Positions 1 to 64,000 of a DNA stretch of 64,000 nucleotides are shown one piece after another (positions within the stretch are counted from its first letter, which is position 1; every line of letters begins with the position of its first letter). The stretch comes from Streptomyces sp. NBC_00820. Its GTDB lineage: Bacteria; Actinomycetota; Actinomycetes; Streptomycetales; Streptomycetaceae. Under the pieces are notes generated by a model. The model was given only the letters and a program-made list of their open reading frames with translations. It was not told the origin of the DNA and did not search any database. The stretch lies in the NCBI RefSeq assembly GCF_036347055.1, contig NZ_CP108882.1, forward strand, positions 5,870,501 to 5,934,500. The letters run 5' to 3'. Both the position numbers and the translations under genes were made by a program.

Positions 1-2
1 CC

Positions 3-542
3 TGGCTGGTGCACCGTGCCGGGGTGCTGGACGTCGCGGCTGCCCCCGGCAGCCCGGCGCCCGGCGCGACGATGCTGGACGGCATGCTGCACGCGAAGCT
101 GGCGGAGAGCGGCGACGTGCTGTTCTTCCGCGGGGTGCTGTGCAACTTCCTGGTCTGCCTGACCGTGTGGATGGGCGTGCGGACCCGCTCCGACGCGGCC
201 CGGATCGTGCTGATCTTCGCGGGCATCCTGGCCTTCGTCGGCTCGGGCTTCGAGCACGTGGTCGCCAACATGACGACCTTCTCGCTGGGCCTGTTCGAGC
301 ACGTGCCGGGCGTCACCGTGGGCGCCTTCGCCCACAACCTGCTCTTCGTCGGCCTGGGCAACCTCGTGGGCGGCGGCCTGCTGGTCGGCGCGGCGTTCGC
401 CTTCACCGGCCGCCGCACCGCGCCGGGCGCCACCCCGGGCACCACCCCGGCGGCCGTCCCGGCGCCCCGCTCGGGCGAGAAGTCCGAGACCGCGACCGGG
501 TCCGAGCCCGCGCTCGCGGCTTCGGCGGGCAAGACCGCCTGA
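3..542 (+). CDS. Formate/nitrite transporter (FNT) family channel, 3' part only
   Basis: The gene enters from the left edge, so its start is missing; about 179 codons are visible. FNT proteins are six-helix pentameric channels for formate, nitrite or hydrosulfide in the cytoplasmic membrane. Visible family features are the hydrophobic run RGVLCNFLVCLTVWMG, the segment GFEHVVANM with the conserved His-Val-Xaa-Asn-Met context, and the last helix containing HNLLFVGLGNLVGG. After the last helix comes a roughly 50-residue Ala/Pro/Thr-rich cytoplasmic tail, longer than usual and probably disordered. Family assignment is firm. The substrate cannot be decided from this fragment, and no nitrite reductase or formate enzyme is visible next to it. 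Confidence 0.85.
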   Translation, partial: WLVHRAGVLDVAAAPGSPAPGATMLDGMLHAKLAESGDVLFFRGVLCNFLVCLTVWMGVRTRSDAARIVLIFAGILAFVGSGFEHVVANMTTFSLGLFEHVPGVTVGAFAHNLLFVGLGNLVGGGLLVGAAFAFTGRRTAPGATPGTTPAAVPAPRSGEKSETATGSEPALAASAGKTA

Positions 543-938
543 CCCGAGCGCGCGCCCGTACGCGCACCGGCGCGCGTGCCGGTACGCACCGCGCCTTTCC
601 CGCGCTCCGGCCGGCCCAGGACACGTCACATCCGTCCTCGGCCGGCCGTCGGCGTTCACCGCGCGACTCACCCGACGGAGTTACCACGAATGGCGCAGCG
701 GGGCCGACCGGACCGGCGGGCCGTTCCTCCGGCCCGCCCGGATCGGCGGCCGCCGCACCCGACCCGGTCTTCCCGGGCGCCGCACCGGCGCCCGGAGCGG
801 GCGGCCGCCGGAGCCCGCGGAGCCCGATCGCGCGCGCGAGGGGTGGTGGGGTCGGCCCGTTTCGGGTACCAACGATCCAGTAGCACTGGTCGGTAACGAA
901 CGGTCCGCAATCACCCTTCTCGCGGCGAGGTGAGCCTC
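543..938. other. Intergenic region upstream of the acyl-CoA dehydrogenase gene
   Basis: No credible gene lies in these 396 bases. The first 280 bases are very GC-rich with many short palindromic words but no single strong hairpin. The last 70 bases become less GC-rich and hold an operator-like palindrome at 867-895. The promoter of the next gene is expected there, but I cannot name clear -35 and -10 boxes. Confidence 0.6.
867..895. promoter_or_regulatory. Operator-like inverted repeat before the acyl-CoA dehydrogenase gene
   Basis: The core is CCAGT-AGC-ACTGG (877-889), a perfect 5-bp inverted repeat around 3 nt. It is flanked by TACC (867-870) and GGTA (892-895), which extend the dyad. It ends 43 nt before the start codon, a position typical for a repressor site. 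TetR-type regulators often control acyl-CoA dehydrogenase genes in actinomycetes, so such a site is plausible, but no regulator gene is adjacent. This is inference from symmetry alone. Confidence 0.35.
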
Positions 939-2876
939 ATGTCCGCCCCCACCACCCAACGCACCACCGTCACCGAACGCGAGGCCCGCCAGGTGGCGGA
1001 GGCCGCCCGGGAGCAGAACTGGCGCAAGCCGAGCTTCGCCAAGGAACTGTTCCTCGGCCGCTTCCGGCTCGACCTCATCCATCCCCACCCGCTGCCGGAC
1101 GCCGAGAGCGTGCGGCGCGGCGAGGAGTTCCTGGACAGGCTGCACGCCTTCTGCGAGTCCACCATCGACTCCGCCCGCATCGAGCGCGAGGCGCGCATAC
1201 CTGACGAGGTCGTCGCCGGCCTCAAGGAACTCGGCGCCCTCGGCATGAAGATCGACACCAAGTACGGCGGCCTCGGCCTCTCCCAGCTGTACTACAACAA
1301 GGCCCTCGCCCTGGTCGGCTCCGTCAGCCCCGCGGTCGGCGCGCTGCTCTCCGCCCACCAGTCGATCGGCGTGCCGCAGCCGCTGAAGATATTCGGCACC
1401 CAGGAGCAGAAGGACGCCTTCCTGCCCCGCTGCGCCCGCACCGACATCTCCGCCTTCCTGCTCACCGAGCCGGACGTCGGTTCCGACCCGGCACGCCTGG
1501 GCACCACGGCCGTACCGGAAGGCGACGACTACGTCCTCGACGGCGTGAAGCTGTGGACCACCAACGGGGTCGTCGCCGACCTGCTGGTCGTCATGGCGCG
1601 CGTACCGAAGTCGGAGGGGCACCCGGGCGGCATCACCGCGTTCGTGGTGGAGGCCACCGCGGAGGGCGTGACCGTCGAGAACCGCAACGCCTTCATGGGC
1701 CTGCGCGGCATCGAGAACGGTGTCACCCGCTTCCACCAGGTGCGCGTCCCGGCCGCCAACCGCATCGGCCCCGAGGGCGCGGGCCTGAAGATCGCGCTCA
1801 CCACGCTGAACACCGGCCGCCTGTCGCTGCCCGCGATGTGCGCGGGCGCCGGCAAGTGGTGCCTGAAGATCGCCCGCCAGTGGGCCGCCGAGCGCGAGCA
1901 GTGGGGCAAGCCGGTCGCGCTGCACGAGGCCGTCGGCTCCAAGATCAGCTTCATCGCGGCCACCACCTTCGCGCTGGAGGCCGTGGTCGACCTCGCCTCC
2001 CAGATGGCCGACGAGGACCGCAACGACATCCGCATCGAGGCCGCCCTCGCCAAGCTGTACGGCTCCGAGATGTCCTGGCTGATGGCCGACGAACTGGTCC
2101 AGATCCGCGGCGGCCGCGGCTACGAGACGGCCGAGTCCCTGAAGGCGCGCGGCGAGCGGGCGGTACCGGCCGAGCAGATGCTGCGCGACCTGCGCATCAA
2201 CCGCATCTTCGAGGGCTCGACGGAGATCATGCACCTGCTGATCGCGCGCGAGGCCGTCGACGCCCACCTCGCGGTCGCCGGTGACCTCATCGACCCCGGC
2301 AAGTCCCTGTCGGACAAGGCGAAGGCCGGCCGGAGCGCGGGTGTCTTCTACGCCAAGTGGCTGCCCAAGCTGGTCGCGGGACCGGGGCAACTGCCGTCCT
2401 CGTACAGCGAGTTCAAGCGCGAGGTCGACCTCTCCGGACACCTGCGCTACGTGGAGCGGCACAGCCGCAAGCTGGCCCGCTCCACCTTCTACGCCATGTC
2501 CCGCTGGCAGGGGCGCATGGAGACCAAGCAGGGCTTCCTCGGCCGGATCGTGGACATCGGCGCGGAACTGTTCGCGATGAGCGCGGCCTGTGTCCGGGCC
2601 GAGCGGCTGCGCGCCGAGGGCGAGCACGGCCGCGAGGCCTACCAGCTCGCCGACGCCTTCTGCCACCAGGCCCGCATCCGGGTCGACGAACTGTTCGGCC
2701 GGCTGTGGTCCAACACCGACGACGTCGACCGCAAGGTGGTCAAGGGCGTGCTCGGCGGGGCCTACGGCTGGCTGGAGGAAGGGATCGTCGACCCCTCGGG
2801 CGAGGGCCCGTGGATCGCCGACGCGACCCCCGGGCCGAGCGAGCGCGAGAGCGCCCGCCGCCCGTACGGGAGCTGA
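939..2876 (+). CDS. Acyl-CoA dehydrogenase, long (VLCAD/ACAD9-like) form
   Basis: FAD-dependent dehydrogenase expected to introduce the alpha-beta double bond in acyl-CoA during fatty-acid beta-oxidation. The 645-residue length exceeds the usual 380-400 because of a C-terminal helical extension, as in very-long-chain enzymes. Visible signatures are LTEPDVGSDPARLGTTA in the middle domain, WTTNG near residue 205, and the C-terminal block IRGGRGYETAESL followed by INRIFEGSTEIMHLLIAREA. The ATG at 939 is chosen because GAGG at 927-930 lies 8 nt upstream; the in-frame GTG at 930 overlaps that ribosome-binding site. The gene appears monocistronic. Its 3' end sits inside a short tandem duplication. 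Physiological chain-length preference is unknown. Confidence 0.9.
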   Translation: MSAPTTQRTTVTEREARQVAEAAREQNWRKPSFAKELFLGRFRLDLIHPHPLPDAESVRRGEEFLDRLHAFCESTIDSARIEREARIPDEVVAGLKELGALGMKIDTKYGGLGLSQLYYNKALALVGSVSPAVGALLSAHQSIGVPQPLKIFGTQEQKDAFLPRCARTDISAFLLTEPDVGSDPARLGTTAVPEGDDYVLDGVKLWTTNGVVADLLVVMARVPKSEGHPGGITAFVVEATAEGVTVENRNAFMGLRGIENGVTRFHQVRVPAANRIGPEGAGLKIALTTLNTGRLSLPAMCAGAGKWCLKIARQWAAEREQWGKPVALHEAVGSKISFIAATTFALEAVVDLASQMADEDRNDIRIEAALAKLYGSEMSWLMADELVQIRGGRGYETAESLKARGERAVPAEQMLRDLRINRIFEGSTEIMHLLIAREAVDAHLAVAGDLIDPGKSLSDKAKAGRSAGVFYAKWLPKLVAGPGQLPSSYSEFKREVDLSGHLRYVERHSRKLARSTFYAMSRWQGRMETKQGFLGRIVDIGAELFAMSAACVRAERLRAEGEHGREAYQLADAFCHQARIRVDELFGRLWSNTDDVDRKVVKGVLGGAYGWLEEGIVDPSGEGPWIADATPGPSERESARRPYGS

Positions 2877-2913
2877 CACCGGCCGACAGGCCGCCGCCCG
2901 TACGGGAGCTGAC
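2857..2913. repeat. 36-bp tandem duplication across the end of the acyl-CoA dehydrogenase gene
   Basis: A 21-base word starting at 2857 recurs starting at 2893, giving a period of 36. It contains the palindrome CCCGTACGGG and the stop codon of the preceding gene (2874-2876). The second copy lies between the dehydrogenase stop and the convergent lamin-tail gene and repeats a fossil of the dehydrogenase 3' end. It looks like a recent slippage or unequal-exchange duplication. Confidence 0.75.
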
Positions 2914-2918
2914 GCCGG

Positions 2919-3377
2919 CTAGCAGTACTTGTCGCTCGGGTCCCGCGTCGTCCAGGAGCAGGAGTCGATCCTGGAGCCACTGGCCTTCGTCAGCGTCGCC
3001 GTGTCGCTGGTGTTGTTCCAGACGTAGGCGCCACGGTCCTGGTACTTGTTCGACGCGGTGTCCGAGCCCTTGCCGGTGTGGATCTTCATGTACTTCCCCG
3101 CGCCGATCTTGACGTTCGGGAAGACGTACTTGTGGTTCGAGGCGTCCTTGAGGATCCAGCCCTTGAGCGAGACCGACGCGCCGCTGGTGTTCTTGATCTG
3201 CACCCACTCGGCGTTCAGGCTCGTGTTCGAGCGGGTGTCGCTGCCGGGGCTGTCGAACCAGACGTGGTTGATCCGCACGCCCCCGGCCGCCTCGGCCGGG
3301 GTGCTGAGCAGGGTGCCCGTGAGCAGGGCGGCGCCCACGAGAGCGGGCAGGGCGGCGCGCGTACGCACAGAACGCAT
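2919..3377 (-). CDS. Secreted lamin-tail-domain (LTD) protein
   Basis: A 152-residue exported protein. Residues 1-30 form a Sec signal peptide: a basic start, a hydrophobic core around ALPALVGAALLTGTLL, and an Ala-Xaa-Ala-type cleavage site at AEA. The rest is a single lamin-tail (LTD) immunoglobulin-like fold: VRINHVWFDSPG, then EWVQIKNTSGASVSLKGW, then a block ending in WNNTSDTATLTKASG. Two Cys near the C-terminus (DSCSW and the terminal Cys) may form a disulfide. LTDs occur in Streptomyces extracellular proteins, sometimes with nucleases, but no enzymatic domain is present here. Start ATG at 3377 is preceded by a GGGGGGA purine run. It faces away from dxr and converges on the dehydrogenase. 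Confidence 0.85.
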   Translation of the reverse strand: MRSVRTRAALPALVGAALLTGTLLSTPAEAAGGVRINHVWFDSPGSDTRSNTSLNAEWVQIKNTSGASVSLKGWILKDASNHKYVFPNVKIGAGKYMKIHTGKGSDTASNKYQDRGAYVWNNTSDTATLTKASGSRIDSCSWTTRDPSDKYC

Positions 3378-3577
3378 GAAGAGATCCCCCCAAAGGATTC
3401 GTCCGCGAAGTCGTTCAAGGGCCGGTCGTCCACCGGCCCGACTGAATTGCTATCACACGATCTTCACTCATCCTTCACGAACAGGGGAACCGCTCCATCC
3501 CGCGACGAAAGCCTCCAAGCCACCCACCCGGGGGATGTGCTGTCCGGACGGCCCTCGCTTGCGGCCACAATGGGGGA

Positions 3578-4849
3578 ATGACCGACAGTCCCGTCAGCCC
3601 CGCCCCGCTCGCCGACCCGCACCTCGTGTACGACCCGCTCGCGGGTGACGGCCCGAAGGACGTGGTGATCCTCGGCTCCACCGGGTCCATCGGCACCCAG
3701 GCCATCGACCTCGTGCTGCGCAACCCCGACCGCTTCCGGGTCACCGCCCTCTCCGCGAACGGCACCCGCGTCGCCCTGCTCGCCGAGCAGGCCCACCGGC
3801 TGCGGGTACGCACCGTCGCGGTCGCCCGCGAGGACGCCGTACCGGCGCTGCGCGAGGCACTGAGCGAGCGGTACGGCACCGGCGAGCCGCTCCCGGAGAT
3901 CCTCGCCGGACCGGACGCGGCCACCGAGGTCGCCGCCTCCGACTGCCACACCGTGCTGAACGGGATCACCGGGTCCATCGGTCTCGCACCCACCCTCGCC
4001 GCCCTGGAGGCGGGCCGCACCCTCGCGCTCGCCAACAAGGAGTCGCTGATCGTCGGCGGTCCGCTGGTGAAGGCGCTGGCCAAGCCCGGCCAGATCATCC
4101 CGGTCGACTCCGAGCACGCCGCGCTCTTCCAGGCCCTCGCCGCCGGCACCCGCGCCGACGTCCGCAAGCTGGTCGTCACCGCCTCCGGCGGCCCCTTCCG
4201 CGGCCGTACCAAGGCCGAGCTGGCGCACGTCACCGTCGCCGACGCCCTCGCCCACCCCACCTGGGCGATGGGCCCGGTGATCACGATCAACTCCGCGACC
4301 CTGGTCAACAAGGGCCTGGAGGTCATCGAGGCGCACCTGCTCTACGACATTCCCTTCGACCGCATTGAGGTCGTCGTGCACCCGCAGTCGTATGTCCACT
4401 CGATGGTCGAGTTCACCGACGGATCCACGATCGCCCAGGCGACGCCCCCCGACATGCGGGGGCCGATCGCCATCGGTCTGGGCTGGCCCGAGCGCGTCCC
4501 GGACGCCGCCCCGGCCTTCGACTGGAGCAAGGCCTCCACGTGGGAGTTCTTCCCGCTGGACAACGAGGCCTTCCCCTCCGTGAACCTCGCCCGGCACGTG
4601 GGGCAGCTCGCGGGGACCGCTCCGGCGGTGTTCAATGCGGCCAACGAGGAGTGCGTCGAAGCCTTCCGCGACGGCGCGCTGCCCTTCAACGGCATCATGG
4701 AGACCGTCACCCGGGTCGTCGAGGAACACGGCACCCCGGTTTCGGGAACTTCACTCACCGTGTCGGACGTCCTCGAAGCGGAGACCTGGGCGCGGGCCCG
4801 GGCCCGCGAACTGACAGCCACGACGGCGACCGCGGAGGCGCGTGCATGA
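3578..4849 (+). CDS. dxr: 1-deoxy-D-xylulose-5-phosphate reductoisomerase
   Basis: Second enzyme of the MEP isoprenoid pathway: NADPH-dependent rearrangement and reduction of DXP to 2-C-methyl-D-erythritol 4-phosphate. It has 423 residues. Visible features are the nucleotide-binding loop GSTGSIG (about 33-39), [10 protein letters not shown], metal-binding [18 protein letters not shown], the HPTWAMGP and [11 protein letters not shown] blocks, and [13 protein letters not shown]. The ATG at 3578 has GGGGGA only one base upstream, too close for normal initiation, so the transcript may be leaderless or start just upstream. The stop overlaps the next gene by four bases (ATGA), indicating translational coupling to the site-2 protease. 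ispG of the same pathway follows that protease. Confidence 0.96.
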
Positions 4850-6150
4850 CGACCTTGATGTTCATCCTCGGCATAGGGGTCTTCTTCGCCGGCCTGCTGA
4901 TCTCGATCGCATGGCACGAGCTGGGGCACCTGTCCACGGCCAAGCTCTTCGGCATCCGAGTCCCGCAGTACATGGTCGGCTTCGGCCCGACCATCTGGTC
5001 GCGAGACAAGGGCGACACCGAGTACGGCATCAAGGCGATCCCGCTCGGCGGCTACATCCGGATGATCGGCATGTTCCCGCCCGACGACCAGGGCCGGGTC
5101 TCCGCCCGCTCCACCTCACCGTGGCGCGGCATGATCGAGGACGCCCGCTCGGCGGCCTTCGAGGAGCTCCAGCCCGGCGACGAGACGCGCATGTTCTACA
5201 CGCGCAAGCCGTGGAAGCGCGTCATCGTCATGTTCGCGGGCCCCTTCATGAACCTGGTGCTCGCCGTCGCCCTCTTCCTCACCGTGCTGATGGGCTTCGG
5301 CATCAAGCAGGGGACCAACACGATCGAATCGGTCTCGCCCTGCGTCATCTCCCAGAGCGAGCACCGTGACGCGTGCAAGAAGTCCGATCCCGCCTCCCCG
5401 GCGGCCGCGGCCGGGCTGAGGAGCCACGACAAGATCCTCTCCTTCGACGGCAAGCCGACCAAGGACTGGAACACGCTCTCCGACCTCATCCGGGACAGCG
5501 CGGGCAAGACCGTCCCGATCGTCGTGGAGCGGGGCGGCCAGGATCTGACCCTGCACGCGAAGATCGCCGTCAACAAGGTCGCCGCGAAGGACTCGAGCGG
5601 CGCCTACGTCCAGGGCAGGTACGTCAAGGCCGGCTTCCTCGGCTTCAGCGCCGCCGAGGGTTTCGTCAAGCTCGGCTTCGGCGACTCCGTGACCTGGATG
5701 ACCGACCGCGTCGGCGACGCCGTCGAGAACCTCGTCGCCATCCCCGGCAAGATCCCGGCCCTGTGGGACGCGGCCTTCGGGGACGGCCCGCGCGAGCCGG
5801 ACTCCCCGATGGGCATCGTCGGCGCCGCCCGTATCACCGGTGACATCGCCACCCTGGACATCCCCGCCTCGCAGCAGGTGGCGATGTTCGTCTTCGTCCT
5901 CGCCTTCTTCAACCTCTCCCTGTTCCTGTTCAACATGCTCCCGCTGCTCCCGCTCGACGGCGGGCACATCGCGGGCGCCCTGTGGGAGTCGCTGCGGCGC
6001 AAGGTGGCCCGCGTCCTGCGCCGCCCGGACCCGGGCCCGTTCGACGTGGCCAAGCTGATGCCGGTCGCGTACGTGGTGGCGGGCGTCTTCGTCTGCTTCA
6101 CCGTCCTCGTCCTGATCGCGGACGTCGTCAACCCGGTCAAGATCAGCTGA
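4846..6150 (+). CDS. rseP: RseP/Rip-type site-2 intramembrane metalloprotease (M50)
   Basis: Zinc protease of the cytoplasmic membrane that cuts transmembrane substrates such as anti-sigma factors during regulated intramembrane proteolysis. It has 434 residues. The HEXXH zinc motif appears in the first membrane helix as AWHELGHL (residues 23-30). A PDZ-like domain occupies the middle (around the [18 protein letters not shown] stretch), and the third zinc ligand lies in [12 protein letters not shown] near residue 370. The final hydrophobic helix is close to the C-terminus. The ATG overlaps the dxr stop. Sitting between two MEP-pathway genes is typical in actinomycetes. The specific anti-sigma substrate cannot be told from this window. 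Confidence 0.93.
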
Positions 6151-6524
6151 AAAGCAGTCGTTCTCTCTCTGCTGCGGCGACCGTGAATTCGCGCCCTTCA
6201 CCCGGATAGCTCTTACGGGTGAAGGGCGCGAATCGCGTGCAGGGCCCGGAAGCGCGCTTCGTACGCCCTTGTCCTGCGCCGATCTTCCGTACCGGCCCGG
6301 GCGACGTCGGCTCCCGAGGGCTCGGGCGATCCGGGCGGGGCGCCCAACAAGAGAGCATTTCCTCTTCCACGGCCCCCATGTCCGGCTTCCCGCTATGGCA
6401 TGCCAATGGGTGTATTGTCGGGCGGCCGTGTGCCCGCGTTCACGGCCGTGCCGTAATCTCAAGGCCTGGAGCCCGCCGTTCACGGGACTCGGATCTTGAT
6501 CCACGACTTGGGGTTGCACTGCAG
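6151..6524. other. Intergenic region between the site-2 protease gene and ispG
   Basis: 374 bases without a credible gene. A strong terminator lies at 6187-6233, so ispG must have its own promoter. The best AT-rich candidate is around 6405-6420, where TATTGT (6413-6418) could be a -10 box, but no matching -35 is visible. The remainder shows no further structure. Confidence 0.5.
6187..6233. terminator. Perfect 18-bp hairpin after the site-2 protease gene
   Basis: The arms at 6187-6204 and 6216-6233 are exact reverse complements around an 11-base loop. No U-tract follows, as is common for Streptomyces terminators. It separates dxr-rseP from ispG. Confidence 0.85.
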
Positions 6525-7682
<1,158 letters not shown>

Positions 7683-7694
7683 ACCCTGCGGCCT

Positions 7695-7727
7695 CCCCGC
7701 GCGCCGGCACCCTGAAGGTGCGCGGGG
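7695..7727. terminator. Hairpin after ispG
   Basis: CCCCGCGC (7695-7702) pairs with GCGCGGGG (7720-7727). An inner ACC/GGT pairing leaves a 6-base bulge. No U-tract follows. It sits in the 177-base gap between ispG and the GNAT gene. Confidence 0.65.
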
Positions 7728-7859
7728 AACCGCGGCGACCAGCCGCACGCGACCGGCGGTCGCCCACCCGTCAGGACCTCCCCAGCTCGGAGGCGCACCG
7801 CCAAAGCGGCGCGGCTATAGTGCGGAGATCAGCAGAACCCCCAGGGTGAGGCCCCGCAC

Positions 7860-8708
7860 GTGTTGACCCAGACCACCTCACGGGTGCTCGATCCGAGCGA
7901 CCTGGATGCCGCGCTCGCCGTCCTCGACCGCGAGCCGGTCGCCAACGCCTTCGTGACCGCCCGGGTCCGCATCGCCGGCCTCGACCCGTGGCGCCTCGGC
8001 GGCGAGATGTGGGGCTGGTACGAGGACGGCATGCTCACGTCCCTGTGCTACGCGGGCGCCAACCTCGTCCCCATCTGCGCCACCCCGCGCGCCGTCCGCG
8101 CCTTCGCCGACCGCGCCCGCCGGGCCGGCCGCCGCTGCTCCTCCATCGTCGGCCCCGTCGAGGCCACCGGTGAACTCTGGCGCCTGCTGGAACCGCACTG
8201 GGGCCCCGCCCGCGAGGTCCGCTCCCACCAGCCGCTCATGGTCACCGACCGCGCGTCCGCCGACAGCGCCCCGGATCCGTACGTCCGCCGCATCCGCAAG
8301 GACGAGATGGAGACGATCATGCCGGCGTGCGTGGCGATGTTCACCGAGGAGGTCGGCGTCTCCCCGCTCGCGGGCGACGGCGGCCTGCTCTACCAGGCCC
8401 GCGTCGCCGAACTCGTGGGCTCCGGCCGCTCCTTCGGCCGCCTCGACGAACACGGCAAGGTCGTCTTCAAGGCGGAGATCGGCGCCGCAACCTCCCACGC
8501 CTGCCAGATCCAGGGTGTCTGGGTCGCCCCCGAGTACCGGGGCAGGGGCCTGGCCGCCCCCGGCATGGCGGCCGTCCTCCAGTACGCCCTGGCGGACGTG
8601 GCCCCGGTGGTCAGCCTCTACGTCAACGACTACAACACGGCGGCCAGGCGGACGTACCGGCGGGTGGGGTTCCAGGAGATCGGCGCGTTCATGAGCGTGC
8701 TGTTCTAG
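7860..8708 (+). CDS. GNAT-family acetyltransferase with N-terminal DUF4081 domain
   Basis: A 282-residue protein. Residues 1-125 match the DUF4081-type N-terminal half (NAFVTARVRIAGLDPWRLGGEMWGW region). Residues 140-282 form a GNAT fold; the acetyl-CoA pyrophosphate-binding motif is visible as VWVAPEYRGRGLAAPGM, and the terminal strand follows YNTAARRTYRRVGF. GNAT enzymes transfer an acetyl group from acetyl-CoA to an amine, but the substrate here is unknown. GTG at 7860 is selected because GGGTGAGG at 7844-7851 is 8 nt away; a TTG codon follows immediately as an alternative. It is a constant neighbour of ispG in Streptomyces, as I recall. Confidence 0.88.
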   Translation: MLTQTTSRVLDPSDLDAALAVLDREPVANAFVTARVRIAGLDPWRLGGEMWGWYEDGMLTSLCYAGANLVPICATPRAVRAFADRARRAGRRCSSIVGPVEATGELWRLLEPHWGPAREVRSHQPLMVTDRASADSAPDPYVRRIRKDEMETIMPACVAMFTEEVGVSPLAGDGGLLYQARVAELVGSGRSFGRLDEHGKVVFKAEIGAATSHACQIQGVWVAPEYRGRGLAAPGMAAVLQYALADVAPVVSLYVNDYNTAARRTYRRVGFQEIGAFMSVLF

Positions 8709-8814
8709 GGGGTGTCGCTCCGGATCCTGACCGGAGCCGCGCCCGCGGACCCGGGCCGGCGGCCGCGCGACCGGGCCTGTCCTTCGTGCCCACCCCACCG
8801 CCCGCGGCCCCCTG

Positions 8815-8827
8815 TACGCTCCCGGCA
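8815..8827 (+). promoter_or_regulatory. -10-like box for a probable leaderless transcript
   Basis: TACGCT at 8815-8820 lies 6 bases before the ATG at 8827, so transcription would start at or within a base of the initiation codon. No ribosome-binding site precedes the ATG, which agrees with leaderless expression, common in Streptomyces. No good -35 box is visible. Confidence 0.4.
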
Positions 8828-9360
8828 TGGACCTCGTGATCGGCCCCCTGGACCTCGCCTCCCACGTCGACGAGGCCTTGGCCGTGCAGGCCGTAGCCTT
8901 CGGACTGGGGGCCGAAGAAGTCGCCGTACGCCGCCAGATCGTCCAGCGCCACATGCGGTTCCCAGGCGCTCGCGCCCTCGGGGCCACGACCTCCGACGGG
9001 TACCTCGTGGGGTTCGTCTACGGCATGCCCAACTCCCGCGACCACTGGTGGTCCACCGTCGTCGCCCCCTACCTGCGCGCCCAGGAGAACGACGGCTGGC
9101 TGGACGACGCCTTCGTCATCACCGAGCTGCACGTCCACCCCGACCACCAGAACCGGGGCATCGGCCGCCGGCTGATCACCACCATCACCGACAGCGCCGC
9201 CCAGCCCCGCTCGATCCTCTCCGCCATCGACACCGACAGCCCCGCGCGCGGCCTCTACCACTCCCTCGGCTACGTCGACCTGGCCCGCCGCGTCCACTTC
9301 CCGAGCGCCCCGAGGCCGTACGCCGTGATGGGCGCGCCGCTGCCGCTGCGCCGCATGTAG
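8827..9360 (+). CDS. GNAT-family N-acetyltransferase
   Basis: A 177-residue single-domain GNAT protein. The acetyl-CoA binding signature is VHPDHQNRGIGRRLI (about residues 103-117), preceded by the strand ITELH. The C-terminal part contains YHSLGYVDL, the usual GNAT motif B context. It shares the orientation of the preceding GNAT gene but is separated by 118 bases, and the two are not close paralogues by eye. Substrate unknown. The start is the only reasonable ATG, with a -10-like element at the leaderless distance. Confidence 0.85.
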   Translation: MDLVIGPLDLASHVDEALAVQAVAFGLGAEEVAVRRQIVQRHMRFPGARALGATTSDGYLVGFVYGMPNSRDHWWSTVVAPYLRAQENDGWLDDAFVITELHVHPDHQNRGIGRRLITTITDSAAQPRSILSAIDTDSPARGLYHSLGYVDLARRVHFPSAPRPYAVMGAPLPLRRM

Positions 9361-9483
9361 CGGTCGCCGTTCATAACCGATTTCCGCCGGAACAGCCAGC
9401 CCGGCTAACCTCCTAGCCATCACCCTCTCCCACTCTCGGCCGTGCCCGAGCGGGGGGACCACATCGGCAGGAGTACGAGAAAC

Positions 9484-11187
9484 ATGGCGAACGCACCGGT
9501 CCAGCGCATGTCCCAGTTGTTGGCGAAGACGTTGCGTGACGACCCGGCCGACGCCGAGGTCCTCAGCCACAAGCTCCTCGTCCGCGCCGGCTACGTCCGC
9601 CGCACGGCTGCCGGCATCTGGTCCTGGCTGCCGCTGGGCAAGAAGGTCCTCTCCAACGTCGAGCGCATCGTGCGCGAGGAGATGGACGCCATCGGCGCCC
9701 AGGAGGTCTCCCTCCCCGCCCTGCTGCCGCGCGAGCCCTACGAGGCGACCGGCCGCTGGAACGAGTACGGCCAGGAGCTGTTCCGCCTGAGCGACCGCAA
9801 GGGCGGCGACTACCTGCTCGGCCCGACCCACGAGGAGATCTTCACCCTGCTGGTGAAGGACCAGGCGTCCTCCTACAAGGACCTGCCGGTGATCCTCTAC
9901 CAGATCCAGTCGAAGTTCCGCGACGAGGCCCGCCCCCGCGCCGGCATCCTGCGCGGCCGCGAGTTCCTGATGAAGGACTCGTACTCCTTCGACACCGAGG
10001 ACGAGGGCCTCGCGAAGTCCTACGCCCTGCACCGCCAGGCCTACCAGCGCGTCTTCGAGCGCCTGGGCCTGGACTACCGCATCTGCGCGGCCACCGCCGG
10101 CGCGATGGGCGGCTCCAAGTCCGAGGAGTTCCTGGCCCCGGCCGAGGCCGGCGAGGACACCTTCGCCGACTGCCCGAACTGCGACTTCGCCGCCAACACC
10201 GAGGCGGTCGGCTACGGACTGGTGGCCGTCGACGGCTCGGCCGTGCCCGCGCTGGAGGAGATCCCCACCCCCGACACCCCGACCATCGAGACCCTGGCCG
10301 CCTCCCTCGGCGTGCCGGCCTCCGCCACGCTGAAGAACCTCCTGGTCAAGGTGGACGGCGAGATCGTGGCCGTCGGCGTGCCCGGCGACCGCGAGGTCGA
10401 CCTGGACAAGGTCGAGGCGCACTTCGCGCCCGCGGCCGTCGAGATGGTCACCGAGGCGGACTTCGCCGGCCGCCCCGACCTGGTGCGCGGCTACGTCGGC
10501 CCGCAGGGCCTGGGCGAGAAGGTCACCTACATCGCCGACCCGCGCGTGGCCCCCGGCACCTCCTGGATCACCGGTGCCAACAAGGAGCACACGCACGCGA
10601 AGAACGTCGTCGCGGGCCGTGACTTCGAGGTCGCCGAGTACGTCGACGTCGTCGTCGTGCAGGAGGGCGACCCCTGCCCGAAGTGCGGCACCGGCCTGAA
10701 GCTGGACCGCGCCATCGAGATCGGCCACATCTTCCAGCTGGGCCGCAAGTACGCCGACGCCCTCAAGCTGGACGTCCTCGGCCAGAACGGCAAGCCCGTC
10801 CGCGTCACCATGGGCTCCTACGGCATCGGCGTCTCGCGCGCCGTCGCCGCGCTCGCCGAGCAGACCGCCGACGACAAGGGCCTGTGCTGGTCTAAGGAGG
10901 TCGCCCCGGCCGACGTGCACGTCGTCGCCGCCGGCAAGGCCCTGCAGACCGAGGTGGCCCTCGACGTCTCCGAGAAGCTGGCCGCCGCGGGCGTCCGCGT
11001 CCTGGTGGACGACCGGGCCGGCGTCTCCCCGGGCGTGAAGTTCACCGACGCCGAGCTGATCGGTGTCCCGCAGATCCTGGTGGCCGGCCGCCGCGCCGGC
11101 GAGGGCGTGCTGGAGCTGAAGGACCGCAAGACCGGCGAGCGCGAGGAGCTGACCATCGAGGAGGCCATCGCCCGCCTCACCGCCTGA
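9484..11187 (+). CDS. proS: Prolyl-tRNA synthetase
   Basis: Class II aminoacyl-tRNA synthetase charging tRNA-Pro. The 567-residue form carries the editing insertion. Visible features are motif 1 around [16 protein letters not shown] sequence after [10 protein letters not shown], motif 2 [21 protein letters not shown], an insertion (YbaK-like editing) domain covering about 240-390, motif 3 GSYGIGVSR, and the anticodon-binding domain at the C-terminus. It belongs to the bacterial type, with the catalytic core split by the editing domain. ATG at 9484 has AGGAG at 9469-9473, 10 nt upstream; the in-frame GTG at 9442 has weaker support. No T-box leader is evident. Confidence 0.96.
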
Positions 11188-11211
11188 GGAACCCCGTAGC
11201 GGGAGCGCCCT

Positions 11212-11258
11212 GAGGTGACCCCGCACCGGGAGCGTCCCGAGGTGACCCCGCACCGGGA
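11212..11258. repeat. Two 20-base direct repeats after proS
   Basis: An identical 20-base word begins at 11212 and again at 11239, a period of 27. Both copies lie between the proS stop and the convergent terminator. No gene content. Confidence 0.7.
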
Positions 11259-11259
11259 A

Positions 11260-11310
11260 CACGAGAACGCCGGGCGGGCTGGGAAGACCAGCCCGCCCGG
11301 CGTTCTCGTG
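11260..11310. terminator. Bidirectional 21-bp hairpin between proS and the convergent phosphotransferase-like gene
   Basis: The arms at 11260-11280 and 11290-11310 are perfect reverse complements with a 9-base loop. It ends 10 bases before the 3' end of the convergent gene, so it can serve both strands. Confidence 0.9.
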
Positions 11311-11320
11311 CCCGCGCGGC

Positions 11321-12238
11321 CTACAGCCAGGTCGCGAACTCCAGCAGCAGCTCGGCGTCCTGCTCACGGCCCACGCGGCGGGCCCGCACCCCGGACTCCA
11401 CCGCGCGGAACAGGGTCCAGCCGCGCAGCCGCTCCTGGTCCACCTCCAGCGATTCCGCGAGCTTCTTGATCCGGCGCCGGGTGATCGACGGCCCGGAGGA
11501 CGTGGCGATGAGGTCCTCCACCCGGTCACGCACGAGGCGCGCCAGGTCGAAGGCGCACTCGCCGACCACCGGGTCGGGACCGACCGCCAGCCACGGCAGG
11601 CGCTCCCCGCGGAGCACCTTGCTCTGCCGGAGCGTGCCGTGCAGCAGCCGGTGCTCGGGCGGCGCGGACAGCAGCTCCTCGCGGACCGCCAGCGCCGTCT
11701 CCACCAGCGGCCGCGCCTCGGCGTCGGCCCGGGCGCCCGCCCGCATCGCCTCCGCCTGCCGTCCGGTGCGCTCCCCGACCGTCTCGAAGACGTGGGCCGT
11801 CGCACCGGCCGGCGGCTCGACCCACAGCCGCCGCAGCGTCCCCGCCGCCTCCAGCAGGGCCTTGGCCTCCGGCAGGGTCCGCACCGACACGTCCGGGTGC
11901 AACCGCTCCAGCAGCAGCGCCCCCTCGCCGGCATCCCGTGCATCCGTCTCCAGCAGCTGTACGGCGCCCAGGCCGCCCCAGTGCGCCAGCGCCGCCCGCT
12001 CGCTCTCCGGCCGCGCCCGGGCGGGGGCCAGCTTCAGTACCGCCGGGGTGCCGTCGGCACGCCGGACCAGCACCACCAGGCTGCTGCGACCGCCCGGCAC
12101 CTGGAGCCGTTCCACGGTCAACTCGCGTCGGGCGAGAGCCTGTTCGGTCGCCTCAGGCAGCCTCGCCAGCCAGTCGTCGCCGGGCGGCGCCGTCTCACCG
12201 GTCGCCCGCACCAGGCGCTGCGGCGGTTCGAAAGCCAT
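11321..12238 (-). CDS. Aminoglycoside/hydroxyurea phosphotransferase-fold protein lacking catalytic residues
   Basis: A 305-residue protein with the overall layout of the APH(6)/hydroxyurea-kinase family. The N-lobe contains AVLKLAP (Lys69) and a downstream Glu; the C-lobe has a motif aligning with the family's catalytic loop and metal site. The catalytic loop expected as HGDLHxxN reads HGTLRQSK (200-207), so the Asp is Thr202 and the Asn is Lys207. The metal-binding Asp expected in WLAIDP reads WLAVGP (Gly220). The fold-defining EPAFDLA-like segment is kept as ECAFDLA. The protein is therefore probably not a functional phosphotransferase and more likely a binding or scaffold protein. GGAAGGA lies just upstream of the ATG, behind an 8-base tandem repeat. 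Confidence 0.75.
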   Translation of the reverse strand: MAFEPPQRLVRATGETAPPGDDWLARLPEATEQALARRELTVERLQVPGGRSSLVVLVRRADGTPAVLKLAPARARPESERAALAHWGGLGAVQLLETDARDAGEGALLLERLHPDVSVRTLPEAKALLEAAGTLRRLWVEPPAGATAHVFETVGERTGRQAEAMRAGARADAEARPLVETALAVREELLSAPPEHRLLHGTLRQSKVLRGERLPWLAVGPDPVVGECAFDLARLVRDRVEDLIATSSGPSITRRRIKKLAESLEVDQERLRGWTLFRAVESGVRARRVGREQDAELLLEFATWL

Positions 12239-12255
12239 GCGCGAGTCGTTCCTTC

Positions 12256-12287
12256 CTGCTGGTCTGCTGGTCTGCTGGTCTGCTGTG
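12256..12287. repeat. 8-bp tandem repeat in the leader of the phosphotransferase-like gene
   Basis: CTGCTGGT occurs three times exactly (12256-12279), followed by a partial fourth copy. On the minus strand this lies just upstream of the ribosome-binding site of the gene starting at 12238, so copy-number change would alter its untranslated leader. Confidence 0.85.
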
Positions 12288-12316
12288 CGTGGGCCGTCGT
12301 ACGGGTGGCTACGACG

Positions 12317-12847
12317 TCACGCCGACGGCGTCGCGGAACCCGGCGCAGCGGTTGTGCCGGTCGCGCCGGCCCGGCCGGCCGGGCCGCCGGCCCGCTCGGC
12401 GAGCCCAGGGAAGGCTACGCTCTCCCCGCTCCAGCGCACCGCCCGCACCGCCGCCTCGCGCAGCGCCGCCGCGGCGGCACCGCGCCGCACGCCGGCCGTC
12501 GCTCGCACCAGGTCCGAGTACACCCCGGCGACCCGCTCCTCCAGCTCGGCGGCCAGCCGTACCGCGGAGGCCGCGTCGGTCACGGGGTGCGGCAGCGCGT
12601 ACGCGGCGTTCGCGGCCACCGGTGCGCCGCCCAGGTCGCGCACCTGGCGCACCAGCGCGTCCCGGCGGGCCCGGTGCGCGTCGTAGGCCGCCCGCGCCTC
12701 GGTACGCCGCCGCTCGCCGATCCGGCCGCCGACGACGCCGTACCCGTACACGGCCGCGTGCTCGGCGGCCAGCGCGGCCTGGAAGGCGTCCAGTTCGGCC
12801 TGCTCGGGGCCGTCGCTCCGCCTGGCCGCGTCGATCCTGGCGCTCAC
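12317..12847 (-). CDS. Ferritin-like (DUF4439) protein
   Basis: A 176-residue, mostly helical protein. The opening LDAFQAALAAEHAAVYGYG and the later ELEERVAGVYSDLVRAT are typical of the ferritin-like DUF4439 family, with Glu and His residues spaced as in four-helix-bundle proteins. The biochemical role is unknown; metal binding is a family-level guess. GTG at 12847 overlaps the stop of the upstream lipoprotein gene (GTGA, 12844-12847), so the two are translationally coupled. The C-terminus is low-complexity Gly/Ala/Thr. No signal peptide is visible, so it is probably cytoplasmic although its partner is a lipoprotein. Confidence 0.8.
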   Translation of the reverse strand: MSARIDAARRSDGPEQAELDAFQAALAAEHAAVYGYGVVGGRIGERRRTEARAAYDAHRARRDALVRQVRDLGGAPVAANAAYALPHPVTDAASAVRLAAELEERVAGVYSDLVRATAGVRRGAAAAALREAAVRAVRWSGESVAFPGLAERAGGPAGRAGATGTTAAPGSATPSA

Positions 12848-13452
12848 GTGGTCCCCCCGGTCAGCAGGTACGCGTGCGCGGCCCCGGTGGCCGCCACGGA
12901 CGCCATCAGCCGGGCCAGCTCGCCCGGCACCTCCAGCAGATCGTGCGCCCTGCGGTCGGCGAGGTTCCGCTCGGCCGTGGCGAGCGAGGCGAGCGCCTCC
13001 TTCTCGGTGGTCGCCTTCCCCGCCGAAGACGTGATGGCCGGGGACGCGGTCGACCCGGACGCGGCCGACGGGGATGCGGCGGACGGGGATGCGGTCGACC
13101 CGGATGCGGCCGACGAGGTCGCGTGGGCGGCGCGGGACACCGTGGGGGAGGGGGACTCGGCGGACGCGGTGCCGCCGAACGCCTCCGCGTGCGCCGCGAC
13201 CTCCGCGCGCAGCGGGCCCAGCCGCGGCGCGAGCGCCGGATGCGCGGCGAGCACGGCGTCGTAACGCGCCAGCAGGTCCGCGCTGTCCCGGGCCGCACGC
13301 GCGCGTGCCCGGGCGGACGCCGACGGGGCGCCTTCCTTGGAACCGGGACCTGCCGAGCAGCCGGCCAGCAGCAGGGCGGCCCCCGCGGCGGAGGCGAGCA
13401 GGGATCTTCTGCGCGGCCCCGAGGGGGTGCGCGGCGGTGGGGGATACGGCAC
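12844..13452 (-). CDS. Putative lipoprotein with Ser/Ala pentapeptide repeats
   Basis: A 202-residue secreted lipoprotein candidate. Residues 1-32 form a signal peptide with a basic PRRRSLL start, hydrophobic run and lipobox LLAGC. The twin Arg suggests possible Tat export, though the motif is imperfect. The middle carries a run of five pentapeptides of the form (G/P)S(A/T)AS. Flanking helices (DSADLLARYDAVLAAHP and LATAERNLADRRAHDLLEV) resemble the helical partner seen with DUF4439 genes. GTG at 13452 is preferred because GAGGA lies 8 nt upstream; a GTG at 13518 would add 22 residues before the signal peptide and lacks a ribosome-binding site. Confidence 0.78.
   Translation of the reverse strand: MPYPPPPRTPSGPRRRSLLASAAGAALLLAGCSAGPGSKEGAPSASARARARAARDSADLLARYDAVLAAHPALAPRLGPLRAEVAAHAEAFGGTASAESPSPTVSRAAHATSSAASGSTASPSAASPSAASGSTASPAITSSAGKATTEKEALASLATAERNLADRRAHDLLEVPGELARLMASVAATGAAHAYLLTGGTT
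13043..13117. repeat. Five 15-bp tandem units inside the lipoprotein gene
   Basis: Five adjacent 15-base units share the pattern GAYGCGGYSGACSSG with few substitutions. They are in frame on the minus strand and encode the Ser/Ala pentapeptide repeat. Copy number is likely to vary between strains. Confidence 0.85.
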
Positions 13453-13793
13453 TGCAGACGTCCTCGGGGGAACTCGTACGGAAGGGAGATCGGCGACCGG
13501 TGGCGCGCCCGTGATCACGGTACCCGCGCATCCATCCCGCCGACGTCACCGGCTCAACACCGCCCCGGCAGGGCCCCGGCGAGGCCCCCTCAGGGGCTCG
13601 GGGAAGCGCGCGACCAGCCACATACGACCCGCACCCACCGAAAAGCCCGGCCACCCCGACGCCGATTCCCGGCGCTGTTTCCGGCCGCGCCGCCGCGGAC
13701 ACGTGTGGACGGCAACACTCCCCGCGACCGGATACCCTTTGACCAGACACGCGACCCAACCACAACAGCACACGCGGCCGAGGAGTCACCCGG
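13453..13793. other. Divergent promoter region between the lipoprotein gene and rimP
   Basis: 341 bases without a gene. The region must carry the promoter of the rimP-nusA-ylxR-infB operon. The best candidate is TTGACC at 13739-13744 with a poor -10 (ACAACA, 13762-13767) at 17-base spacing. An alternative -10 is TACCCT at 13733-13738 with no good -35. GAGGAG-type ribosome-binding sequence precedes rimP. Nothing else is recognisable. Confidence 0.4.
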
Positions 13794-14303
13794 ATGAGCA
13801 CCACCCAGAGCGAGAGGCTGCGAGAGCTGCTGGAACCGCTCGTCACCTCGCAAGGGCTGGATCTCGAAGAGATCGCCGTGGACTCCGTGGGACGCAAGCG
13901 GGTGCTGCGCGTGGTCGTCGACTCCGACACCGGAGCGGACCTGGACCAGATCGCCGATGTGAGCCGCGCGCTCTCGGCGAAGCTCGACGAGACCAACGCG
14001 ATGGGTGACGACGCGTACGACCTGGAGGTCGGAACCCCGGGCGCCGAGCGTTCCCTCACCGAGCACCGGCACTTCGCGCGCGCGGTGGACCGGCTCGTGA
14101 AGTTCCAGCTGGCCGAGGGCGACGAACTGGTCGCGCGGATTCTGGACGTGGACGACGAGGGCCTGGACGTCGAGGTGCCCGGGGTCAAGGGCCGCAAGGC
14201 GAAGGCCCGGCGGCTCGGCTTCCCGGAGATCGCCAAGGCGCGGGTGCAGGTCGAGTTCAATCGCAAGGACAAGAAGGACATGAAGGAAGAGGAGGAGGCG
14301 TAG
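13794..14303 (+). CDS. rimP: Ribosome maturation factor RimP
   Basis: Assembly factor for the 30S subunit, binding early intermediates. It has 169 residues. The N-terminal alpha/beta domain includes LRELLEPLVTSQGLDLEEI and the typical strand LRVVVDSDTGADLDQIADVSR. The conserved YDLEVGTPGAERSLTEHRHF block follows at about residues 75-95, then an Sm-like C-terminal domain (VKFQLAEGDELVARILDV). The tail is charged, Lys/Glu-rich. It is first in the rimP-nusA-ylxR-infB cluster; GAGGAG precedes the ATG and nusA follows three bases after the stop. Confidence 0.95.
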   Translation: MSTTQSERLRELLEPLVTSQGLDLEEIAVDSVGRKRVLRVVVDSDTGADLDQIADVSRALSAKLDETNAMGDDAYDLEVGTPGAERSLTEHRHFARAVDRLVKFQLAEGDELVARILDVDDEGLDVEVPGVKGRKAKARRLGFPEIAKARVQVEFNRKDKKDMKEEEEA

Positions 14304-14306
14304 CCA

Positions 14307-15293
14307 ATGGATATCGACATGAGCGCCCTGCGGGGTCTGGTCCGGGAGAAGGAGATCTCCTTCGACCTGCTGGTCGAAGCGATCGAGTCGGCCCTCCTCA
14401 TCGCCTACCACCGCACCGAGGGAAGCCGCCGACGCGCGCGCGTGGAGCTCAGCCGGGAGACCGGTCATGTGACCGTGTGGGCGAAGGAGGACCCCGAGGA
14501 CCTCGAGGAGGGCCAGGAGGCCCGCGAGTTCGACGACACCCCGTCCGGGTTCGGCCGTATCGCCGCCACCACCGCCAAGCAGGTGATCCTGCAGCGGCTG
14601 CGCGACGCCGAGGACGACGCGACGCTCGGCGAGTACGCCGGCCGTGAGGGCGACATCGTCACCGGCGTGGTCCAGCAGGGCCGCGACCCGAAGAACGTGC
14701 TCGTCGACATCGGCAAGCTCGAGGCCATCCTGCCCGTGCAGGAGCAGGTCCCCGGCGAGACCTACGAGCACGGCCTGCGCCTGCGCTCGTACGTCGTGCG
14801 GGTGGCGAGGGGCGTTCGCGGTCCCTCCGTGACCCTCTCCCGCACGCACCCCAACCTGGTGAAGAAGCTCTTCGCCCTGGAGGTGCCGGAGATCGCCGAC
14901 GGTTCGGTCGAGATCGCGGCCATCGCCCGCGAGGCCGGTCACCGCACGAAGATCGCCGTTCGGTCCACCCGTTCGGGTCTGAACCCCAAGGGCGCCTGCA
15001 TCGGCCCGATGGGCGCGCGGGTGCGCAACGTGATGGCCGAGCTGAACGGCGAGAAGATCGACATCGTCGACTGGTCGGACGACCCGGCCGAGATGGTGGC
15101 GAACGCCCTGTCACCCGCCCGGGTGAGCAAGGTGGAGGTCGTGGACTTCGCGTCCCGCTCCGCACGGGTGACCGTGCCGGACTACCAGCTGTCGCTGGCG
15201 ATCGGCAAGGAAGGGCAGAACGCCCGGCTCGCCGCCCGCCTCACCGGCTGGCGCATCGACATCCGGCCCGACACCGAGCAGGCCGGGGAATAG
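14307..15293 (+). CDS. nusA: Transcription termination/antitermination factor NusA
   Basis: RNA polymerase-associated elongation factor modulating pausing, termination and antitermination. It has 328 residues, the short form without the proteobacterial C-terminal repeats. Order of domains: N-terminal RNAP-binding domain (1-125), S1 domain ([29 protein letters not shown]), then two KH domains; KH1 contains [19 protein letters not shown] and KH2 contains [19 protein letters not shown]. The start is preceded by an AGGAGG within the rimP 3' end. An alternative in-frame ATG lies four codons downstream. Confidence 0.96.
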
Positions 15294-15395
15294 TTCCAGG
15301 CCGCGATTCGGTCGGATCACGACAGTTCCGAGTGCGGCAGCTGTTCGATCTCCCCCTCGGCGGGGTGAGGTCGGTACGGGGAGGTAGACTTAACT

Positions 15396-15689
15396 GTGTC
15401 TGGCCGGACGCATGCCCGAGCATGCCCTGAACGCACCTGTGTGGGGTGTCGGGGGCGGGCGGCCAAGGACGATCTCCTGCGGATCGTGGCGATCGAGGAC
15501 GAGTGTGTCCCCGATCCTCGCGGTACGCTGCCCGGCCGGGGTGCCTATGTGCACCCCGCCCCGGTCTGTCTCGATCAGGCGGTACGCCGCCGAGCGTTCA
15601 CGCGGGCACTGCGCGTCCCGGGAACGCTCGACACAAAGGCGTTGCGCCAGTACGTCGAGCAGACAACAGTTGTTGAGGCAACGCCGTAA
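15396..15689 (+). CDS. ylxR: YlxR (DUF448) RNA-binding protein
   Basis: A 97-residue basic protein of the YlxR family, found between nusA and infB in many bacteria. Family signatures are the start CPERTCVGCRGR with a Cys-Xaa-Xaa-Cys-like pair and the block RGAYVHPAPVCLDQAVRRRAFTRALR. The family is described as a nucleic-acid-binding or nucleoid-linked regulator; the exact role in Streptomyces is uncertain. GTG at 15396 follows GGGAGGT at 15379-15385. A 102-base gap after nusA holds a short GC hairpin but no clear terminator, so the operon probably continues. Confidence 0.9.
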   Translation: MSGRTHARACPERTCVGCRGRAAKDDLLRIVAIEDECVPDPRGTLPGRGAYVHPAPVCLDQAVRRRAFTRALRVPGTLDTKALRQYVEQTTVVEATP

Positions 15690-15753
15690 GACGAGCCGCT
15701 CGGAAAACCGTGCGGCCTGGTACCTCGCGAGTCGAAAGCAGGTCGAGATTGCG

Positions 15754-15796
15754 ATGAGCACTCGATGAGTACGCGATGAGTACGCCCATGAACTAG
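15754..15796 (+). promoter_or_regulatory. Three chained mini-ORFs in the infB leader
   Basis: Between ylxR and infB three short reading frames follow each other, each start overlapping the previous stop through ATGA: 15754-15768 (Met-Ser-Thr-Arg-stop), 15765-15779 (Met-Ser-Thr-Arg-stop) and 15776-15796 (Met-Ser-Thr-Pro-Met-Asn-stop). AGGTCGAG lies upstream of the first. The arrangement could keep ribosomes cycling up to the infB start 36 bases further on, or act as an initiation-sensitive attenuator. It may also be a chance product of an 11-base tandem repeat. Function is inferred only. Confidence 0.5.
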
Positions 15797-15831
15797 CGAC
15801 GGTCCGGTTCCCCGGACCTCAAAGGAGCGAA

Positions 15832-18927
<3,096 letters not shown>

Positions 18928-18941
18928 CCACCTTCGCTTCG

Positions 18942-18979
18942 CCGCTGGCCGGCGGGACATCTGTCCCGTCGGCCAGCGG
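18942..18979. terminator. 18-bp hairpin after infB
   Basis: Arms 18942-18959 and 18962-18979 pair with one mismatch around a two-base loop. It begins 14 bases after the infB stop and probably ends the rimP-nusA-ylxR-infB transcript. Confidence 0.8.
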
Positions 18980-19264
18980 GCCGTTCCCGGGGGCTTCGCC
19001 CCCGGACCCCGGGCCTTGTGCCCACCCACCCGACTCGGTGGGCCGACAGTCAGCCGAACGGGCGCCCTGTCGGCCCATCGAGCTGGGCGGGTGGGCAGGA
19101 AGCCGGAGTCCGGGAGGCGGAGCCCCCAGGTGGGGCCGCCGCAACCGACGGCACCGGGAAACCCTGTCGAGCCACCGGCGGGTACGCGGTACCGTTCTTG
19201 GTGTCCCAGGCCATACGGCTCCGGGGCCACCGATCCCGTACCGGCGGGTGAACCGGCAACACAC
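18980..19264. other. Intergenic region with stacked inverted repeats before the DUF503 gene
   Basis: No credible gene. After the infB terminator comes a second hairpin, CCGGGGGC/GCCCCCGG (18987-18994, 18998-19005, UUCG-type loop). Then comes a nested structure: outer arms 19019-19027/19089-19097 (9 bp) and inner arms 19039-19049/19067-19077 (11 bp, perfect). The remaining 170 bases must hold the DUF503 promoter, but no clear boxes are seen. Confidence 0.6.
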
Positions 19265-19564
19265 ATGTACGTGGGGACTCTGTCCTTCGACCTCCTCCTC
19301 GGCGACGTCCACTCGCTGAAGGAGAAGCGCTCCGTCGTTCGCCCGATCGTCGCCGAACTCCAGCGGAAGTACGCGGTGAGCGCGGCAGAGGTCGACCACA
19401 TGGACCTCCACCGGCGGACGATCATCGGCCTGGCCGCGGTCTCCGGAGACGCGGCGCACCTCACCGACGTACTGGACCGGTGCGAACGGCTGGTCGCCGG
19501 CCGCCCCGAGGTGGAGCTGCTGTCGGTACGACGGCGGTTCCACGGCGACGGCGACGACGACTGA
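19265..19564 (+). CDS. DUF503 family protein
   Basis: A 99-residue protein of the DUF503/YlxP family, usually found next to rbfA and infB. It shows the family start MYVGTLSFDLLLGDVHSLKEKRSVVRP (quoted in parts: MYVGTLSFDLLLGD then HSLKEKRS) and the later VERLVAG-like segment RCERLVAGRPEVELLSVRRRF. It has a ferredoxin-like fold by family. A role in ribosome assembly or RNA binding is suggested only by context. The ATG at 19265 has a weak GGGTGA about 14 bases upstream. It precedes rbfA by 38 bases and is probably co-transcribed with rbfA-truB. Confidence 0.85.
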   Translation: MYVGTLSFDLLLGDVHSLKEKRSVVRPIVAELQRKYAVSAAEVDHMDLHRRTIIGLAAVSGDAAHLTDVLDRCERLVAGRPEVELLSVRRRFHGDGDDD

Positions 19565-19602
19565 CCACAAGAACAGATCAGGAAAGAACGGGAGACGGAC
19601 CA

Positions 19603-20052
19603 GTGGCCGACAACGCGCGGGCGAAAAAGCTGGCGGACCTCATCCGAGAGGTGGTGGCCCAGAAGCTGCAGCGCGGGATCAAGGACCCGCGGCTCGGTAC
19701 CCACGTCACCATCACGGACACCCGTGTCACGGGTGACCTGCGGGAGGCGACCGTCTTCTACACGGTCTACGGGGACGACGAGGAGCGGACGGCCGTGGCC
19801 GCCGGCCTGGAGAGCGCCAAGGGCATCCTGCGCTCCGAGGTCGGCCGTGCGGCCGGCGTGAAGTTCACCCCGACCCTCACCTTCGTCGCGGACGCCCTGC
19901 CGGACACCGCCCGGAACATCGAGGACCTCCTCGACCGGGCCCGGCAGTCCGACGCGCAGGTGCGGGAGACGTCCGCCGGTGCCGCGTACGCGGGTGACGC
20001 GGACCCGTACCGGAAGCCGGGCGACGACGAGACGGACGACAGCGCCGAATGA
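19603..20052 (+). CDS. rbfA: 30S ribosome-binding factor A
   Basis: Cold-shock-linked assembly factor that binds the 5' helix of 16S rRNA in the small subunit. It has 149 residues with a type II KH-like fold: ARAKKLADLIREVVAQKLQ at the N-terminus, DPRLGTHVTITDTRVTGDLREA, and the C-terminal block TPTLTFVADALPDTARNIEDLL. A roughly 35-residue acidic tail follows. GTG at 19603 with GGGAGA upstream gives the standard N-terminus. The stop overlaps the truB start by four bases. Confidence 0.95.
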   Translation: MADNARAKKLADLIREVVAQKLQRGIKDPRLGTHVTITDTRVTGDLREATVFYTVYGDDEERTAVAAGLESAKGILRSEVGRAAGVKFTPTLTFVADALPDTARNIEDLLDRARQSDAQVRETSAGAAYAGDADPYRKPGDDETDDSAE

Positions 20053-20954
20053 CCAGCAAGCCCACCCCGCCCGACGGCCTTGTCATCGTCGACAAGCCGT
20101 CGGGCTTCACCTCGCACGACGTGGTCGCCAAGATGCGCGGGATCGCCCGGACCCGCCGTGTCGGCCACGCCGGCACCCTCGACCCCATGGCCACCGGCGT
20201 CCTCGTCCTCGGCCTGGAGCGCGCCACCAAGCTCCTCGGGCACCTCGCCCTCACCGAGAAGGAGTACCTGGGCACCATCCGCCTGGGCCAGAACACCCTC
20301 ACCGACGACGCCGAGGGGGACATCACCTCCTCCACCGACGCCTCCCAGGTGACCCGGGACGGCATCGACGCCGGCGTCGCCAAGCTGACCGGCGAGATCA
20401 TGCAGGTGCCGTCCAAGGTCAGCGCCATCAAGATCGACGGCGTGCGGTCGTACAAGCGGGCCCGTGACGGCGAGGACTTCGAGATCCCCGCCCGCCCGGT
20501 GACCGTCTCCTCCTTCACGGTGTACGACGTCCGGGACGCCGTCGCCGAGGACGGCACCCCGGTGCTCGACCTGGTCGTCTCGGTGGTCTGCTCCTCCGGC
20601 ACCTACATCCGTGCCCTCGCCCGTGACCTGGGCGCCGACCTGGGCGTCGGCGGCCACCTCACCGCGCTGCGCAGGACGCGCGTCGGGCCGTACAAGCTGG
20701 ACGTGGCGAAGACGCTCGACCAGCTCCAGGCCGAGCTGACCGTGATGCCGATCGCCGAGGCCGCGTCCGCCGCGTTCCCCCGCTGGGACGTGGACGCCAA
20801 GCGCGCCCGGCTGCTCGCCAACGGTGTCCGGCTGGAGATGCCCGACCAGTACGCGGGCGGCGGAGCCGTCGCCGTGTTCGACCCCGAGGGCCGCTTCCTC
20901 GCGCTCGTCGAGGCGCACAAGGGCAAGGCGAAGAGCCTGGCCATCTTCGGCTGA
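20049..20954 (+). CDS. truB: tRNA pseudouridine-55 synthase
   Basis: Forms pseudouridine at position 55 in the T-loop of tRNAs and acts as a tRNA chaperone. It has 301 residues. The catalytic Asp lies in GHAGTLDPMATGVL (about residues 38-51). Other family features are DGLVIVDKPSGFTSHDVV at the start, KEYLGTIRLG, QVPSKVSAIKIDG and CSSGTYIRALARDLG. A C-terminal TruB domain follows (WDVDAKRARLLANGVRLE). Its ATG overlaps the rbfA stop. The stop codon TGA falls inside the first unit of an 8-bp minisatellite. Confidence 0.96.
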   Translation: MTSKPTPPDGLVIVDKPSGFTSHDVVAKMRGIARTRRVGHAGTLDPMATGVLVLGLERATKLLGHLALTEKEYLGTIRLGQNTLTDDAEGDITSSTDASQVTRDGIDAGVAKLTGEIMQVPSKVSAIKIDGVRSYKRARDGEDFEIPARPVTVSSFTVYDVRDAVAEDGTPVLDLVVSVVCSSGTYIRALARDLGADLGVGGHLTALRRTRVGPYKLDVAKTLDQLQAELTVMPIAEAASAAFPRWDVDAKRARLLANGVRLEMPDQYAGGGAVAVFDPEGRFLALVEAHKGKAKSLAIFG

Positions 20955-21044
20955 GTGGCTGAGTGGCTGAGTGGCTGAGTGGCTGAGCGGCTGAGCGGCC
21001 GATGGGCTGACCGGCCGATCGACGGATCGGCTGAGTGGCTGATC
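20949..21044. repeat. Twelve-unit 8-bp minisatellite at the truB 3' end
   Basis: From 20949 the sequence is an uninterrupted series of twelve 8-base units related to GGCTGAGT. The first four are exact, the next two end in GAGC, the following four diverge, unit eleven is exact again and the last is a variant. The truB stop codon is in the first unit. Each unit contains CTGA or a derivative, so stop codons recur. No spacers are present, so this is not a CRISPR array. Confidence 0.9.
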
Positions 21045-21131
21045 TGACTCCGCGGTCGGGCCGGGCCGGGCTGGTCCGGTCCGGCCCAGTTCGGTCCGGA
21101 AGGGTCGGACCGGTTTCTCGCGGGTGTGTGC

Positions 21132-21180
21132 CCGTGGAGCGGCGGCCACGGGGTACTTGCTACTGCCCGCCGCTCCACGG
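21132..21180. terminator. 14-bp hairpin between truB and the large NTPase gene
   Basis: Perfect arms at 21132-21145 and 21167-21180 with a 21-base loop; it probably ends the DUF503-rbfA-truB transcript. Of the 414-base gap 20955-21368, the rest after the minisatellite shows GC-rich short repeats (21057-21120) and a less GC-rich segment (21195-21240) where the next promoter may lie. I see no clear boxes. Confidence 0.7.
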
Positions 21181-21368
21181 TCCCCCCTCGGTTCCCCCAC
21201 CTCTAGGGTTATCCAGTCACCCCCGCTTATTCACCCGTCCGGGCAGGCGCTCGGAGTGAACGGGGGGAGCGGAAGGGGGCGCTTTCGCATCGTGAGCTGT
21301 CCCGCTGATCACCGCGCACCTACCGTCGGGAGACGAGGGCGCGTGTGCGTGGGCGGGGAGGTACGGCG

Positions 21369-24300
21369 ATGGCGGGACGGGGTGCCGGTCACGCGGGCCG
21401 CACCGATGACGGCGACCGCACCGATGACGGCGACCGGACCGCCGACGCCCTGGAGCCCCCTGTCGCGGACCTCGTCCAGATCCGCGACCCGGCCGGCCGC
21501 CCCCGCGGCGTCGGCTTCCTCGCCGACCATCACGGCACACTTCTCACCAGCCACGAGGCCGTCGACGGCCTGCCCCGGATCGTGCTGCACGCCCCCGGGC
21601 ACCGGACCTGCGTGATCGACGCCCGCGCCGACGCGGGATCCGTGGTCCCATTGCCCCGACTCGGCCTCGCCCTGGTCCGCACCGAGGGCCTGGAGGTGGA
21701 GCCGCTGCCGCTGAGCGTGCGGGAGCGGATCGACGCCGGTACGTACGTCAGGGTCGCCGCGGGCCGCTGGCGAGAGGCGCGGGTGCTGGCCGCGACCCAG
21801 GTCACGTACACCGCCACCGACCGGTCCCATCTCCTCGACGACGCCCTGGAGCTGGCGATCGGCACGGCGGGCCGCGACGCGCTGCGGCCGGGCGGCGGCG
21901 CGGCCGGCGGACCCGTGCTCGACGCGCGGACCGGCGCCGTACTGGGCGTCCTCGGCACCGCCCTGCGCTCCGACCGGCGCGAGGACGGCTTCGCGGTGCC
22001 GCTGCGCACCCCGGCCCCCGCGGGCGGCACGACGGAAGAGACGGCCGCCGCCAAGGCGGCGCTCTCCGGACTCCTCGCCCGCAACGAGACCACCGTGCCC
22101 GCGTACGGCGTCGACCTCAACCTGGCCGGAGTCCTGGAACTGACCGCGACCTTGGTGGGCCAGGACGGTCCGCCGAGCGCCCCGGACACCGGCATCGGCA
22201 CGGCCGCCTGTGCGGACCCCGCCTTTGTGCAGCCGGTCGAACGAGCGCAGGCGGCAAAGGAGTTGGCCGTCTTCACGCAGGGGCCCCGCACGATGCTCGG
22301 CCTCGTCGGGCCCCCGGGCAGCGGCCGTACGACCGAACTCGCGGCCCTCGCCGCCCGCCGCGGCCGGGGCGACCGGCCCGCCCCGACCCTCTGGCTGCGC
22401 GGAGCCGACCTGCGGCCGGGCGACGCCTCGGTGGCCGACGCCGCGCGCCGCGCGCTGGACCGTGCCGCCCGGATCGTCGCCTCGACCCGCCGCGTCGCCG
22501 TCGCCGGCCTCGGCGACCTCACCCCCGAGCGCCTGGCCCGACTCGCCGTACGGACCGGCCACCCGCTGCTGCTCGTCCTCGACGGTCCCGAGGAGATGCC
22601 GCCCGTCCTCGCCCACCGGCTGTCCGAGTGGACCGGGGGAACGGCTGACTGGCTGCGCGGGACCGGGGCGCAACTGGTGGTGGCCTGCCGGGAGGAGTAC
22701 TGGGAGCGCGCCGGTGGCGCCTTCCCCGCGGACCTCCTGCACTCCCCGGTGGAACCGGCCGGCCTCCTCACGCCCTGCGTACGGCTGGCCGACCTGACCC
22801 CCGAGGAGGCCCGCCTGGCCCGCGCCCGCCACGGCATCCCCGACGGCGCCCTCGGTGACCGCGACGCTCGGCACCCGCTCGCCCTGCGCCTCCTCTCCGA
22901 GGTCCGCTCGGCCCTCCCGGACGCCCCGGCCGCCGGACCCGTGGACCGGCACGAGGTGTTCTCGGCCCACCTCGACCTCATGTGCCTGCGCGTCGCGGTC
23001 CGCCTCGCCACCGAGAACGGCCTGCGCGGCACGGCCGTACGACGGCTCGCCGCCCGGGTGGCCGGACAGGTGCACGAGGCAGCCCGGCGCAGCCTCGGCC
23101 CCGGTCAGGGGTCGGTCGACCGGGCCTCCTTCGAGGCCGTGTTCCCCTGGGGGGCCGCCCCGGCCCGGCTCGGCGGCGGCACCGGCTGGGCCTCGGCCGT
23201 CCTCGGCGAAGGCCTCCTGGTCCCGGCCGGCGACGGTTACCGCTTCGCGCACGAGGAGCTGGCCGACTGGATCCAGGGCGTGCACCTCGACCTGGACGAA
23301 GCCCTGCACGCCCTGGTGCACCGTCCCCGCACCCCGGGCGAGGCCCACCCCCTGCCCGTACCGCACCACCGCCTCGGCCCGGTCGTCCAGTCCCTGCTCC
23401 TGCACGGCCGCCAGCAGGGCACTCGCCAACTCGCCTTCCGGCTGCGTGAGTTGGTGGACGCCCTGGACCTGGACACCACCTCGTGGTGGGCCGCCCGCCT
23501 GCTCAGCCACACCCTCCTCCAGGTACCGGACGCGACTCCGTACCGCGAGGTGCTGAGTCTTCTGGCCGAGCGCGTCGTCACCTGGCGCCTCGGCCACCGT
23601 CCGGTGCCGCCCGACTTCGCGCCCGCCTTCTGGACGGCGCTCCCTCTCGCACACGCCGAGCGCTTCGAACTCCTGCGGCACCTGGTCCTGGCGGACGGGG
23701 CGCCGGAGGAGGGGGCCTGTACGGACGGGGCGTCGGTGGAGGGGAGCGGGCGGAGGGTGTGTGCGCAGAGGGGCGCCGACGGACGCCTCGGTGGCGGTGG
23801 CGGTGGCGATGGCGATGGCGATGGCGATGGCGATGGCGGTGGCGGTGCCGGTGCCGGTGGGGGCACTCCGGCTCGGGCGGCCGGACCGGAACGTACCGGC
23901 GCGTGGCACTCGGGCGGGCCCGGCGAGCCCGGGGGTGAGCGGTACCTCGACGCCGCCGCCCGGCTGCTGGCCGCCGAGCCCGCCGCCGTACAGCCGTGTC
24001 TCACGCGCTGGTTCGACGACGAGCGGCCGTTGCCCGCGACCCCGCACGCCACCGTGGCGACCGCCGCGCAGGTGCTGCTGCACACGCACCGGCACGGGGC
24101 CCTGGACGACCTGGCCGAGGTGCTCGTGGAGTGTGCCCACCCCAGGGCCGACGAGCTGCTCGCGGTCCTCGCCGAGGAGGAGCCCTCGGCGGTGTGCCGG
24201 GCCGTGCACCGCTGGGCGCACGACGAGCGGCCCGCCCGCCGGACGGCGGCGATGACCTTCGGCCCGCGCGCGGCCCGCCACGTCCGCTCGACGGCCGACC

Positions 24301-25391
24301 GCGCGCTGCTGCGCCACGCGGCCGAGGCGGTGCTCACCCGCACCACCGGCCGGACCCCGCACGGTGGCGCCCTCGCCCTGCTGGTCCTCGACCCGCACAC
24401 TCGCGACCGGCACCTGACCCGGGCCCTGCGCCACTGCGCCGACGGAGATCCCGACTTCCCGGCCGCCGCCCTCGTCCTGGCCCTCACCACCCATCCCGAT
24501 CCGGTCCTGGACGCCTTCCGTGCCCGCCTGCTCGGTGCTCCGGACGCCGACGAGACGCTCCACACGCTCGCCGACGTCATCACTCCGGCACTCGCCCGCC
24601 GGATCGCCCTCCTGGTCCGGGAGACCGTCGTCCTGCGCCCCGGCAGCGCCGAGCACGTGGCCGCGTACGTCGGCCGGTGCCTCGACCGGGGCCCCACCGC
24701 CCGTTCCGCCCTGCTGCCCCTCGTCTCCGGCCTCCTCGACGCGGCCCCCGTCCCGGTCCGCACGGCCCTCGCCACCGTGCTCGGCGCCTCCGGCACCCCG
24801 GCCTCCCACCCCCTGCGCCGCGAACTGCTGGACCTCCTGCTCGCCCGCGAGGAAGATCCGGCCGTGCTGCTCACGGTGCTGCGCACGGCCGCCCGGGACG
24901 CGGGCGCAGGCCACGGCGCGGATGCGACGTCCGCGGCCGCGGCCGCGGACGTCGGTGGGGGGTGTGGTCCGCACGGCGGCGGGGAGGACGGCAACGGGGG
25001 CCTCGGCGGGGACACCGGCGAGGGCGTCGGCCGGGGTGGCGACGAGCAGCGCGGCGGGCAGGGAACCGGGCAGGGCACCGGTCAGGACTGCGGGCAGGGT
25101 TCCGGGCAGGACCGCGCGCAGGACCACGCGCAGGACTGTGGAGTGCGGGGCACGCTCCGGGACGACGAGGTCCGCGGGCTCGTCCACCGCACCGGCCTCC
25201 TCCTCGTCCGCACCCCCGAGGGCGCCACCCGGTTCGACGCCGGTCTGGTCGACCTGGCCCGGCACGTGCCCGGCTTCGCCGCGCGGATGACCCGCTGGCT
25301 GGCCGACGCCCCGGACGACTGGGCCGCGGTCGTGGGCCCCAGCACCCGCCGCACGGTCGAGAACCTGGCGGGGGCACGGGTGCCGGCCTGA
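21369..25391 (+). CDS. Large protein with degenerate trypsin-like domain and P-loop NTPase (STAND-like)
   Basis: A 1340-residue protein of unknown function. Residues 35-215 look like a trypsin-like protease: GVGFLADHHGTLLTSHEAV keeps the His (62), but the expected Asp in a DLAL-type strand is Gly99 (RLGLALV) and the Ser of GxSGGP is Ala179 (GGAAGGPV), so catalysis is unlikely. Residues 311-319 are a Walker A loop (GPPGSGRTT), with a Walker B-like LLLVLDGPEE near 400 and a later winged-helix-like part (YRFAHEELADWIQG). The C-terminal half is helical and repeat-like, interrupted by two low-complexity inserts (about 795-835, Gly/Asp; 1184-1257, Gly/Gln/Asp). ATG 21369 has GGGGAGG 7 nt upstream. 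No membrane helix seen. Confidence 0.75.
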   Translation: MAGRGAGHAGRTDDGDRTDDGDRTADALEPPVADLVQIRDPAGRPRGVGFLADHHGTLLTSHEAVDGLPRIVLHAPGHRTCVIDARADAGSVVPLPRLGLALVRTEGLEVEPLPLSVRERIDAGTYVRVAAGRWREARVLAATQVTYTATDRSHLLDDALELAIGTAGRDALRPGGGAAGGPVLDARTGAVLGVLGTALRSDRREDGFAVPLRTPAPAGGTTEETAAAKAALSGLLARNETTVPAYGVDLNLAGVLELTATLVGQDGPPSAPDTGIGTAACADPAFVQPVERAQAAKELAVFTQGPRTMLGLVGPPGSGRTTELAALAARRGRGDRPAPTLWLRGADLRPGDASVADAARRALDRAARIVASTRRVAVAGLGDLTPERLARLAVRTGHPLLLVLDGPEEMPPVLAHRLSEWTGGTADWLRGTGAQLVVACREEYWERAGGAFPADLLHSPVEPAGLLTPCVRLADLTPEEARLARARHGIPDGALGDRDARHPLALRLLSEVRSALPDAPAAGPVDRHEVFSAHLDLMCLRVAVRLATENGLRGTAVRRLAARVAGQVHEAARRSLGPGQGSVDRASFEAVFPWGAAPARLGGGTGWASAVLGEGLLVPAGDGYRFAHEELADWIQGVHLDLDEALHALVHRPRTPGEAHPLPVPHHRLGPVVQSLLLHGRQQGTRQLAFRLRELVDALDLDTTSWWAARLLSHTLLQVPDATPYREVLSLLAERVVTWRLGHRPVPPDFAPAFWTALPLAHAERFELLRHLVLADGAPEEGACTDGASVEGSGRRVCAQRGADGRLGGGGGGDGDGDGDGDGGGGAGAGGGTPARAAGPERTGAWHSGGPGEPGGERYLDAAARLLAAEPAAVQPCLTRWFDDERPLPATPHATVATAAQVLLHTHRHGALDDLAEVLVECAHPRADELLAVLAEEEPSAVCRAVHRWAHDERPARRTAAMTFGPRAARHVRSTADRALLRHAAEAVLTRTTGRTPHGGALALLVLDPHTRDRHLTRALRHCADGDPDFPAAALVLALTTHPDPVLDAFRARLLGAPDADETLHTLADVITPALARRIALLVRETVVLRPGSAEHVAAYVGRCLDRGPTARSALLPLVSGLLDAAPVPVRTALATVLGASGTPASHPLRRELLDLLLAREEDPAVLLTVLRTAARDAGAGHGADATSAAAAADVGGGCGPHGGGEDGNGGLGGDTGEGVGRGGDEQRGGQGTGQGTGQDCGQGSGQDRAQDHAQDCGVRGTLRDDEVRGLVHRTGLLLVRTPEGATRFDAGLVDLARHVPGFAARMTRWLADAPDDWAAVVGPSTRRTVENLAGARVPA
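23790..23860 (+). repeat. Hexanucleotide repeat (GGTGGC/GATGGC) in the NTPase gene
   Basis: About twelve in-frame 6-base units encode alternating Gly-Gly, Asp-Gly and Gly-Ala steps. Since six is a multiple of three, length change would keep the frame and only alter a linker. Confidence 0.85.
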
Positions 25392-25475
25392 TCGGTCCGA
25401 CCGGGCCCTCACGGACGTGCGCCCGATCACAGCCCCGATGCCGATGCGGGGCCACGGCAACCGGCATGGCACCCT

Positions 25476-25504
25476 TAGACCTGCACAAGAGGTCAAGGTA
25501 GACA
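25476..25504 (+). promoter_or_regulatory. Candidate ribF promoter
   Basis: TAGACC (25476-25481) and TAGACA (25499-25504) are separated by 17 bases and sit 27 bases before the GTG of ribF. The match to vegetative boxes is partial. No FMN riboswitch fold is visible here. Confidence 0.3.
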
Positions 25505-25531
25505 CGGACACGGGTTCGAGGAGCGGTCACA

Positions 25532-26479
25532 GTGCAGCGCTGGCGTGGCTTGGAGGACATCCCCCAGGACTGGGGGCGCAGCGTCGTCACCATCGGTTCC
25601 TACGACGGCGTGCACCGGGGCCACCAGCTGATCATCAAGCACGCCGTGGACCGCGCCCGCGAGCTGGGCGTCCCGGCCGTCGTGGTCACCTTCGACCCGC
25701 ACCCCAGCGAGGTCGTCCGCCCCGGCAGCCACCCGCCGCTGCTCTCCGCGCACCACCGCCGGGCCGAGCTGATGGCGGAGCTGGGTGTCGACGCGGTCCT
25801 CATCCTGCCCTTCACCACCGAGTTCTCGAAGCTGTCGGCGGCCGAGTTCGTGGTCAAGGTCCTGGTGGACAAGCTGCACGCCAAGGCGGTCGTCGAGGGC
25901 CCGAACTTCCGCTTCGGCCACCGGGCGGCCGGGAACGTGGAGTTCCTCGCCGAACAGGGCAAGGTCTACGACTTCGAGGTCGAGATCGTCGACCTGTACG
26001 TCACCGGGGAGGCGGGCGGCGGCCAGCCGTTCTCCTCGACCCTGACCCGCCGTCTGATCGCCGAGGGCGACCTCACCGGCGCCCGGGAGATCCTGGGTCG
26101 CCCGCACCGCGTCGAGGGCGTCGTCGTGCGCGGTGCCCAGCGCGGCCGCGAGCTCGGCTTCCCCACGGCGAACGTCGAGACCCTGCCGCACACGTGCATC
26201 CCCGCCGACGGTGTCTACGCCGGCTACCTCCACGTCGAGGGCGAGGCCATGCCGGCCGCGATCTCCGTGGGCACGAACCCGCAGTTCGACGGCACCGAGC
26301 GCACGGTGGAGGCGTACGCCATCGACCGCGTCGGCCTCGACCTGTACGGCCTGCACGTCGCCGTCGACTTCCTGGCCTACGTGCGCGGCCAGGCGAAGTT
26401 CGAGTCGCTGGAGGCCCTGCTGGAGCAGATGGCCGAGGACGTCGAGCGCTGCCGCGAGATCGTGGCGGCGGACGCGTAG
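25532..26479 (+). CDS. ribF: Bifunctional riboflavin kinase / FAD synthetase
   Basis: Makes FMN from riboflavin and then FAD by adenylation. It has 315 residues. The N-terminal FAD-synthetase domain carries the nucleotidyltransferase signature IGSYDGVHRGHQ (about 21-32) and later PNFRFGHRAAGN; the C-terminal riboflavin kinase domain carries GRPHRVEGVVVRGAQRGRELGFPTANV and GVYAGYLHV. GTG at 25532 has GAGGAG closely upstream. It is separated from the preceding NTPase gene by 140 bases and ends before a strong bidirectional terminator, so it is probably monocistronic. Confidence 0.95.
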   Translation: MQRWRGLEDIPQDWGRSVVTIGSYDGVHRGHQLIIKHAVDRARELGVPAVVVTFDPHPSEVVRPGSHPPLLSAHHRRAELMAELGVDAVLILPFTTEFSKLSAAEFVVKVLVDKLHAKAVVEGPNFRFGHRAAGNVEFLAEQGKVYDFEVEIVDLYVTGEAGGGQPFSSTLTRRLIAEGDLTGAREILGRPHRVEGVVVRGAQRGRELGFPTANVETLPHTCIPADGVYAGYLHVEGEAMPAAISVGTNPQFDGTERTVEAYAIDRVGLDLYGLHVAVDFLAYVRGQAKFESLEALLEQMAEDVERCREIVAADA

Positions 26480-26527
26480 CGCCCGGGGCTCCCGGCCCTC
26501 ACGGGGCACACGCCCACGAACAGAACG

Positions 26528-26566
26528 CGAAGGGCGGCCGGTGCGGTGAGCACCGGCCGCCCTTCG
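26528..26566. terminator. Bidirectional 17-bp hairpin between ribF and the EspI-like gene
   Basis: The arms 26528-26544 and 26550-26566 are perfect reverse complements with a 5-base loop. It sits in the 97-base space between two convergent genes and marks the left border of the type VII secretion locus. Confidence 0.9.
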
Positions 26567-26576
26567 TCGTACCGTC

Positions 26577-29500
26577 CTACTGCTGCTGGGGCGGAGCCTG
26601 CGGCGGCTGCTCCTGCGCCGGCTGGCCCTGAGGGGGCTGCGCCTGGGGCTGCCCCGGCTGCTGCGGGTATCCCGGCTGCGGCGGGTACGGCTGCTGCCCG
26701 GGAACGGGTTGCGGCGGGTACGGCTGGGGCTGCTGAGGCTGCCCGGGACCGGCCTGCGGATACGGCTGGGGCTGCTGCGGGTACGGCTGCCCCGGCTGGC
26801 CCTGGTGCGGCGGATAAGGCTGCTGGCCCGGGGCGGGCGGCTGGCCGTAGAGACCCGGGTACGGCTGCTGCCCCGGCACGGGTTGCCCCGGCTGCGGCTG
26901 TCCGGGCATCGGCTGTCCAGGCATGGGCTGCCCCGGAATCGGCTGACCCTGCATGGGCTGGCCCGGCATCGCGTACCCGGGCATCGGCGGGGCGGCCACC
27001 GGCGGCGGGTTGCCGTTGCTGGTCCACAGCCCGTGCGACTGCTGGTGCCGTACGAAGTCCTCGGCGATCATCGCGGAGAGGTTGAAGTACGCCTCCCGCA
27101 CCTTCGGCCGCATCATGTCGAGGTCGACCTCGGCGCCGGCGGCCAGATGCTCGTCGAACGGCACCACGACCACGCCCCGGCAGCGCGTCTCGAAGTGGGA
27201 CACGATGTCCTCGACCTTGATCATCTTGCCGGTCTCGCGGACCCCGGAGATGACGGTGATCGACCGGGAGACGAGGTCGGCGTACCCGTGCGCGGACAGC
27301 CAGTCCAGCGTCGTGCTGGCGCTGCTCGCGCCGTCCACCGACGGCGTGGAGACGATGATCAGCTGGTCGGCGAGGTCCAGCACCCCGCGCATCGCGCTGT
27401 ACAGCAGACCGGTGCCCGAGTCGGTGAGGATGACCGGGTACTGCTTGCCGAGCACGTCGATGGCGCGGCGGTAGTCCTCGTCGTTGAACGTGGTCGACAC
27501 GGCCGGGTCCACGTCGTTGGCGATGATCTCCAGACCGGAGGGCGCCTGCGAGGTGAAGCGGCGGATGTCCATGTACGAGTTCAGGTACGGGATCGCCTGG
27601 ACCAGGTCACGGATGGTCGCCCCGGTCTCGCGGCGCACCCTGCGGCCGAGCGTGCCGGCGTCCGGGTTCGCGTCGATGGCGAGGATCTTGTCCTGGCGCT
27701 CGGAGGCGAGGGTGGCGCCCAGCGCGGTGGTCGTGGTCGTCTTGCCCACGCCGCCCTTGAGGCTGATGACCGCGATCCGGTAGCAGGACAGCACCGGCGT
27801 GCGGATCAGCTCCAGCTTCCGCTGCCGCTCGGCCTCCTCCTTCTTCCCGCCCAGCTTGAACCGGGACGACGCGGCGGTGGGACGCCCGCTCTTCGCCTTC
27901 TGCCGCTTGTTGTTGAGCAGCCGGTCCGAGGACAGCTCCACGGCCGCGGTGTAACCCAGCGGCGCGGCACCCGGGTTGGTCGGCTGCCGCTGGTCGTGCT
28001 GCATGGGCTGCGGCCACGCGGCACCGGCGCGGGGGTCGACCGGGGCACCCTCGGGGGCCTGCCCCTGCTGCGGGAAGCCGTAACCGCCCTGCGGATCGTG
28101 CGGGTTGGGGGTGCCGGGCGGCGGGAAGCCGTAGCCGGCCACAGCGTTGGGGTCGTTCGGGGTCGGCAGCGGGAACCCGTAACCACCGGGCGGCGCCGGG
28201 GGAGTGGGCGCTCCCGGCGGCGGGAAGCCGTAACCGGCCACGAGCGCGGGCCCGTTCGGACCCGGCTGCTGCGGGAAGCCGTAACCGCCGGGCGGGAGGG
28301 GACCCGTGGGAGCCGGCTGCGGTGCCGCTGCCCCGGTCTGCGGGGCCGGAGCAGCGGGGACACCCGGGGCCTCGGGCGCGCCGGGCATGCCGGGGGCGTA
28401 CGGCTGGCCGGGCTGGGGCGCGGGCGGGTTCCACGCGGCGGGCGCGGGCTGTGGCGCCTGAGGCTGGAACGGCGGCTGCTGCCCCAGCGCGTCCACGGCA
28501 TCCGCCTGCTGCGGCTGGGGCTGACCTGGCGTCGGGCCCGGCTGCGGCGGCGCCGCCTGAGCGGGCCACTGGGCCGCCGGGGCCGGGGCGGCGGGCTGGT
28601 ACGACGGCGGCAGCGGCGGCACGCCGCTCTGCGGCGCGGGCGGAGGAGTCCAGGCGGGCGGCGCGCCCTGCGGCACCGGAGGAGCGGCAGGAGCGGGACC
28701 CTGAGGGGGGATCGGGGTGGCAGCGGCAACGGGGGTGGGAGCGGGCGGAGCGGCGGGGGCCGCGTGGTCCGTTTCCGGTGAGGCCCCGTCCCCGGGCGTG
28801 CTGCCCTCGGTCACACCGGTCCCGCCGGACGTGGCGGCGTCGGTGGCGGCCGAGCCCTCCTGGGACACCGCGGCACCCGAACCGGCGGGCGCGCCCTCGG
28901 CATCGCCGTCACCGGCCTCCTGCGTGCCCTGCGTGTCCTGCGTGCTCTGTTCGGCCTGCTCGGCCGGGTCGGAGGACTCGGCAGACGCGGGTGCCTCGGC
29001 GGACACGGGCGACTCTGCGGCCCCGGCGGAGGACGCGGTATCCCCGTCCGGCACCGAGGTGTCCTCGGAGCCGGCCTCGGCGAACTCCGCCACCGGCGAA
29101 CCGTCAGGCCCGGAGCCGACCTCGGCCCCGGCCGCGGCCCCGGTGTGGGACTCGTCCTCGGTCCCGGCCGTGGCCTCGGCGGCCGGCCCGTTCTCCGCGA
29201 GCCCCTTGTCGCCGCCCTCGGCACCGTCACCGACCTCGGCGGAAGCGGCCCCCTCTGCGTCGCCCTCCGCGGGGTTCGCCTCCGCCGGCTGGGCACCCTG
29301 GGCGTTGGCGGCAGCCGCCCGTTCGGCGATCTCGGCCATCTCCCGCTTCAGGGCGCCGGCGGAGAACCGCATGGTCGCGCCGCTCTCCAGGTCGCCGTTG
29401 TCGGCCTCGGGCGCCGGTGCGGCCGGGACGGAGGGAGGCGGGGTCTGCTGAGACTGCTGCGGCTCGAAGCCGGCCGGCAGGTGCGGCACCGGAACGGGAC

Positions 29501-29930
29501 TCCCGACCGGGGGAGCGGGCGGAGCGTACGGCGCGCCCGGACCGCCGGTCGGAGCCGGCGGCGGGGCCGGAGTCGGAGCGGGAGCAGTGAAAGGCGCGCC
29601 GGGCATGCCCGGCGTCGGCGTCGGCGCGGGGGCGGGAGGCGTGGGAGGCGCCGCAGGGGGCGGCGGGGCGAACGACGGAAGCTGTGCCGCACCCGGACCG
29701 GCCGGTTCCCCCTGCCCGTCACCCGAACCCGAACCGGCGAAACCGCCCATCCCGGCCGCGGGCGCACCCGCGGCGGTCCCGGAGGCCCCGGACGCGTTCT
29801 GCGTGTACCAGGCGGGCGGGGCGTAGTCGATGGTGAACTCGCCGGTGGTCTCGAAGGCCGATTCCGCGTCGGGCTGGTCATCGTCGGGTGTCGCCCAGCC
29901 CCCGCGGATCCCGTCCCGATCGCTGCTCAC
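26577..29930 (-). CDS. EspI-like Pro-rich ParA/MinD-type ATPase of the type VII secretion locus
   Basis: A 1117-residue protein. The first 680 residues are Pro/Ala/Gly/Glu-rich and disordered, including five GYGFP-containing repeats (coded at about 28070-28292). The folded part is a MinD/ParA-like ATPase with the deviant Walker [10 protein letters not shown] (about 722-730), a switch-like [13 protein letters not shown] and a Walker B-type VILTDSGTG. The C-terminal 110 residues are Pro/Gln/Gly repeats ending in QQQ. Mycobacterial EspI in ESX-1 has the same layout, a Pro/Ala-rich head on a ParA-like ATPase, and regulates secretion there. Its role here is inferred. GTG at 29930 follows AGGAGGA. 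It is transcribed away from the rest of the locus. Confidence 0.8.
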
Positions 29931-30283
29931 AGTTCCTCCTGGTGTGGTCGCGCACCCTCATGGCGTGCCGGGGCGACCAAGTCGTGTCGTTCAAGTCGTC
30001 CGTAGTGGTGGGGCAGTCCGGTCCCCCGGCCCTCCCCCTGGGGCGACGCCCGCTCCACGGGTTCCGGCATCGCGCCCGCTCCCAGCCTAATCACCGTGAG
30101 GCGTACGACGGCAGGCCCGCCCACCACTCGACACGTGACCACCGGCCCACGGCGCACCGGCACATACCGCCGCCCACCCGCCACTCTGTCACGGCAATCA
30201 CGCAGAAAACAGCGGACAAAGGGCGAACCGGCGGCGCACCATCGCCGCACACGCGCCGAACAAACCGGACAATAAAGGTCAGT
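29931..30283. other. Intergenic region upstream of the EspI-like gene
   Basis: 353 bases without a credible gene; both flanking genes are on the minus strand. A possible minus-strand -10 box TAGGCT lies at 30084-30089, with only a poor -35 about 18 bases further. No strong hairpin is seen, so read-through from the upstream EccE operon is possible. Confidence 0.4.
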
Positions 30284-31075
30284 TCAGTCCATCCGGCGCG
30301 GGGTGCCCAACAATCCGATCTCGGCATCGGTGGGTTGGGTGAGCACGTACTGCCGGTCACGGTCGGTGCACCACAGGGTGACGCCGTCGGGCAGCGCCGG
30401 CAACGACTCCACCTCGGTCCGGGACAGCCCCATCGTGCGCCCCAGCTCCGCCGCCTCGTCGGGCGAGACCCGCTGGATGCCCGCGAGCCGCGCCTGCCGC
30501 AGCAACCGGGGCGCGACCGGGCTGAGGTAAGGCAGCAGGGTCAGCACCGACTGCCAGGGGCCGCCGACCACCCGTCCGCGCGGCGGCCGCATGCCGCAGT
30601 CACGCACGACCAGCACGGGCGTCCCGGCCGACGCGCCCTGGGGCGGCACCCGCCCCACGTCGAACACGGACAGCCCGTTCTGCCCGCCGCCCATGGCGTG
30701 CACCATCTGCATCCAGGCCTGCGGCCGGCCGGTCTCCACGGCCACCCGCGCCCCCGTCGCCGCCGTCCGCAGCGCCAGCACCTGCGCCGTCCACAGGCCG
30801 CCGATCAGCACGATGTCGTACGGAGTGGGCCGGTTGATCCCCAGCACGGCCGGCTGCCCCTCGGCGTCCACACCGGCCACCACGCCGTCGTCACCGATCG
30901 GCAGGGCGAGCGCGTCCAGTTGCTGCCCGGGCAGCGAGTGCCGCGTGTGCCGGGGCCCGATCAGTCCGAGCCCGCGCCGCAGCCGCTCACCGGCCCGCGC
31001 CAGCCCGGAGGCGTCCGGCACTCCCGCGCCGGCCGCGCCCGCACCGCCGGGAGCCGTAGTCGTCGGAATCGTCAA
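30284..31075 (-). CDS. Conserved type VII secretion-associated protein of unknown function
   Basis: A 263-residue soluble protein lying between eccE and the EspI-like gene. I do not recognise a named domain. It has a hydrophobic alpha/beta stretch PTPYDIVLIGGLWTAQVLAL followed by ATGARVAVETGRPQAW, then a GGPWQSVLTLLPYLSP segment, and a C-terminal strand-rich part with LWCTDRDRQYVLTQP. There is no signal peptide or membrane helix. The start is TTG at 31075: GGAGGT lies five bases upstream and the TTG overlaps the eccE stop (TTGA). A longer reading frame to 31234 would run inside eccE and is rejected. Coupling to eccE suggests a role in the secretion machine. Confidence 0.7.
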   Translation of the reverse strand: MTIPTTTAPGGAGAAGAGVPDASGLARAGERLRRGLGLIGPRHTRHSLPGQQLDALALPIGDDGVVAGVDAEGQPAVLGINRPTPYDIVLIGGLWTAQVLALRTAATGARVAVETGRPQAWMQMVHAMGGGQNGLSVFDVGRVPPQGASAGTPVLVVRDCGMRPPRGRVVGGPWQSVLTLLPYLSPVAPRLLRQARLAGIQRVSPDEAAELGRTMGLSRTEVESLPALPDGVTLWCTDRDRQYVLTQPTDAEIGLLGTPRRMD

Positions 31076-32409
31076 CGCGCACCTCCAAGGGGCAACGTGG
31101 CCAGCATGCCCGGCAGTTGCTCGCGGTCCAGCCGGGCCAGACCCGCACCGGCCTGCTGCGCCGCGCTCTCCAGCGCGCGGCGCGCGGCCACGAGCTCGTC
31201 GTCGCTGCGCCCGGTCACCCGCAGGTGCCCGCACAGCGAAACCTCCTGCCGCTCGCCGCGCGCGAGCGTGAGGCTGAAGGTGGTGGCCAAAGCCGGAATC
31301 GCCGTCACCCGGGCGACGAACTGAGGCAGCGACTCACCCCGGGCGCCGCCCAGCTGGGGCCAGCGCCGGACCCAGTACGTCGTGTGCCGCCGGTTGTCGC
31401 ACCGCCAGCTGCGCCCGGACTCCTCCGTACGCCGCTCACGCGCCTCACCGCGCGCCGCCTCGGCGGTGACCAGGGGGTTGGCACAGGCCGAGGTGGCGAG
31501 CGCGGAGACCAGCTCCTCCTCGTCGAGCACGCTGGCCCGGAACCCCGCGCCGGTCAGCCGGCTCGCGAGATGGTCCGCGACCCGCACCACGCACTTCTGC
31601 GCCCCGAGCAGTCCGCCACCGCGCGCCGCCACCGCCTCCGCGCACAGCTCGGGATCGAGCTTCAGCGCGATCCAGGTGATGCGCACCGCCGGGGCGCCCG
31701 TCTGCTCCTGGAGCGGCTGGTAGTTGGCGACGGCCACGGACTGCTGCGGCAGATGCAGCGCGGGCGCCGGCTGCGTGTGCAGCACGACCTGGGCCGACTC
31801 CAGCCGGATCCCGTCCACCTCCAGCGCGTCCCGCACCAGCCCCAGCGGCAGCGGCTGCCGGTTCCGCTCGGCCCGCAGCGCCGTGGTGTCGGCCTCGACC
31901 TGGAGGACGGCGGTCAGGAAGGTCCCGTCCCCGGCCATCCCGACCGGGCGCCGGTCACGGCCGCCGTAGGAGTAGGTGCGCAGGGCGGGCTCGCACTCGA
32001 GGGCGGGCACCAGCGCCGGTTCCGTGCCAGGCGGTACCGGGGTCGCGGCGGCGCGCCGCTGACGTGCCTTCAGCTCACGGGCCGTGCCGAGCCACTCCGG
32101 CAGCGAGCGCCCCCGCCGCCGTACGAAGGCCAGCAGGACCAGGGCCACCGCGACGATCGCGGCAGGTACCAGCGCCAGCGTGCCGATCGCCCAGCCCACG
32201 ACCAGGACGGCGGCCGCGATCTCCACCAGGACGAGTCGTTGCAGACGAAACGAACCGGCCTGCCCCGGCCGGTGTCCGGGGCCCAGCGTGACCGCCTGAC
32301 GCGGCGCTTCGGACCGACCGGACGTCTCTCGTGGACCCGGCGCCGACTCGGCCGTACGACCACGTGCCGCGGACCGGCCGCGCGAACGCGTCCGCGTTCC
32401 GGAAGTCAT
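31072..32409 (-). CDS. eccE: Type VII secretion protein EccE
   Basis: Peripheral subunit of the ESX membrane complex with EccB, EccC and EccD. It has 445 residues. After a basic, Arg/Ser-rich N-terminal stretch come two adjacent transmembrane helices (RLVLVEIAAAVLVVGWAIG and LVPAAIVAVALVLLAFV, about residues 58-98), then a soluble domain typical for EccE (LPLGLVRDALEVDGIRLESAQVVLHTQ). ATG at 32409 has a GGGGGGA run seven bases upstream; the GTG three bases earlier overlaps it. Divergent from eccB across a 196-base promoter region. The overlapping downstream TTG start implies coupling to the next gene. Confidence 0.85.
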   Translation of the reverse strand: MTSGTRTRSRGRSAARGRTAESAPGPRETSGRSEAPRQAVTLGPGHRPGQAGSFRLQRLVLVEIAAAVLVVGWAIGTLALVPAAIVAVALVLLAFVRRRGRSLPEWLGTARELKARQRRAAATPVPPGTEPALVPALECEPALRTYSYGGRDRRPVGMAGDGTFLTAVLQVEADTTALRAERNRQPLPLGLVRDALEVDGIRLESAQVVLHTQPAPALHLPQQSVAVANYQPLQEQTGAPAVRITWIALKLDPELCAEAVAARGGGLLGAQKCVVRVADHLASRLTGAGFRASVLDEEELVSALATSACANPLVTAEAARGEARERRTEESGRSWRCDNRRHTTYWVRRWPQLGGARGESLPQFVARVTAIPALATTFSLTLARGERQEVSLCGHLRVTGRSDDELVAARRALESAAQQAGAGLARLDREQLPGMLATLPLGGAR

Positions 32410-32605
32410 CACTCCATCCCCCCGTTTTGCTCACAACTCATGGGAACCACGCGAACGCACAGGCCCCTTGAGGGCCCAGGTACCCTACCCGCTCCGCAGG
32501 ACTCGTCCCGCACCAGGCATAGTAGGGGCCGGGTCCGACAACGGAGGGCGGGGGAGCGTGGTCCCCGGGCGCGCTCCGCGTGAGACACGGGGAGAAACGG
32601 CACAG

Positions 32606-34135
32606 ATGGCATCTCGGCGGGACCAACTCAACGCCTACACCTTCGCGAAGCGCCGCATGCTCGCGTCGTTCGTGCAGTCGTCACCGGATGCCTCGGACGA
32701 GGGGGCTCCACGACCGCTGCGCGCGGTGCTGCCGGGCGCGATCGTCGGCGTGGTCGTCCTGGCGGCCTTCGGAGCCTGGGGCATGTTCAGGCCGACGGCC
32801 CCGGAGGGCTGGGACGCTCCCGGCCAGAAGGTGATCATCGCCAGCGAGTCGACCACCCGGTACGTGGTGCTGAAGACCAAGGGCAAGGTCCAGCTCCACC
32901 CGGTGCTCAACATGGCCTCGGCCAAGCTGGTCCTCGGCACCCAGGACGACGTGGACGTCGTCACCGTCGACGAGTCGATCCTCGACAACGGCAAGATCCC
33001 GCACGGCGTCACCATCGGCATCCCCTACGCGCCCGACCGGCTGCCGTCCGACACGGAGGCGGGAGCCGAGAAGCGCTGGGCCGTCTGCGAACGCCCCAGC
33101 GGCAGCGGCGACTCGATCCAGAAGGCCGCGTTCGTCCTGGCCACGCGCGACCTGGGCAGGACCGAGGGCGCCCGGCAGAAGCTGCACGGCGGCGAACTGC
33201 TCTACGTCACCACACCCGACAAGGCGCGCTACATCGTGGACGCCCGGGGCTGGGCGTACAAGGTGGACGGCACGGACCCGCTGCTGCTGCAGACCCTCGT
33301 GGGCACGACGCGTGAACCCCAGCACGTCACCAAGGAGTGGATCGACACCCTGCACCAGGGCGACCCCGTCGACTTCCCCGTGATCGACGGCACTCCGGGG
33401 ACACCGGCGAGCGCCCCCGGACAGCTGGACAGCCGGACCAACCGCGTCGGCATGGTGCTGCGGGCCCGGATCAACGGCAGCGAGCAGTACTTCGTCGTCC
33501 TGCCCCACCGGGTCGCCCCGGTCTCCCCCTTCGTCGCCCAGCTGCTGCTGACCAGCAAGGACCTCGTCACGGTCGGCCAGACAGGTCACGAGACGGAGGT
33601 CAGTCCCGGTGCCATCGTGCGGGGCGAGCCGTTCGGCGCCGAGCACACCTGGCCCACCGAGGCGCCCACCGCGGTCAACGAGGCCTCCACCGCCGCCGGC
33701 AGCCGCAACACCGTCTGCACCGTCCTGCGCCACGTCGACCCCAAGAACGGTGCCACGACGCTGAGCACCTGGGCGGGCACCGACTTCCCCGCGGTCCTGG
33801 CCACCGGCTCCTCCAGCGCGTACGTCACCGCCGGCTCCGGCCAGCTCTACCGCCAGTTCCAGGGCACGGAGGCCGCCGCGGGCCCGGTCTTCCTGGTCAC
33901 CGACACCGGCCTGCGCTACGCCCTGCAGTCCAACGACGACGGCGAGACGGGCAGCGCGGGCATCGGCGTCACCGTAAAGCAGCGCCAACAGCTCCAGCAG
34001 GAAGCCAAGCTGGCGCAGACCCACCTCGGATACGCGGGCGTGCGTCCCGCGCCGATTCCCGCGGCCTGGTCGAAGTTCCTGCCGACGGGCCCCCGCCTGT
34101 CCACGGCGGACGCCCGCCAGCCGCAGGGTTCGTGA
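32606..34135 (+). CDS. eccB: Type VII secretion protein EccB
   Basis: Single-pass membrane subunit of the ESX machine with a large domain outside the membrane. It has 509 residues. The N-terminus MASRRDQLNAYTFAKRRM is the characteristic EccB start; one transmembrane helix follows (LPGAIVGVVVLAAFGAWGMF, about residues 42-62). The outer part includes the family blocks VLKTKGKVQLHPVLNMASAKL and YTAPPDKARY-like YVTTPDKARYIVDARG. The ATG at 32606 is chosen over upstream in-frame codons because of this conserved start and GGGGAGA upstream. The mycosin gene starts 11 bases after its stop. Confidence 0.93.
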   Translation: MASRRDQLNAYTFAKRRMLASFVQSSPDASDEGAPRPLRAVLPGAIVGVVVLAAFGAWGMFRPTAPEGWDAPGQKVIIASESTTRYVVLKTKGKVQLHPVLNMASAKLVLGTQDDVDVVTVDESILDNGKIPHGVTIGIPYAPDRLPSDTEAGAEKRWAVCERPSGSGDSIQKAAFVLATRDLGRTEGARQKLHGGELLYVTTPDKARYIVDARGWAYKVDGTDPLLLQTLVGTTREPQHVTKEWIDTLHQGDPVDFPVIDGTPGTPASAPGQLDSRTNRVGMVLRARINGSEQYFVVLPHRVAPVSPFVAQLLLTSKDLVTVGQTGHETEVSPGAIVRGEPFGAEHTWPTEAPTAVNEASTAAGSRNTVCTVLRHVDPKNGATTLSTWAGTDFPAVLATGSSSAYVTAGSGQLYRQFQGTEAAAGPVFLVTDTGLRYALQSNDDGETGSAGIGVTVKQRQQLQQEAKLAQTHLGYAGVRPAPIPAAWSKFLPTGPRLSTADARQPQGS

Positions 34136-34146
34136 GGAGCACGCCG

Positions 34147-35415
34147 ATGACCTCCAGCCGCATCACCCCGCACCCCCGGCTCCGCACGCGTACGACCCTG
34201 GCGGCGGCGCTGGCCACGGCCGCCGCCGGCACCCTGCTGACGGCGCCCGTCGCGGCCGCCGACTCCGGATCCGACCAGTGCACGTTCTCCCGGACGAACC
34301 ACAAGTACGCCGGGACGCCCTGGGCCCTGCAGCGGGTCATGCTCGACGAGCTGTGGAGCCAGTCGAAGGGCAGGAACGTCAAGGTGGCCGTCATCGACAC
34401 AGGCGTCGACACGGCCAACCCACAGCTCACCCACGCGGTGGACGGCGCCCTGGGCGTCAACCTGCTGCCCCCCAAGGACGACAAGGGCCAGCCGGTCGAC
34501 GGAGCCAAGTCCAAGGCCACCACGGACACCGTCGGCCACGGCACACGCGTGGCCGGCATCATCGCCGCCCGCCCGATGAAGGGCACCGGCTTCGTCGGCC
34601 TGGCGCCCCAGGCCACGATCGTCCCCATCAAACAGAACGACGCGGAGGGCCACGGCACGGCCGACTCCCTCGCCGCCGCCGTCCGGCACGCGATCAAGGC
34701 CAAGGTCCAGGTCATCAACATCTCCCAGGACACCGCGAACGCCGCGGCCCCGACGGAGGACCTGCACCGGGCGGTCGACGAGGCCCTCGCGCAGCAGATC
34801 GTCGTCGTCGCCTCCGCGGGCAACGACGGCCTGGGCGGCAACGACAAGAAGACCTACCCGGCGTCGTACGCCGGTGTCCTCGCCGTTGCGGCCTCCGACC
34901 GCAACAACGAGCGGGCGGCGTTCTCCCAGTCGGGCGACTTCGTGGGCGTCGCGGCCCCCGGCGTCGACATGATCTCCACGGTTCCCAAGGGCGGCCACTG
35001 CTCCGACAACGGCACGAGTTTCTCGGCCCCCTACGTGGCCGGCGTCGCCGCGCTCATCAAGGCCAAGCACTCCGACTGGACCGCCCGCGAGGTCGTGGCA
35101 CAGATCGAGCAGACGGCGGAGCGTTCCATCACGGGGCACGACCGGCTCGTCGGCTGGGGAGTGGTGGACCCGGTCCGCGCCCTCACCGAGGACGATCACC
35201 CCATCGAGTCCCCCCACCCCGACGCGGGCCTCGCCCACGCGGAGGCCCCCACCCCCGCCCGCCTCACCCTCGGCGAGACCCCCGAGGAACGCAACGCCCG
35301 CATCGCCACGTACGCGGCCATCGGCGTCGGAGTCCTGGTGGCGGGCCTGAGCGGCGGCGCGGTGGCCCTGCGTGACGCGCGCAGGAGGCGCCGAGGACTG
35401 GAAGCCCGAGCCTGA
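34147..35415 (+). CDS. mycP: Mycosin (MycP-type subtilase), first copy
   Basis: Membrane-anchored subtilisin-like protease required for ESX function. It has 422 residues. Signal peptide at 1-38 (hydrophobic LAAALATAAAGTLLTAPVAAA). Catalytic residues are Asp in VAVIDTGVD, His in VGHGTRVAG and Ser in NGTSFSAPYVAG; the oxyanion Asn lies in SAGNDG. A transmembrane helix near the C-terminus (IGVGVLVAGLSGGAVAL) is followed by a basic tail, as in mycosins. GAGGAG precedes the ATG. It forms an operon with eccB and converges on a minus-strand accessory arm. A second, divergent mycosin gene lies 6.6 kb further on. Confidence 0.92.
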   Translation: MTSSRITPHPRLRTRTTLAAALATAAAGTLLTAPVAAADSGSDQCTFSRTNHKYAGTPWALQRVMLDELWSQSKGRNVKVAVIDTGVDTANPQLTHAVDGALGVNLLPPKDDKGQPVDGAKSKATTDTVGHGTRVAGIIAARPMKGTGFVGLAPQATIVPIKQNDAEGHGTADSLAAAVRHAIKAKVQVINISQDTANAAAPTEDLHRAVDEALAQQIVVVASAGNDGLGGNDKKTYPASYAGVLAVAASDRNNERAAFSQSGDFVGVAAPGVDMISTVPKGGHCSDNGTSFSAPYVAGVAALIKAKHSDWTAREVVAQIEQTAERSITGHDRLVGWGVVDPVRALTEDDHPIESPHPDAGLAHAEAPTPARLTLGETPEERNARIATYAAIGVGVLVAGLSGGAVALRDARRRRRGLEARA

Positions 35416-35493
35416 CCCCACCGAAGACGACGACCTCCGTCGCCTTCACGCCCCGCTGGACGGCAGATTCAACAGCCATCGGCCACACGCGGC

Positions 35494-35771
35494 CTACGCG
35501 CACTCACCGCTGTTCCCCAGGGCACGGGAGTACGCGGTGGCCAACTTCCTCATCGCGGTGGCATCTCCGAGGTCCGAGGCGCGCACACGCAGGGAGACGT
35601 ACGGCACCCACCCGGGCCGGCCGGGATGCGCGCAGCCCTTGACGCGCATCACGGCACCCGTCCCGCTGTGCAGGAAGGTTCCGTCGGGGGACGGTTCGGC
35701 CGGACCCAGTTGGGGATTGGCGTCCGCCACCGTGAGTTCCGCCGTGGGCGGGTGGAATTCTGGATATGGGT
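35494..35771 (-). pseudogene. Fragment of a lipoprotein gene (C-terminal half of a paralogue)
   Basis: Immediately downstream of the intact lipoprotein gene, in another reading frame, lies an open segment with no plausible full-length start. It reads FHPPTAELTVADANPQ, then LHSGTGAVMRVKGC, and ends with DATAMRKLATAYSRALGNSGECA-type sequence (Cys-Ala-stop). This is the pattern of the C-terminal half of Streptomyces exported lipoproteins of the same kind: a strand, a Cys, then a helix with Met-Lys-Xaa-Leu and a final Cys. A GTG at 35730 could start a 78-residue protein, but it would lack a signal peptide. I read it as a relic of a second lipoprotein copy. Confidence 0.5.
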
Positions 35772-36311
35772 TCAGGACGTCGGCCGGCAGGGGTGTTGAT
35801 CCTTCAGCGACGTCGTGTAGCCGTCAATCATGCTCTTCACGGCGGATTCATTTTTCCGCGCCGGATCCAGCAGCTTGACGAGCGTGCTGATGTCCTCCTT
35901 CTCGACATCCGCTCCGCGGCATTTCACCAGCGACACGGCAGCACGGTCGGCGTAGGCGATGGAGCCGTCCTCCGCGGACTTCTGCTGCTGGATCGAGAGG
36001 CGGCTCTGCAGGATGTGGCGGGCCGAGTCACCGGCGTCGATCCGCTCGCTGCTGATCATCAGTACCGTGTCGCCGTCGACCTTGACGTCACACAGAGCGG
36101 AACCGTCGGTCAGGCTGCCGGTGTGCTGAGCCGTGAGGCGCTTGCCGGACTCCGGCAGGAGGCGGGAGAGCGCGTCGGCCGGGACGGGTGTTCCGCACAA
36201 CGCCTGCGGGACCTTGAACTCCCGCTTCGGCTCGTTCGTGGAGCAGCCGGCCGCCACCAGTCCGGCGAGGACGAGCGACGCGGCGCGCAGGGCGTGGGAT
36301 GCGGACTTCAA
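35772..36311 (-). CDS. Lipoprotein linked to the large WXG protein
   Basis: A 179-residue exported lipoprotein with lipobox LAGLVAAGC at about residues 14-22. The mature part (KVPQALCGTPVPADALSRLLPESGK onward, containing several Cys) ends in a helical domain SMIDGYTTSLKD. No enzyme motif is visible. The start is a TTG at 36311 overlapping the stop of the upstream large gene (TTGA), with GGAGAG about 10 bases before, so the two are translationally coupled. Third gene in the minus-strand cassette after a helical partner and a WXG-headed protein. A cell-surface immunity or docking role is a hypothesis from context. Confidence 0.75.
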   Translation of the reverse strand: MKSASHALRAASLVLAGLVAAGCSTNEPKREFKVPQALCGTPVPADALSRLLPESGKRLTAQHTGSLTDGSALCDVKVDGDTVLMISSERIDAGDSARHILQSRLSIQQQKSAEDGSIAYADRAAVSLVKCRGADVEKEDISTLVKLLDPARKNESAVKSMIDGYTTSLKDQHPCRPTS

Positions 36312-38614
36312 TTCTTGCCACTCTCCGATTTCCACTGGGCCCCGTCCGAGTGGCTGTGGCCGGCAGACGTGCGCGCCGCTCTCCGCAGATCCTCGGCAGT
36401 ATCGGCATTGATGGTGTCGTTCTTCGCCAGGGCGTGGTCGACGGCAGCGGCGGCTGAATTCAGGGCCGCGTTCCGTCCCGCCGTGTACTCCTGGCCGGCT
36501 TCTGTGTCTGCTTCGTCCGACGTGTCCTGCTCGATGCTCTTCATGATGGACTCCTGGATGTCCTCCGAAGCCCATTCCAGAGGGGCGCCGGCGATGGGAA
36601 CCCGCTCGGCCGCCTTCTCGAGCCCCATGCCCAGGACGCGGTTCACCCACTTCTGCTTCTCGGCGGCGGCTTCGTTGAACTCCGTGTCGGAAGCGACGTG
36701 GTAGTGGTGGATCGCATGGGCCCTGGCGTCGCTCATGATGCCGGCGATCGCCGAACCGGGGGCCACCGCGGCACCCACACGCCCGTCCAGGGACGCCGTC
36801 GAATGGCTCGGGTCGTTGATGACGTGGTCCACGACGTCGCTCGTGTAGGCCTGCTGCGCGGTCGTGATGGACGAATAGGCGTCGGGGTCCTGGCCGACTT
36901 CGCCCAGGAAACGGGAGACATGATTCGAGTCGAGGTCGGCAGCGGCGCCGAATGTCGGGAAGAGGCCGCTGTGAGGGTCCTCCTGGTACATGGCCTGCTG
37001 GAAGTCGCCCATGTACTCGGCGGTGATGTCTCCGAGGCTCCCGCGAAGGGCGTACAGGGGGCCGCTCTCCTCGTCCAGATCCCCGTTCTCGTTGTGCCTG
37101 ATGAGTTCGGGGTGTTCACCGAACTTGTCCACGATCTGGCTCACCAGGTGCGCACGAGCCTCGGTGTGCCTGATGGCGTCGGCCGTCGCGTCGGAGTCGT
37201 ACGGTCGCCCGCTGGTCGCCGACTCCAGGGCGTGGCCGAGGGCCTGGGGTCCGAAGCCGAGGGCCCTCTGCGTCTTGTCCTCGTCGACCATGATGTTCGT
37301 GTCGTTCGTGTCGACGGTCCACTCGAAGTCCTTGTCGGTGAACACGTCGAGGTACGACGTGAAACCGGGGTCGCCCCCCTGCTTCACCGTGCCGTCCTCG
37401 TTGTAGGCGGTCGGCGGCTGGGTGAAGAACTTCTCCGAGGCCTCCGGACTGTGCCCCAGCGCCTCCAGGACGCTGTTCAGCGGGTCGTTGCCGGTGCCGA
37501 GCTTGCCCGAAGGGTTGTAGCCGTAGAGGTCCGGGTTGTCGGCATGGCCACCCGGGGCGAAGAAGTGCGGGTTCTCCTTGTGGACCTGGGTGATGTGCTC
37601 CGCGATGGGCGTGAGGAACCGCGGGTCGTAATTGCCGTAACGGAGAAGGCCACCGAGCACCTGGTAGCCGAACGGCTTGTCCATCTGGCCCCGCTCCCAG
37701 CCGATCTGCTGGGTGCCGAGGCGCCGGAACTCCGTGCCCCAGCTGTCGGCCAGGTGATGGGTGTGGTCCGGGTCCGTCGCGTTGGCGAGCGTGTACCCCA
37801 TGACCTTCTGCAGGTCCCGTACCTCGTCGAGACGCATCGCGGACACGTGGCCGCTGGTGCCGTCGAGTGACATCTGGGCGTAGAACTTAAGGGCTTTGTC
37901 GGGGCCGCCGAGACCTTGGTAGAACTCGGTCGCGAACTCCCCGTCCTTCTCCGCGGAGTTGAACCGCAGCAGCTGGTTCAGCTCGCGCAGCTCCGCGTCG
38001 GACATCTTGGTCCCCTTGCGGGCCAGTTCGACGGCGCGCTCGGCCTCGGCGTCGTTCAGGGACCCGTACGCGCTGTGCCCTGCGTCGTGGCCGTCCTTGC
38101 CGTGGCTCTTCGCCAGGGCGCGGGCGACAGAGGCGTCGATCTCCTCGGCGTGGGCGAGCAGCCGGTTGATCCGGCCCTCCAGCTCCTGCCTGGCGTCGAG
38201 CTGCTCCGGAGTGCGCTCGTCGGTGTCACCACGGACGTGGGGGAAGAAGCAGCGGACCTTTCCGCCGCCGATGTCCTCGACACGGATCCCCAGATGCGGG
38301 GCATCGGTCTCGACCGCCTTCTTGATCTGTTTCTGCAGGGCCTCGAGTTCGGTGTGCCCGTCGTCGAGGACCTGGTAGATGCTGTTCGCCTCGACGTGGA
38401 GATCCGAGATCTCCTTGGTCGTCTTGGTGATGAACTCCCGCGTCACCGTCGCGTTGACACCGGCCCAGTGGGCCGAGTCCGACTTCGCCCGCATCCCCTT
38501 GCGCGCGTTCTCGGCCGACTTCGCGAGACCGTCGACGGTCTTCTTCCAGTCCGCCACGGCGGTGGCGAGCTTGCCGAGGTCGACCTCGACGAGGTCCGTG
38601 AACGTGAGAGCCAC
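36308..38614 (-). CDS. Large WXG-headed protein, DUF6571-like; putative type VII secretion cargo
   Basis: A 768-residue protein without signal peptide or membrane helix. The N-terminal 100 residues are a helical hairpin like WXG100 proteins: DLGKLATAVADWKKTVDGL, turn HWAGVN (Trp50-Ala-Gly52), then a second helix (TKTTKEISDLHVEANSIYQVLDD). The rest is a soluble domain resembling DUF6571 proteins found beside actinobacterial ESX loci, with the marker FYQGLGGPDKALKFYAQM and many Asp/Asn/His residues. No known toxin motif is recognised. GTG at 38614 follows AGGGGA 6 bases upstream; the extension to 38758 overlaps the preceding gene and is rejected. Secretion is inferred from the WXG head and location. 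Confidence 0.75.
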   Translation of the reverse strand: MALTFTDLVEVDLGKLATAVADWKKTVDGLAKSAENARKGMRAKSDSAHWAGVNATVTREFITKTTKEISDLHVEANSIYQVLDDGHTELEALQKQIKKAVETDAPHLGIRVEDIGGGKVRCFFPHVRGDTDERTPEQLDARQELEGRINRLLAHAEEIDASVARALAKSHGKDGHDAGHSAYGSLNDAEAERAVELARKGTKMSDAELRELNQLLRFNSAEKDGEFATEFYQGLGGPDKALKFYAQMSLDGTSGHVSAMRLDEVRDLQKVMGYTLANATDPDHTHHLADSWGTEFRRLGTQQIGWERGQMDKPFGYQVLGGLLRYGNYDPRFLTPIAEHITQVHKENPHFFAPGGHADNPDLYGYNPSGKLGTGNDPLNSVLEALGHSPEASEKFFTQPPTAYNEDGTVKQGGDPGFTSYLDVFTDKDFEWTVDTNDTNIMVDEDKTQRALGFGPQALGHALESATSGRPYDSDATADAIRHTEARAHLVSQIVDKFGEHPELIRHNENGDLDEESGPLYALRGSLGDITAEYMGDFQQAMYQEDPHSGLFPTFGAAADLDSNHVSRFLGEVGQDPDAYSSITTAQQAYTSDVVDHVINDPSHSTASLDGRVGAAVAPGSAIAGIMSDARAHAIHHYHVASDTEFNEAAAEKQKWVNRVLGMGLEKAAERVPIAGAPLEWASEDIQESIMKSIEQDTSDEADTEAGQEYTAGRNAALNSAAAAVDHALAKNDTINADTAEDLRRAARTSAGHSHSDGAQWKSESGKN

Positions 38615-38624
38615 TGGAGTTCCC

Positions 38625-39104
38625 CTACTTGAAGTACTCGTTGAGCTGGGACACCGACACGGTGGATCCGTCACTGCCGCGCAGGACGGTCCCGATCTTC
38701 GCGTCGTCCTCCGCGTGCAGCTTCTTCGTGAAGTCCAGGTGGTCGGAGATGTGCGCACAGGCCTGGAGGACGGACTTGACCTGCGACGTCCAGATCTCGA
38801 CGGTCGTCTCCAGGGCGCCCCCCGTCTGGAAGCCGTGCGACTTCAGGGCGGACGCCGCCTGCGCCGTCGAGCCGGCTCCTCCGCTGCCGGCCCCGGCCCC
38901 GGCGATGTCGGCCTGGCTCCGTACGTCGTCGTACAGGAGGTGGGCCTCGTGCCCGACCGCACCCAGGTCGTCCTGGTACACCACCAGGTCGCCGGTTCCC
39001 CCGCCCCCGCCACCACCGTCCGGTGCCAGCTGATTGAGGCGCGTGTGGGTCGACGGCCGCTCGGCGGCCTGAGCCTTGAGCTGTTCCCACTCGTCCCATG
39101 CCAT
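38625..39104 (-). CDS. Helical WXG-like partner protein
   Basis: A 159-residue, Gly-rich yet helical protein opening a minus-strand three-gene operon. The N-terminus MAWDEWEQLKAQAAERPSTH is followed by a Gly run (30-37), a helix with DLVVYQDDLGAVGHEAHLLYDD, a Gly/Ala linker, and a final helical pair (LETTVEIWTSQVKSVLQAC and ISDHLDFTKKLHAEDD). The last helical pair resembles WXG100/ESX partner proteins although the turn reads WTS, not WXG. Its stop overlaps the ribosome-binding site of the large WXG gene. A chaperone or co-secreted partner role is inferred. No signal peptide. Confidence 0.65.
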   Translation of the reverse strand: MAWDEWEQLKAQAAERPSTHTRLNQLAPDGGGGGGGTGDLVVYQDDLGAVGHEAHLLYDDVRSQADIAGAGAGSGGAGSTAQAASALKSHGFQTGGALETTVEIWTSQVKSVLQACAHISDHLDFTKKLHAEDDAKIGTVLRGSDGSTVSVSQLNEYFK

Positions 39105-39692
39105 CGGGTGGACCCCTTCCCCTGTGACCCCCGTCGGTCTTCCCGTCGAGAGACGCGGGGCGGTGCCGACGTTCCGGTGTGCCGTCAAGTTAGCAACGGG
39201 GCCCGCGTGAAATCTCCGTCACCGTCAAGGTGTGATGTCCGCCGCGCGTGAAGGTTCCGAGGAGACGGGCGGCGCCCGCTTCCGCAGGCGAGTGGGGCAC
39301 GTCCGTCCCGTCGCCACGAGAGTCCTGCGTCCCCGCCCTGCGCGTCGATCCTGACCTGGTCGAACTGTTCGACAAGGCGGCGTGACCTCCGCAGGGTGAG
39401 GTTTTGTGGTTGCAAAGTTCACCCGTGACCGGATCGAGTGGACCCGGCCACAGGGCGGATGTGAATCTTCTGCGGTGATGTCGGGATCCCTCTGTCTACT
39501 CCATACCGATTGCGGGTTTTTGGGGTCTTGTGACCGACCGCTTCGGGACGGCATCGCAACTGAACCGTCGCAGAGTTCAGTTGGCCGCGATTTACACAGT
39601 GACTACAGTGGTCGATGAAGGTACGGGTGTGCGGTGCGCGCCGCCTGGGCCGTCAAAAGTTGTACAAACGGGGAAACGGGGAAGGGGTCGCA
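39105..39692. promoter_or_regulatory. Divergent regulatory region between the two WXG cassettes
   Basis: 588 bases, AT-richer than surroundings around 39400-39610. It holds no credible gene; short open frames at 39185-39415 and 39406-39618 lack coding bias and ribosome-binding sites. A good plus-strand promoter is listed separately (39581-39609). On the minus strand TAACTT at about 39187-39192 is a possible -10 for the 159-residue gene, without a matching -35. A repeated ACAGTG word occurs at 39595-39610. Confidence 0.55.
39581..39609 (+). promoter_or_regulatory. Vegetative-type promoter of the plus-strand WXG cassette
   Basis: TTGGCC (39581-39586) and TACAGT (39604-39609) are exactly 17 bases apart, one of the best -35/-10 pairs in the window. 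Transcription would start near 39616, leaving a leader of about 77 bases before the GTG at 39693, or almost none if the ATG at 39615 is used. Confidence 0.6.
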
Positions 39693-40172
39693 GTGGGTGA
39701 CGGTGGCGGCTCGGACGTGAGGCGCGGAGTCGACGCGCTGTCGGCGTTCAAGGACCAGATCGACAAGGCGCTGGGCGACTTCGAGGGTTCTCCCGGCAGC
39801 CCGTCCAAGATCGAGGAACAGGCGCTCGGCCGTACGTCGTTCGGTGGTGTGAATGCCCAGTTCGACGAGGCCGGCAATCTGCACACGCAATACGAGCACG
39901 TGCATGAGCGCCTCATTCACCTCTCGAAAACGCTGGGCCTGCACATCGAGGCCCTGAAGCTCGCCACGCACGCGGCCGATGTCACCTACGACGGGACCGA
40001 GGACGAGGTGCGGCGCCGGTTCTGGCAGATCCAGCACCAGCTCGATGACGATTATCAGCAGGCCGTCAAGCAGCAGCGGGAGCACGACCAGGTTGCCAAG
40101 ACGGGCGACCACGGCGGCAAGGCGGACTCGGGGCGCGGCCACAACGAGACGGTGGGGGCGGACCAGGCATGA
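39693..40172 (+). CDS. Esx-like helical partner protein of the second WXG cassette
   Basis: A 159-residue helical protein. The core has helix DVRRGVDALSAFKDQIDKAL, a linker, and helix LIHLSKTLGLHIEALKLATHAADV. It is followed by YDGTE (99-103), which fits the YxxxD/E secretion signal, and the octapeptide DGTEDEVR (100-107) that also occurs in EsxB of this locus (DGTEDEVR, 85-92). The rest of the C-terminus is polar. GTG at 39693 has GGGGAAGGGG just upstream; an ATG at 39615 would add 26 residues without a ribosome-binding site. The stop overlaps the next gene (ATGA), so the two are coupled. Role as secreted partner is inferred. Confidence 0.7.
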   Translation: MGDGGGSDVRRGVDALSAFKDQIDKALGDFEGSPGSPSKIEEQALGRTSFGGVNAQFDEAGNLHTQYEHVHERLIHLSKTLGLHIEALKLATHAADVTYDGTEDEVRRRFWQIQHQLDDDYQQAVKQQREHDQVAKTGDHGGKADSGRGHNETVGADQA

Positions 40173-41962
40173 GCGACGACTGGAAGAAGAAGCCTCAGTA
40201 CAAGTCCGATGTGCAGCAGGTCGGCCAAGAGGTCGACGGCAAGGTCACGCCTGTCACCACCGCGCAGAACGTGCTGGCGCACATGCCGTTCTTCGGTGGT
40301 GTCCGTGTCAACCTCCTCGGCTCGACGAACTTCGAGGACCACGATCTCAACGAGATGATCGACCTGGTCCAGCATGCCAACCCCGATCACCTCGAGCTGA
40401 CCGGCAAGTCCCTGTGGGACGCCGGCACCGCCATTCGCAGGGCCGCGGTGGACCTGGAGAAGCATCTCGGTGTCGACTGGGAGGGTGAGGGCGCCACCGC
40501 CTTCCATGGCTGGACCCAGAATCTCCTGACCTACACCCACCAGCTCGCGGGCTACGCCGACCACGCGGCCACCCAGCTGTCCGTGGCGGCCACGGGTCTG
40601 GCCTCCGTGCGCAGCGCCATGCCACCTCGGGACACCCGGCCGCATGCCGACCAGAAGCTCCCCACCGAACTACCCAAGACCAAGCAGGTCGACGGCAACC
40701 CTGACTACGCGGCCGCGCTGAAGGTCGAGAACAACCGGCAAGAAGCGATCAACCAGATGAACCGTCTGGCGTCGTTCTATCAGGTGTCGGCGACGGAGCT
40801 GCACAAGCAGCCGGAGCCGGATCCGCTGTCGGCGATGCCCAATGTCGGAGTGCCTCAGCCGAGTTCGCGGGATGTCGAGTCTGCATACCGAAGGCACGAT
40901 TCGGGATCGTCGCCGGTGCGGACCGCCGCGATCCAGGAGGATGTGGCGGGGCACCACGCTTCTTCCGCCCCGACCGGAACCGACGTCGGTGGGCACGTAC
41001 GTCCCGTCAATGATGTGCACGATCCCGTCACGCGTCCCGGCGACGACGTCGGCACGAAGATCGACACGGTGGACACGCTGCCCCCTCAGGCGCCCGCGCA
41101 GCATGGCACGCCGACGCCGACTCTCCCCACCACGGGTGGAGGCGGCGGGCAGACACCTCCCCTGATCACCGGCCCGTCGGCGCCGCCGATGGCCCCGCCC
41201 GTCGGCCGTTCCGGCGGTTACGGCCCGGTCGGCCGGCTTCCCCTGTCCACGCAGGGCCGTCCCGGTCAGTCCGGTACCGCGAGCGGACGGGTCCCGCAGG
41301 GGCCCGAAGGGCAGGCCGGGCGTGCCACGGCCGGCGGTCGTGCGACGCAGGGCCCCTTGGGGCAGGCGGGGCGTGCTGCAGGGCGCACGACGCCGACCGG
41401 TCAGCCGGGTATGCGGGGTGCCACGGAGGCGGGCCGTTCGCCCATGGGGCGTGCTGTCACTGGCGGTACCCCGAGGCCGGCCAACTCGCCGGGCGGGCGC
41501 ACCGGAACCGCTGGTTCCAGTGGTCCTGTGCGCAATGGCGTGGTGGGTGGCAAGCCGGTCTCCGGTCGCTCCGGCACTGCCGGATCCAACCCGCGTATGC
41601 CGCGCGGCACGGTCGTCGGTGCCGAGGAACAGGCCTCCTCCACCCCGGTGAGGGGTGCTCTCGGTCAGCGGGGTGTCGTGGGTGCTCCCGCCGCCAAGGC
41701 CGAACCGGGCGCCGCGCGGCAGGTCCTGCGTTCGGCCGGCAACCCCGAGGGTGTGGTCGGCGCACCTCGTAATAAGAACAGTGCCGCCTCGTCCCCCGAA
41801 GATCCGGCGGTCGGTAGTGGTGGCCGGGGGCGCGGTCGTGGTGTCGTGGGGGAGCGGCAGGGCCCGGAAGGTGGGACCGGTCGTGCCGGTGGACCGTCCG
41901 AGAAGGAACAGCACCGTTCGTCCCGCAAGCAGCGACGTGAGACGCCCCAGAAGAGCGACTGA
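40169..41962 (+). CDS. WXG-headed protein with long Gly/Arg/Pro repeat tail; putative type VII cargo
   Basis: A 597-residue protein. The N-terminal 150 residues are a WXG100/PPE-like helical hairpin: MIDLVQHANPDHLELTGKSL, turn VDWEGEGATAF (Trp104-Glu-Gly106), then LLTYTHQLAGYADHAATQL. From about residue 240 onward the chain is disordered and repetitive: first Pro/Thr-rich, then Gly-Arg-Ala units such as GQAGRA, then at least five VVG-containing units (NGVVGGKP, GTVVGAEE, RGVVGAPA, EGVVGAPR, RGVVGERQ). No signal peptide or membrane helix. The ATG overlaps the preceding stop. PPE-type proteins in mycobacteria are secreted through ESX systems with a small partner; the same is inferred here. Confidence 0.72.
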   Translation: MSDDWKKKPQYKSDVQQVGQEVDGKVTPVTTAQNVLAHMPFFGGVRVNLLGSTNFEDHDLNEMIDLVQHANPDHLELTGKSLWDAGTAIRRAAVDLEKHLGVDWEGEGATAFHGWTQNLLTYTHQLAGYADHAATQLSVAATGLASVRSAMPPRDTRPHADQKLPTELPKTKQVDGNPDYAAALKVENNRQEAINQMNRLASFYQVSATELHKQPEPDPLSAMPNVGVPQPSSRDVESAYRRHDSGSSPVRTAAIQEDVAGHHASSAPTGTDVGGHVRPVNDVHDPVTRPGDDVGTKIDTVDTLPPQAPAQHGTPTPTLPTTGGGGGQTPPLITGPSAPPMAPPVGRSGGYGPVGRLPLSTQGRPGQSGTASGRVPQGPEGQAGRATAGGRATQGPLGQAGRAAGRTTPTGQPGMRGATEAGRSPMGRAVTGGTPRPANSPGGRTGTAGSSGPVRNGVVGGKPVSGRSGTAGSNPRMPRGTVVGAEEQASSTPVRGALGQRGVVGAPAAKAEPGAARQVLRSAGNPEGVVGAPRNKNSAASSPEDPAVGSGGRGRGRGVVGERQGPEGGTGRAGGPSEKEQHRSSRKQRRETPQKSD

Positions 41963-41985
41963 ACACTAACGAGGACTAGACAGGC

Positions 41986-43263
41986 ATGAAGCCAGGGACC
42001 CGCCGGCGCGGCACGACCACTGCCCGCCTGACGAGGCGCAATGCGAGACGTCTGGGTGCCGTGTGTTCGGCACTGGGCGCGTTGGTCATCACCTCGGCGA
42101 CGCTGGCTCCCGAAGCCGCTGCCGTCGACATCCGGTCGAAGCAGTGGTACCTGGACACGATGCGCGCCCAGGAGCTGTGGAAGATCAGCACCGGCAAGGG
42201 GGTGAAGGTTGCCGTGATCGACAGCGGGGTCAATCCGGAAACTCCGTCCCTCAAGGGTCAGGTGCTGGTCGACGAGGTCCCGACGTCGGTCGCGTATCAC
42301 GTCACTCAGGACTACGACGGGCACGGCACCTCCATGGCCGAACTCATCGCGGGTACCGGAGCAGGTGGAGGAATCAAGGGCGTTGCTCCGGACGCGAAGA
42401 TCATTCCTTTTCGTGTCGCTCTCGGGGGACTGAAGGACGCCAAGGAAAAAAGCAAGACGGCCGACGAGGCCCACGCGATACGTGCTGCCGCTGACACCGA
42501 CGCCAAGATCATCAATATGTCCTTTGGTGGGATATATCCTGATTCGGAGATGAAGGATGCCATGAAATATGCGGCATCCAAGGGGAAGTTGATGTTTGCT
42601 TCCGTCGGCAACGGTGGGAGCGGGAAGAACGAGTCCGAATATCCGGCCAGTTATCCGTACGCCAATGGTGTGGCGGCGCTCGACAAAAACGGAACCGTGG
42701 GTAAATTCTCCACCCATGGTGACGATGTAGACCTTGCGGCGCCAGGGGTCGACCTTCCCATTTGGTGTGACAGCACATTCACCGAGTACTGCGACAGCGG
42801 AGGGACCAGCCAGGCCGCCGCCATCGCCTCCGCCTCCGCCGCCCTCGTCTGGTCCGTGCACCCCGACTGGACCGGCAACCAGGTCCTGCGGTCCCTCATC
42901 GACACCGCCGGCCGTTCCTGGCCGAAGAGCAAGCCCAGTAACTACCTCGGTTACGGAATCGTCCGCCCCCGGCGCGTGCTCATCGCCAAGAACATCAACC
43001 CCGGGCCGGCGAACGAAGACCCGCTCGCCTACGAGAACTACGACGGCCCCTCGGGCAGCCCGACTCCGCCGAGCAGCCCCTCTCCTTCCTCCGGCCGCCC
43101 CGCGAAGGAAGCCGGTTCCTCGGGCAGCTCCAACTCCGCAGCCGCCAAGAAGTCCGACTCCGGTGACAACACCCAGACCTGGGTGATCATCGGCGCCGCA
43201 GCAGCCGTACTGGTCGCCGGAGGCGCCGGCTTCGCCGTGCTGCGCGCACGCCGTAACGCCTGA
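41986..43263 (+). CDS. Mycosin (MycP-type subtilase), second copy
   Basis: A 425-residue membrane-anchored subtilase. Signal sequence around LGAVCSALGALVITSATLAPEAAA; catalytic Asp in VAVIDSGVN, His in YDGHGTSMAELIAG, oxyanion Asn in SVGNGGSG, Ser in GGTSQAAAIASASAAL; a Ser/Pro linker and a transmembrane helix (WVIIGAAAAVLVAGGAGFAVL) close it. It differs clearly from the first mycosin, with different Asp and Ser contexts, so it is not a recent duplicate. GC content falls to about 55% over 42481-42780, between the His and Ser codons, then jumps back above 70%, suggesting mosaic origin. GAGGAC precedes the ATG. Presumed to serve the WXG cassette upstream. Confidence 0.9.
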   Translation: MKPGTRRRGTTTARLTRRNARRLGAVCSALGALVITSATLAPEAAAVDIRSKQWYLDTMRAQELWKISTGKGVKVAVIDSGVNPETPSLKGQVLVDEVPTSVAYHVTQDYDGHGTSMAELIAGTGAGGGIKGVAPDAKIIPFRVALGGLKDAKEKSKTADEAHAIRAAADTDAKIINMSFGGIYPDSEMKDAMKYAASKGKLMFASVGNGGSGKNESEYPASYPYANGVAALDKNGTVGKFSTHGDDVDLAAPGVDLPIWCDSTFTEYCDSGGTSQAAAIASASAALVWSVHPDWTGNQVLRSLIDTAGRSWPKSKPSNYLGYGIVRPRRVLIAKNINPGPANEDPLAYENYDGPSGSPTPPSSPSPSSGRPAKEAGSSGSSNSAAAKKSDSGDNTQTWVIIGAAAAVLVAGGAGFAVLRARRNA

Positions 43264-43277
43264 GCGCTTTCCCCAGA

Positions 43278-43302
43278 CCCGCTCGCTCGCCGAGCGAGCG
43301 GG
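43278..43302. terminator. 12-bp-arm palindrome between the second mycosin and esxB
   Basis: CCCGCTCGCTCG (43278-43289) and its complement (43291-43302) flank a single base, giving about 10 bp after loop closure. It probably ends the accessory operon, so esxBA has its own promoter. Confidence 0.65.
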
Positions 43303-43317
43303 GCCCGCTTGCCGCCG

Positions 43318-43339
43318 GTGCCGACGTCGAACTCGGCAC
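43318..43339. promoter_or_regulatory. Inverted repeat upstream of esxB
   Basis: GTGCCGA (43318-43324) and TCGGCAC (43333-43339) are perfect 7-base arms separated by 8 bases, ending 34 bases before the esxB start. It may be an operator or a leader hairpin; no regulator can be assigned. Confidence 0.35.
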
Positions 43340-43373
43340 GAGGCAAGGTCAGTTCACAGAGAAAGGCATGGAA

Positions 43374-43712
43374 ATGGCGCAGCGCCAGAAGGTAAGCGAC
43401 AAGGACATTATCGTCCTCGAAAAGGAGCTTCTGCACCGTTTCGAGGGCATCAAGGGTCAGCTGAAGGAACTCCAGGCCATCATCGACAGCCTCGAGGGCC
43501 ACTGGAAGGGCATCGGCGCCGGTGCGTTCAACACCAAGCAGACCGAGATCAACGAGCGCATGGTCCGCATCGGCAACATCCTGGCCAAGTTCATCGAGGC
43601 CATGACGAACACCCGGAAGATCAAGGACGGCACGGAGGACGAGGTCCGCTCCCAGGTCCAGGGCATCGACGTGGACCTCGGCGGCTCGCACTCCGCCCTC
43701 TCCAGCTACTGA
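43374..43712 (+). CDS. esxB: ESX secretion substrate EsxB (WXG100 family)
   Basis: A 112-residue helical-hairpin protein secreted as a heterodimer with EsxA in ESX systems; in S. coelicolor the EsxA/EsxB pair is known to affect sporulation. The first helix is VLEKELLHRFEGIKGQL, the WXG turn is HWKGIGAG (Trp44-Lys-Gly46), and the second helix is NERMVRIGNILAKFIEAM. The C-terminus contains DGTEDEVRSQV, an octapeptide shared with the partner protein at 39693, but no Tyr for a full YxxxD/E motif. The ATG at 43374 is preferred over 43368 because AAAGG is 7 bases upstream. Orthologue naming (A versus B) follows gene order and is less certain than family membership. Confidence 0.88.
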   Translation: MAQRQKVSDKDIIVLEKELLHRFEGIKGQLKELQAIIDSLEGHWKGIGAGAFNTKQTEINERMVRIGNILAKFIEAMTNTRKIKDGTEDEVRSQVQGIDVDLGGSHSALSSY

Positions 43713-43750
43713 TCCCCACCAGGCCACAACTTCTCAGCAACGGAGCAAAC

Positions 43751-44053
43751 ATGGGCGTCAACAACAGCGGCGAGCTCGAGGTCACTTACAGCGGTATCGA
43801 CGAGACCGCCACTCAGCTCGCGAACCACGCCAAGCGTCTCGAGGAGAGCCTCGAGGCCATCAAGCAGAAGGTCGCCGGCGTCGCCAGCATGTGGGAGGGC
43901 GAGGCCCACTCCGCGTACGCCGAGCAGCAGGCTGCCTGGGACCGCGAGGCCAAGGGCATCCACGAGGCCCTCATGGCCATCGGCAAGGTCGTGCACGCGG
44001 CCGGCGGCGACTACCAGGGTGGCGACCGCAAGGCCGCCAGCTACTACATGTAA
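43751..44053 (+). CDS. esxA: ESX secretion substrate EsxA (WXG100/ESAT-6 family)
   Basis: A 100-residue WXG100 protein forming the secreted heterodimer with EsxB. Helix 1 contains DETATQLANHAKRLEESLEAI, the turn is SMWEGEAH (Trp48-Glu-Gly50), and helix 2 runs to about residue 82. The flexible C-terminus carries YQGGD (88-92), an exact YxxxD secretion motif, and ends in SYYM. The 38-base gap after esxB and a good ribosome-binding purine stretch indicate co-transcription. A 10-bp hairpin follows. It is the only protein of the main Esx pair with the full export motif. Confidence 0.9.
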   Translation: MGVNNSGELEVTYSGIDETATQLANHAKRLEESLEAIKQKVAGVASMWEGEAHSAYAEQQAAWDREAKGIHEALMAIGKVVHAAGGDYQGGDRKAASYYM

Positions 44054-44092
44054 GACCGCGCGAGCGGAGCTGACCGGCAGGACGCGGTAGCG

Positions 44093-44121
44093 GGGTGGGC
44101 ACGCACGGGAGGTGCCCACCC
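44093..44121. terminator. Hairpin after esxBA
   Basis: GGGTGGGCAC (44093-44102) pairs perfectly with GTGCCCACCC (44112-44121) around a 9-base loop. It likely limits read-through from the highly expressed esxBA unit into the kinase genes, and it buries the alternative GTG start at 44112 of the next gene. Confidence 0.7.
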
Positions 44122-44171
44122 TCTGCCGTGCCGGAGGCCGGGACAGTGCAGACGACGAATCGGGACGGGGA

Positions 44172-45233
44172 ATGCACGCCACAGGAGGTGGCCCGGAGGC
44201 GGCCACCGGAGAAGGACCGGGCGGAGCCGCCGGGACGCGGCGACGGGTGGGGCCCTACAGCCTCATCACCGAGCTGGACGATCCCCGCACAAGGCTCCCG
44301 GTCCCCGAGCGGCGCTACATCGCCCGCAGCACCGACGGGCGGTACACCGTGCTGCTCTCCCTCCCCCGGCCGGGATCGGACGCCCAGCGCTTCATGGCGG
44401 AAGCCGAAGCCTCCCGCTACCTCCTCGGCCCCTGTGCCGCCCCGGTCACCGCTCTGGCCGCCCCGGGCGAGGCCGCCTGGTGCAGTCGCCCGTACCTGCC
44501 CGTCCTGCCGCTGCCGACCGCCCTCGCCGTGCACGGCGGCCCGTTGCCCGAGCGGACGGTGCGTGCCGTCGGTGTGGCCCTCGCGGAGACCCTGGCCGTC
44601 ATCCACGGGCAGGGCCTGACGTACGCGGGTGTGTCCCCCGCGGCCGTCCTGCTCACCGCCGAAGGCCCTCGCCTCTCCTGCTTCGGAGCCGTACGCGCCG
44701 CCGCGCCGGACGGCACCCCGCGCTCCGGACTGCCGGGACTGGAGTCCGGCAGCCTGCCCCCGGAACAGGCGTCCGGAGGCCGCCCGCGCCCCCTCGGCGA
44801 CGTGTACGCCCTCGGCGCGACGCTCGCCTACGCGGCGACCGGCCACACGACCCCGGAGCGCGACGAACTCCCGGCCGCCCTGCGTACGGTCATCACCCGA
44901 TGCCTCTCGCGTGACCCGGGGAACCGCCCCCAACTCGCCGAGCTGATAGTTGCGTTGACCGAGAGCGCCCCTTCCGCTGACGCGCCATCCAGCAACGTGC
45001 CCTCCAGCGATGTACCTTCCACCGGCGCACATTCCACCGATGCACCCCCCGCCGGCACCTCCCCCGCGCCCCGCAACGCGCCCCCGTTCGCCCCCGGATG
45101 GCTCCCCGGCCGTGTGATCGCCGCCCTCGCCCATCAGTCGGCGGCCGTCCTCATGGCGGAGATCCCCGCCGGACTGGCGTCCGCGTCCGCGCCCGCTTCT
45201 CCTCCCGCCCACCCGTCCCTCAGCCGGAACTGA
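44172..45233 (+). CDS. Ser/Thr kinase-fold pseudokinase
   Basis: A 353-residue protein aligned by eye with the two kinases that follow. The kinase fold spans about 25-265, but key residues are gone: no glycine loop, no VAxK lysine (strand YTVLLSL), the HRDLKPxN loop reads TYAGVSPAAVL (Tyr151-Ala-Gly153) and DFG reads CFG (170-172). The APE-like PPEQA, the F-helix region GDVYALGATLAYAATG and the final Arg motif NRPQLAEL are kept, so the fold is conserved while catalysis is not. A Ser/Pro/Thr tail and a terminal helix follow. ATG 44172 has GGGA 6 bases upstream. Gap to the next kinase is 11 bases; a regulatory partner role is inferred. Confidence 0.8.
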   Translation: MHATGGGPEAATGEGPGGAAGTRRRVGPYSLITELDDPRTRLPVPERRYIARSTDGRYTVLLSLPRPGSDAQRFMAEAEASRYLLGPCAAPVTALAAPGEAAWCSRPYLPVLPLPTALAVHGGPLPERTVRAVGVALAETLAVIHGQGLTYAGVSPAAVLLTAEGPRLSCFGAVRAAAPDGTPRSGLPGLESGSLPPEQASGGRPRPLGDVYALGATLAYAATGHTTPERDELPAALRTVITRCLSRDPGNRPQLAELIVALTESAPSADAPSSNVPSSDVPSTGAHSTDAPPAGTSPAPRNAPPFAPGWLPGRVIAALAHQSAAVLMAEIPAGLASASAPASPPAHPSLSRN

Positions 45234-45244
45234 CGACCGCCCCC

Positions 45245-47464
45245 ATGCCTTCCCCCCTCACCCACGACGACCCTCAGGCGATCGGCCCGTACTGGCCGGT
45301 CGCCCGCCTCGGCAGCGGAGGCATGGGCACCGTCTACCTCGCCCGCACGGCAGGCGGCCGTACCGTCGCGCTGAAGACGATGCACGCCCGCATCGCCTCC
45401 GACCCGGCCTTCCGTACCCGCTTCCGGCTGGAGACCGACGCTGCCCGGGTCGTGGGGGAGCGGTTCGGCGCGGGGGTCGTGGACGCGGACCCGCGGGCCG
45501 ACACGCCCTGGTTCGCCACCGAGTACGTGCTCGGGCCGCCCCTCGACGAGGCCGTCGAGCTGTGCGGTCCGCTTCCCGAGGGGTCCGTACGGGTGCTCGG
45601 TGCGGCGCTGTGCGGGGCGCTGGGCCAGCTGCACGGGTCCGACGTGGTCCATCGCGACCTCAAGCCGTCCAACATCCTCATCACCGCCTACGGGCCCAAG
45701 GTCATCGACTTCGGCATCGCCCGCGCGGCCGGGGACGACCGTCTCACCCGTGTCGGAGTCGCCGTAGGCACCCCCGCCTTCATGTCGCCGGAGCAGGCGA
45801 GCGGGCAGGAACACAGCGCGGCGGGCGATGTCTTCGCCCTCGCCAGCGTGCTGGTGTTCGCCGCAACCGGGCACCCGCCCTTCGGCCACGGGCAGCCGGC
45901 CGACCTGCTCTACCGGGTGCAGTACACCGAACCCGACCTGAGCGGCGTACCCGACGGTCTCCGCCCCGTCCTCGCCCGGTGCCTGGACAAGAACCCCTTC
46001 CGGCGTCCCACGACCGGCGAGCTGGCCGCACAACTCCACGACGGATCCGGCGAGTTCGCCGATCATCTGCCGCCCGCGCTCCTGGCCGACGTCGGACGGC
46101 GGGCCACCGAGGTCTGGCAGATCACCCCGCAGCGGCTGCCGGCCCCGCCCGACGAGCCCGACCAGACCGGCGTGGCGTCGACGGCCGTGCCCGTGCGCTG
46201 GTCGCGCCGACGGGTGCTGCTCACCGCCTCGGGTGCGGCACTGGGAGTGGCCGCCGCCGGGGCCGGGGCGTGGGCCGTGACCGCGGGAACCGGCGGCTCC
46301 GCACCGCGGCCCACACCAGGGCCGAGCAACAGCCTCCTGGCGAAGCCGGAGGTGGACTCCGTCTGGCAGATCCAGATCGGCGAGCAGGACCGCTTCGAGA
46401 GCAGCATGCCCTCGCACCCGCACGTCCTGGCGAACCTGGTGACGGCGGTGACCGGTGACCTGGCCGGGGTCATGGCGCAGACGGGGCAGCGCGCGTGGAC
46501 GGTGTCCGGGATGGACATGGCCTGGCAGATCGCCTCCGACGGCCGGCGTCTCGTCGCGCTGACGTCCTCGGGCGATCCGGCGGACCGCGGCGACGCCGGC
46601 GGGGAGGCGCTGCTCATCACGTCCCTCGACCCCCTCAAGGGCGAGATGCGGGAACCCTTCGCCCACCTGTCCGACTTCAACGGCGAGCTCTTCCCGGACC
46701 AGATGGTGTGCACCGCGAACGGTGTCGCCTATGTGGCGGCCGGCCGCGGCCGGTACGTCCACAACACCTTCTCGGCCGCCCAGACCTGGTACCTGCTCGC
46801 CGTCGACATCGCCACCGGCAAGCTGCTGTGGAAGACACCGCTGCCCGCGCGCCGCCCGGGAACCGAGCGGTTCTACTTCCTCTCCGCCGACGTCGTGGGA
46901 CCCCACCTCGTGACACTCCAGGAGGCCAACGACGGCACCGTGCACGCCGTCGTACGCGACACCCGCACCGGTGCCGTCCGCTGGGACCGGCCGCTCGACG
47001 GGGTCGAGGCCGACCGGGTACGCCTGCCCCTGACCACCGACGCGCGGTACCTGTACGCCGGCGTCGGCCGGCTGCGGGCCCTGCGGCTCGACGACGGGAA
47101 GGTGGCCTGGGACTCCAAGTCCGCCCGGCCGGGCCGGACCTACGGGCCGCCGGCGGTGAAGGACGGCACTCTCTACGCGGTCGAGAAGGGGCTCGGGCTC
47201 GTCGCCCTCGACCCGGTGAGCGGCCGGGTCAAGTGGGAGGAGAAGGGCGGCCAGGGCAAGAACGCGGACCTGAACAGCGCGCCCGTCATCGGCACCGGCT
47301 ACGCGTACAGCCGGCGCGGCTCGAAACTCTGGGCCGTCGAACTCTCCTCCCGCACCCCGGCGCATTCCTACCGGACCACCGGCAACCGCTTCATCGCCCA
47401 TGAGAACGCCAAGAGGGTCATCGCGCAGGGCGGCGGCTTCCTGGCGGCCTTCCCCCTGCAGTGA
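45245..47464 (+). CDS. Ser/Thr protein kinase with PQQ-like propeller domain, first copy
   Basis: A 739-residue Hanks-type kinase. Kinase domain about 10-270: LGSGGMGTVYLAR, VALKTMH, VVHRDLKPSNIL, DFGIARA, GTPAFMSPEQ, so all catalytic residues are present. A linker leads to SRRRVLLTASGAALGVAAA (about 320), a twin-Arg hydrophobic segment, then a PQQ-type beta-propeller with repeated (A/G)xD..TGK(L/V)xWxxP patterns such as DIATGKLLWKTPL and DTRTGAVRWDRPL. Layout is like AfsK of Streptomyces but with the propeller probably outside the membrane. There is no clear ribosome-binding site before ATG 45245, which suggests coupling to the pseudokinase. Location implies control of the secretion locus; targets unknown. 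Confidence 0.85.
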   Translation: MPSPLTHDDPQAIGPYWPVARLGSGGMGTVYLARTAGGRTVALKTMHARIASDPAFRTRFRLETDAARVVGERFGAGVVDADPRADTPWFATEYVLGPPLDEAVELCGPLPEGSVRVLGAALCGALGQLHGSDVVHRDLKPSNILITAYGPKVIDFGIARAAGDDRLTRVGVAVGTPAFMSPEQASGQEHSAAGDVFALASVLVFAATGHPPFGHGQPADLLYRVQYTEPDLSGVPDGLRPVLARCLDKNPFRRPTTGELAAQLHDGSGEFADHLPPALLADVGRRATEVWQITPQRLPAPPDEPDQTGVASTAVPVRWSRRRVLLTASGAALGVAAAGAGAWAVTAGTGGSAPRPTPGPSNSLLAKPEVDSVWQIQIGEQDRFESSMPSHPHVLANLVTAVTGDLAGVMAQTGQRAWTVSGMDMAWQIASDGRRLVALTSSGDPADRGDAGGEALLITSLDPLKGEMREPFAHLSDFNGELFPDQMVCTANGVAYVAAGRGRYVHNTFSAAQTWYLLAVDIATGKLLWKTPLPARRPGTERFYFLSADVVGPHLVTLQEANDGTVHAVVRDTRTGAVRWDRPLDGVEADRVRLPLTTDARYLYAGVGRLRALRLDDGKVAWDSKSARPGRTYGPPAVKDGTLYAVEKGLGLVALDPVSGRVKWEEKGGQGKNADLNSAPVIGTGYAYSRRGSKLWAVELSSRTPAHSYRTTGNRFIAHENAKRVIAQGGGFLAAFPLQ

Positions 47465-47498
47465 GCCGCCCGGTGACGAGAAGAGAAAGCGATCAGCG

Positions 47499-49619
47499 AT
47501 GAGACACCTGGAGACCGGCGACCCCCTCCGGCTCGGCCCCTACCGGCTGCTCGGCGTGCTCGGCGAGGGCGGCATGGGCAAGGTGTACATCGGCCAGGAC
47601 CACGCGGGCACCGCGGCCGCCGTCAAGGTGCTCCGGCCCGAACTCGCCCACGACACCGGCCTCGCCCAGCGTTTCGTACGCGAGGCACTGGCGGCCCAGG
47701 CCGTGCGCAGTCCCGGCGTGGCGGCGGTGCTGGGCGCGCAGACCGAGGGCGGACGGCCCTGGATCGCCACCGAGTTCCTCGCCGGACCGACCCTGGACCA
47801 GATCGTCGACGGGCACGGCCCTCTCGACGACGCGAAGCTGCGCGCCCTGGCGGTGTCCCTCGCGCGCACCCTCCGCGACATCCACGCGGCCGGCTTCGTC
47901 CACCGTGACCTCAAGCCGCCGAACATCGTGCTCACCTCCGACGGCCCGCGGATCATCGACTTCGGTATCGCGCGCCCCGAGCACGGGCTGACGCTCACCA
48001 CCACCGGACAGATCCCGGTCACCCCCGGGTACGGCGCCCCCGAGCAGGTGCTGGGCCACCGGGTCAGCACCGCCGCCGACGTCTTCTCCCTCGGTGCCGT
48101 CCTCGTCTACGCGGCCACCGGCCGGCGGGCGTTCGACGGTGCGCACGTGGCCGCCGTCCAGTACGAGGTCGTTCACGGCGAACCGCGCTGGCACGGCATC
48201 CCGCCCGAGCAGCACGCGCTGATCGCGCCCTGCCTGGCGAAGGACGCCGCCGCACGGCCCACTCCCGACCAGATAGCCGCCGCCTTCACCCCGCCGAAGA
48301 AGAACGGCGCGGTGTGGAAGAGCGGCCCGGTGGCCGACGCGATCAGACAGCGGGAGCACGACGTACGGAACCTCACCGCCCCGCTCCTGGCCACGGTGGA
48401 GACGGGGGCGGGGCCGAGCAGACGGCGCCTGCTCACCGGGTTCGCGGCCGGCGGGGCCGTACTCGCCGCGGGCGGCACGGGCACGGGCTGGTGGCTGCTG
48501 CGCGGGGACGGGGGCGGCGCACGCCGGAAGAGCCTTTTCACCTACCCGGCCGCGGTGAAGACGCCCACGGCGCGGCTGCTCTCCGCCGACGACGGCGACT
48601 ACATCATCGGGGGCTCCCCGAAACCGTTGTGGAGCGTTCCCGACGCGACGGACTTCGGGTCTCCGGCCCCCTTGCCCATACGTGACGTCGTCATCGTCGG
48701 CCACCTCCTCAGGGGTGTCGTGGCGCTCAACGCCGTCGACGGCAAGCTCCGCTGGAAGGCTCCGGCGATGCGGATGAGGTCCCGTTACCTCTCGCTCTCC
48801 GACCGGCTCGTGGTGGCCGCCGACGAGCAGGGCACGCTCCACACCTTCGTGCCGTCCACCGGGGAGCCCAAGTGGACGGCACGGGCCGACGCCGCGACCC
48901 TGCTGGCCGCGGACGGGGAGCAGATCTACCTGCTGACCAAGGACCAGCGCCTGCGTGCCGTGAGCCGGGCCGATGCGAGGATCCGCTGGACGGTACGGCT
49001 GCCGGAGGACTTCCGCAAGACGATCGTGCCCAAGCCCGCCGCCGACCAGGGACGGCTGGTCCTCACCACGAGCACCGGGCACGCCATGGCCGTGAACACG
49101 AAGAACGGCCGTACGGAATGGACCGCCCGCGACCTGGCGAAGGAACGGCTGCTCGTCCCGGCGGCCAGGAACGGCGTCGTCCACCTCAACGGCAAGGCGC
49201 TCACCGCGCGCCGGATCTCCGACGGCAAGGAGCTGTGGACCCACACGGAGAAGCATTACTACGACGAGCAGAACTACGAGTGGTCCCGGCCCGGCCTGTA
49301 CGGCGACCTGGTGTACGCGAGCGCCTGCGACAGCGACGTGGGCCACCCTTACGGGTTCGACGTCCGCAGCGGGAAGAAGCAGTGGGAGGCCGGCATCGCG
49401 GTGAAGAACAGCGATGACCCGATCCTGACGCAGGGCAACGGAATCTGGATCATGGACAGAGGCACGGTCCCCACACTGACGACCATGGATACCGTGGGCA
49501 GGGCGCGCGAGATCTGGTCCTACGAACTCACCAGCGGCAGTGATGTGGCCTTCGCGGCCGACGGCAACCGCGTCTTCGCGAGAAGCGGCGCCGCCTTGTA
49601 CGCACTGCCGGTGTTCTGA
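47499..49619 (+). CDS. Ser/Thr protein kinase with PQQ-like propeller domain, second copy
   Basis: A 706-residue paralogue of the preceding kinase. Kinase domain about 12-265 with LGEGGMGKVYIGQ, AAVKVLRPEL, VHRDLKPPNIVL, DFGIARPE, TPGYGAPEQ: complete catalytic set. SRRRLLTGFAAGGAVLAAGG (about 308) is again a twin-Arg hydrophobic anchor. The propeller shows VVALNAVDGKLRWKAP, FVPSTGEPKWTA, VNTKNGRTEWTA and DVRSGKKQWEAG. The ATG follows GAGAAAG, 34 bases after the previous stop. The three kinase-fold genes form one transcription unit ended by a strong hairpin before the convergent eccC. A ligand sensed by the propeller is likely but unknown. Confidence 0.87.
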   Translation: MRHLETGDPLRLGPYRLLGVLGEGGMGKVYIGQDHAGTAAAVKVLRPELAHDTGLAQRFVREALAAQAVRSPGVAAVLGAQTEGGRPWIATEFLAGPTLDQIVDGHGPLDDAKLRALAVSLARTLRDIHAAGFVHRDLKPPNIVLTSDGPRIIDFGIARPEHGLTLTTTGQIPVTPGYGAPEQVLGHRVSTAADVFSLGAVLVYAATGRRAFDGAHVAAVQYEVVHGEPRWHGIPPEQHALIAPCLAKDAAARPTPDQIAAAFTPPKKNGAVWKSGPVADAIRQREHDVRNLTAPLLATVETGAGPSRRRLLTGFAAGGAVLAAGGTGTGWWLLRGDGGGARRKSLFTYPAAVKTPTARLLSADDGDYIIGGSPKPLWSVPDATDFGSPAPLPIRDVVIVGHLLRGVVALNAVDGKLRWKAPAMRMRSRYLSLSDRLVVAADEQGTLHTFVPSTGEPKWTARADAATLLAADGEQIYLLTKDQRLRAVSRADARIRWTVRLPEDFRKTIVPKPAADQGRLVLTTSTGHAMAVNTKNGRTEWTARDLAKERLLVPAARNGVVHLNGKALTARRISDGKELWTHTEKHYYDEQNYEWSRPGLYGDLVYASACDSDVGHPYGFDVRSGKKQWEAGIAVKNSDDPILTQGNGIWIMDRGTVPTLTTMDTVGRAREIWSYELTSGSDVAFAADGNRVFARSGAALYALPVF

Positions 49620-49663
49620 CCCGAACCGCTCCCACGGGTGACCCGCGGCCGCGCGTGAAACGC

Positions 49664-49696
49664 CGAATCCGGCGGTCCCCAGGACCGCCGGATTCG
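49664..49696. terminator. Bidirectional 15-bp hairpin between the second kinase and eccC
   Basis: The arms 49664-49678 and 49682-49696 are perfect reverse complements with a three-base loop. It lies between convergent genes and can serve both strands. Confidence 0.88.
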
Positions 49697-49713
49697 CCAC
49701 CCTCGAGGGTCTG

Positions 49714-52700
49714 TCAGTACTCGACGTCCACCAGACCCGTCTGAACCAGGGGCTTGCCCCGCTTGCGGGACACGAAGACGCCCCGCCCCGCCGGCATCGC
49801 CCGCGGCCGGACCCCGCCCAGGATGTCGCCCTCCGTCGGGTCGCCCGCCATGATGAGGCCCTGAGCGCCCAGTTCCTTCATGCGCTGGACGAACGGCTCG
49901 TACGCGGCACGGCCCGCGCCCGCCGAGGAGCGGGCGATGATGAAGCGGACGCCGACGTCCCGCGCGAACGGGAGCATCTCGGTCAGGCCGCTCAGCGGGT
50001 TGCCGCTGGACGTGGACACGAGGTCGTAGTCGTCGATGACGACGAACACCTGCGGACCGCGCCACCAGCTGCGCTCACGCAACTGCTGCGCGGTGACCTC
50101 GGCCGTCGGGGTCCGGCGCTGCATCAGGTCGGCGAGCGCGGCCATGTGGTGGTCCATCTGGCTCGACATCGGGATGTACTCCGCCAGGTGCGAGGGCGGG
50201 GTGATGTCCAGCAGCGAGCGGCGGTTGTCGACCACGAAGAACTTGGCCTCGTCGCCGCTGTACTGCTGCGTCAGCTGCTTGATCAGCAGCCGCAGCAGGT
50301 TGGACTTGCCGGACTCGCTCTCGCCGAAGACGAGGAAGAACGGGTCCTGGTCGAAGTCGAGGAACACCGGTTCCAGGTTGTCCTCGTCGAGCGCGAAGGC
50401 GACACCCCGCTGGGGGAAGCGGTCGCCCGGCGGCAGCTCCACCGCTTCCAGCTGACGCGGCAGCAGGCGTACCTGCGGCGCGCCCGGCGCCTGCCAGTGC
50501 CGCCCGACCTCGGCGGTCAGCGCCGCCGTCGCCTCGGCGAGATCGGTGTCGGAGGTCAGGCCGTCGATCCGCGGCACCGCCGCCATGAAGTGCAGCTTCT
50601 GCGGGGAGAGGCCGCGGCCGGGGACGCCGGCGGGGACGTTCACGGCCACCTTGCGGTCGATCTCGGAGTCCATGACGTCGCCCAGGCGCAGCTCCAGGCG
50701 GTTCATCAGGTGGTCCTTCATGTTCGCCCGGACCTCCATCGAGCGCGACGCCGTGATGACCACGTGGATGCCGTAGCCGAGACCGCGCGCGGCGATGTCC
50801 AGCACGGCCGGCTCCAGGCCCTCGTAATCCGTACGGAAGTTGCCCCAGCCGTCGACGACCAGGAACACGTCACCCCACGGCTGGTCGGTGACGGAGATGT
50901 CCCCGCGCGCCCGCCGGGCCCGGAAGTCGGCGATGGAGGCGATGCCGGCCGAGCGGAAGTACTCCTCGCGGCGCGTCATCACGCCGTACACCTCGGAGAC
51001 CGTACGGCGCACCCGCTCGGGGTCCAGGCGGGACGCGATCCCGCCCACGTGCGGCAGGTCCGCCACCGCGGCCATGCCGCCGCCACCGAAGTCGAGGCCG
51101 TAGAACTGCACCTCGTGCGGCGTGTGCGTGAGCGCGAAGGAGCAGATCAGGCTGCGCAGCAGCGTCGACTTGCCGGACTGCGGGCCGCCGATGATCTGCA
51201 TGTGGCCCGCCGCGCCCGAGAAGTCGAGCAGCAGCCGGTCGCGGCGCTGCTCGTACGGCTTGTCGACCAGGCCGGCCGGGACGACCAGGCGTCCCGAGGC
51301 CTCGTAGTCGGGCTGGGTGAGACCGCGCCCCTGCACCGCGGTCAGGCCGGGCAGCAGCGCGTCGAGCGAGGGCGGGCTCTCCAGGGGCGGCAGCCACACC
51401 TGGTGTGCCGACGGCCCCTGTGCCTCCAGCCGGCGCACGATCACGTCGAGGACCGTGTCGGCCAGCGCGTCGTCCACGTCCGGCGCGGACTCGACGCGCT
51501 GCTGCGGCACGGCGGTGTACTGCACCGGTACCTCCGTCGCCGTGAACAGCACCGGCCGCCGGTCCACCGGCAGCGGGCCTCCCGGCAGTGCCGTCCGCCG
51601 GCTGCCCGTGCGGTAGGTCCCGGAGACGTACGCCGCCTTGAACCGCACCATCTCGTCCGTGCCGAACTTCAGGAAGCCGGAACCGGGGACGTTGGGGAGT
51701 TCGTAGGCGTCGGGGACGCCCAGCGCGGCACGCGACTCGGCCGCGGAGAACGTCCGCAGACCGATCCGGTACGACAGGTACGTCTCCAGGCCGCGCAGCC
51801 GGCCCTCCTCCAGGCGCTGCGAGGCCAGCAGCAGGTGCACGCCGAGCGAACGGCCGATGCGGCCGATCTGCACGAACATCTCGATGAAGTCCGGCTTGGC
51901 GGTCAGCAGCTCGCTGAACTCGTCGATCACCAGGACGAGCGAGGGGATCGGCTGGAGCGGGGCGCCCGCCGCGCGCGCCTTCTCGTAGTCGTGGATGTTG
52001 GCGTAGTTGCCGGCGTCGCGCAGCATCTCCTGGCGCCGGTTCAGCTCACCGCGGATCGAGTCGCCCATGCGGTCGACCAGGGTCAGGTCGTCGGCCAGGT
52101 TGGTGATGACAGCGGCGACGTGCGGCATCTGGGCCATGCCGGCGAAGGTGGCACCGCCCTTGAAGTCGGCGAGGACGAAGTTCAGGGTCTCGGAGGAGTG
52201 CGTGACCGCGAGGCCCAGCACCAGCGTGCGCAGCAGCTCCGACTTGCCGGAACCCGTGGCGCCGACGCACAGGCCGTGCGGGCCCATGCCCTCCTGCGCG
52301 GCCTCCTTGAGGTCGAGCATGACCGGACGGCCGTCCTCACCGAGGCCGATCGGCACCCGCAGGCGCTCGGCCAGGGCGCGCGGGCGCCAGGTCCGCTTGG
52401 TGTCGACGGAGGCCGCGTCGCCGAGTCCGAGCAGGTCGGTGAACTCCAGGTTGGCGAGCAGCGGTTCGTCGTCGTCGCCGCCCGACGCCATGCGCAGCGG
52501 CGCCAGCTGCCGGGCCAGCGCCTCGGCCGACTCGTGCGACAGGGTGTCCGGGCTGCCCTCGTAGACCATGCCGTGCCCGGACTCCAGGCGCAGCAGGTCC
52601 GGCTGTACGACGACCGACAGGTCGCCCCCGGCGCCCGTCAGCTCACCCGGCACCACCTCGATGACGGTGACGCCCTGCAGACCCTCCGGCGAGGCGAGCA

Positions 52701-53679
52701 CGGAGTCGGGCAGCAGCGACAGATCGTCGAGGACGATCACGATGTGCGGCTCGTCGGGCAGCGGCGCCGCGTCGGGGTGGAAGCGCGGGCGTCCGGTCAG
52801 CCGGGTGGCCAGCAGGTCTTCCAGTTCGCGGGTGTCGCCGCCGATCAGCCGCCGACTGCCCGCGCCGTCCATCGCGCCGGACGTCTGCGTGTGCGGCAGC
52901 CACTTCGCCCAGTCCCAGTGCGGCAGCGCCTCACGCCCCGCGGCCACCGCGACGACCAGGTCCTGGGGGGAGTGCAGCGAGGCCAGCGAGCCGACCAGGG
53001 CACGGGCGCAGCCGCGCACGGACTCCGGCTCACCGCTGAGGGTGACGTGATAGAAGGCGCGCAGCGAGACCGCCATCGGCAGCTCGGTGAGTGTGCCGTG
53101 CAGGGACACGAACCGCTGCATCGCGCCCGCGGTCAGCGGCTCCAGCTGTTCGACGGGACCCGTCTCCGGAGCCAGCAGCGGGGTCGCCAGCGGCTGCGGA
53201 CCCAGACCGACGCGCACGTGCGAGAAGTCCTCGTCGCCGGGCCGCCGCTCCCAGACCCGGCTGCCCTCGGCGACGAGCGCCCAGAGCTGTTCGGGGGAGG
53301 GGTGCAGGTAGTACTGGGCGTCCCGCTGGGCCTTCGCCGTCCGCACGGCGGCCTTGCGGGTCTGCGACAGATAGCTGAGGTAGTCGCGCCGCAGGTCGGC
53401 CAGCTGCCCCTGGGAGCCGCGACGGAAGCGGACCACCATCGCGATCGACATTCCCACCGTCGAGGCGATCATGATCATGCCCATGATCTTCATGAACGGC
53501 TGTCCGTTCGTGAAGAAGAAGACCACGGAACCACCCATGCCGAGCGTGGGCAGCAACTGCATCAGGACGCTCTCCTGATGGCCCCGCGGTAGTTCCGGCG
53601 GTGGCTGGACAGCGATCTCTTCCGTGGGCACTTCGGACGGAAGCGCCCGAGGAGGGCGCTTTACGACAATCTGGCTCAC
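49714..53679 (-). CDS. eccC: Type VII secretion motor ATPase EccC (FtsK/SpoIIIE family)
   Basis: Membrane-bound translocation motor that recognises Esx substrates. It has 1321 residues, the undivided EccCa-Cb form. Two adjacent transmembrane helices lie near residues 40-85, then a DUF-type stalk domain, then three P-loop ATPase domains: GATGSGKSE near 473 with Walker B LVIDEFSEL, GGPQSGKST near 830 with FLVVDGW, and GESESGKSN near 1117 with VVIDDYD. Only the first has the catalytic Asp-Glu pair, as is usual for EccC. GTG at 53679 has GGTGAG just upstream. It diverges from eccD across a 304-base region; a minus-strand -10 candidate is described there. Confidence 0.96.
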   Translation of the reverse strand: MSQIVVKRPPRALPSEVPTEEIAVQPPPELPRGHQESVLMQLLPTLGMGGSVVFFFTNGQPFMKIMGMIMIASTVGMSIAMVVRFRRGSQGQLADLRRDYLSYLSQTRKAAVRTAKAQRDAQYYLHPSPEQLWALVAEGSRVWERRPGDEDFSHVRVGLGPQPLATPLLAPETGPVEQLEPLTAGAMQRFVSLHGTLTELPMAVSLRAFYHVTLSGEPESVRGCARALVGSLASLHSPQDLVVAVAAGREALPHWDWAKWLPHTQTSGAMDGAGSRRLIGGDTRELEDLLATRLTGRPRFHPDAAPLPDEPHIVIVLDDLSLLPDSVLASPEGLQGVTVIEVVPGELTGAGGDLSVVVQPDLLRLESGHGMVYEGSPDTLSHESAEALARQLAPLRMASGGDDDEPLLANLEFTDLLGLGDAASVDTKRTWRPRALAERLRVPIGLGEDGRPVMLDLKEAAQEGMGPHGLCVGATGSGKSELLRTLVLGLAVTHSSETLNFVLADFKGGATFAGMAQMPHVAAVITNLADDLTLVDRMGDSIRGELNRRQEMLRDAGNYANIHDYEKARAAGAPLQPIPSLVLVIDEFSELLTAKPDFIEMFVQIGRIGRSLGVHLLLASQRLEEGRLRGLETYLSYRIGLRTFSAAESRAALGVPDAYELPNVPGSGFLKFGTDEMVRFKAAYVSGTYRTGSRRTALPGGPLPVDRRPVLFTATEVPVQYTAVPQQRVESAPDVDDALADTVLDVIVRRLEAQGPSAHQVWLPPLESPPSLDALLPGLTAVQGRGLTQPDYEASGRLVVPAGLVDKPYEQRRDRLLLDFSGAAGHMQIIGGPQSGKSTLLRSLICSFALTHTPHEVQFYGLDFGGGGMAAVADLPHVGGIASRLDPERVRRTVSEVYGVMTRREEYFRSAGIASIADFRARRARGDISVTDQPWGDVFLVVDGWGNFRTDYEGLEPAVLDIAARGLGYGIHVVITASRSMEVRANMKDHLMNRLELRLGDVMDSEIDRKVAVNVPAGVPGRGLSPQKLHFMAAVPRIDGLTSDTDLAEATAALTAEVGRHWQAPGAPQVRLLPRQLEAVELPPGDRFPQRGVAFALDEDNLEPVFLDFDQDPFFLVFGESESGKSNLLRLLIKQLTQQYSGDEAKFFVVDNRRSLLDITPPSHLAEYIPMSSQMDHHMAALADLMQRRTPTAEVTAQQLRERSWWRGPQVFVVIDDYDLVSTSSGNPLSGLTEMLPFARDVGVRFIIARSSAGAGRAAYEPFVQRMKELGAQGLIMAGDPTEGDILGGVRPRAMPAGRGVFVSRKRGKPLVQTGLVDVEY

Positions 53680-53983
53680 TGCTCACCAATTCCCTTGCCC
53701 GACCCAGGCTTTCCGCCCACCGCCCCGTGTCGGCGGACGCAGGCCGCCGCGCGATCCTACTGAGTTCACGGAACACGGGTGAGCGGTAGGGTGCCGAATG
53801 TTCGCGTGAGCACACGCCGGTACGGTCGAATAAAACGGGACAACCCACCTCGAAAAGGTGCGGACATGGCCCGGACCGCGCTCGTACGACCCCCGTGCCG
53901 CCGCCGACGTGGAAGGCGCGGGAGTCATCGGCACAGGACCTTCACGATGTAGACGCACCACCACCACTGAGGGGGAGCAGCAG
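53680..53983. other. Divergent promoter region between eccC and eccD
   Basis: 304 bases without a credible gene. On the minus strand TAGGAT (complement of 53754-53759) is a good Streptomyces -10 for eccC, giving a leader near 70 bases, but its -35 is weak. On the plus strand an AT-rich patch around 53826-53835 may be the eccD -10. GGGGGAG at 53970-53976 is the eccD ribosome-binding site. Confidence 0.4.
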
Positions 53984-55489
53984 GTGAGCATGACGGCCGC
54001 CGCCACCGGCGGACCCGGAACGGGAGCCCCTGCCGGAGCCGGCACAGGACTCGGTTTCTGCCGGGTGACCATCGTCGCGCCGGACAGCCGCATCGACGTG
54101 GCACTGCCCGACGACGTGCCGGTCGCCGACCTGTACCCGGAGATCCTCCGACTGTCCCAGCAGAGCCCCGACGCCGGCGCCCCGGTCGGGTACCACCTCG
54201 TCCGCACCGACGGCACCGTGCTGGACAGTTCCCGGTCCTTCGCCGCCCAGCGCATTCTCGACGGCGAACTCCTGACGCTGCGCCCCTTCGCGGAGTCCCT
54301 TCCGCCGGCCGTCTTCGACGACGTCTCCGAGGCCGTCGCGTCCGCCGTCACCAAGCAGCACACGCTGTGGACCGGCGACCTGACCCGGGCCGCAGGCCTC
54401 GTCGGCGGCGGCGTGCTGCCGACGCTCCTCGCGTTCGTCGCGTGGACCGCCGACCCGCACCACGACATGAACGGCCTGGCCGGCATCCTCGCCGCCGTCA
54501 CCGGCGTCCTGCTGGTGGTGCTCTCCGCCGTGCGCGCACGGGTCTACGACGACCGCGCCTCGGCCGTCGCGCTCGGCCTCGGCGCGCTGCCCAACATGGG
54601 CGTCGCGGGCAGCGGACTGCTGCCGCTGACCGACGGACAGGGCATCGGCAGGCTGCAGTTCCTGCTGGCGTGCGCGGCCGTCCTGGTCGCCGCCCTGATC
54701 CTCACCCTGACCTCCCCGCACGGAGACGGCCCGTTCGTCGCCTTCGTGTTCGCCTCGGCCGTCGCCCTGCTCGCCGTCTTCGCCGCGACCCTGCTCGACT
54801 GGGCCCCGATCGAGACGGCCGGCCTGTGCGCGCCGGTCGCCGTGGGCGCGCTCGCGTTCCTGCCGGGGATGTCGATGCGGTTCGCCCGGCTGCCGATCGG
54901 CTTCGAGGCCCCGAGCGGCGCGACCCGCTCCGCGTACGGCCACGAGGCCCACACGCCGGAGTCCGTGGACACCGAGCGCATCGAGGCGCAGGCCCGCCGC
55001 GGTCACGAACTGCTCGTCGGCCTCGTCGGCGGCTGCGCGCTGCTCGCCGTCGGAGCCTCGGCGGTGCTCGGCTTCTCCAGCGACGTCTGGGCCCAGCTGC
55101 TCGCGCTCGCCACCGGTGTGGCGATGCTGATGCGTGCCCACCTCTTCCGCTACACCGCCCAGGTCGCCCCGGTCCTGGCCGCGGGCCTCGGCTCCCTGGT
55201 CCTGCTCGGCCTCGGCCTCGCGCTCAACCCGCCGCAGTCGGTGTTCCGCAAGGCGCTCGAAGGGCACCGCACCGACCTCGACATCCGGACGGTCTGGCTG
55301 ATCGCGGTCATCGCCGCGGCCACCGCGCTGGTCACGGCGCTCGGCCTGATCCTGCCGCGCGGCGGCCTGACCCCCTTCTGGGGCCGCTTCCTGGAGATCT
55401 GCGAGGGCTTCGTCCTGCTGACGCTGATCCCGCTGACCCTGGCGGTGTTCGACGTCTACGCGACCGCCCGCGCGATGACCAGCAAATAG
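53984..55489 (+). CDS. eccD: Type VII secretion channel protein EccD
   Basis: Polytopic membrane core of the ESX machine. It has 501 residues. A ubiquitin-like (YukD-type) cytoplasmic domain is at about 25-110 (CRVTIVAPDSRIDVALPDDVPVADL, quoted in parts, up to LTLRPF), followed by about eleven transmembrane helices, for example GGGVLPTLLAFVAW, LAGILAAVTGVLLVVL and LLAVGASAVLGF. A hydrophilic loop with YGHEAHTPESVDTERIEAQ separates the two halves. GTG at 53984 is chosen because GGGGGAG lies seven bases upstream; an ATG two codons on is the alternative. The gene is the last of the secretion locus and is followed by two terminators. Confidence 0.93.
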   Translation: MSMTAAATGGPGTGAPAGAGTGLGFCRVTIVAPDSRIDVALPDDVPVADLYPEILRLSQQSPDAGAPVGYHLVRTDGTVLDSSRSFAAQRILDGELLTLRPFAESLPPAVFDDVSEAVASAVTKQHTLWTGDLTRAAGLVGGGVLPTLLAFVAWTADPHHDMNGLAGILAAVTGVLLVVLSAVRARVYDDRASAVALGLGALPNMGVAGSGLLPLTDGQGIGRLQFLLACAAVLVAALILTLTSPHGDGPFVAFVFASAVALLAVFAATLLDWAPIETAGLCAPVAVGALAFLPGMSMRFARLPIGFEAPSGATRSAYGHEAHTPESVDTERIEAQARRGHELLVGLVGGCALLAVGASAVLGFSSDVWAQLLALATGVAMLMRAHLFRYTAQVAPVLAAGLGSLVLLGLGLALNPPQSVFRKALEGHRTDLDIRTVWLIAVIAAATALVTALGLILPRGGLTPFWGRFLEICEGFVLLTLIPLTLAVFDVYATARAMTSK

Positions 55490-55515
55490 GTCCCCGGACG
55501 GGCCGGAGGCCCGGA

Positions 55516-55597
55516 GACGCGGAGGGCCCGGGCGGGCCCTCCGCGTCCACGTGGGACTGGGACCCGGCGGACGGGAAGGGCCTCGCGGCCCTTCCCG
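55516..55597. terminator. Two terminator hairpins between eccD and the DUF397 gene
   Basis: The first has perfect 15-bp arms at 55516-55530 and 55533-55547 with a two-base centre. The second has perfect 11-bp arms at 55572-55582 and 55587-55597 with a TCGC loop. They lie between convergent genes, so one may serve each direction. They mark the right border of the secretion locus. Confidence 0.85.
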
Positions 55598-55604
55598 GAC
55601 CTCG

Positions 55605-55901
55605 TCACTCGGCGGCGAGCCCGCCCTCGTCCGGTACCGGCCTCAGATCGAACTCCCCGTCCCGCGCCCCCAGCACGAAGGCCCGCCACTCGGCCTCCGT
55701 GTACCGCAGCACGGTGCCGTGGTCGAGGGAGGAGCGCATGCCCACGGCGCCGTCCGGCAGGTACGCGATCTCGACGCGCTCCTCGTGGTGCTCGGTGCCC
55801 GGCGCGCAGTGCCACTCGACGTCCGAGATGTCGAGCGCGTACAGCTCGTCCCGCTCCCGTTCCTTGCGTGCTTTGATTTCCCTGTCATCGGCGTCGGTCA
55901 T
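55605..55901 (-). CDS. DUF397 domain protein
   Basis: A 98-residue protein. The C-terminal 60 residues show the DUF397 signature: DGAVGMRSSLDHGTVLRYTE followed by EWRAFVLGARDGEFDL. DUF397 proteins are abundant in Streptomyces, are usually about 60-90 residues and are often paired with an XRE-type (WhiJ-like) regulator; BldB is a related developmental protein. No such regulator is adjacent here, so this copy is an orphan. The first 35 residues are highly charged (REIKARKERERDELYAL). Start ATG with GGAAGGA about 12 bases upstream. The function is unknown; a developmental regulatory role is only a family-based guess. Confidence 0.8.
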   Translation of the reverse strand: MTDADDREIKARKERERDELYALDISDVEWHCAPGTEHHEERVEIAYLPDGAVGMRSSLDHGTVLRYTEAEWRAFVLGARDGEFDLRPVPDEGGLAAE

Positions 55902-56301
55902 CGCAGCCGCGGTCCTTCCTCCAGTGCCGGTGAGCGGTAACTCACCCTACTGGCCGGGGTTCTGGCTGGTCAGCGGTTTGCGGAGATGATCCCCGTGACG
56001 AGGTGTGACCGTCGCGTCGCAGAAGGCAGTCGCCGGGCAGCCGTGAGGCAGCCACACGGCGCCACAAGTCAGCCGAAAGGCCGTCGCAAGGCCGTCGGCC
56101 GGGGGTCCGGCCAGGCCCGCCCCGCGATCCTGGTACCCTGACTGGCGGCCGTTCGTGTACGCACCCCCAAAGCATCGCAGGCATCGCCTGCCGCCCTGGA
56201 GGCCGCGCTCGACGGATCCCGGCCTGCCGAGTACTGGAAGCTCTCCCGAGATGTAGACCGGGGGCGCTCGGTGGCCACTCACAGACTCATGAGGAGTACG
56301 C
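55902..56301. other. Intergenic region between the DUF397 gene and rpsO
   Basis: 400 bases without a credible gene. The plus-strand -10 candidate for rpsO is TACCCT at 56134-56139, with no convincing -35; the leader would then be about 160 bases, long enough for S15 autoregulation as known in other bacteria, but I cannot recognise a specific pseudoknot. GAGGAG precedes the rpsO GTG. Confidence 0.4.
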
Positions 56302-56589
56302 GTGTCGCTCGACGCCGCTACGAAGAAGCAGATCATCGCCGAGTTCGGCCAGAAGGAGGGCGACACCGGCTCCCCCGAGGTCCAGGTCGCCATGCTCTCG
56401 CGCCGCATCTCTGACCTGACCGAGCACCTCAAGACCCACAAGCACGACCACCACTCCCGCCGTGGTCTGCTGATCCTGGTCGGTCAGCGTCGTCGCCTGC
56501 TGCAGTACCTGGCCAAGAAGGACATCCAGCGCTTCCGTGCGCTGGTCGACCGCCTCGGCATCCGCCGCGGTGCGGCCGGCGCCAAGTAA
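56302..56589 (+). CDS. rpsO: 30S ribosomal protein S15
   Basis: Small-subunit protein binding the central domain of 16S rRNA. It has 95 residues. It has the universal S15 pattern: [38 protein letters not shown] and [16 protein letters not shown] at 56302 follows GAGGAG. It is linked to pnp in many bacteria, and here too, across a 347-base gap with a processing hairpin. Confidence 0.97.
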
Positions 56590-56600
56590 GACGCCATGAG

Positions 56601-56634
56601 GGGAGCGGTCCCGGCGTGATCCGGGGCCGCTCCC
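56601..56634 (+). terminator. rpsO-pnp intergenic hairpin
   Basis: The arms 56601-56614 and 56621-56634 form 14 base pairs including one G-U, with a six-base loop, followed by CUUUG. In S. coelicolor a hairpin at this place is known to be cut by RNase III in read-through rpsO-pnp transcripts, and it may also terminate part of them. Assignment to that known structure is by position and strength. Confidence 0.8.
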
Positions 56635-56664
56635 TTTGCTGTACGTGCCTTTGCTGTACGTGCC
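56635..56664. repeat. Perfect 15-bp tandem duplication after the rpsO hairpin
   Basis: Two exact copies of a 15-base word, 56635-56649 and 56650-56664, follow directly on the hairpin. The remaining part of the gap to pnp (56665-56936) contains an AT-richer stretch around 56720-56760 with TAGTGT as a possible -10 for a pnp promoter. No gene is seen there. Confidence 0.8.
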
Positions 56665-56936
56665 TGTTGTCCGTACGTGTCCGCCCGTGCTGTACGGGCC
56701 GAAACGTGCGGAGTGTCACCGACGCTTTGTAGTGTGGTAGCACAACGCATACGCACGACACAGAACGAGGGAGTGAAGCGCACCTCGCCGCCGCCGGTCC
56801 TCGGTAGTGGCCCCCGGGGGGAAGCGAGCCCCGGGTGCTTCGATCGAAGACCGGCCCGCACCAGACGGCGCGCTTCTCCCACCACCGTCCCCCCGCCACA
56901 CGGGCGAGGGCGGACGAAGACGAGGAGAAAACGCTA

Positions 56937-59159
56937 GTGGAGAACGAGACCCACTACGCCGAGGCCGTCATTGACAACGGTTCCTTCGGCACCCGCACGA
57001 TCCGTTTCGAGACGGGCCGCCTGGCCAAGCAGGCCGCCGGCTCCGCCGTGGCGTACCTGGACGACGACACCATGGTGATGTCGGCCACCACCGCCTCCAA
57101 GGCCCCCAAGGACCAGCTCGACTTCTTCCCCCTGACGGTGGACGTCGAGGAGCGGATGTACTCCGCCGGCAAGATCCCCGGCAGCTTCTTCCGCCGGGAG
57201 GGCCGCCCCTCCGAGGACGCGATCCTCACCTGCCGCCTGATCGACCGCCCGCTGCGCCCCTCCTTCAAGAAGGGCCTGCGCAACGAGATCCAGGTCGTCG
57301 CCACGATCATGGCGCTCAACCCCGACCACCTGTACGACGTCGTCGCGATCAACGCCGCGTCCGCGTCCACCCAGCTGGCCGGCCTGCCCTTCTCCGGCCC
57401 GATCGGCGGCGTCCGCGTCGCGCTGATCCGCGGCCAGTGGGTCGCGTTCCCGACGCACACCGAGCTCGAGGACGCCGTCTTCGACATGGTGGTCGCCGGC
57501 CGCGTCCTGGAGGACGGCGACGTCGCGATCATGATGGTCGAGGCCGAGGCCACCGACAAGACCATCAAGCTGGTCGAGGGCGGCGCCGAGGCGCCGACCG
57601 AAGAGGTCGTCGCCGCCGGTCTCGACGCCGCGAAGCCCTTCATCAAGGTGCTGTGCCGCGCCCAGGCCGACCTCGCCGCCAAGGCCGCCAAGCCGACCGG
57701 CGAGTTCCCGATCTTCCTGGAGTACCAGGACGACGTCTTCCAGGCCCTGACGGCCGCCGTCAAGCCCGAGCTGGCCCAGGCGCTCACCATCGCCGGCAAG
57801 CAGGAGCGCGAGGCCGAGCTGGACCGCGTCAAGGCGCTCGCCGCCGAGAAGCTCCTGCCGGAGTTCGAGGGCCGCGAGAAGGAGATCTCCGCCGCCTACC
57901 GCGCGCTGACCAAGAAGCTGGTCCGCGAGCGCGTCATCAAGGAGAAGACGCGCATCGACGGCCGCGGTGTCACCGACATCCGCACGCTGGCCGCCGAGGT
58001 CGAGGCCATCCCGCGCGTGCACGGTTCCGCGCTGTTCGAGCGTGGCGAGACCCAGATCCTGGGCGTCACCACCCTGAACATGCTCCGCATGGAGCAGCAG
58101 CTGGACACCCTCTCCCCGGTGACCCGCAAGCGCTACATGCACAACTACAACTTCCCGCCGTACTCCGTCGGTGAGACCGGCCGCGTCGGCTCCCCGAAGC
58201 GCCGCGAGATCGGCCACGGCGCGCTCGCCGAGCGCGCGATCGTGCCGGTGCTGCCGACGCGCGAGGAGTTCCCCTACGCGATCCGTCAGGTGTCCGAGGC
58301 CCTCGGCTCCAACGGCTCGACGTCCATGGGCTCGGTCTGCGCCTCCACCATGTCGCTGCTGAACGCCGGTGTGCCGCTGAAGGCCCCGGTCGCCGGTATC
58401 GCCATGGGTCTGATCTCCGAGGACGTCGACGGCGACACGCACTACGTCGCCCTCACCGACATCCTCGGTGCCGAGGACGCCTTCGGTGACATGGACTTCA
58501 AGGTCGCCGGCACGAAGGACTTCGTGACCGCCCTCCAGCTCGACACCAAGCTGGACGGCATCCCGGCCTCCGTCCTGGCCGCGGCCCTCAAGCAGGCCCG
58601 CGACGCGCGTCTCCACATCCTCGACGTGATGATGGAGGCCATCGACCGGCCCGACGAGATGTCCCCGAACGCCCCGCGGATCATCACCGTCAAGATCCCG
58701 GTCGACAAGATCGGTGAGGTCATCGGCCCCAAGGGCAAGATGATCAACCAGATCCAGGAGGACACCGGCGCCGACATCACGATCGAGGACGACGGCACGA
58801 TCTACATCGGCGCGGTCGACGGACCGTCCGCCGAGGCCGCCCGCGCCACGATCAACAGCATCGCCAACCCGACGATGCCCGAGGTCGGCGAGCGCTACCT
58901 CGGTACGGTCGTGAAGACGACCACCTTCGGCGCGTTCGTCTCCCTGATGCCCGGCAAGGACGGTCTGCTGCACATCTCGCAGATCCGCAAGCTCGCCGGC
59001 GGCAAGCGCGTGGAGAACGTCGAGGACGTCCTCGGTGTGGGCCAGAAGGTCCAGGTCGAGATCGCCGAGATCGACTCCCGCGGCAAGCTCTCCCTCATCC
59101 CCGTGATCGAGGGCGAAGACGGCTCCGACGAGACCAAGAAGGACGACGCCGACCAGTGA
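56937..59159 (+). CDS. pnp: Polyribonucleotide nucleotidyltransferase (PNPase)
   Basis: Phosphorolytic 3'-5' exoribonuclease and, in Streptomyces, RNA 3'-polyribonucleotide polymerase. It has 740 residues. Two RNase PH domains are visible; the first contains [31 protein letters not shown] and the second [15 protein letters not shown], with the conserved [19 protein letters not shown] (catalytic Asp residues). A KH domain follows ([21 protein letters not shown]), then S1 ([26 protein letters not shown], quoted in parts). GTG at 56937 has GAGGAG 9 bases upstream. The stop overlaps the M16 protease start by four bases. Confidence 0.97.
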
Positions 59160-60535
59160 CGTCCCGTAGTTTCAAGGCGACGGCCCGCACCTCCTCGGAG
59201 GCGCGGGCCGTCGCCCGTACCCAAACCCTTGTCAAGGGCACGGGCGGCATCGGCACGGTCCGCAAGACCACCCTCCCGGGCGGCCTGCGCATCGTGACCG
59301 AGACCCTGCCCTCCGTGCGCTCGGCGACCTTCGGTATCTGGGCGCACGTCGGCTCCCGCGACGAGACCCCGTCCCTGAACGGCGCCACCCACTACCTCGA
59401 GCACCTGCTCTTCAAGGGCACCGCCCGCAGGTCGGCGCTGGACATCTCCGCCGCCCTCGACGCGGTCGGCGGCGAGATGAACGCGTTCACGGCGAAGGAG
59501 TACACGTGCTACTACGCACGCGTGCTCGACACCGACCTGCCGCTCGCCATCGACGTGGTCTGCGACATGCTGACCGGCTCGCTCATCCGCGAGGAGGACG
59601 TCGACGTCGAGCGCGGCGCGATCCTCGAGGAGATCGCGATGACCGAGGACGACCCGGGCGACTGCGTGCACGACCTGTTCGCGCACACGATGTTCGGCGA
59701 CAACGCCCTCGGCCGTCCCGTCCTCGGCACGGTCGACACGGTCAACGCCCTCGGTGCCGACCGCATCCGCCGCTTCTACAAGAAGCACTACGACCCGACC
59801 CACCTCGTGGTCGCCTGCGCCGGCAACATCGACCACGACAAGGTCGTACGACAGGTCCGCAAGGCCTTCGAGCAGGCGGGCGCCTTCAAGAACGCGGACG
59901 CCCGGCCCATCGCCCCGCGCGACGGCAGCCGTACGATCCGCACGGCCGGCAAGGTCGAGCTGATCGGCCGCAAGACCGAGCAGGCGCACGTCGTCCTCGG
60001 CATGCCGGGCCTCGCCCGCACCGACGAACGCCGCTGGGCCATGGGCGTACTGAACACCGCCCTCGGCGGCGGCATGTCGTCCAAGCTGTTCCAGGAGGTC
60101 CGCGAGAAGCGCGGCCTCGCCTACAGCGTGTACTCGTACACCTCCGGCTTCGCCGACTGCGGCCTGTTCGGCGTGTACGCCGGCTGCCGTCCGAGCCAGG
60201 TGCACGACGTGCTGAAGATCTGCCGCGACGAACTCGACCAGGTCGCCGAGAACGGTCTGACCGACGACGAGATCCGCCGCGCCATCGGCCAGCTCCAGGG
60301 CTCCACCGTGCTCGGCCTGGAGGACACCGGCGCGCTGATGAACCGGATCGGCAAGAGCGAGCTGTGCTGGGGCGAGCAGATGTCGGTCGACGACATGCTG
60401 ACCCGGATAGCCGCGGTCACCCCGGACGAGGTCCGGTCGGTGGCGCGCGACATCCTGGGACAGCGCCCGTCGCTGTCGGTCATCGGCCCGCTGAAGGACA
60501 AGCAGGCCGCGCGGCTGCACGACGCGGTCGCCTGA
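59156..60535 (+). CDS. M16 family zinc metalloprotease
   Basis: A 459-residue pitrilysin-type peptidase. The inverted zinc motif HYLEH is within [16 protein letters not shown] (about 73-88), and the distal zinc Glu is in [10 protein letters not shown], giving an active site. The C-terminal half has the substrate-clamp features ([23 protein letters not shown]). The start GTG overlaps the pnp stop (GTGA). No ribosome-binding site precedes it, and no other start codon fits before the conserved [13 protein letters not shown], so reinitiation from pnp is likely. A strong 17-bp hairpin falls within codons 8-20. Bacterial M16 proteins process short peptides; the substrate here is unknown. Confidence 0.92.
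59177..59214 (+). other. Strong hairpin inside the first codons of the M16 protease gene
   Basis: Outer arms 59177-59188 and 59203-59214 pair perfectly over 12 bp. Inner CCTCC/GGAGG (59190-59194, 59197-59201) adds five pairs, with a single A-C mismatch between. It lies just after the pnp stop but within the M16 reading frame, so it could act as a pnp 3' stabiliser or attenuator of M16 expression. Confidence 0.6.
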
Positions 60536-60561
60536 TCCACCCGGTCCATACCCTGCGGTAA

Positions 60562-61326
<765 letters not shown>

Positions 61327-61339
61327 GCCGGAACACGTC

Positions 61340-61792
61340 ATGCGCGCGAAGATCACCTACCTCGTCACGGCCGCCGTCCTGGTCTTCTACTTCGTCCTGG
61401 TCGGCAGCCGCGGCGTGATGCTCATCCAGTCCGGCACGCTCCTCACCGTCACCTTCGGCGTGGCCGTGCTGATCCTGCCGGTCATCGGCCTGTGGTTCCT
61501 GTGGAAGAACACCCAGTTCGTCCAGCGGGCCAACCGCCTCGCCGCCGAACTCGACGCCGAGGGCGGTCTGCCCGTCGACGAGCTGAGGCGCACCGCCGGC
61601 GGCCGGATCGACCGCGACTCGGCCGACGAGGTGTTCGCCCGGCGCAAGGCCGAGACGGAGGACGCCCCGGACGACTGGCGCAGCTGGTTCCGGCTCGCCG
61701 TCGCCTACCACGACGCCCGCGACACCCCGCGAGCCCGCAGGGCGATGCAGCGTGCCATCGCCCTGCACGACGGAAGGCCCGTCCAGGCCTGA
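61340..61792 (+). CDS. Small membrane protein with TPR-like C-terminus
   Basis: A 150-residue protein. Two transmembrane helices occupy the first 55 residues (YLVTAAVLVFYFVLVGSRG and LLTVTFGVAVLILPVIGLW). A soluble tail follows with a single TPR-like unit, DDWRSWFRLAVAYHDARDTPRARRAMQRAI (quoted in parts: WRSWFRLAVAYHDA then RARRAMQRAIAL). It starts 13 bases after dapB and is likely co-transcribed. No known function; Streptomyces orthologues in this place are annotated as membrane proteins, as I recall. Confidence 0.8.
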   Translation: MRAKITYLVTAAVLVFYFVLVGSRGVMLIQSGTLLTVTFGVAVLILPVIGLWFLWKNTQFVQRANRLAAELDAEGGLPVDELRRTAGGRIDRDSADEVFARRKAETEDAPDDWRSWFRLAVAYHDARDTPRARRAMQRAIALHDGRPVQA

Positions 61793-61819
61793 CCGCCCGA
61801 CCTTCCCGCGCACGCGAGA

Positions 61820-61857
61820 AGAGGGGCCGGTCCGCGACACCGCGGACCGGCCCCTCT
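61820..61857. terminator. Bidirectional 17-bp hairpin with U-run after the dapB unit
   Basis: The arms 61820-61836 and 61841-61857 are perfect around an ACAC loop, followed on the plus strand by CCTTTTCC. It ends the dapB transcript and, read on the minus strand, the convergent PH-domain gene. Confidence 0.9.
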
Positions 61858-61877
61858 CCTTTTCCTGTCCAGGGCGG

Positions 61878-62432
61878 TCAGCCGCGCCCGTACTCCGCGG
61901 CCCACGCCTCCACGGTGTCCGCCGCCCGGTCGAACGCCGCGGGGCGGTTCAGGAAGTCCAGACCGTGTGTGGTCAGCAGCGGGGTGGTGTCCTGCGAGGA
62001 GCGGTCCCTGCGGACGTACGTCAGGGCCTGCCCCTGCACCGTGCGGGGCAGCCCCAGCCAGCGCACCGGCTGCTGGGCCGTACGCACCGCCGCCACGCGC
62101 TGCCAGGGCACCGTACGCGTCACCAGGAACGACACCTGGCGCAGCCCGTGCGCGCTCACCCACGCGCCCATGCGGAGCATCCTGAGCGCCCCGGCGAGGA
62201 TCGCCAGCGCGAAGCCGAGGACCACTCCGGCCGAGGCCGCCGAGCCGGTCAGGGCGCGCAGGACGCCGGCGAACAGCACGAACGAGGAGAGCAGCAGCAC
62301 CAGCGCGGCACCGCCCACCCGCCACGGGCCGGGACGGTAGGGACGCCGCCAGCGGTCACGGTCGTCGTACGGCAGCGAGCTCTCGGCCGCTACCTCGAAG
62401 GTGCGGTCGGCCGTCAGGAAGGGCAGGGGCAC
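61878..62432 (-). CDS. Membrane protein with bacterial PH-like domain
   Basis: A 184-residue protein. After an N-terminal stretch with VAAESSLPYDDRDRWRRP come two transmembrane helices (GGAALVLLLSSFVLFAGVL and AGVVLGFALAILAGALRM), then a small domain with WVSAHGLRQVSFLVTRTVPWQRVAAVRT, which is the signature of bacterial PH-like (bPH) domains. The tail helix DRAADTVEAWAAEYGRG closes it. GTG at 62432. No functional role is known; such proteins are conserved next to thyX and dapB in streptomycetes, as I recall. Confidence 0.78.
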   Translation of the reverse strand: MPLPFLTADRTFEVAAESSLPYDDRDRWRRPYRPGPWRVGGAALVLLLSSFVLFAGVLRALTGSAASAGVVLGFALAILAGALRMLRMGAWVSAHGLRQVSFLVTRTVPWQRVAAVRTAQQPVRWLGLPRTVQGQALTYVRRDRSSQDTTPLLTTHGLDFLNRPAAFDRAADTVEAWAAEYGRG

Positions 62433-62522
62433 GGCTGGTCCTCACTCGGTCCTCGCGTGGGCTGTGCCCGGTGAGGCTATCCGGCCGTGTTCCCGCTCAC
62501 CACCTGTGGGCGTCCGGAAGGG

Positions 62523-62759
62523 TCAGTGCCCCTGTACGGCCTGGGAAGGCTGGTCCGGCGTACCGGACGGCGTGGACAGCGCAGGCGTGCCGAGGACGAG
62601 CGCGCCCACGAGCCCGGCCACGATCGTCAGCCCCAGCAGCCAGCGCCCGGCTATCTCCCCGGAGGACGCGCGCTGCCGGGGCGGGGGAGTGACATCGCTG
62701 CGGAACCTGTCGGCCTCGACGAGGAAGGCGAAGGGTACGGGCTCGCGCCGACGGAACAT
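62523..62759 (-). CDS. Small single-pass membrane protein
   Basis: A 78-residue protein with a basic N-terminus MFRRREPVPFAF, a Pro/Arg-rich stretch and one transmembrane helix (WLLGLTIVAGLVGALVLGT, about 41-59), then a short Ser/Thr/Pro tail. GGGAG lies about 11 bases before the ATG. It faces the PH-domain gene in the same orientation across 90 bases. Function unknown. Coding status is supported by a sensible hydrophobic segment, charge pattern and ribosome-binding site rather than by a known domain. Confidence 0.6.
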   Translation of the reverse strand: MFRRREPVPFAFLVEADRFRSDVTPPPRQRASSGEIAGRWLLGLTIVAGLVGALVLGTPALSTPSGTPDQPSQAVQGH

Positions 62760-62936
62760 CGTGGGTGTGCTCCCTTTCCGGGATCAAACGGATGACTTTC
62801 ACCAGTACAGACGAACGAACTCCGCGAACGGTGCCCGGTTTCGTCGATTTCATTCGGACACGGCAGTGAAAGCCCCGTTTGACGGGGCCGTAGAGTGGCT
62901 TGGCCAAGAGACGAGATGGGAAGGACCCTCCGAACC

Positions 62937-63677
62937 GTGACCCCCACCCCGGGCGACGATGTCAAGATCGATTTCCGCAGCGACGTCACTGTCGAGCTGG
63001 TCAAGCACGACGCGGCGGACGCCGACGTGCTGTTCGCGGCCCGCGTGTCGACCATCGGGGAGCAGTCCCTCGACGAGCTGAACAAGGACCCCGAGCGCTC
63101 CAAGGGTCTGATCAACTACCTGATGCGCGACCGGCACGGCAGCCCGTTCGAGCACAACTCGATGACCTTCTTCATCAGCGCCCCGATCTTCGTCTTCCGC
63201 GAGTTCATGCGGCACCGGGTCGGCTGGTCCTACAACGAGGAATCGGGCCGCTACCGGGAGCTCCAGCCGGTCTTCTACGTCCCCGGCGAGTCCCGCAAGC
63301 TGGTCCAGGAGGGCCGCCCGGGCAAGTACGTCTTCGTCGAGGGCAGCCAGGCCCAGCAGGAACTGGTCGGCCGCGTCATGGACGACTCCTACCGGCAGGC
63401 CTACGAGGCGTACCAGGAGATGCTGGCCGCCGGCGTCGCCCGCGAGGTCGCTCGCGCGGTTCTCCCCGTCGGCCTCTACTCCTCGATGTACGCCACCTGC
63501 AACGCGCGCTCCCTGATGCACTTCCTCGGCCTGCGCACCCAGCACGAGCTGGCCAAGGTGCCGTCCTTCCCGCAGCGGGAGATCGAGATGGTCGGCGAGA
63601 AGATGGAAGCCGAGTGGGCCAAGCTCATGCCGCTCACGTACGCCGCCTTCAACGCGAACGGCCGCGTGGCTCCGTGA
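62937..63677 (+). CDS. thyX: FAD-dependent thymidylate synthase
   Basis: Flavoprotein methylating dUMP to dTMP with methylenetetrahydrofolate, unrelated to ThyA. It has 246 residues. The ThyX signature RHRxxSxxxxSxR-type motif is visible as RHRVGWSYNEESGRY (about 93-107), along with DRHGSPFEHNSMTFFI and the C-terminal LRTQHELAKVPSFPQREIE (quoted in parts). GTG at 62937 gives the usual length, with AAGGA 11 bases upstream; ATG at 62916 would add seven residues. A small hairpin (62872-62888) lies upstream. A terminator follows and dapA is next. Confidence 0.95.
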   Translation: MTPTPGDDVKIDFRSDVTVELVKHDAADADVLFAARVSTIGEQSLDELNKDPERSKGLINYLMRDRHGSPFEHNSMTFFISAPIFVFREFMRHRVGWSYNEESGRYRELQPVFYVPGESRKLVQEGRPGKYVFVEGSQAQQELVGRVMDDSYRQAYEAYQEMLAAGVAREVARAVLPVGLYSSMYATCNARSLMHFLGLRTQHELAKVPSFPQREIEMVGEKMEAEWAKLMPLTYAAFNANGRVAP

Positions 63678-63796
63678 CCGCCGCCCGGCCCCGTAACGAA
63701 GGCCTGTTCCCCCTTGCGGAACGGATGTACGGATCAGCCAGGCGAAGTGTCCGTATTGCGGCATTTAGAGAAGTTCATCTAGCCTGATCAAACGGA

Positions 63797-63834
63797 CCCG
63801 GCACTGCTTGAACCCCCGAGCAGGCAGTGCCGGG
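63797..63834. terminator. 11-bp hairpin after thyX
   Basis: CCCGGCACTGC (63797-63807) pairs perfectly with GCAGTGCCGGG (63824-63834); the loop is 16 bases with partial further pairing. An AT-richer stretch follows (63836-63855). Confidence 0.75.
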
Positions 63835-63894
63835 ATCCATATTTGTCTTGACTTTCCCCGTACCCCGCGGGCAGACCTGGGATTGGGCACCGAG

Positions 63895-63907
63895 TAGCGT
63901 GTTACCC
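63895..63907 (+). promoter_or_regulatory. -10-like box for a probable leaderless dapA transcript
   Basis: TAGCGT at 63895-63900 ends seven bases before the ATG at 63908, so transcription would begin at or one base before the start codon. No ribosome-binding site precedes the ATG. The -35 region is weak. Confidence 0.4.
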
Positions 63908-64000
63908 ATGGCTCCGACCTCCACTCCGCAGACCCCCTTCGGGCGGGTCCTCACCGCTATGGTCACGCCCTTCACGGCGGACGGCGCACTCGACCTCGAC
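63908..64000 (+). CDS. dapA: 4-hydroxy-tetrahydrodipicolinate synthase, 5' end only
   Basis: The first 31 codons are present before the window ends. The sequence MAPTSTPQTPFGRVLTAMVT is followed by PFTADGALDLD, which is the DapA N-terminal pattern (GxxTAMVTPF). The enzyme condenses pyruvate and aspartate semialdehyde at the entry to lysine and diaminopimelate synthesis, one step before DapB encoded nearby. Active-site residues lie outside the window. Confidence 0.88.
   Translation, partial: MAPTSTPQTPFGRVLTAMVTPFTADGALDLD

What the first reader, a model, noticed from the sequence alone, without database searches (positions are those of the whole stretch)
35494..39104. Minus-strand partner / large WXG protein / lipoprotein cassette: candidate type VII effector-immunity module
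Three tightly coupled genes read helical partner (159 aa), a 768-aa protein with a WAG turn at residues 50-52 in an N-terminal helical hairpin, and a lipoprotein. The large gene's ribosome-binding site overlaps the stop of the first, and the lipoprotein's TTG overlaps the stop of the second. Small helical partner, large WXG/LXG-headed effector and surface or lipoprotein immunity is the plan of LXG modules in Firmicutes. Finding the same order inside an actinomycete ESX locus is unusual. No toxin motif is recognised, so the effector role is hypothesis.
Basis: partly seen in the sequence, partly recalled or inferred. Interest (0 to 1): 0.75.

Follow-up and report, generated by a model that had tools for sequence, protein, structure and literature searches.

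The report
Streptomyces type VII effector–immunity cassette
Beside its type VII secretion machinery, this soil bacterium carries a three-gene set (a small escort, a large export-headed protein and a surface-anchored lipoprotein) whose evolution looks like that of a toxin swapped together with its own antidote, although neither secretion nor toxicity has been tested.

Summary
The three genes are there as described. The layout is far above chance: 71 of 78 related large genes are followed by an anchored exported protein, against 4 of 88 control genes. The large protein belongs to a family around Pfam DUF6571, found in 90 of 150 genomes of the genus. Its model is a WXG-type helical hairpin on a helical body.

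The cassette evolves as two exchangeable halves. Partner and head vary together (r 0.92); the C-terminus varies with the lipoprotein (r 0.79), not with the head (r 0.13). Window and L119 are 81-89% identical in partner and downstream ESX genes, yet residues 481-768 (21-41%) and the anchored protein (27%) differ as a block. Extra tandem lipoproteins follow the cassette in 13 of 80 loci (hand-filtered); the window has a decayed one. The head also carries an Ntox44 toxin elsewhere.

Best reading: a type VII polymorphic effector with a lipoprotein immunity protein, probably acting at membrane or wall from outside. Secretion, toxicity and protection are untested. New variant of a known kind.

The parts
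38625..39104 (-). small helical partner, 159 aa (WXG100/EspC-like escort by relatives)
   Evidence: the window's own partner has no Pfam hit; the partner of the Streptomyces caniferus relative matches PF10824 EspC over its cut-off (27.2 vs 23.5 bits)
36308..38614 (-). large effector-like protein, 768 aa, relative of DUF6571 (PF20211) proteins
38045..38614 (-). residues 1-190: WXG-type export head (helical hairpin, WAG at 38459-38467)
   Evidence: model; WxG within residues 39-62 in 139 of 156 proteins, window included; co-varies with the partner
37205..38044 (-). residues 191-470: helical repeat-like body, conserved
   Evidence: model; identity windows
36311..37204 (-). residues 471-768: exchangeable C-terminal region
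36695..37078 (-). residues 513-640: segment whose variation follows the lipoprotein (candidate immunity-contact surface)
   Evidence: partial r 0.24-0.58 in four windows; no permutation test per window
36311..36502 (-). residues 705-768: second segment whose variation follows the lipoprotein
   Evidence: partial r 0.46 and 0.39
36527..36652 (-). residues 655-696: two helices with a low-confidence loop at 666-679; in many relatives this place holds a Gly/Ala-rich hydrophobic stretch
35772..36311 (-). lipoprotein, 179 aa, lipobox-type Cys23 plus four further invariant cysteines; candidate immunity protein
35494..35799 (-). out-of-frame remnant of the C-terminal half of a second lipoprotein gene of the same family
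31072..32412 (-). EccE (context)
   Evidence: PF11203
32468..34135 (+). EccB (context)
   Evidence: PF05108
33337..35415 (+). ORF whose C-terminal part (residues 345-608) is a subtilase (mycosin-type; true start probably inside the ORF)
   Evidence: PF00082
43368..44053 (+). two WXG100 genes, EsxB/EsxA type (43368-43712 and 43751-44053)
   Evidence: PF06013
49714..53679 (-). EccC-type FtsK/SpoIIIE ATPase (context)
   Evidence: PF01580

Best explanation
A type VII (ESX) polymorphic effector with its cognate immunity lipoprotein. Proposed working: the 159-aa partner pairs with the WXG hairpin at the effector's N-terminus and brings it to the ESX channel encoded around it. The helical body is carried out with the head. 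The exchangeable C-terminal region (about residue 450 to 768) acts on neighbouring bacteria from outside, most likely at the cytoplasmic membrane or cell wall. The lipoprotein, tethered on the outer face of the producer's membrane, recognises residues ~513-640 and 705-768 of its own effector type and protects the producer and its kin. Shown by computation: gene order, predicted head fold, co-exchange of C-terminus and lipoprotein, tandem extra lipoproteins, association with EccB. Inferred: partner binding, export, toxicity, site of action, protection.
Against: No toxin domain is recognised in the window protein and no solved relative was found. The body is one helical family rather than a short classical toxin tip. 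In the 76-cassette set the lipoprotein keeps weaker partial correlations with body, head and partner (0.364, 0.373, 0.246, 0 of 1000 each), and with head after thinning (0.188, 0 of 1000). Gene adjacency favours co-inheritance. No canonical YxxxD/E export motif is conserved: it is in the last 75 residues of 15 of 77 and 12 of 68 partners. 4 of 54 genomes with a lipoprotein match lack a large-protein match. The glycine-zipper pattern of some relatives is absent in the window's own protein.
Confidence: 0.72

Rival explanations
1. A secreted structural or developmental ESX substrate (envelope, sporulation or channel component) with a lipoprotein accessory; not a toxin. Diversity would then reflect phage or predator pressure on a surface structure.
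For: Large helical body without a recognised enzyme domain; two subtilases in the locus could process it.
Against: Does not easily explain exchange of only the C-terminus together with the lipoprotein, tandem extra lipoproteins matching other strains' effector types, no match in 60 of 150 genomes, or the same head on an Ntox44 toxin.
Confidence: 0.13
2. A non-toxic self-recognition pair: effector C-terminus and lipoprotein as matching surface labels for kin recognition.
For: Polymorphic matched pairs and predicted surface anchoring.
Against: Extra lipoproteins without a large gene directly in front are expected for immunity, less for labels; modular exchange with a toxin domain.
Confidence: 0.07
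3. Same effector-immunity role, but the C-terminus acts on the cell wall or lipid II (as TelC does) rather than on the membrane. (A sub-question of the best explanation, so its weight is not additive.)
For: An outside-facing lipoprotein fits a wall target. TipC, the immunity protein of the lipid II phosphatase TelC, also has a predicted lipoprotein signal (PMC9484751 passages). The lipoprotein model also resembles Tsi3, immunity protein of a muramidase.
Against: Helical C-terminus with no catalytic motif recognised; many relatives carry Gly/Ala-rich hydrophobic stretches there.
Confidence: 0.25
4. The C-terminus/lipoprotein correlation is only physical linkage in a recombining cluster, without functional pairing.
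For: The correlated parts are neighbours on the DNA, on both sides (partner-head, C-terminus-lipoprotein); residual correlations with head and body remain.
Against: Identity is back at 78-89% in the next recognised ESX genes (MycP, EccB, EccE) beyond the anchored protein in the block exchanges L119, L121 and L134. Body-C correlation is 0.48 but C-lipoprotein 0.79 over a comparable distance and a gene boundary. The signal skips residues 641-672.
Confidence: 0.08

Closest known systems
LXG effector modules of Firmicutes type VIIb systems (partner or Lap proteins, LXG toxin, immunity)
   Same: Order small partner - large export-headed protein - immunity candidate; polymorphic C-terminus; tandem immunity genes (esaG, tsaI and tipC clusters: PMC9484751 passages).
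   Different: Head is WXG-type and gives no LXG match; one partner seen directly upstream; sits in a type VIIa (ESX) locus; long helical body.
TspA/TsaI and EsxX/ExiABCD, membrane-depolarising type VII toxins of Staphylococcus aureus (PMC7456083 and PMC12744356, passages)
   Same: Export head plus toxic C-terminus; 36 of 135 relatives here carry a glycine-zipper pattern; membrane-located immunity (EsxX also has the soluble pair ExiAB).
   Different: Immunity candidate here is a lipoprotein or single-anchor protein, not a polytopic one; the window's own protein lacks the zipper pattern.
TelC/TipC, lipid II phosphatase and its immunity protein, Streptococcus
   Same: TipC has a predicted lipoprotein signal and occurs in tandem (PMC9484751 passages).
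   Different: Neither is among the matches listed; no direct comparison was made.
T7SS-linked alarmone synthetases, e.g. Amycolatopsis azurea AaEAS (PMC12691689 passages)
   Same: Actinomycete type VII effector with an upstream targeting-factor gene and a downstream putative immunity gene; the same paper notes Streptomyces 'cluster B' homologs next to putative immunity and type VII genes, so the general idea for Streptomyces is in print.
   Different: Catalytic alarmone-synthetase C-terminus, growth inhibition on cytoplasmic expression; the immunity gene is not described as a lipoprotein in the passages seen.
WXG-headed polymorphic toxins of actinobacteria predicted by Zhang et al. 2012 (PMC3482391 passages)
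   Same: General idea of WXG-delivered polymorphic toxins with immunity partners in actinobacteria.
   Different: DUF6571 proteins and this lipoprotein family were not in the 12 passages seen.
DUF6571 family (PF20211)
   Same: 39.5% identity over 99% of the query to a Streptomyces caniferus protein annotated DUF6571, which scores 66.4 bits vs cut-off 27.
   Different: The window protein itself has no PF20211 hit at E<=1.

Membership tests
Type VII polymorphic effector-immunity module | N-terminal WXG/LXG-type helical hairpin with the motif at the turn | tested here: met
   Model helices 13-47 and 53-107, WAG 50-52 between them; WxG within residues 39-62 in 139 of 156 proteins
Type VII polymorphic effector-immunity module | Adjacent small helical partner that co-varies with the head | tested here: met
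   partner~head 0.92 in 76 cassettes, partner~C given head -0.015; a relative's partner matches PF10824
Type VII polymorphic effector-immunity module | Same head joined to different C-terminal domains, known toxins among them | tested here: met
   Kitasatospora protein with the head (29.9% identity over residues 3-191, E 5e-7) and Ntox44 (E 1.8e-17); unnamed C-terminal type in L064-L077
Type VII polymorphic effector-immunity module | C-terminus exchanged together with the adjacent immunity candidate | tested here: met
Type VII polymorphic effector-immunity module | ESX-dependent secretion | not testable with these tools
   Only association: 89 of 136 genomes with EccB, 1 of 14 without
Type VII polymorphic effector-immunity module | Toxicity, and protection by the adjacent gene product | not testable with these tools
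   -
LXG family | Match to the LXG domain model | tested here: not met
   No LXG model among Pfam hits at E<=1 for the window protein, nor among those of ten relatives at E<=0.1
LXG family | Two dedicated partner proteins (Lap1/Lap2; defining role recalled) | tested here: inconclusive
   One partner called directly upstream; genes further upstream not examined systematically
DUF6571 (PF20211) | Score over Pfam's cut-off | tested here: not met
   No hit at E<=1; a relative aligned over 99% of its length passes
Glycine-zipper membrane-depolarising type VII toxins (TelE/EsxX; TspA with a shorter one) | Glycine zipper in a hydrophobic C-terminal segment | tested here: not met
   Absent in the window protein; present in 36 of 135 proteins of the family set (4.5 expected by shuffling)
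Mog1/PsbP-like fold (for the lipoprotein) | Fold match | tested here: inconclusive

The most novel reading that the evidence does not exclude
The Streptomyces ESX system is an antibacterial or kin-discrimination weapon, and DUF6571 proteins are a major ammunition: non-enzymatic, membrane-acting polymorphic toxins, often several per genome, whose C-terminal halves are traded with matching cysteine-rich lipoprotein immunity proteins, with strains stockpiling foreign immunity genes in tandem. This would give DUF6571 and an unnamed lipoprotein family a function, and an ESX (type VIIa) system a competitive role.
Probability: 0.45. Interest if true: 0.85.

Novelty: new variant of a known kind. Interest (0 to 1): 0.7.

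Why it matters
What the Streptomyces ESX locus exports beyond its two WXG100 proteins, and what for, is largely open as far as I know (recalled); one paper links type VII genes with alarmone synthetases and putative immunity genes in Streptomyces (PMC12691689 passages). If this reading holds, there are matched effector-immunity pairs, residue ranges predicted to set specificity (513-640, 705-768) and natural test material: strains whose ESX loci differ chiefly in the C-terminal half plus the lipoprotein. It would also give a working hypothesis for DUF6571 (no paper holding that name in the library searched) and for a lipoprotein family that Pfam does not name.

Tried and rejected

Limits and rows dropped; 58 of 76 called large proteins (those over 680 aa); two without a called partner (L051, L060) were scored as poly-A and left out; the partner of L052 looks miscalled and was kept; the window plus 75 of 80 loci (L107, L138, L148, L158, L161 dropped: broken or truncated large ORF, lipoprotein cut short or wrongly called, or no partner called); the over-long lipoprotein calls of L109 and L112 were cut to their last 180 residues; L136, whose C-terminal frame is lost, was kept there and dropped. 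The 58-set and the 76-set, and so the 135 proteins, share at least 8 contigs by equal length (L085/L123, L086/L128, L087/L133, L088/L139, L089/L140, L091/L150, L093/L174, L094/L179). The 32-residue windows have no permutation test and the pairs are not independent. One search listed 28 'other-position' lipoproteins in 22 of 81 stretches; I discounted 11 by reading the distances (three directly behind another large gene, three cognate but displaced or behind a broken large gene, five with no large gene visible upstream on that strand), leaving 17 in 13 of 80 loci, three of them partial (coverage 0.65-0.68). The window remnant does not pass that call's coverage filter; it rests. One search contained spurious rows from wrongly called queries and is superseded.
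Full report
What is there. The minus-strand cassette at 39104-35772 is as described: partner 159 aa, large protein 768 aa with WAG at residues 50-52, lipoprotein 179 aa whose TTG overlaps the preceding TGA. It lies in an ESX locus: EccE, EccB, two subtilases, two WXG100 genes and an EccC-type ATPase were recognised by Pfam; the ORF at 53858-55489 is called EccD from position only (recalled, not scanned).

Family. The window's three proteins give no meaningful Pfam or NCBIfam hit. The large protein is nevertheless homologous over 99% of its length to a plasmid-borne Streptomyces caniferus protein (39.5% identity) that passes the DUF6571 cut-off and whose upstream neighbour passes the EspC cut-off. 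The same genome has four further relatives, at least one of them (L003) with partner and lipoprotein in the same order. In the genus 90 of 150 genomes have a match at E<=1e-10. With a profile of the head, 26 of 296 genomes of the class match at E<=1e-8, 22 of them in the genus; the other four are weak. In two of these (L206, L207) a 117-aa small gene stands next to a WXG-headed protein with an alpha/beta-hydrolase-like C-terminus, and L208 shows the same large protein; L209 is a different 517-aa protein with a 134-aa gene in front (labels mine, recalled).

Layout. As read from the table, each of the 58 long proteins (window included) is followed by an ORF with a lipobox or a hydrophobic anchor (by eye). 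A strict count with a control: 71 of 78 large genes (59 with a lipobox-like motif) against 4 of 88 control genes (2 with the motif). Lipoproteins of the window's type (51 sequences, four of them tandem extras) share the lipobox Cys and four more invariant cysteines; a second group (19) has the same number, a single-TM group (9) three. Profile comparison unites the groups (95.5% and 97.3% probability). Pfam has no meaningful match for the first two.

Two exchangeable halves. Similarity matrices for 58 cassettes gave lipoprotein~C471-680 0.81 and lipoprotein~head 0.54; partial tests. For 76 cassettes: partner~head 0.92, C~lipoprotein 0.79, head~C 0.13. After thinning near-duplicates (63 of 76) the picture holds: 0.91, 0.84, 0.14. 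Against my reading, the lipoprotein keeps weaker residual correlations with head, body and partner (0.373, 0.364, 0.246) and with head (0.188). One search showed none with body (-0.02) and little with head (0.07, reached in 71 of 2000 permutations). The two sets overlap in at least 8 contigs.

Block exchange. Compared with the window, L119 (S. cellostaticus) is 85% identical in the partner, 69-90% in residues 1-432, 57% in 433-480, 21-41% in 481-768, 27% in the anchored protein, then 87, 81 and 89% in MycP, EccB and EccE. L121 and L134 behave alike. L114, L120 and L137 differ mainly at 529-624 (52-57%) and 721-768 (32-36%), with the lipoprotein at 24-29%, while 625-720 stays at 62-77%. Inside the window's C-type (38 sequences) the lipoprotein signal is highest at 513-640 and 705-768; the partner's is strongest at 1-64 and 161-224.

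Immunity-like arrays. Seventeen extra lipoprotein-like stretches follow the cassette in 13 of 80 loci (hand-filtered, see Tried and rejected). L105 (window-type effector) carries one 72% identical to the L119-type protein, and L121 (L119-type effector) carries one 72% identical to L105's. The window's tail fits as a decayed extra copy; intact relatives of it stand in other loci. In the genus sample 50 of 54 genomes with the lipoprotein also have the large gene (Fisher p 1.4e-10).

ESX link. EccB is in 136 of 150 genomes; the large-protein match is in 89 of those and in 1 of the 14 others (p 2.7e-5). That one (G010, 93% complete) matches only residues 190-633 and has no partner-like gene next to it among the ORFs read.

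Prior knowledge. Papers were read as passages only: PMC12691689, PMC12744356, PMC7456083, PMC3482391, PMC9484751. PMC12691689 already suggests type VII-linked effectors with immunity genes in Amycolatopsis and Streptomyces. A search for DUF6571 found no paper. Searches for Streptomyces and actinobacterial type VII effector-immunity terms listed, in capped lists, no paper whose title or abstract start describes this cassette; the library lacks most subscription journals. The general kind is known, so this is a new variant, not a new category.

Noticed in passing
39615-40172 and 40169-41962, plus strand: A second small/large gene pair (185 and 597 aa) next to the cassette, no Pfam match at E<=0.001; found beside several relatives of the cassette. 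May be another ESX substrate pair.
   Followed up: partly
35494-35799: Out-of-frame remnant of the C-terminal half of a second lipoprotein.
   Followed up: yes
26577-29930: 1117-aa ORF with an AAA_31/ParA-type ATPase domain beside the ESX genes.
   Followed up: no
33337-35415 and 41986-43263: Two subtilases (mycosin-type) in one ESX locus.
   Followed up: no
L011 5596-6840 (plasmid of Streptomyces sp. NBC_01006): Partner-like and head-like sequences in one ORF: an apparent natural partner-effector fusion.
   Followed up: partly
L064-L077: Same head with another C-terminal type (conserved WDRYNWD) and, as a rule, its own lipoprotein or single-anchor protein (none called in L073, at a contig end).
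   Followed up: partly
L012 5992-7143 (Kitasatospora plasmid): Same head on an Ntox44 toxin domain, with a small gene upstream.
   Followed up: yes
L117 8919-10198 (S. thermovulgaris): At least two further, mutually different lipoproteins behind the cognate one, without large genes between them: an immunity-array-like run.
   Followed up: partly
L206 and L207: Small WXG/EspC-like gene beside a WXG-headed protein with an alpha/beta-hydrolase-like C-terminus in another family of the class (labels mine).
   Followed up: partly
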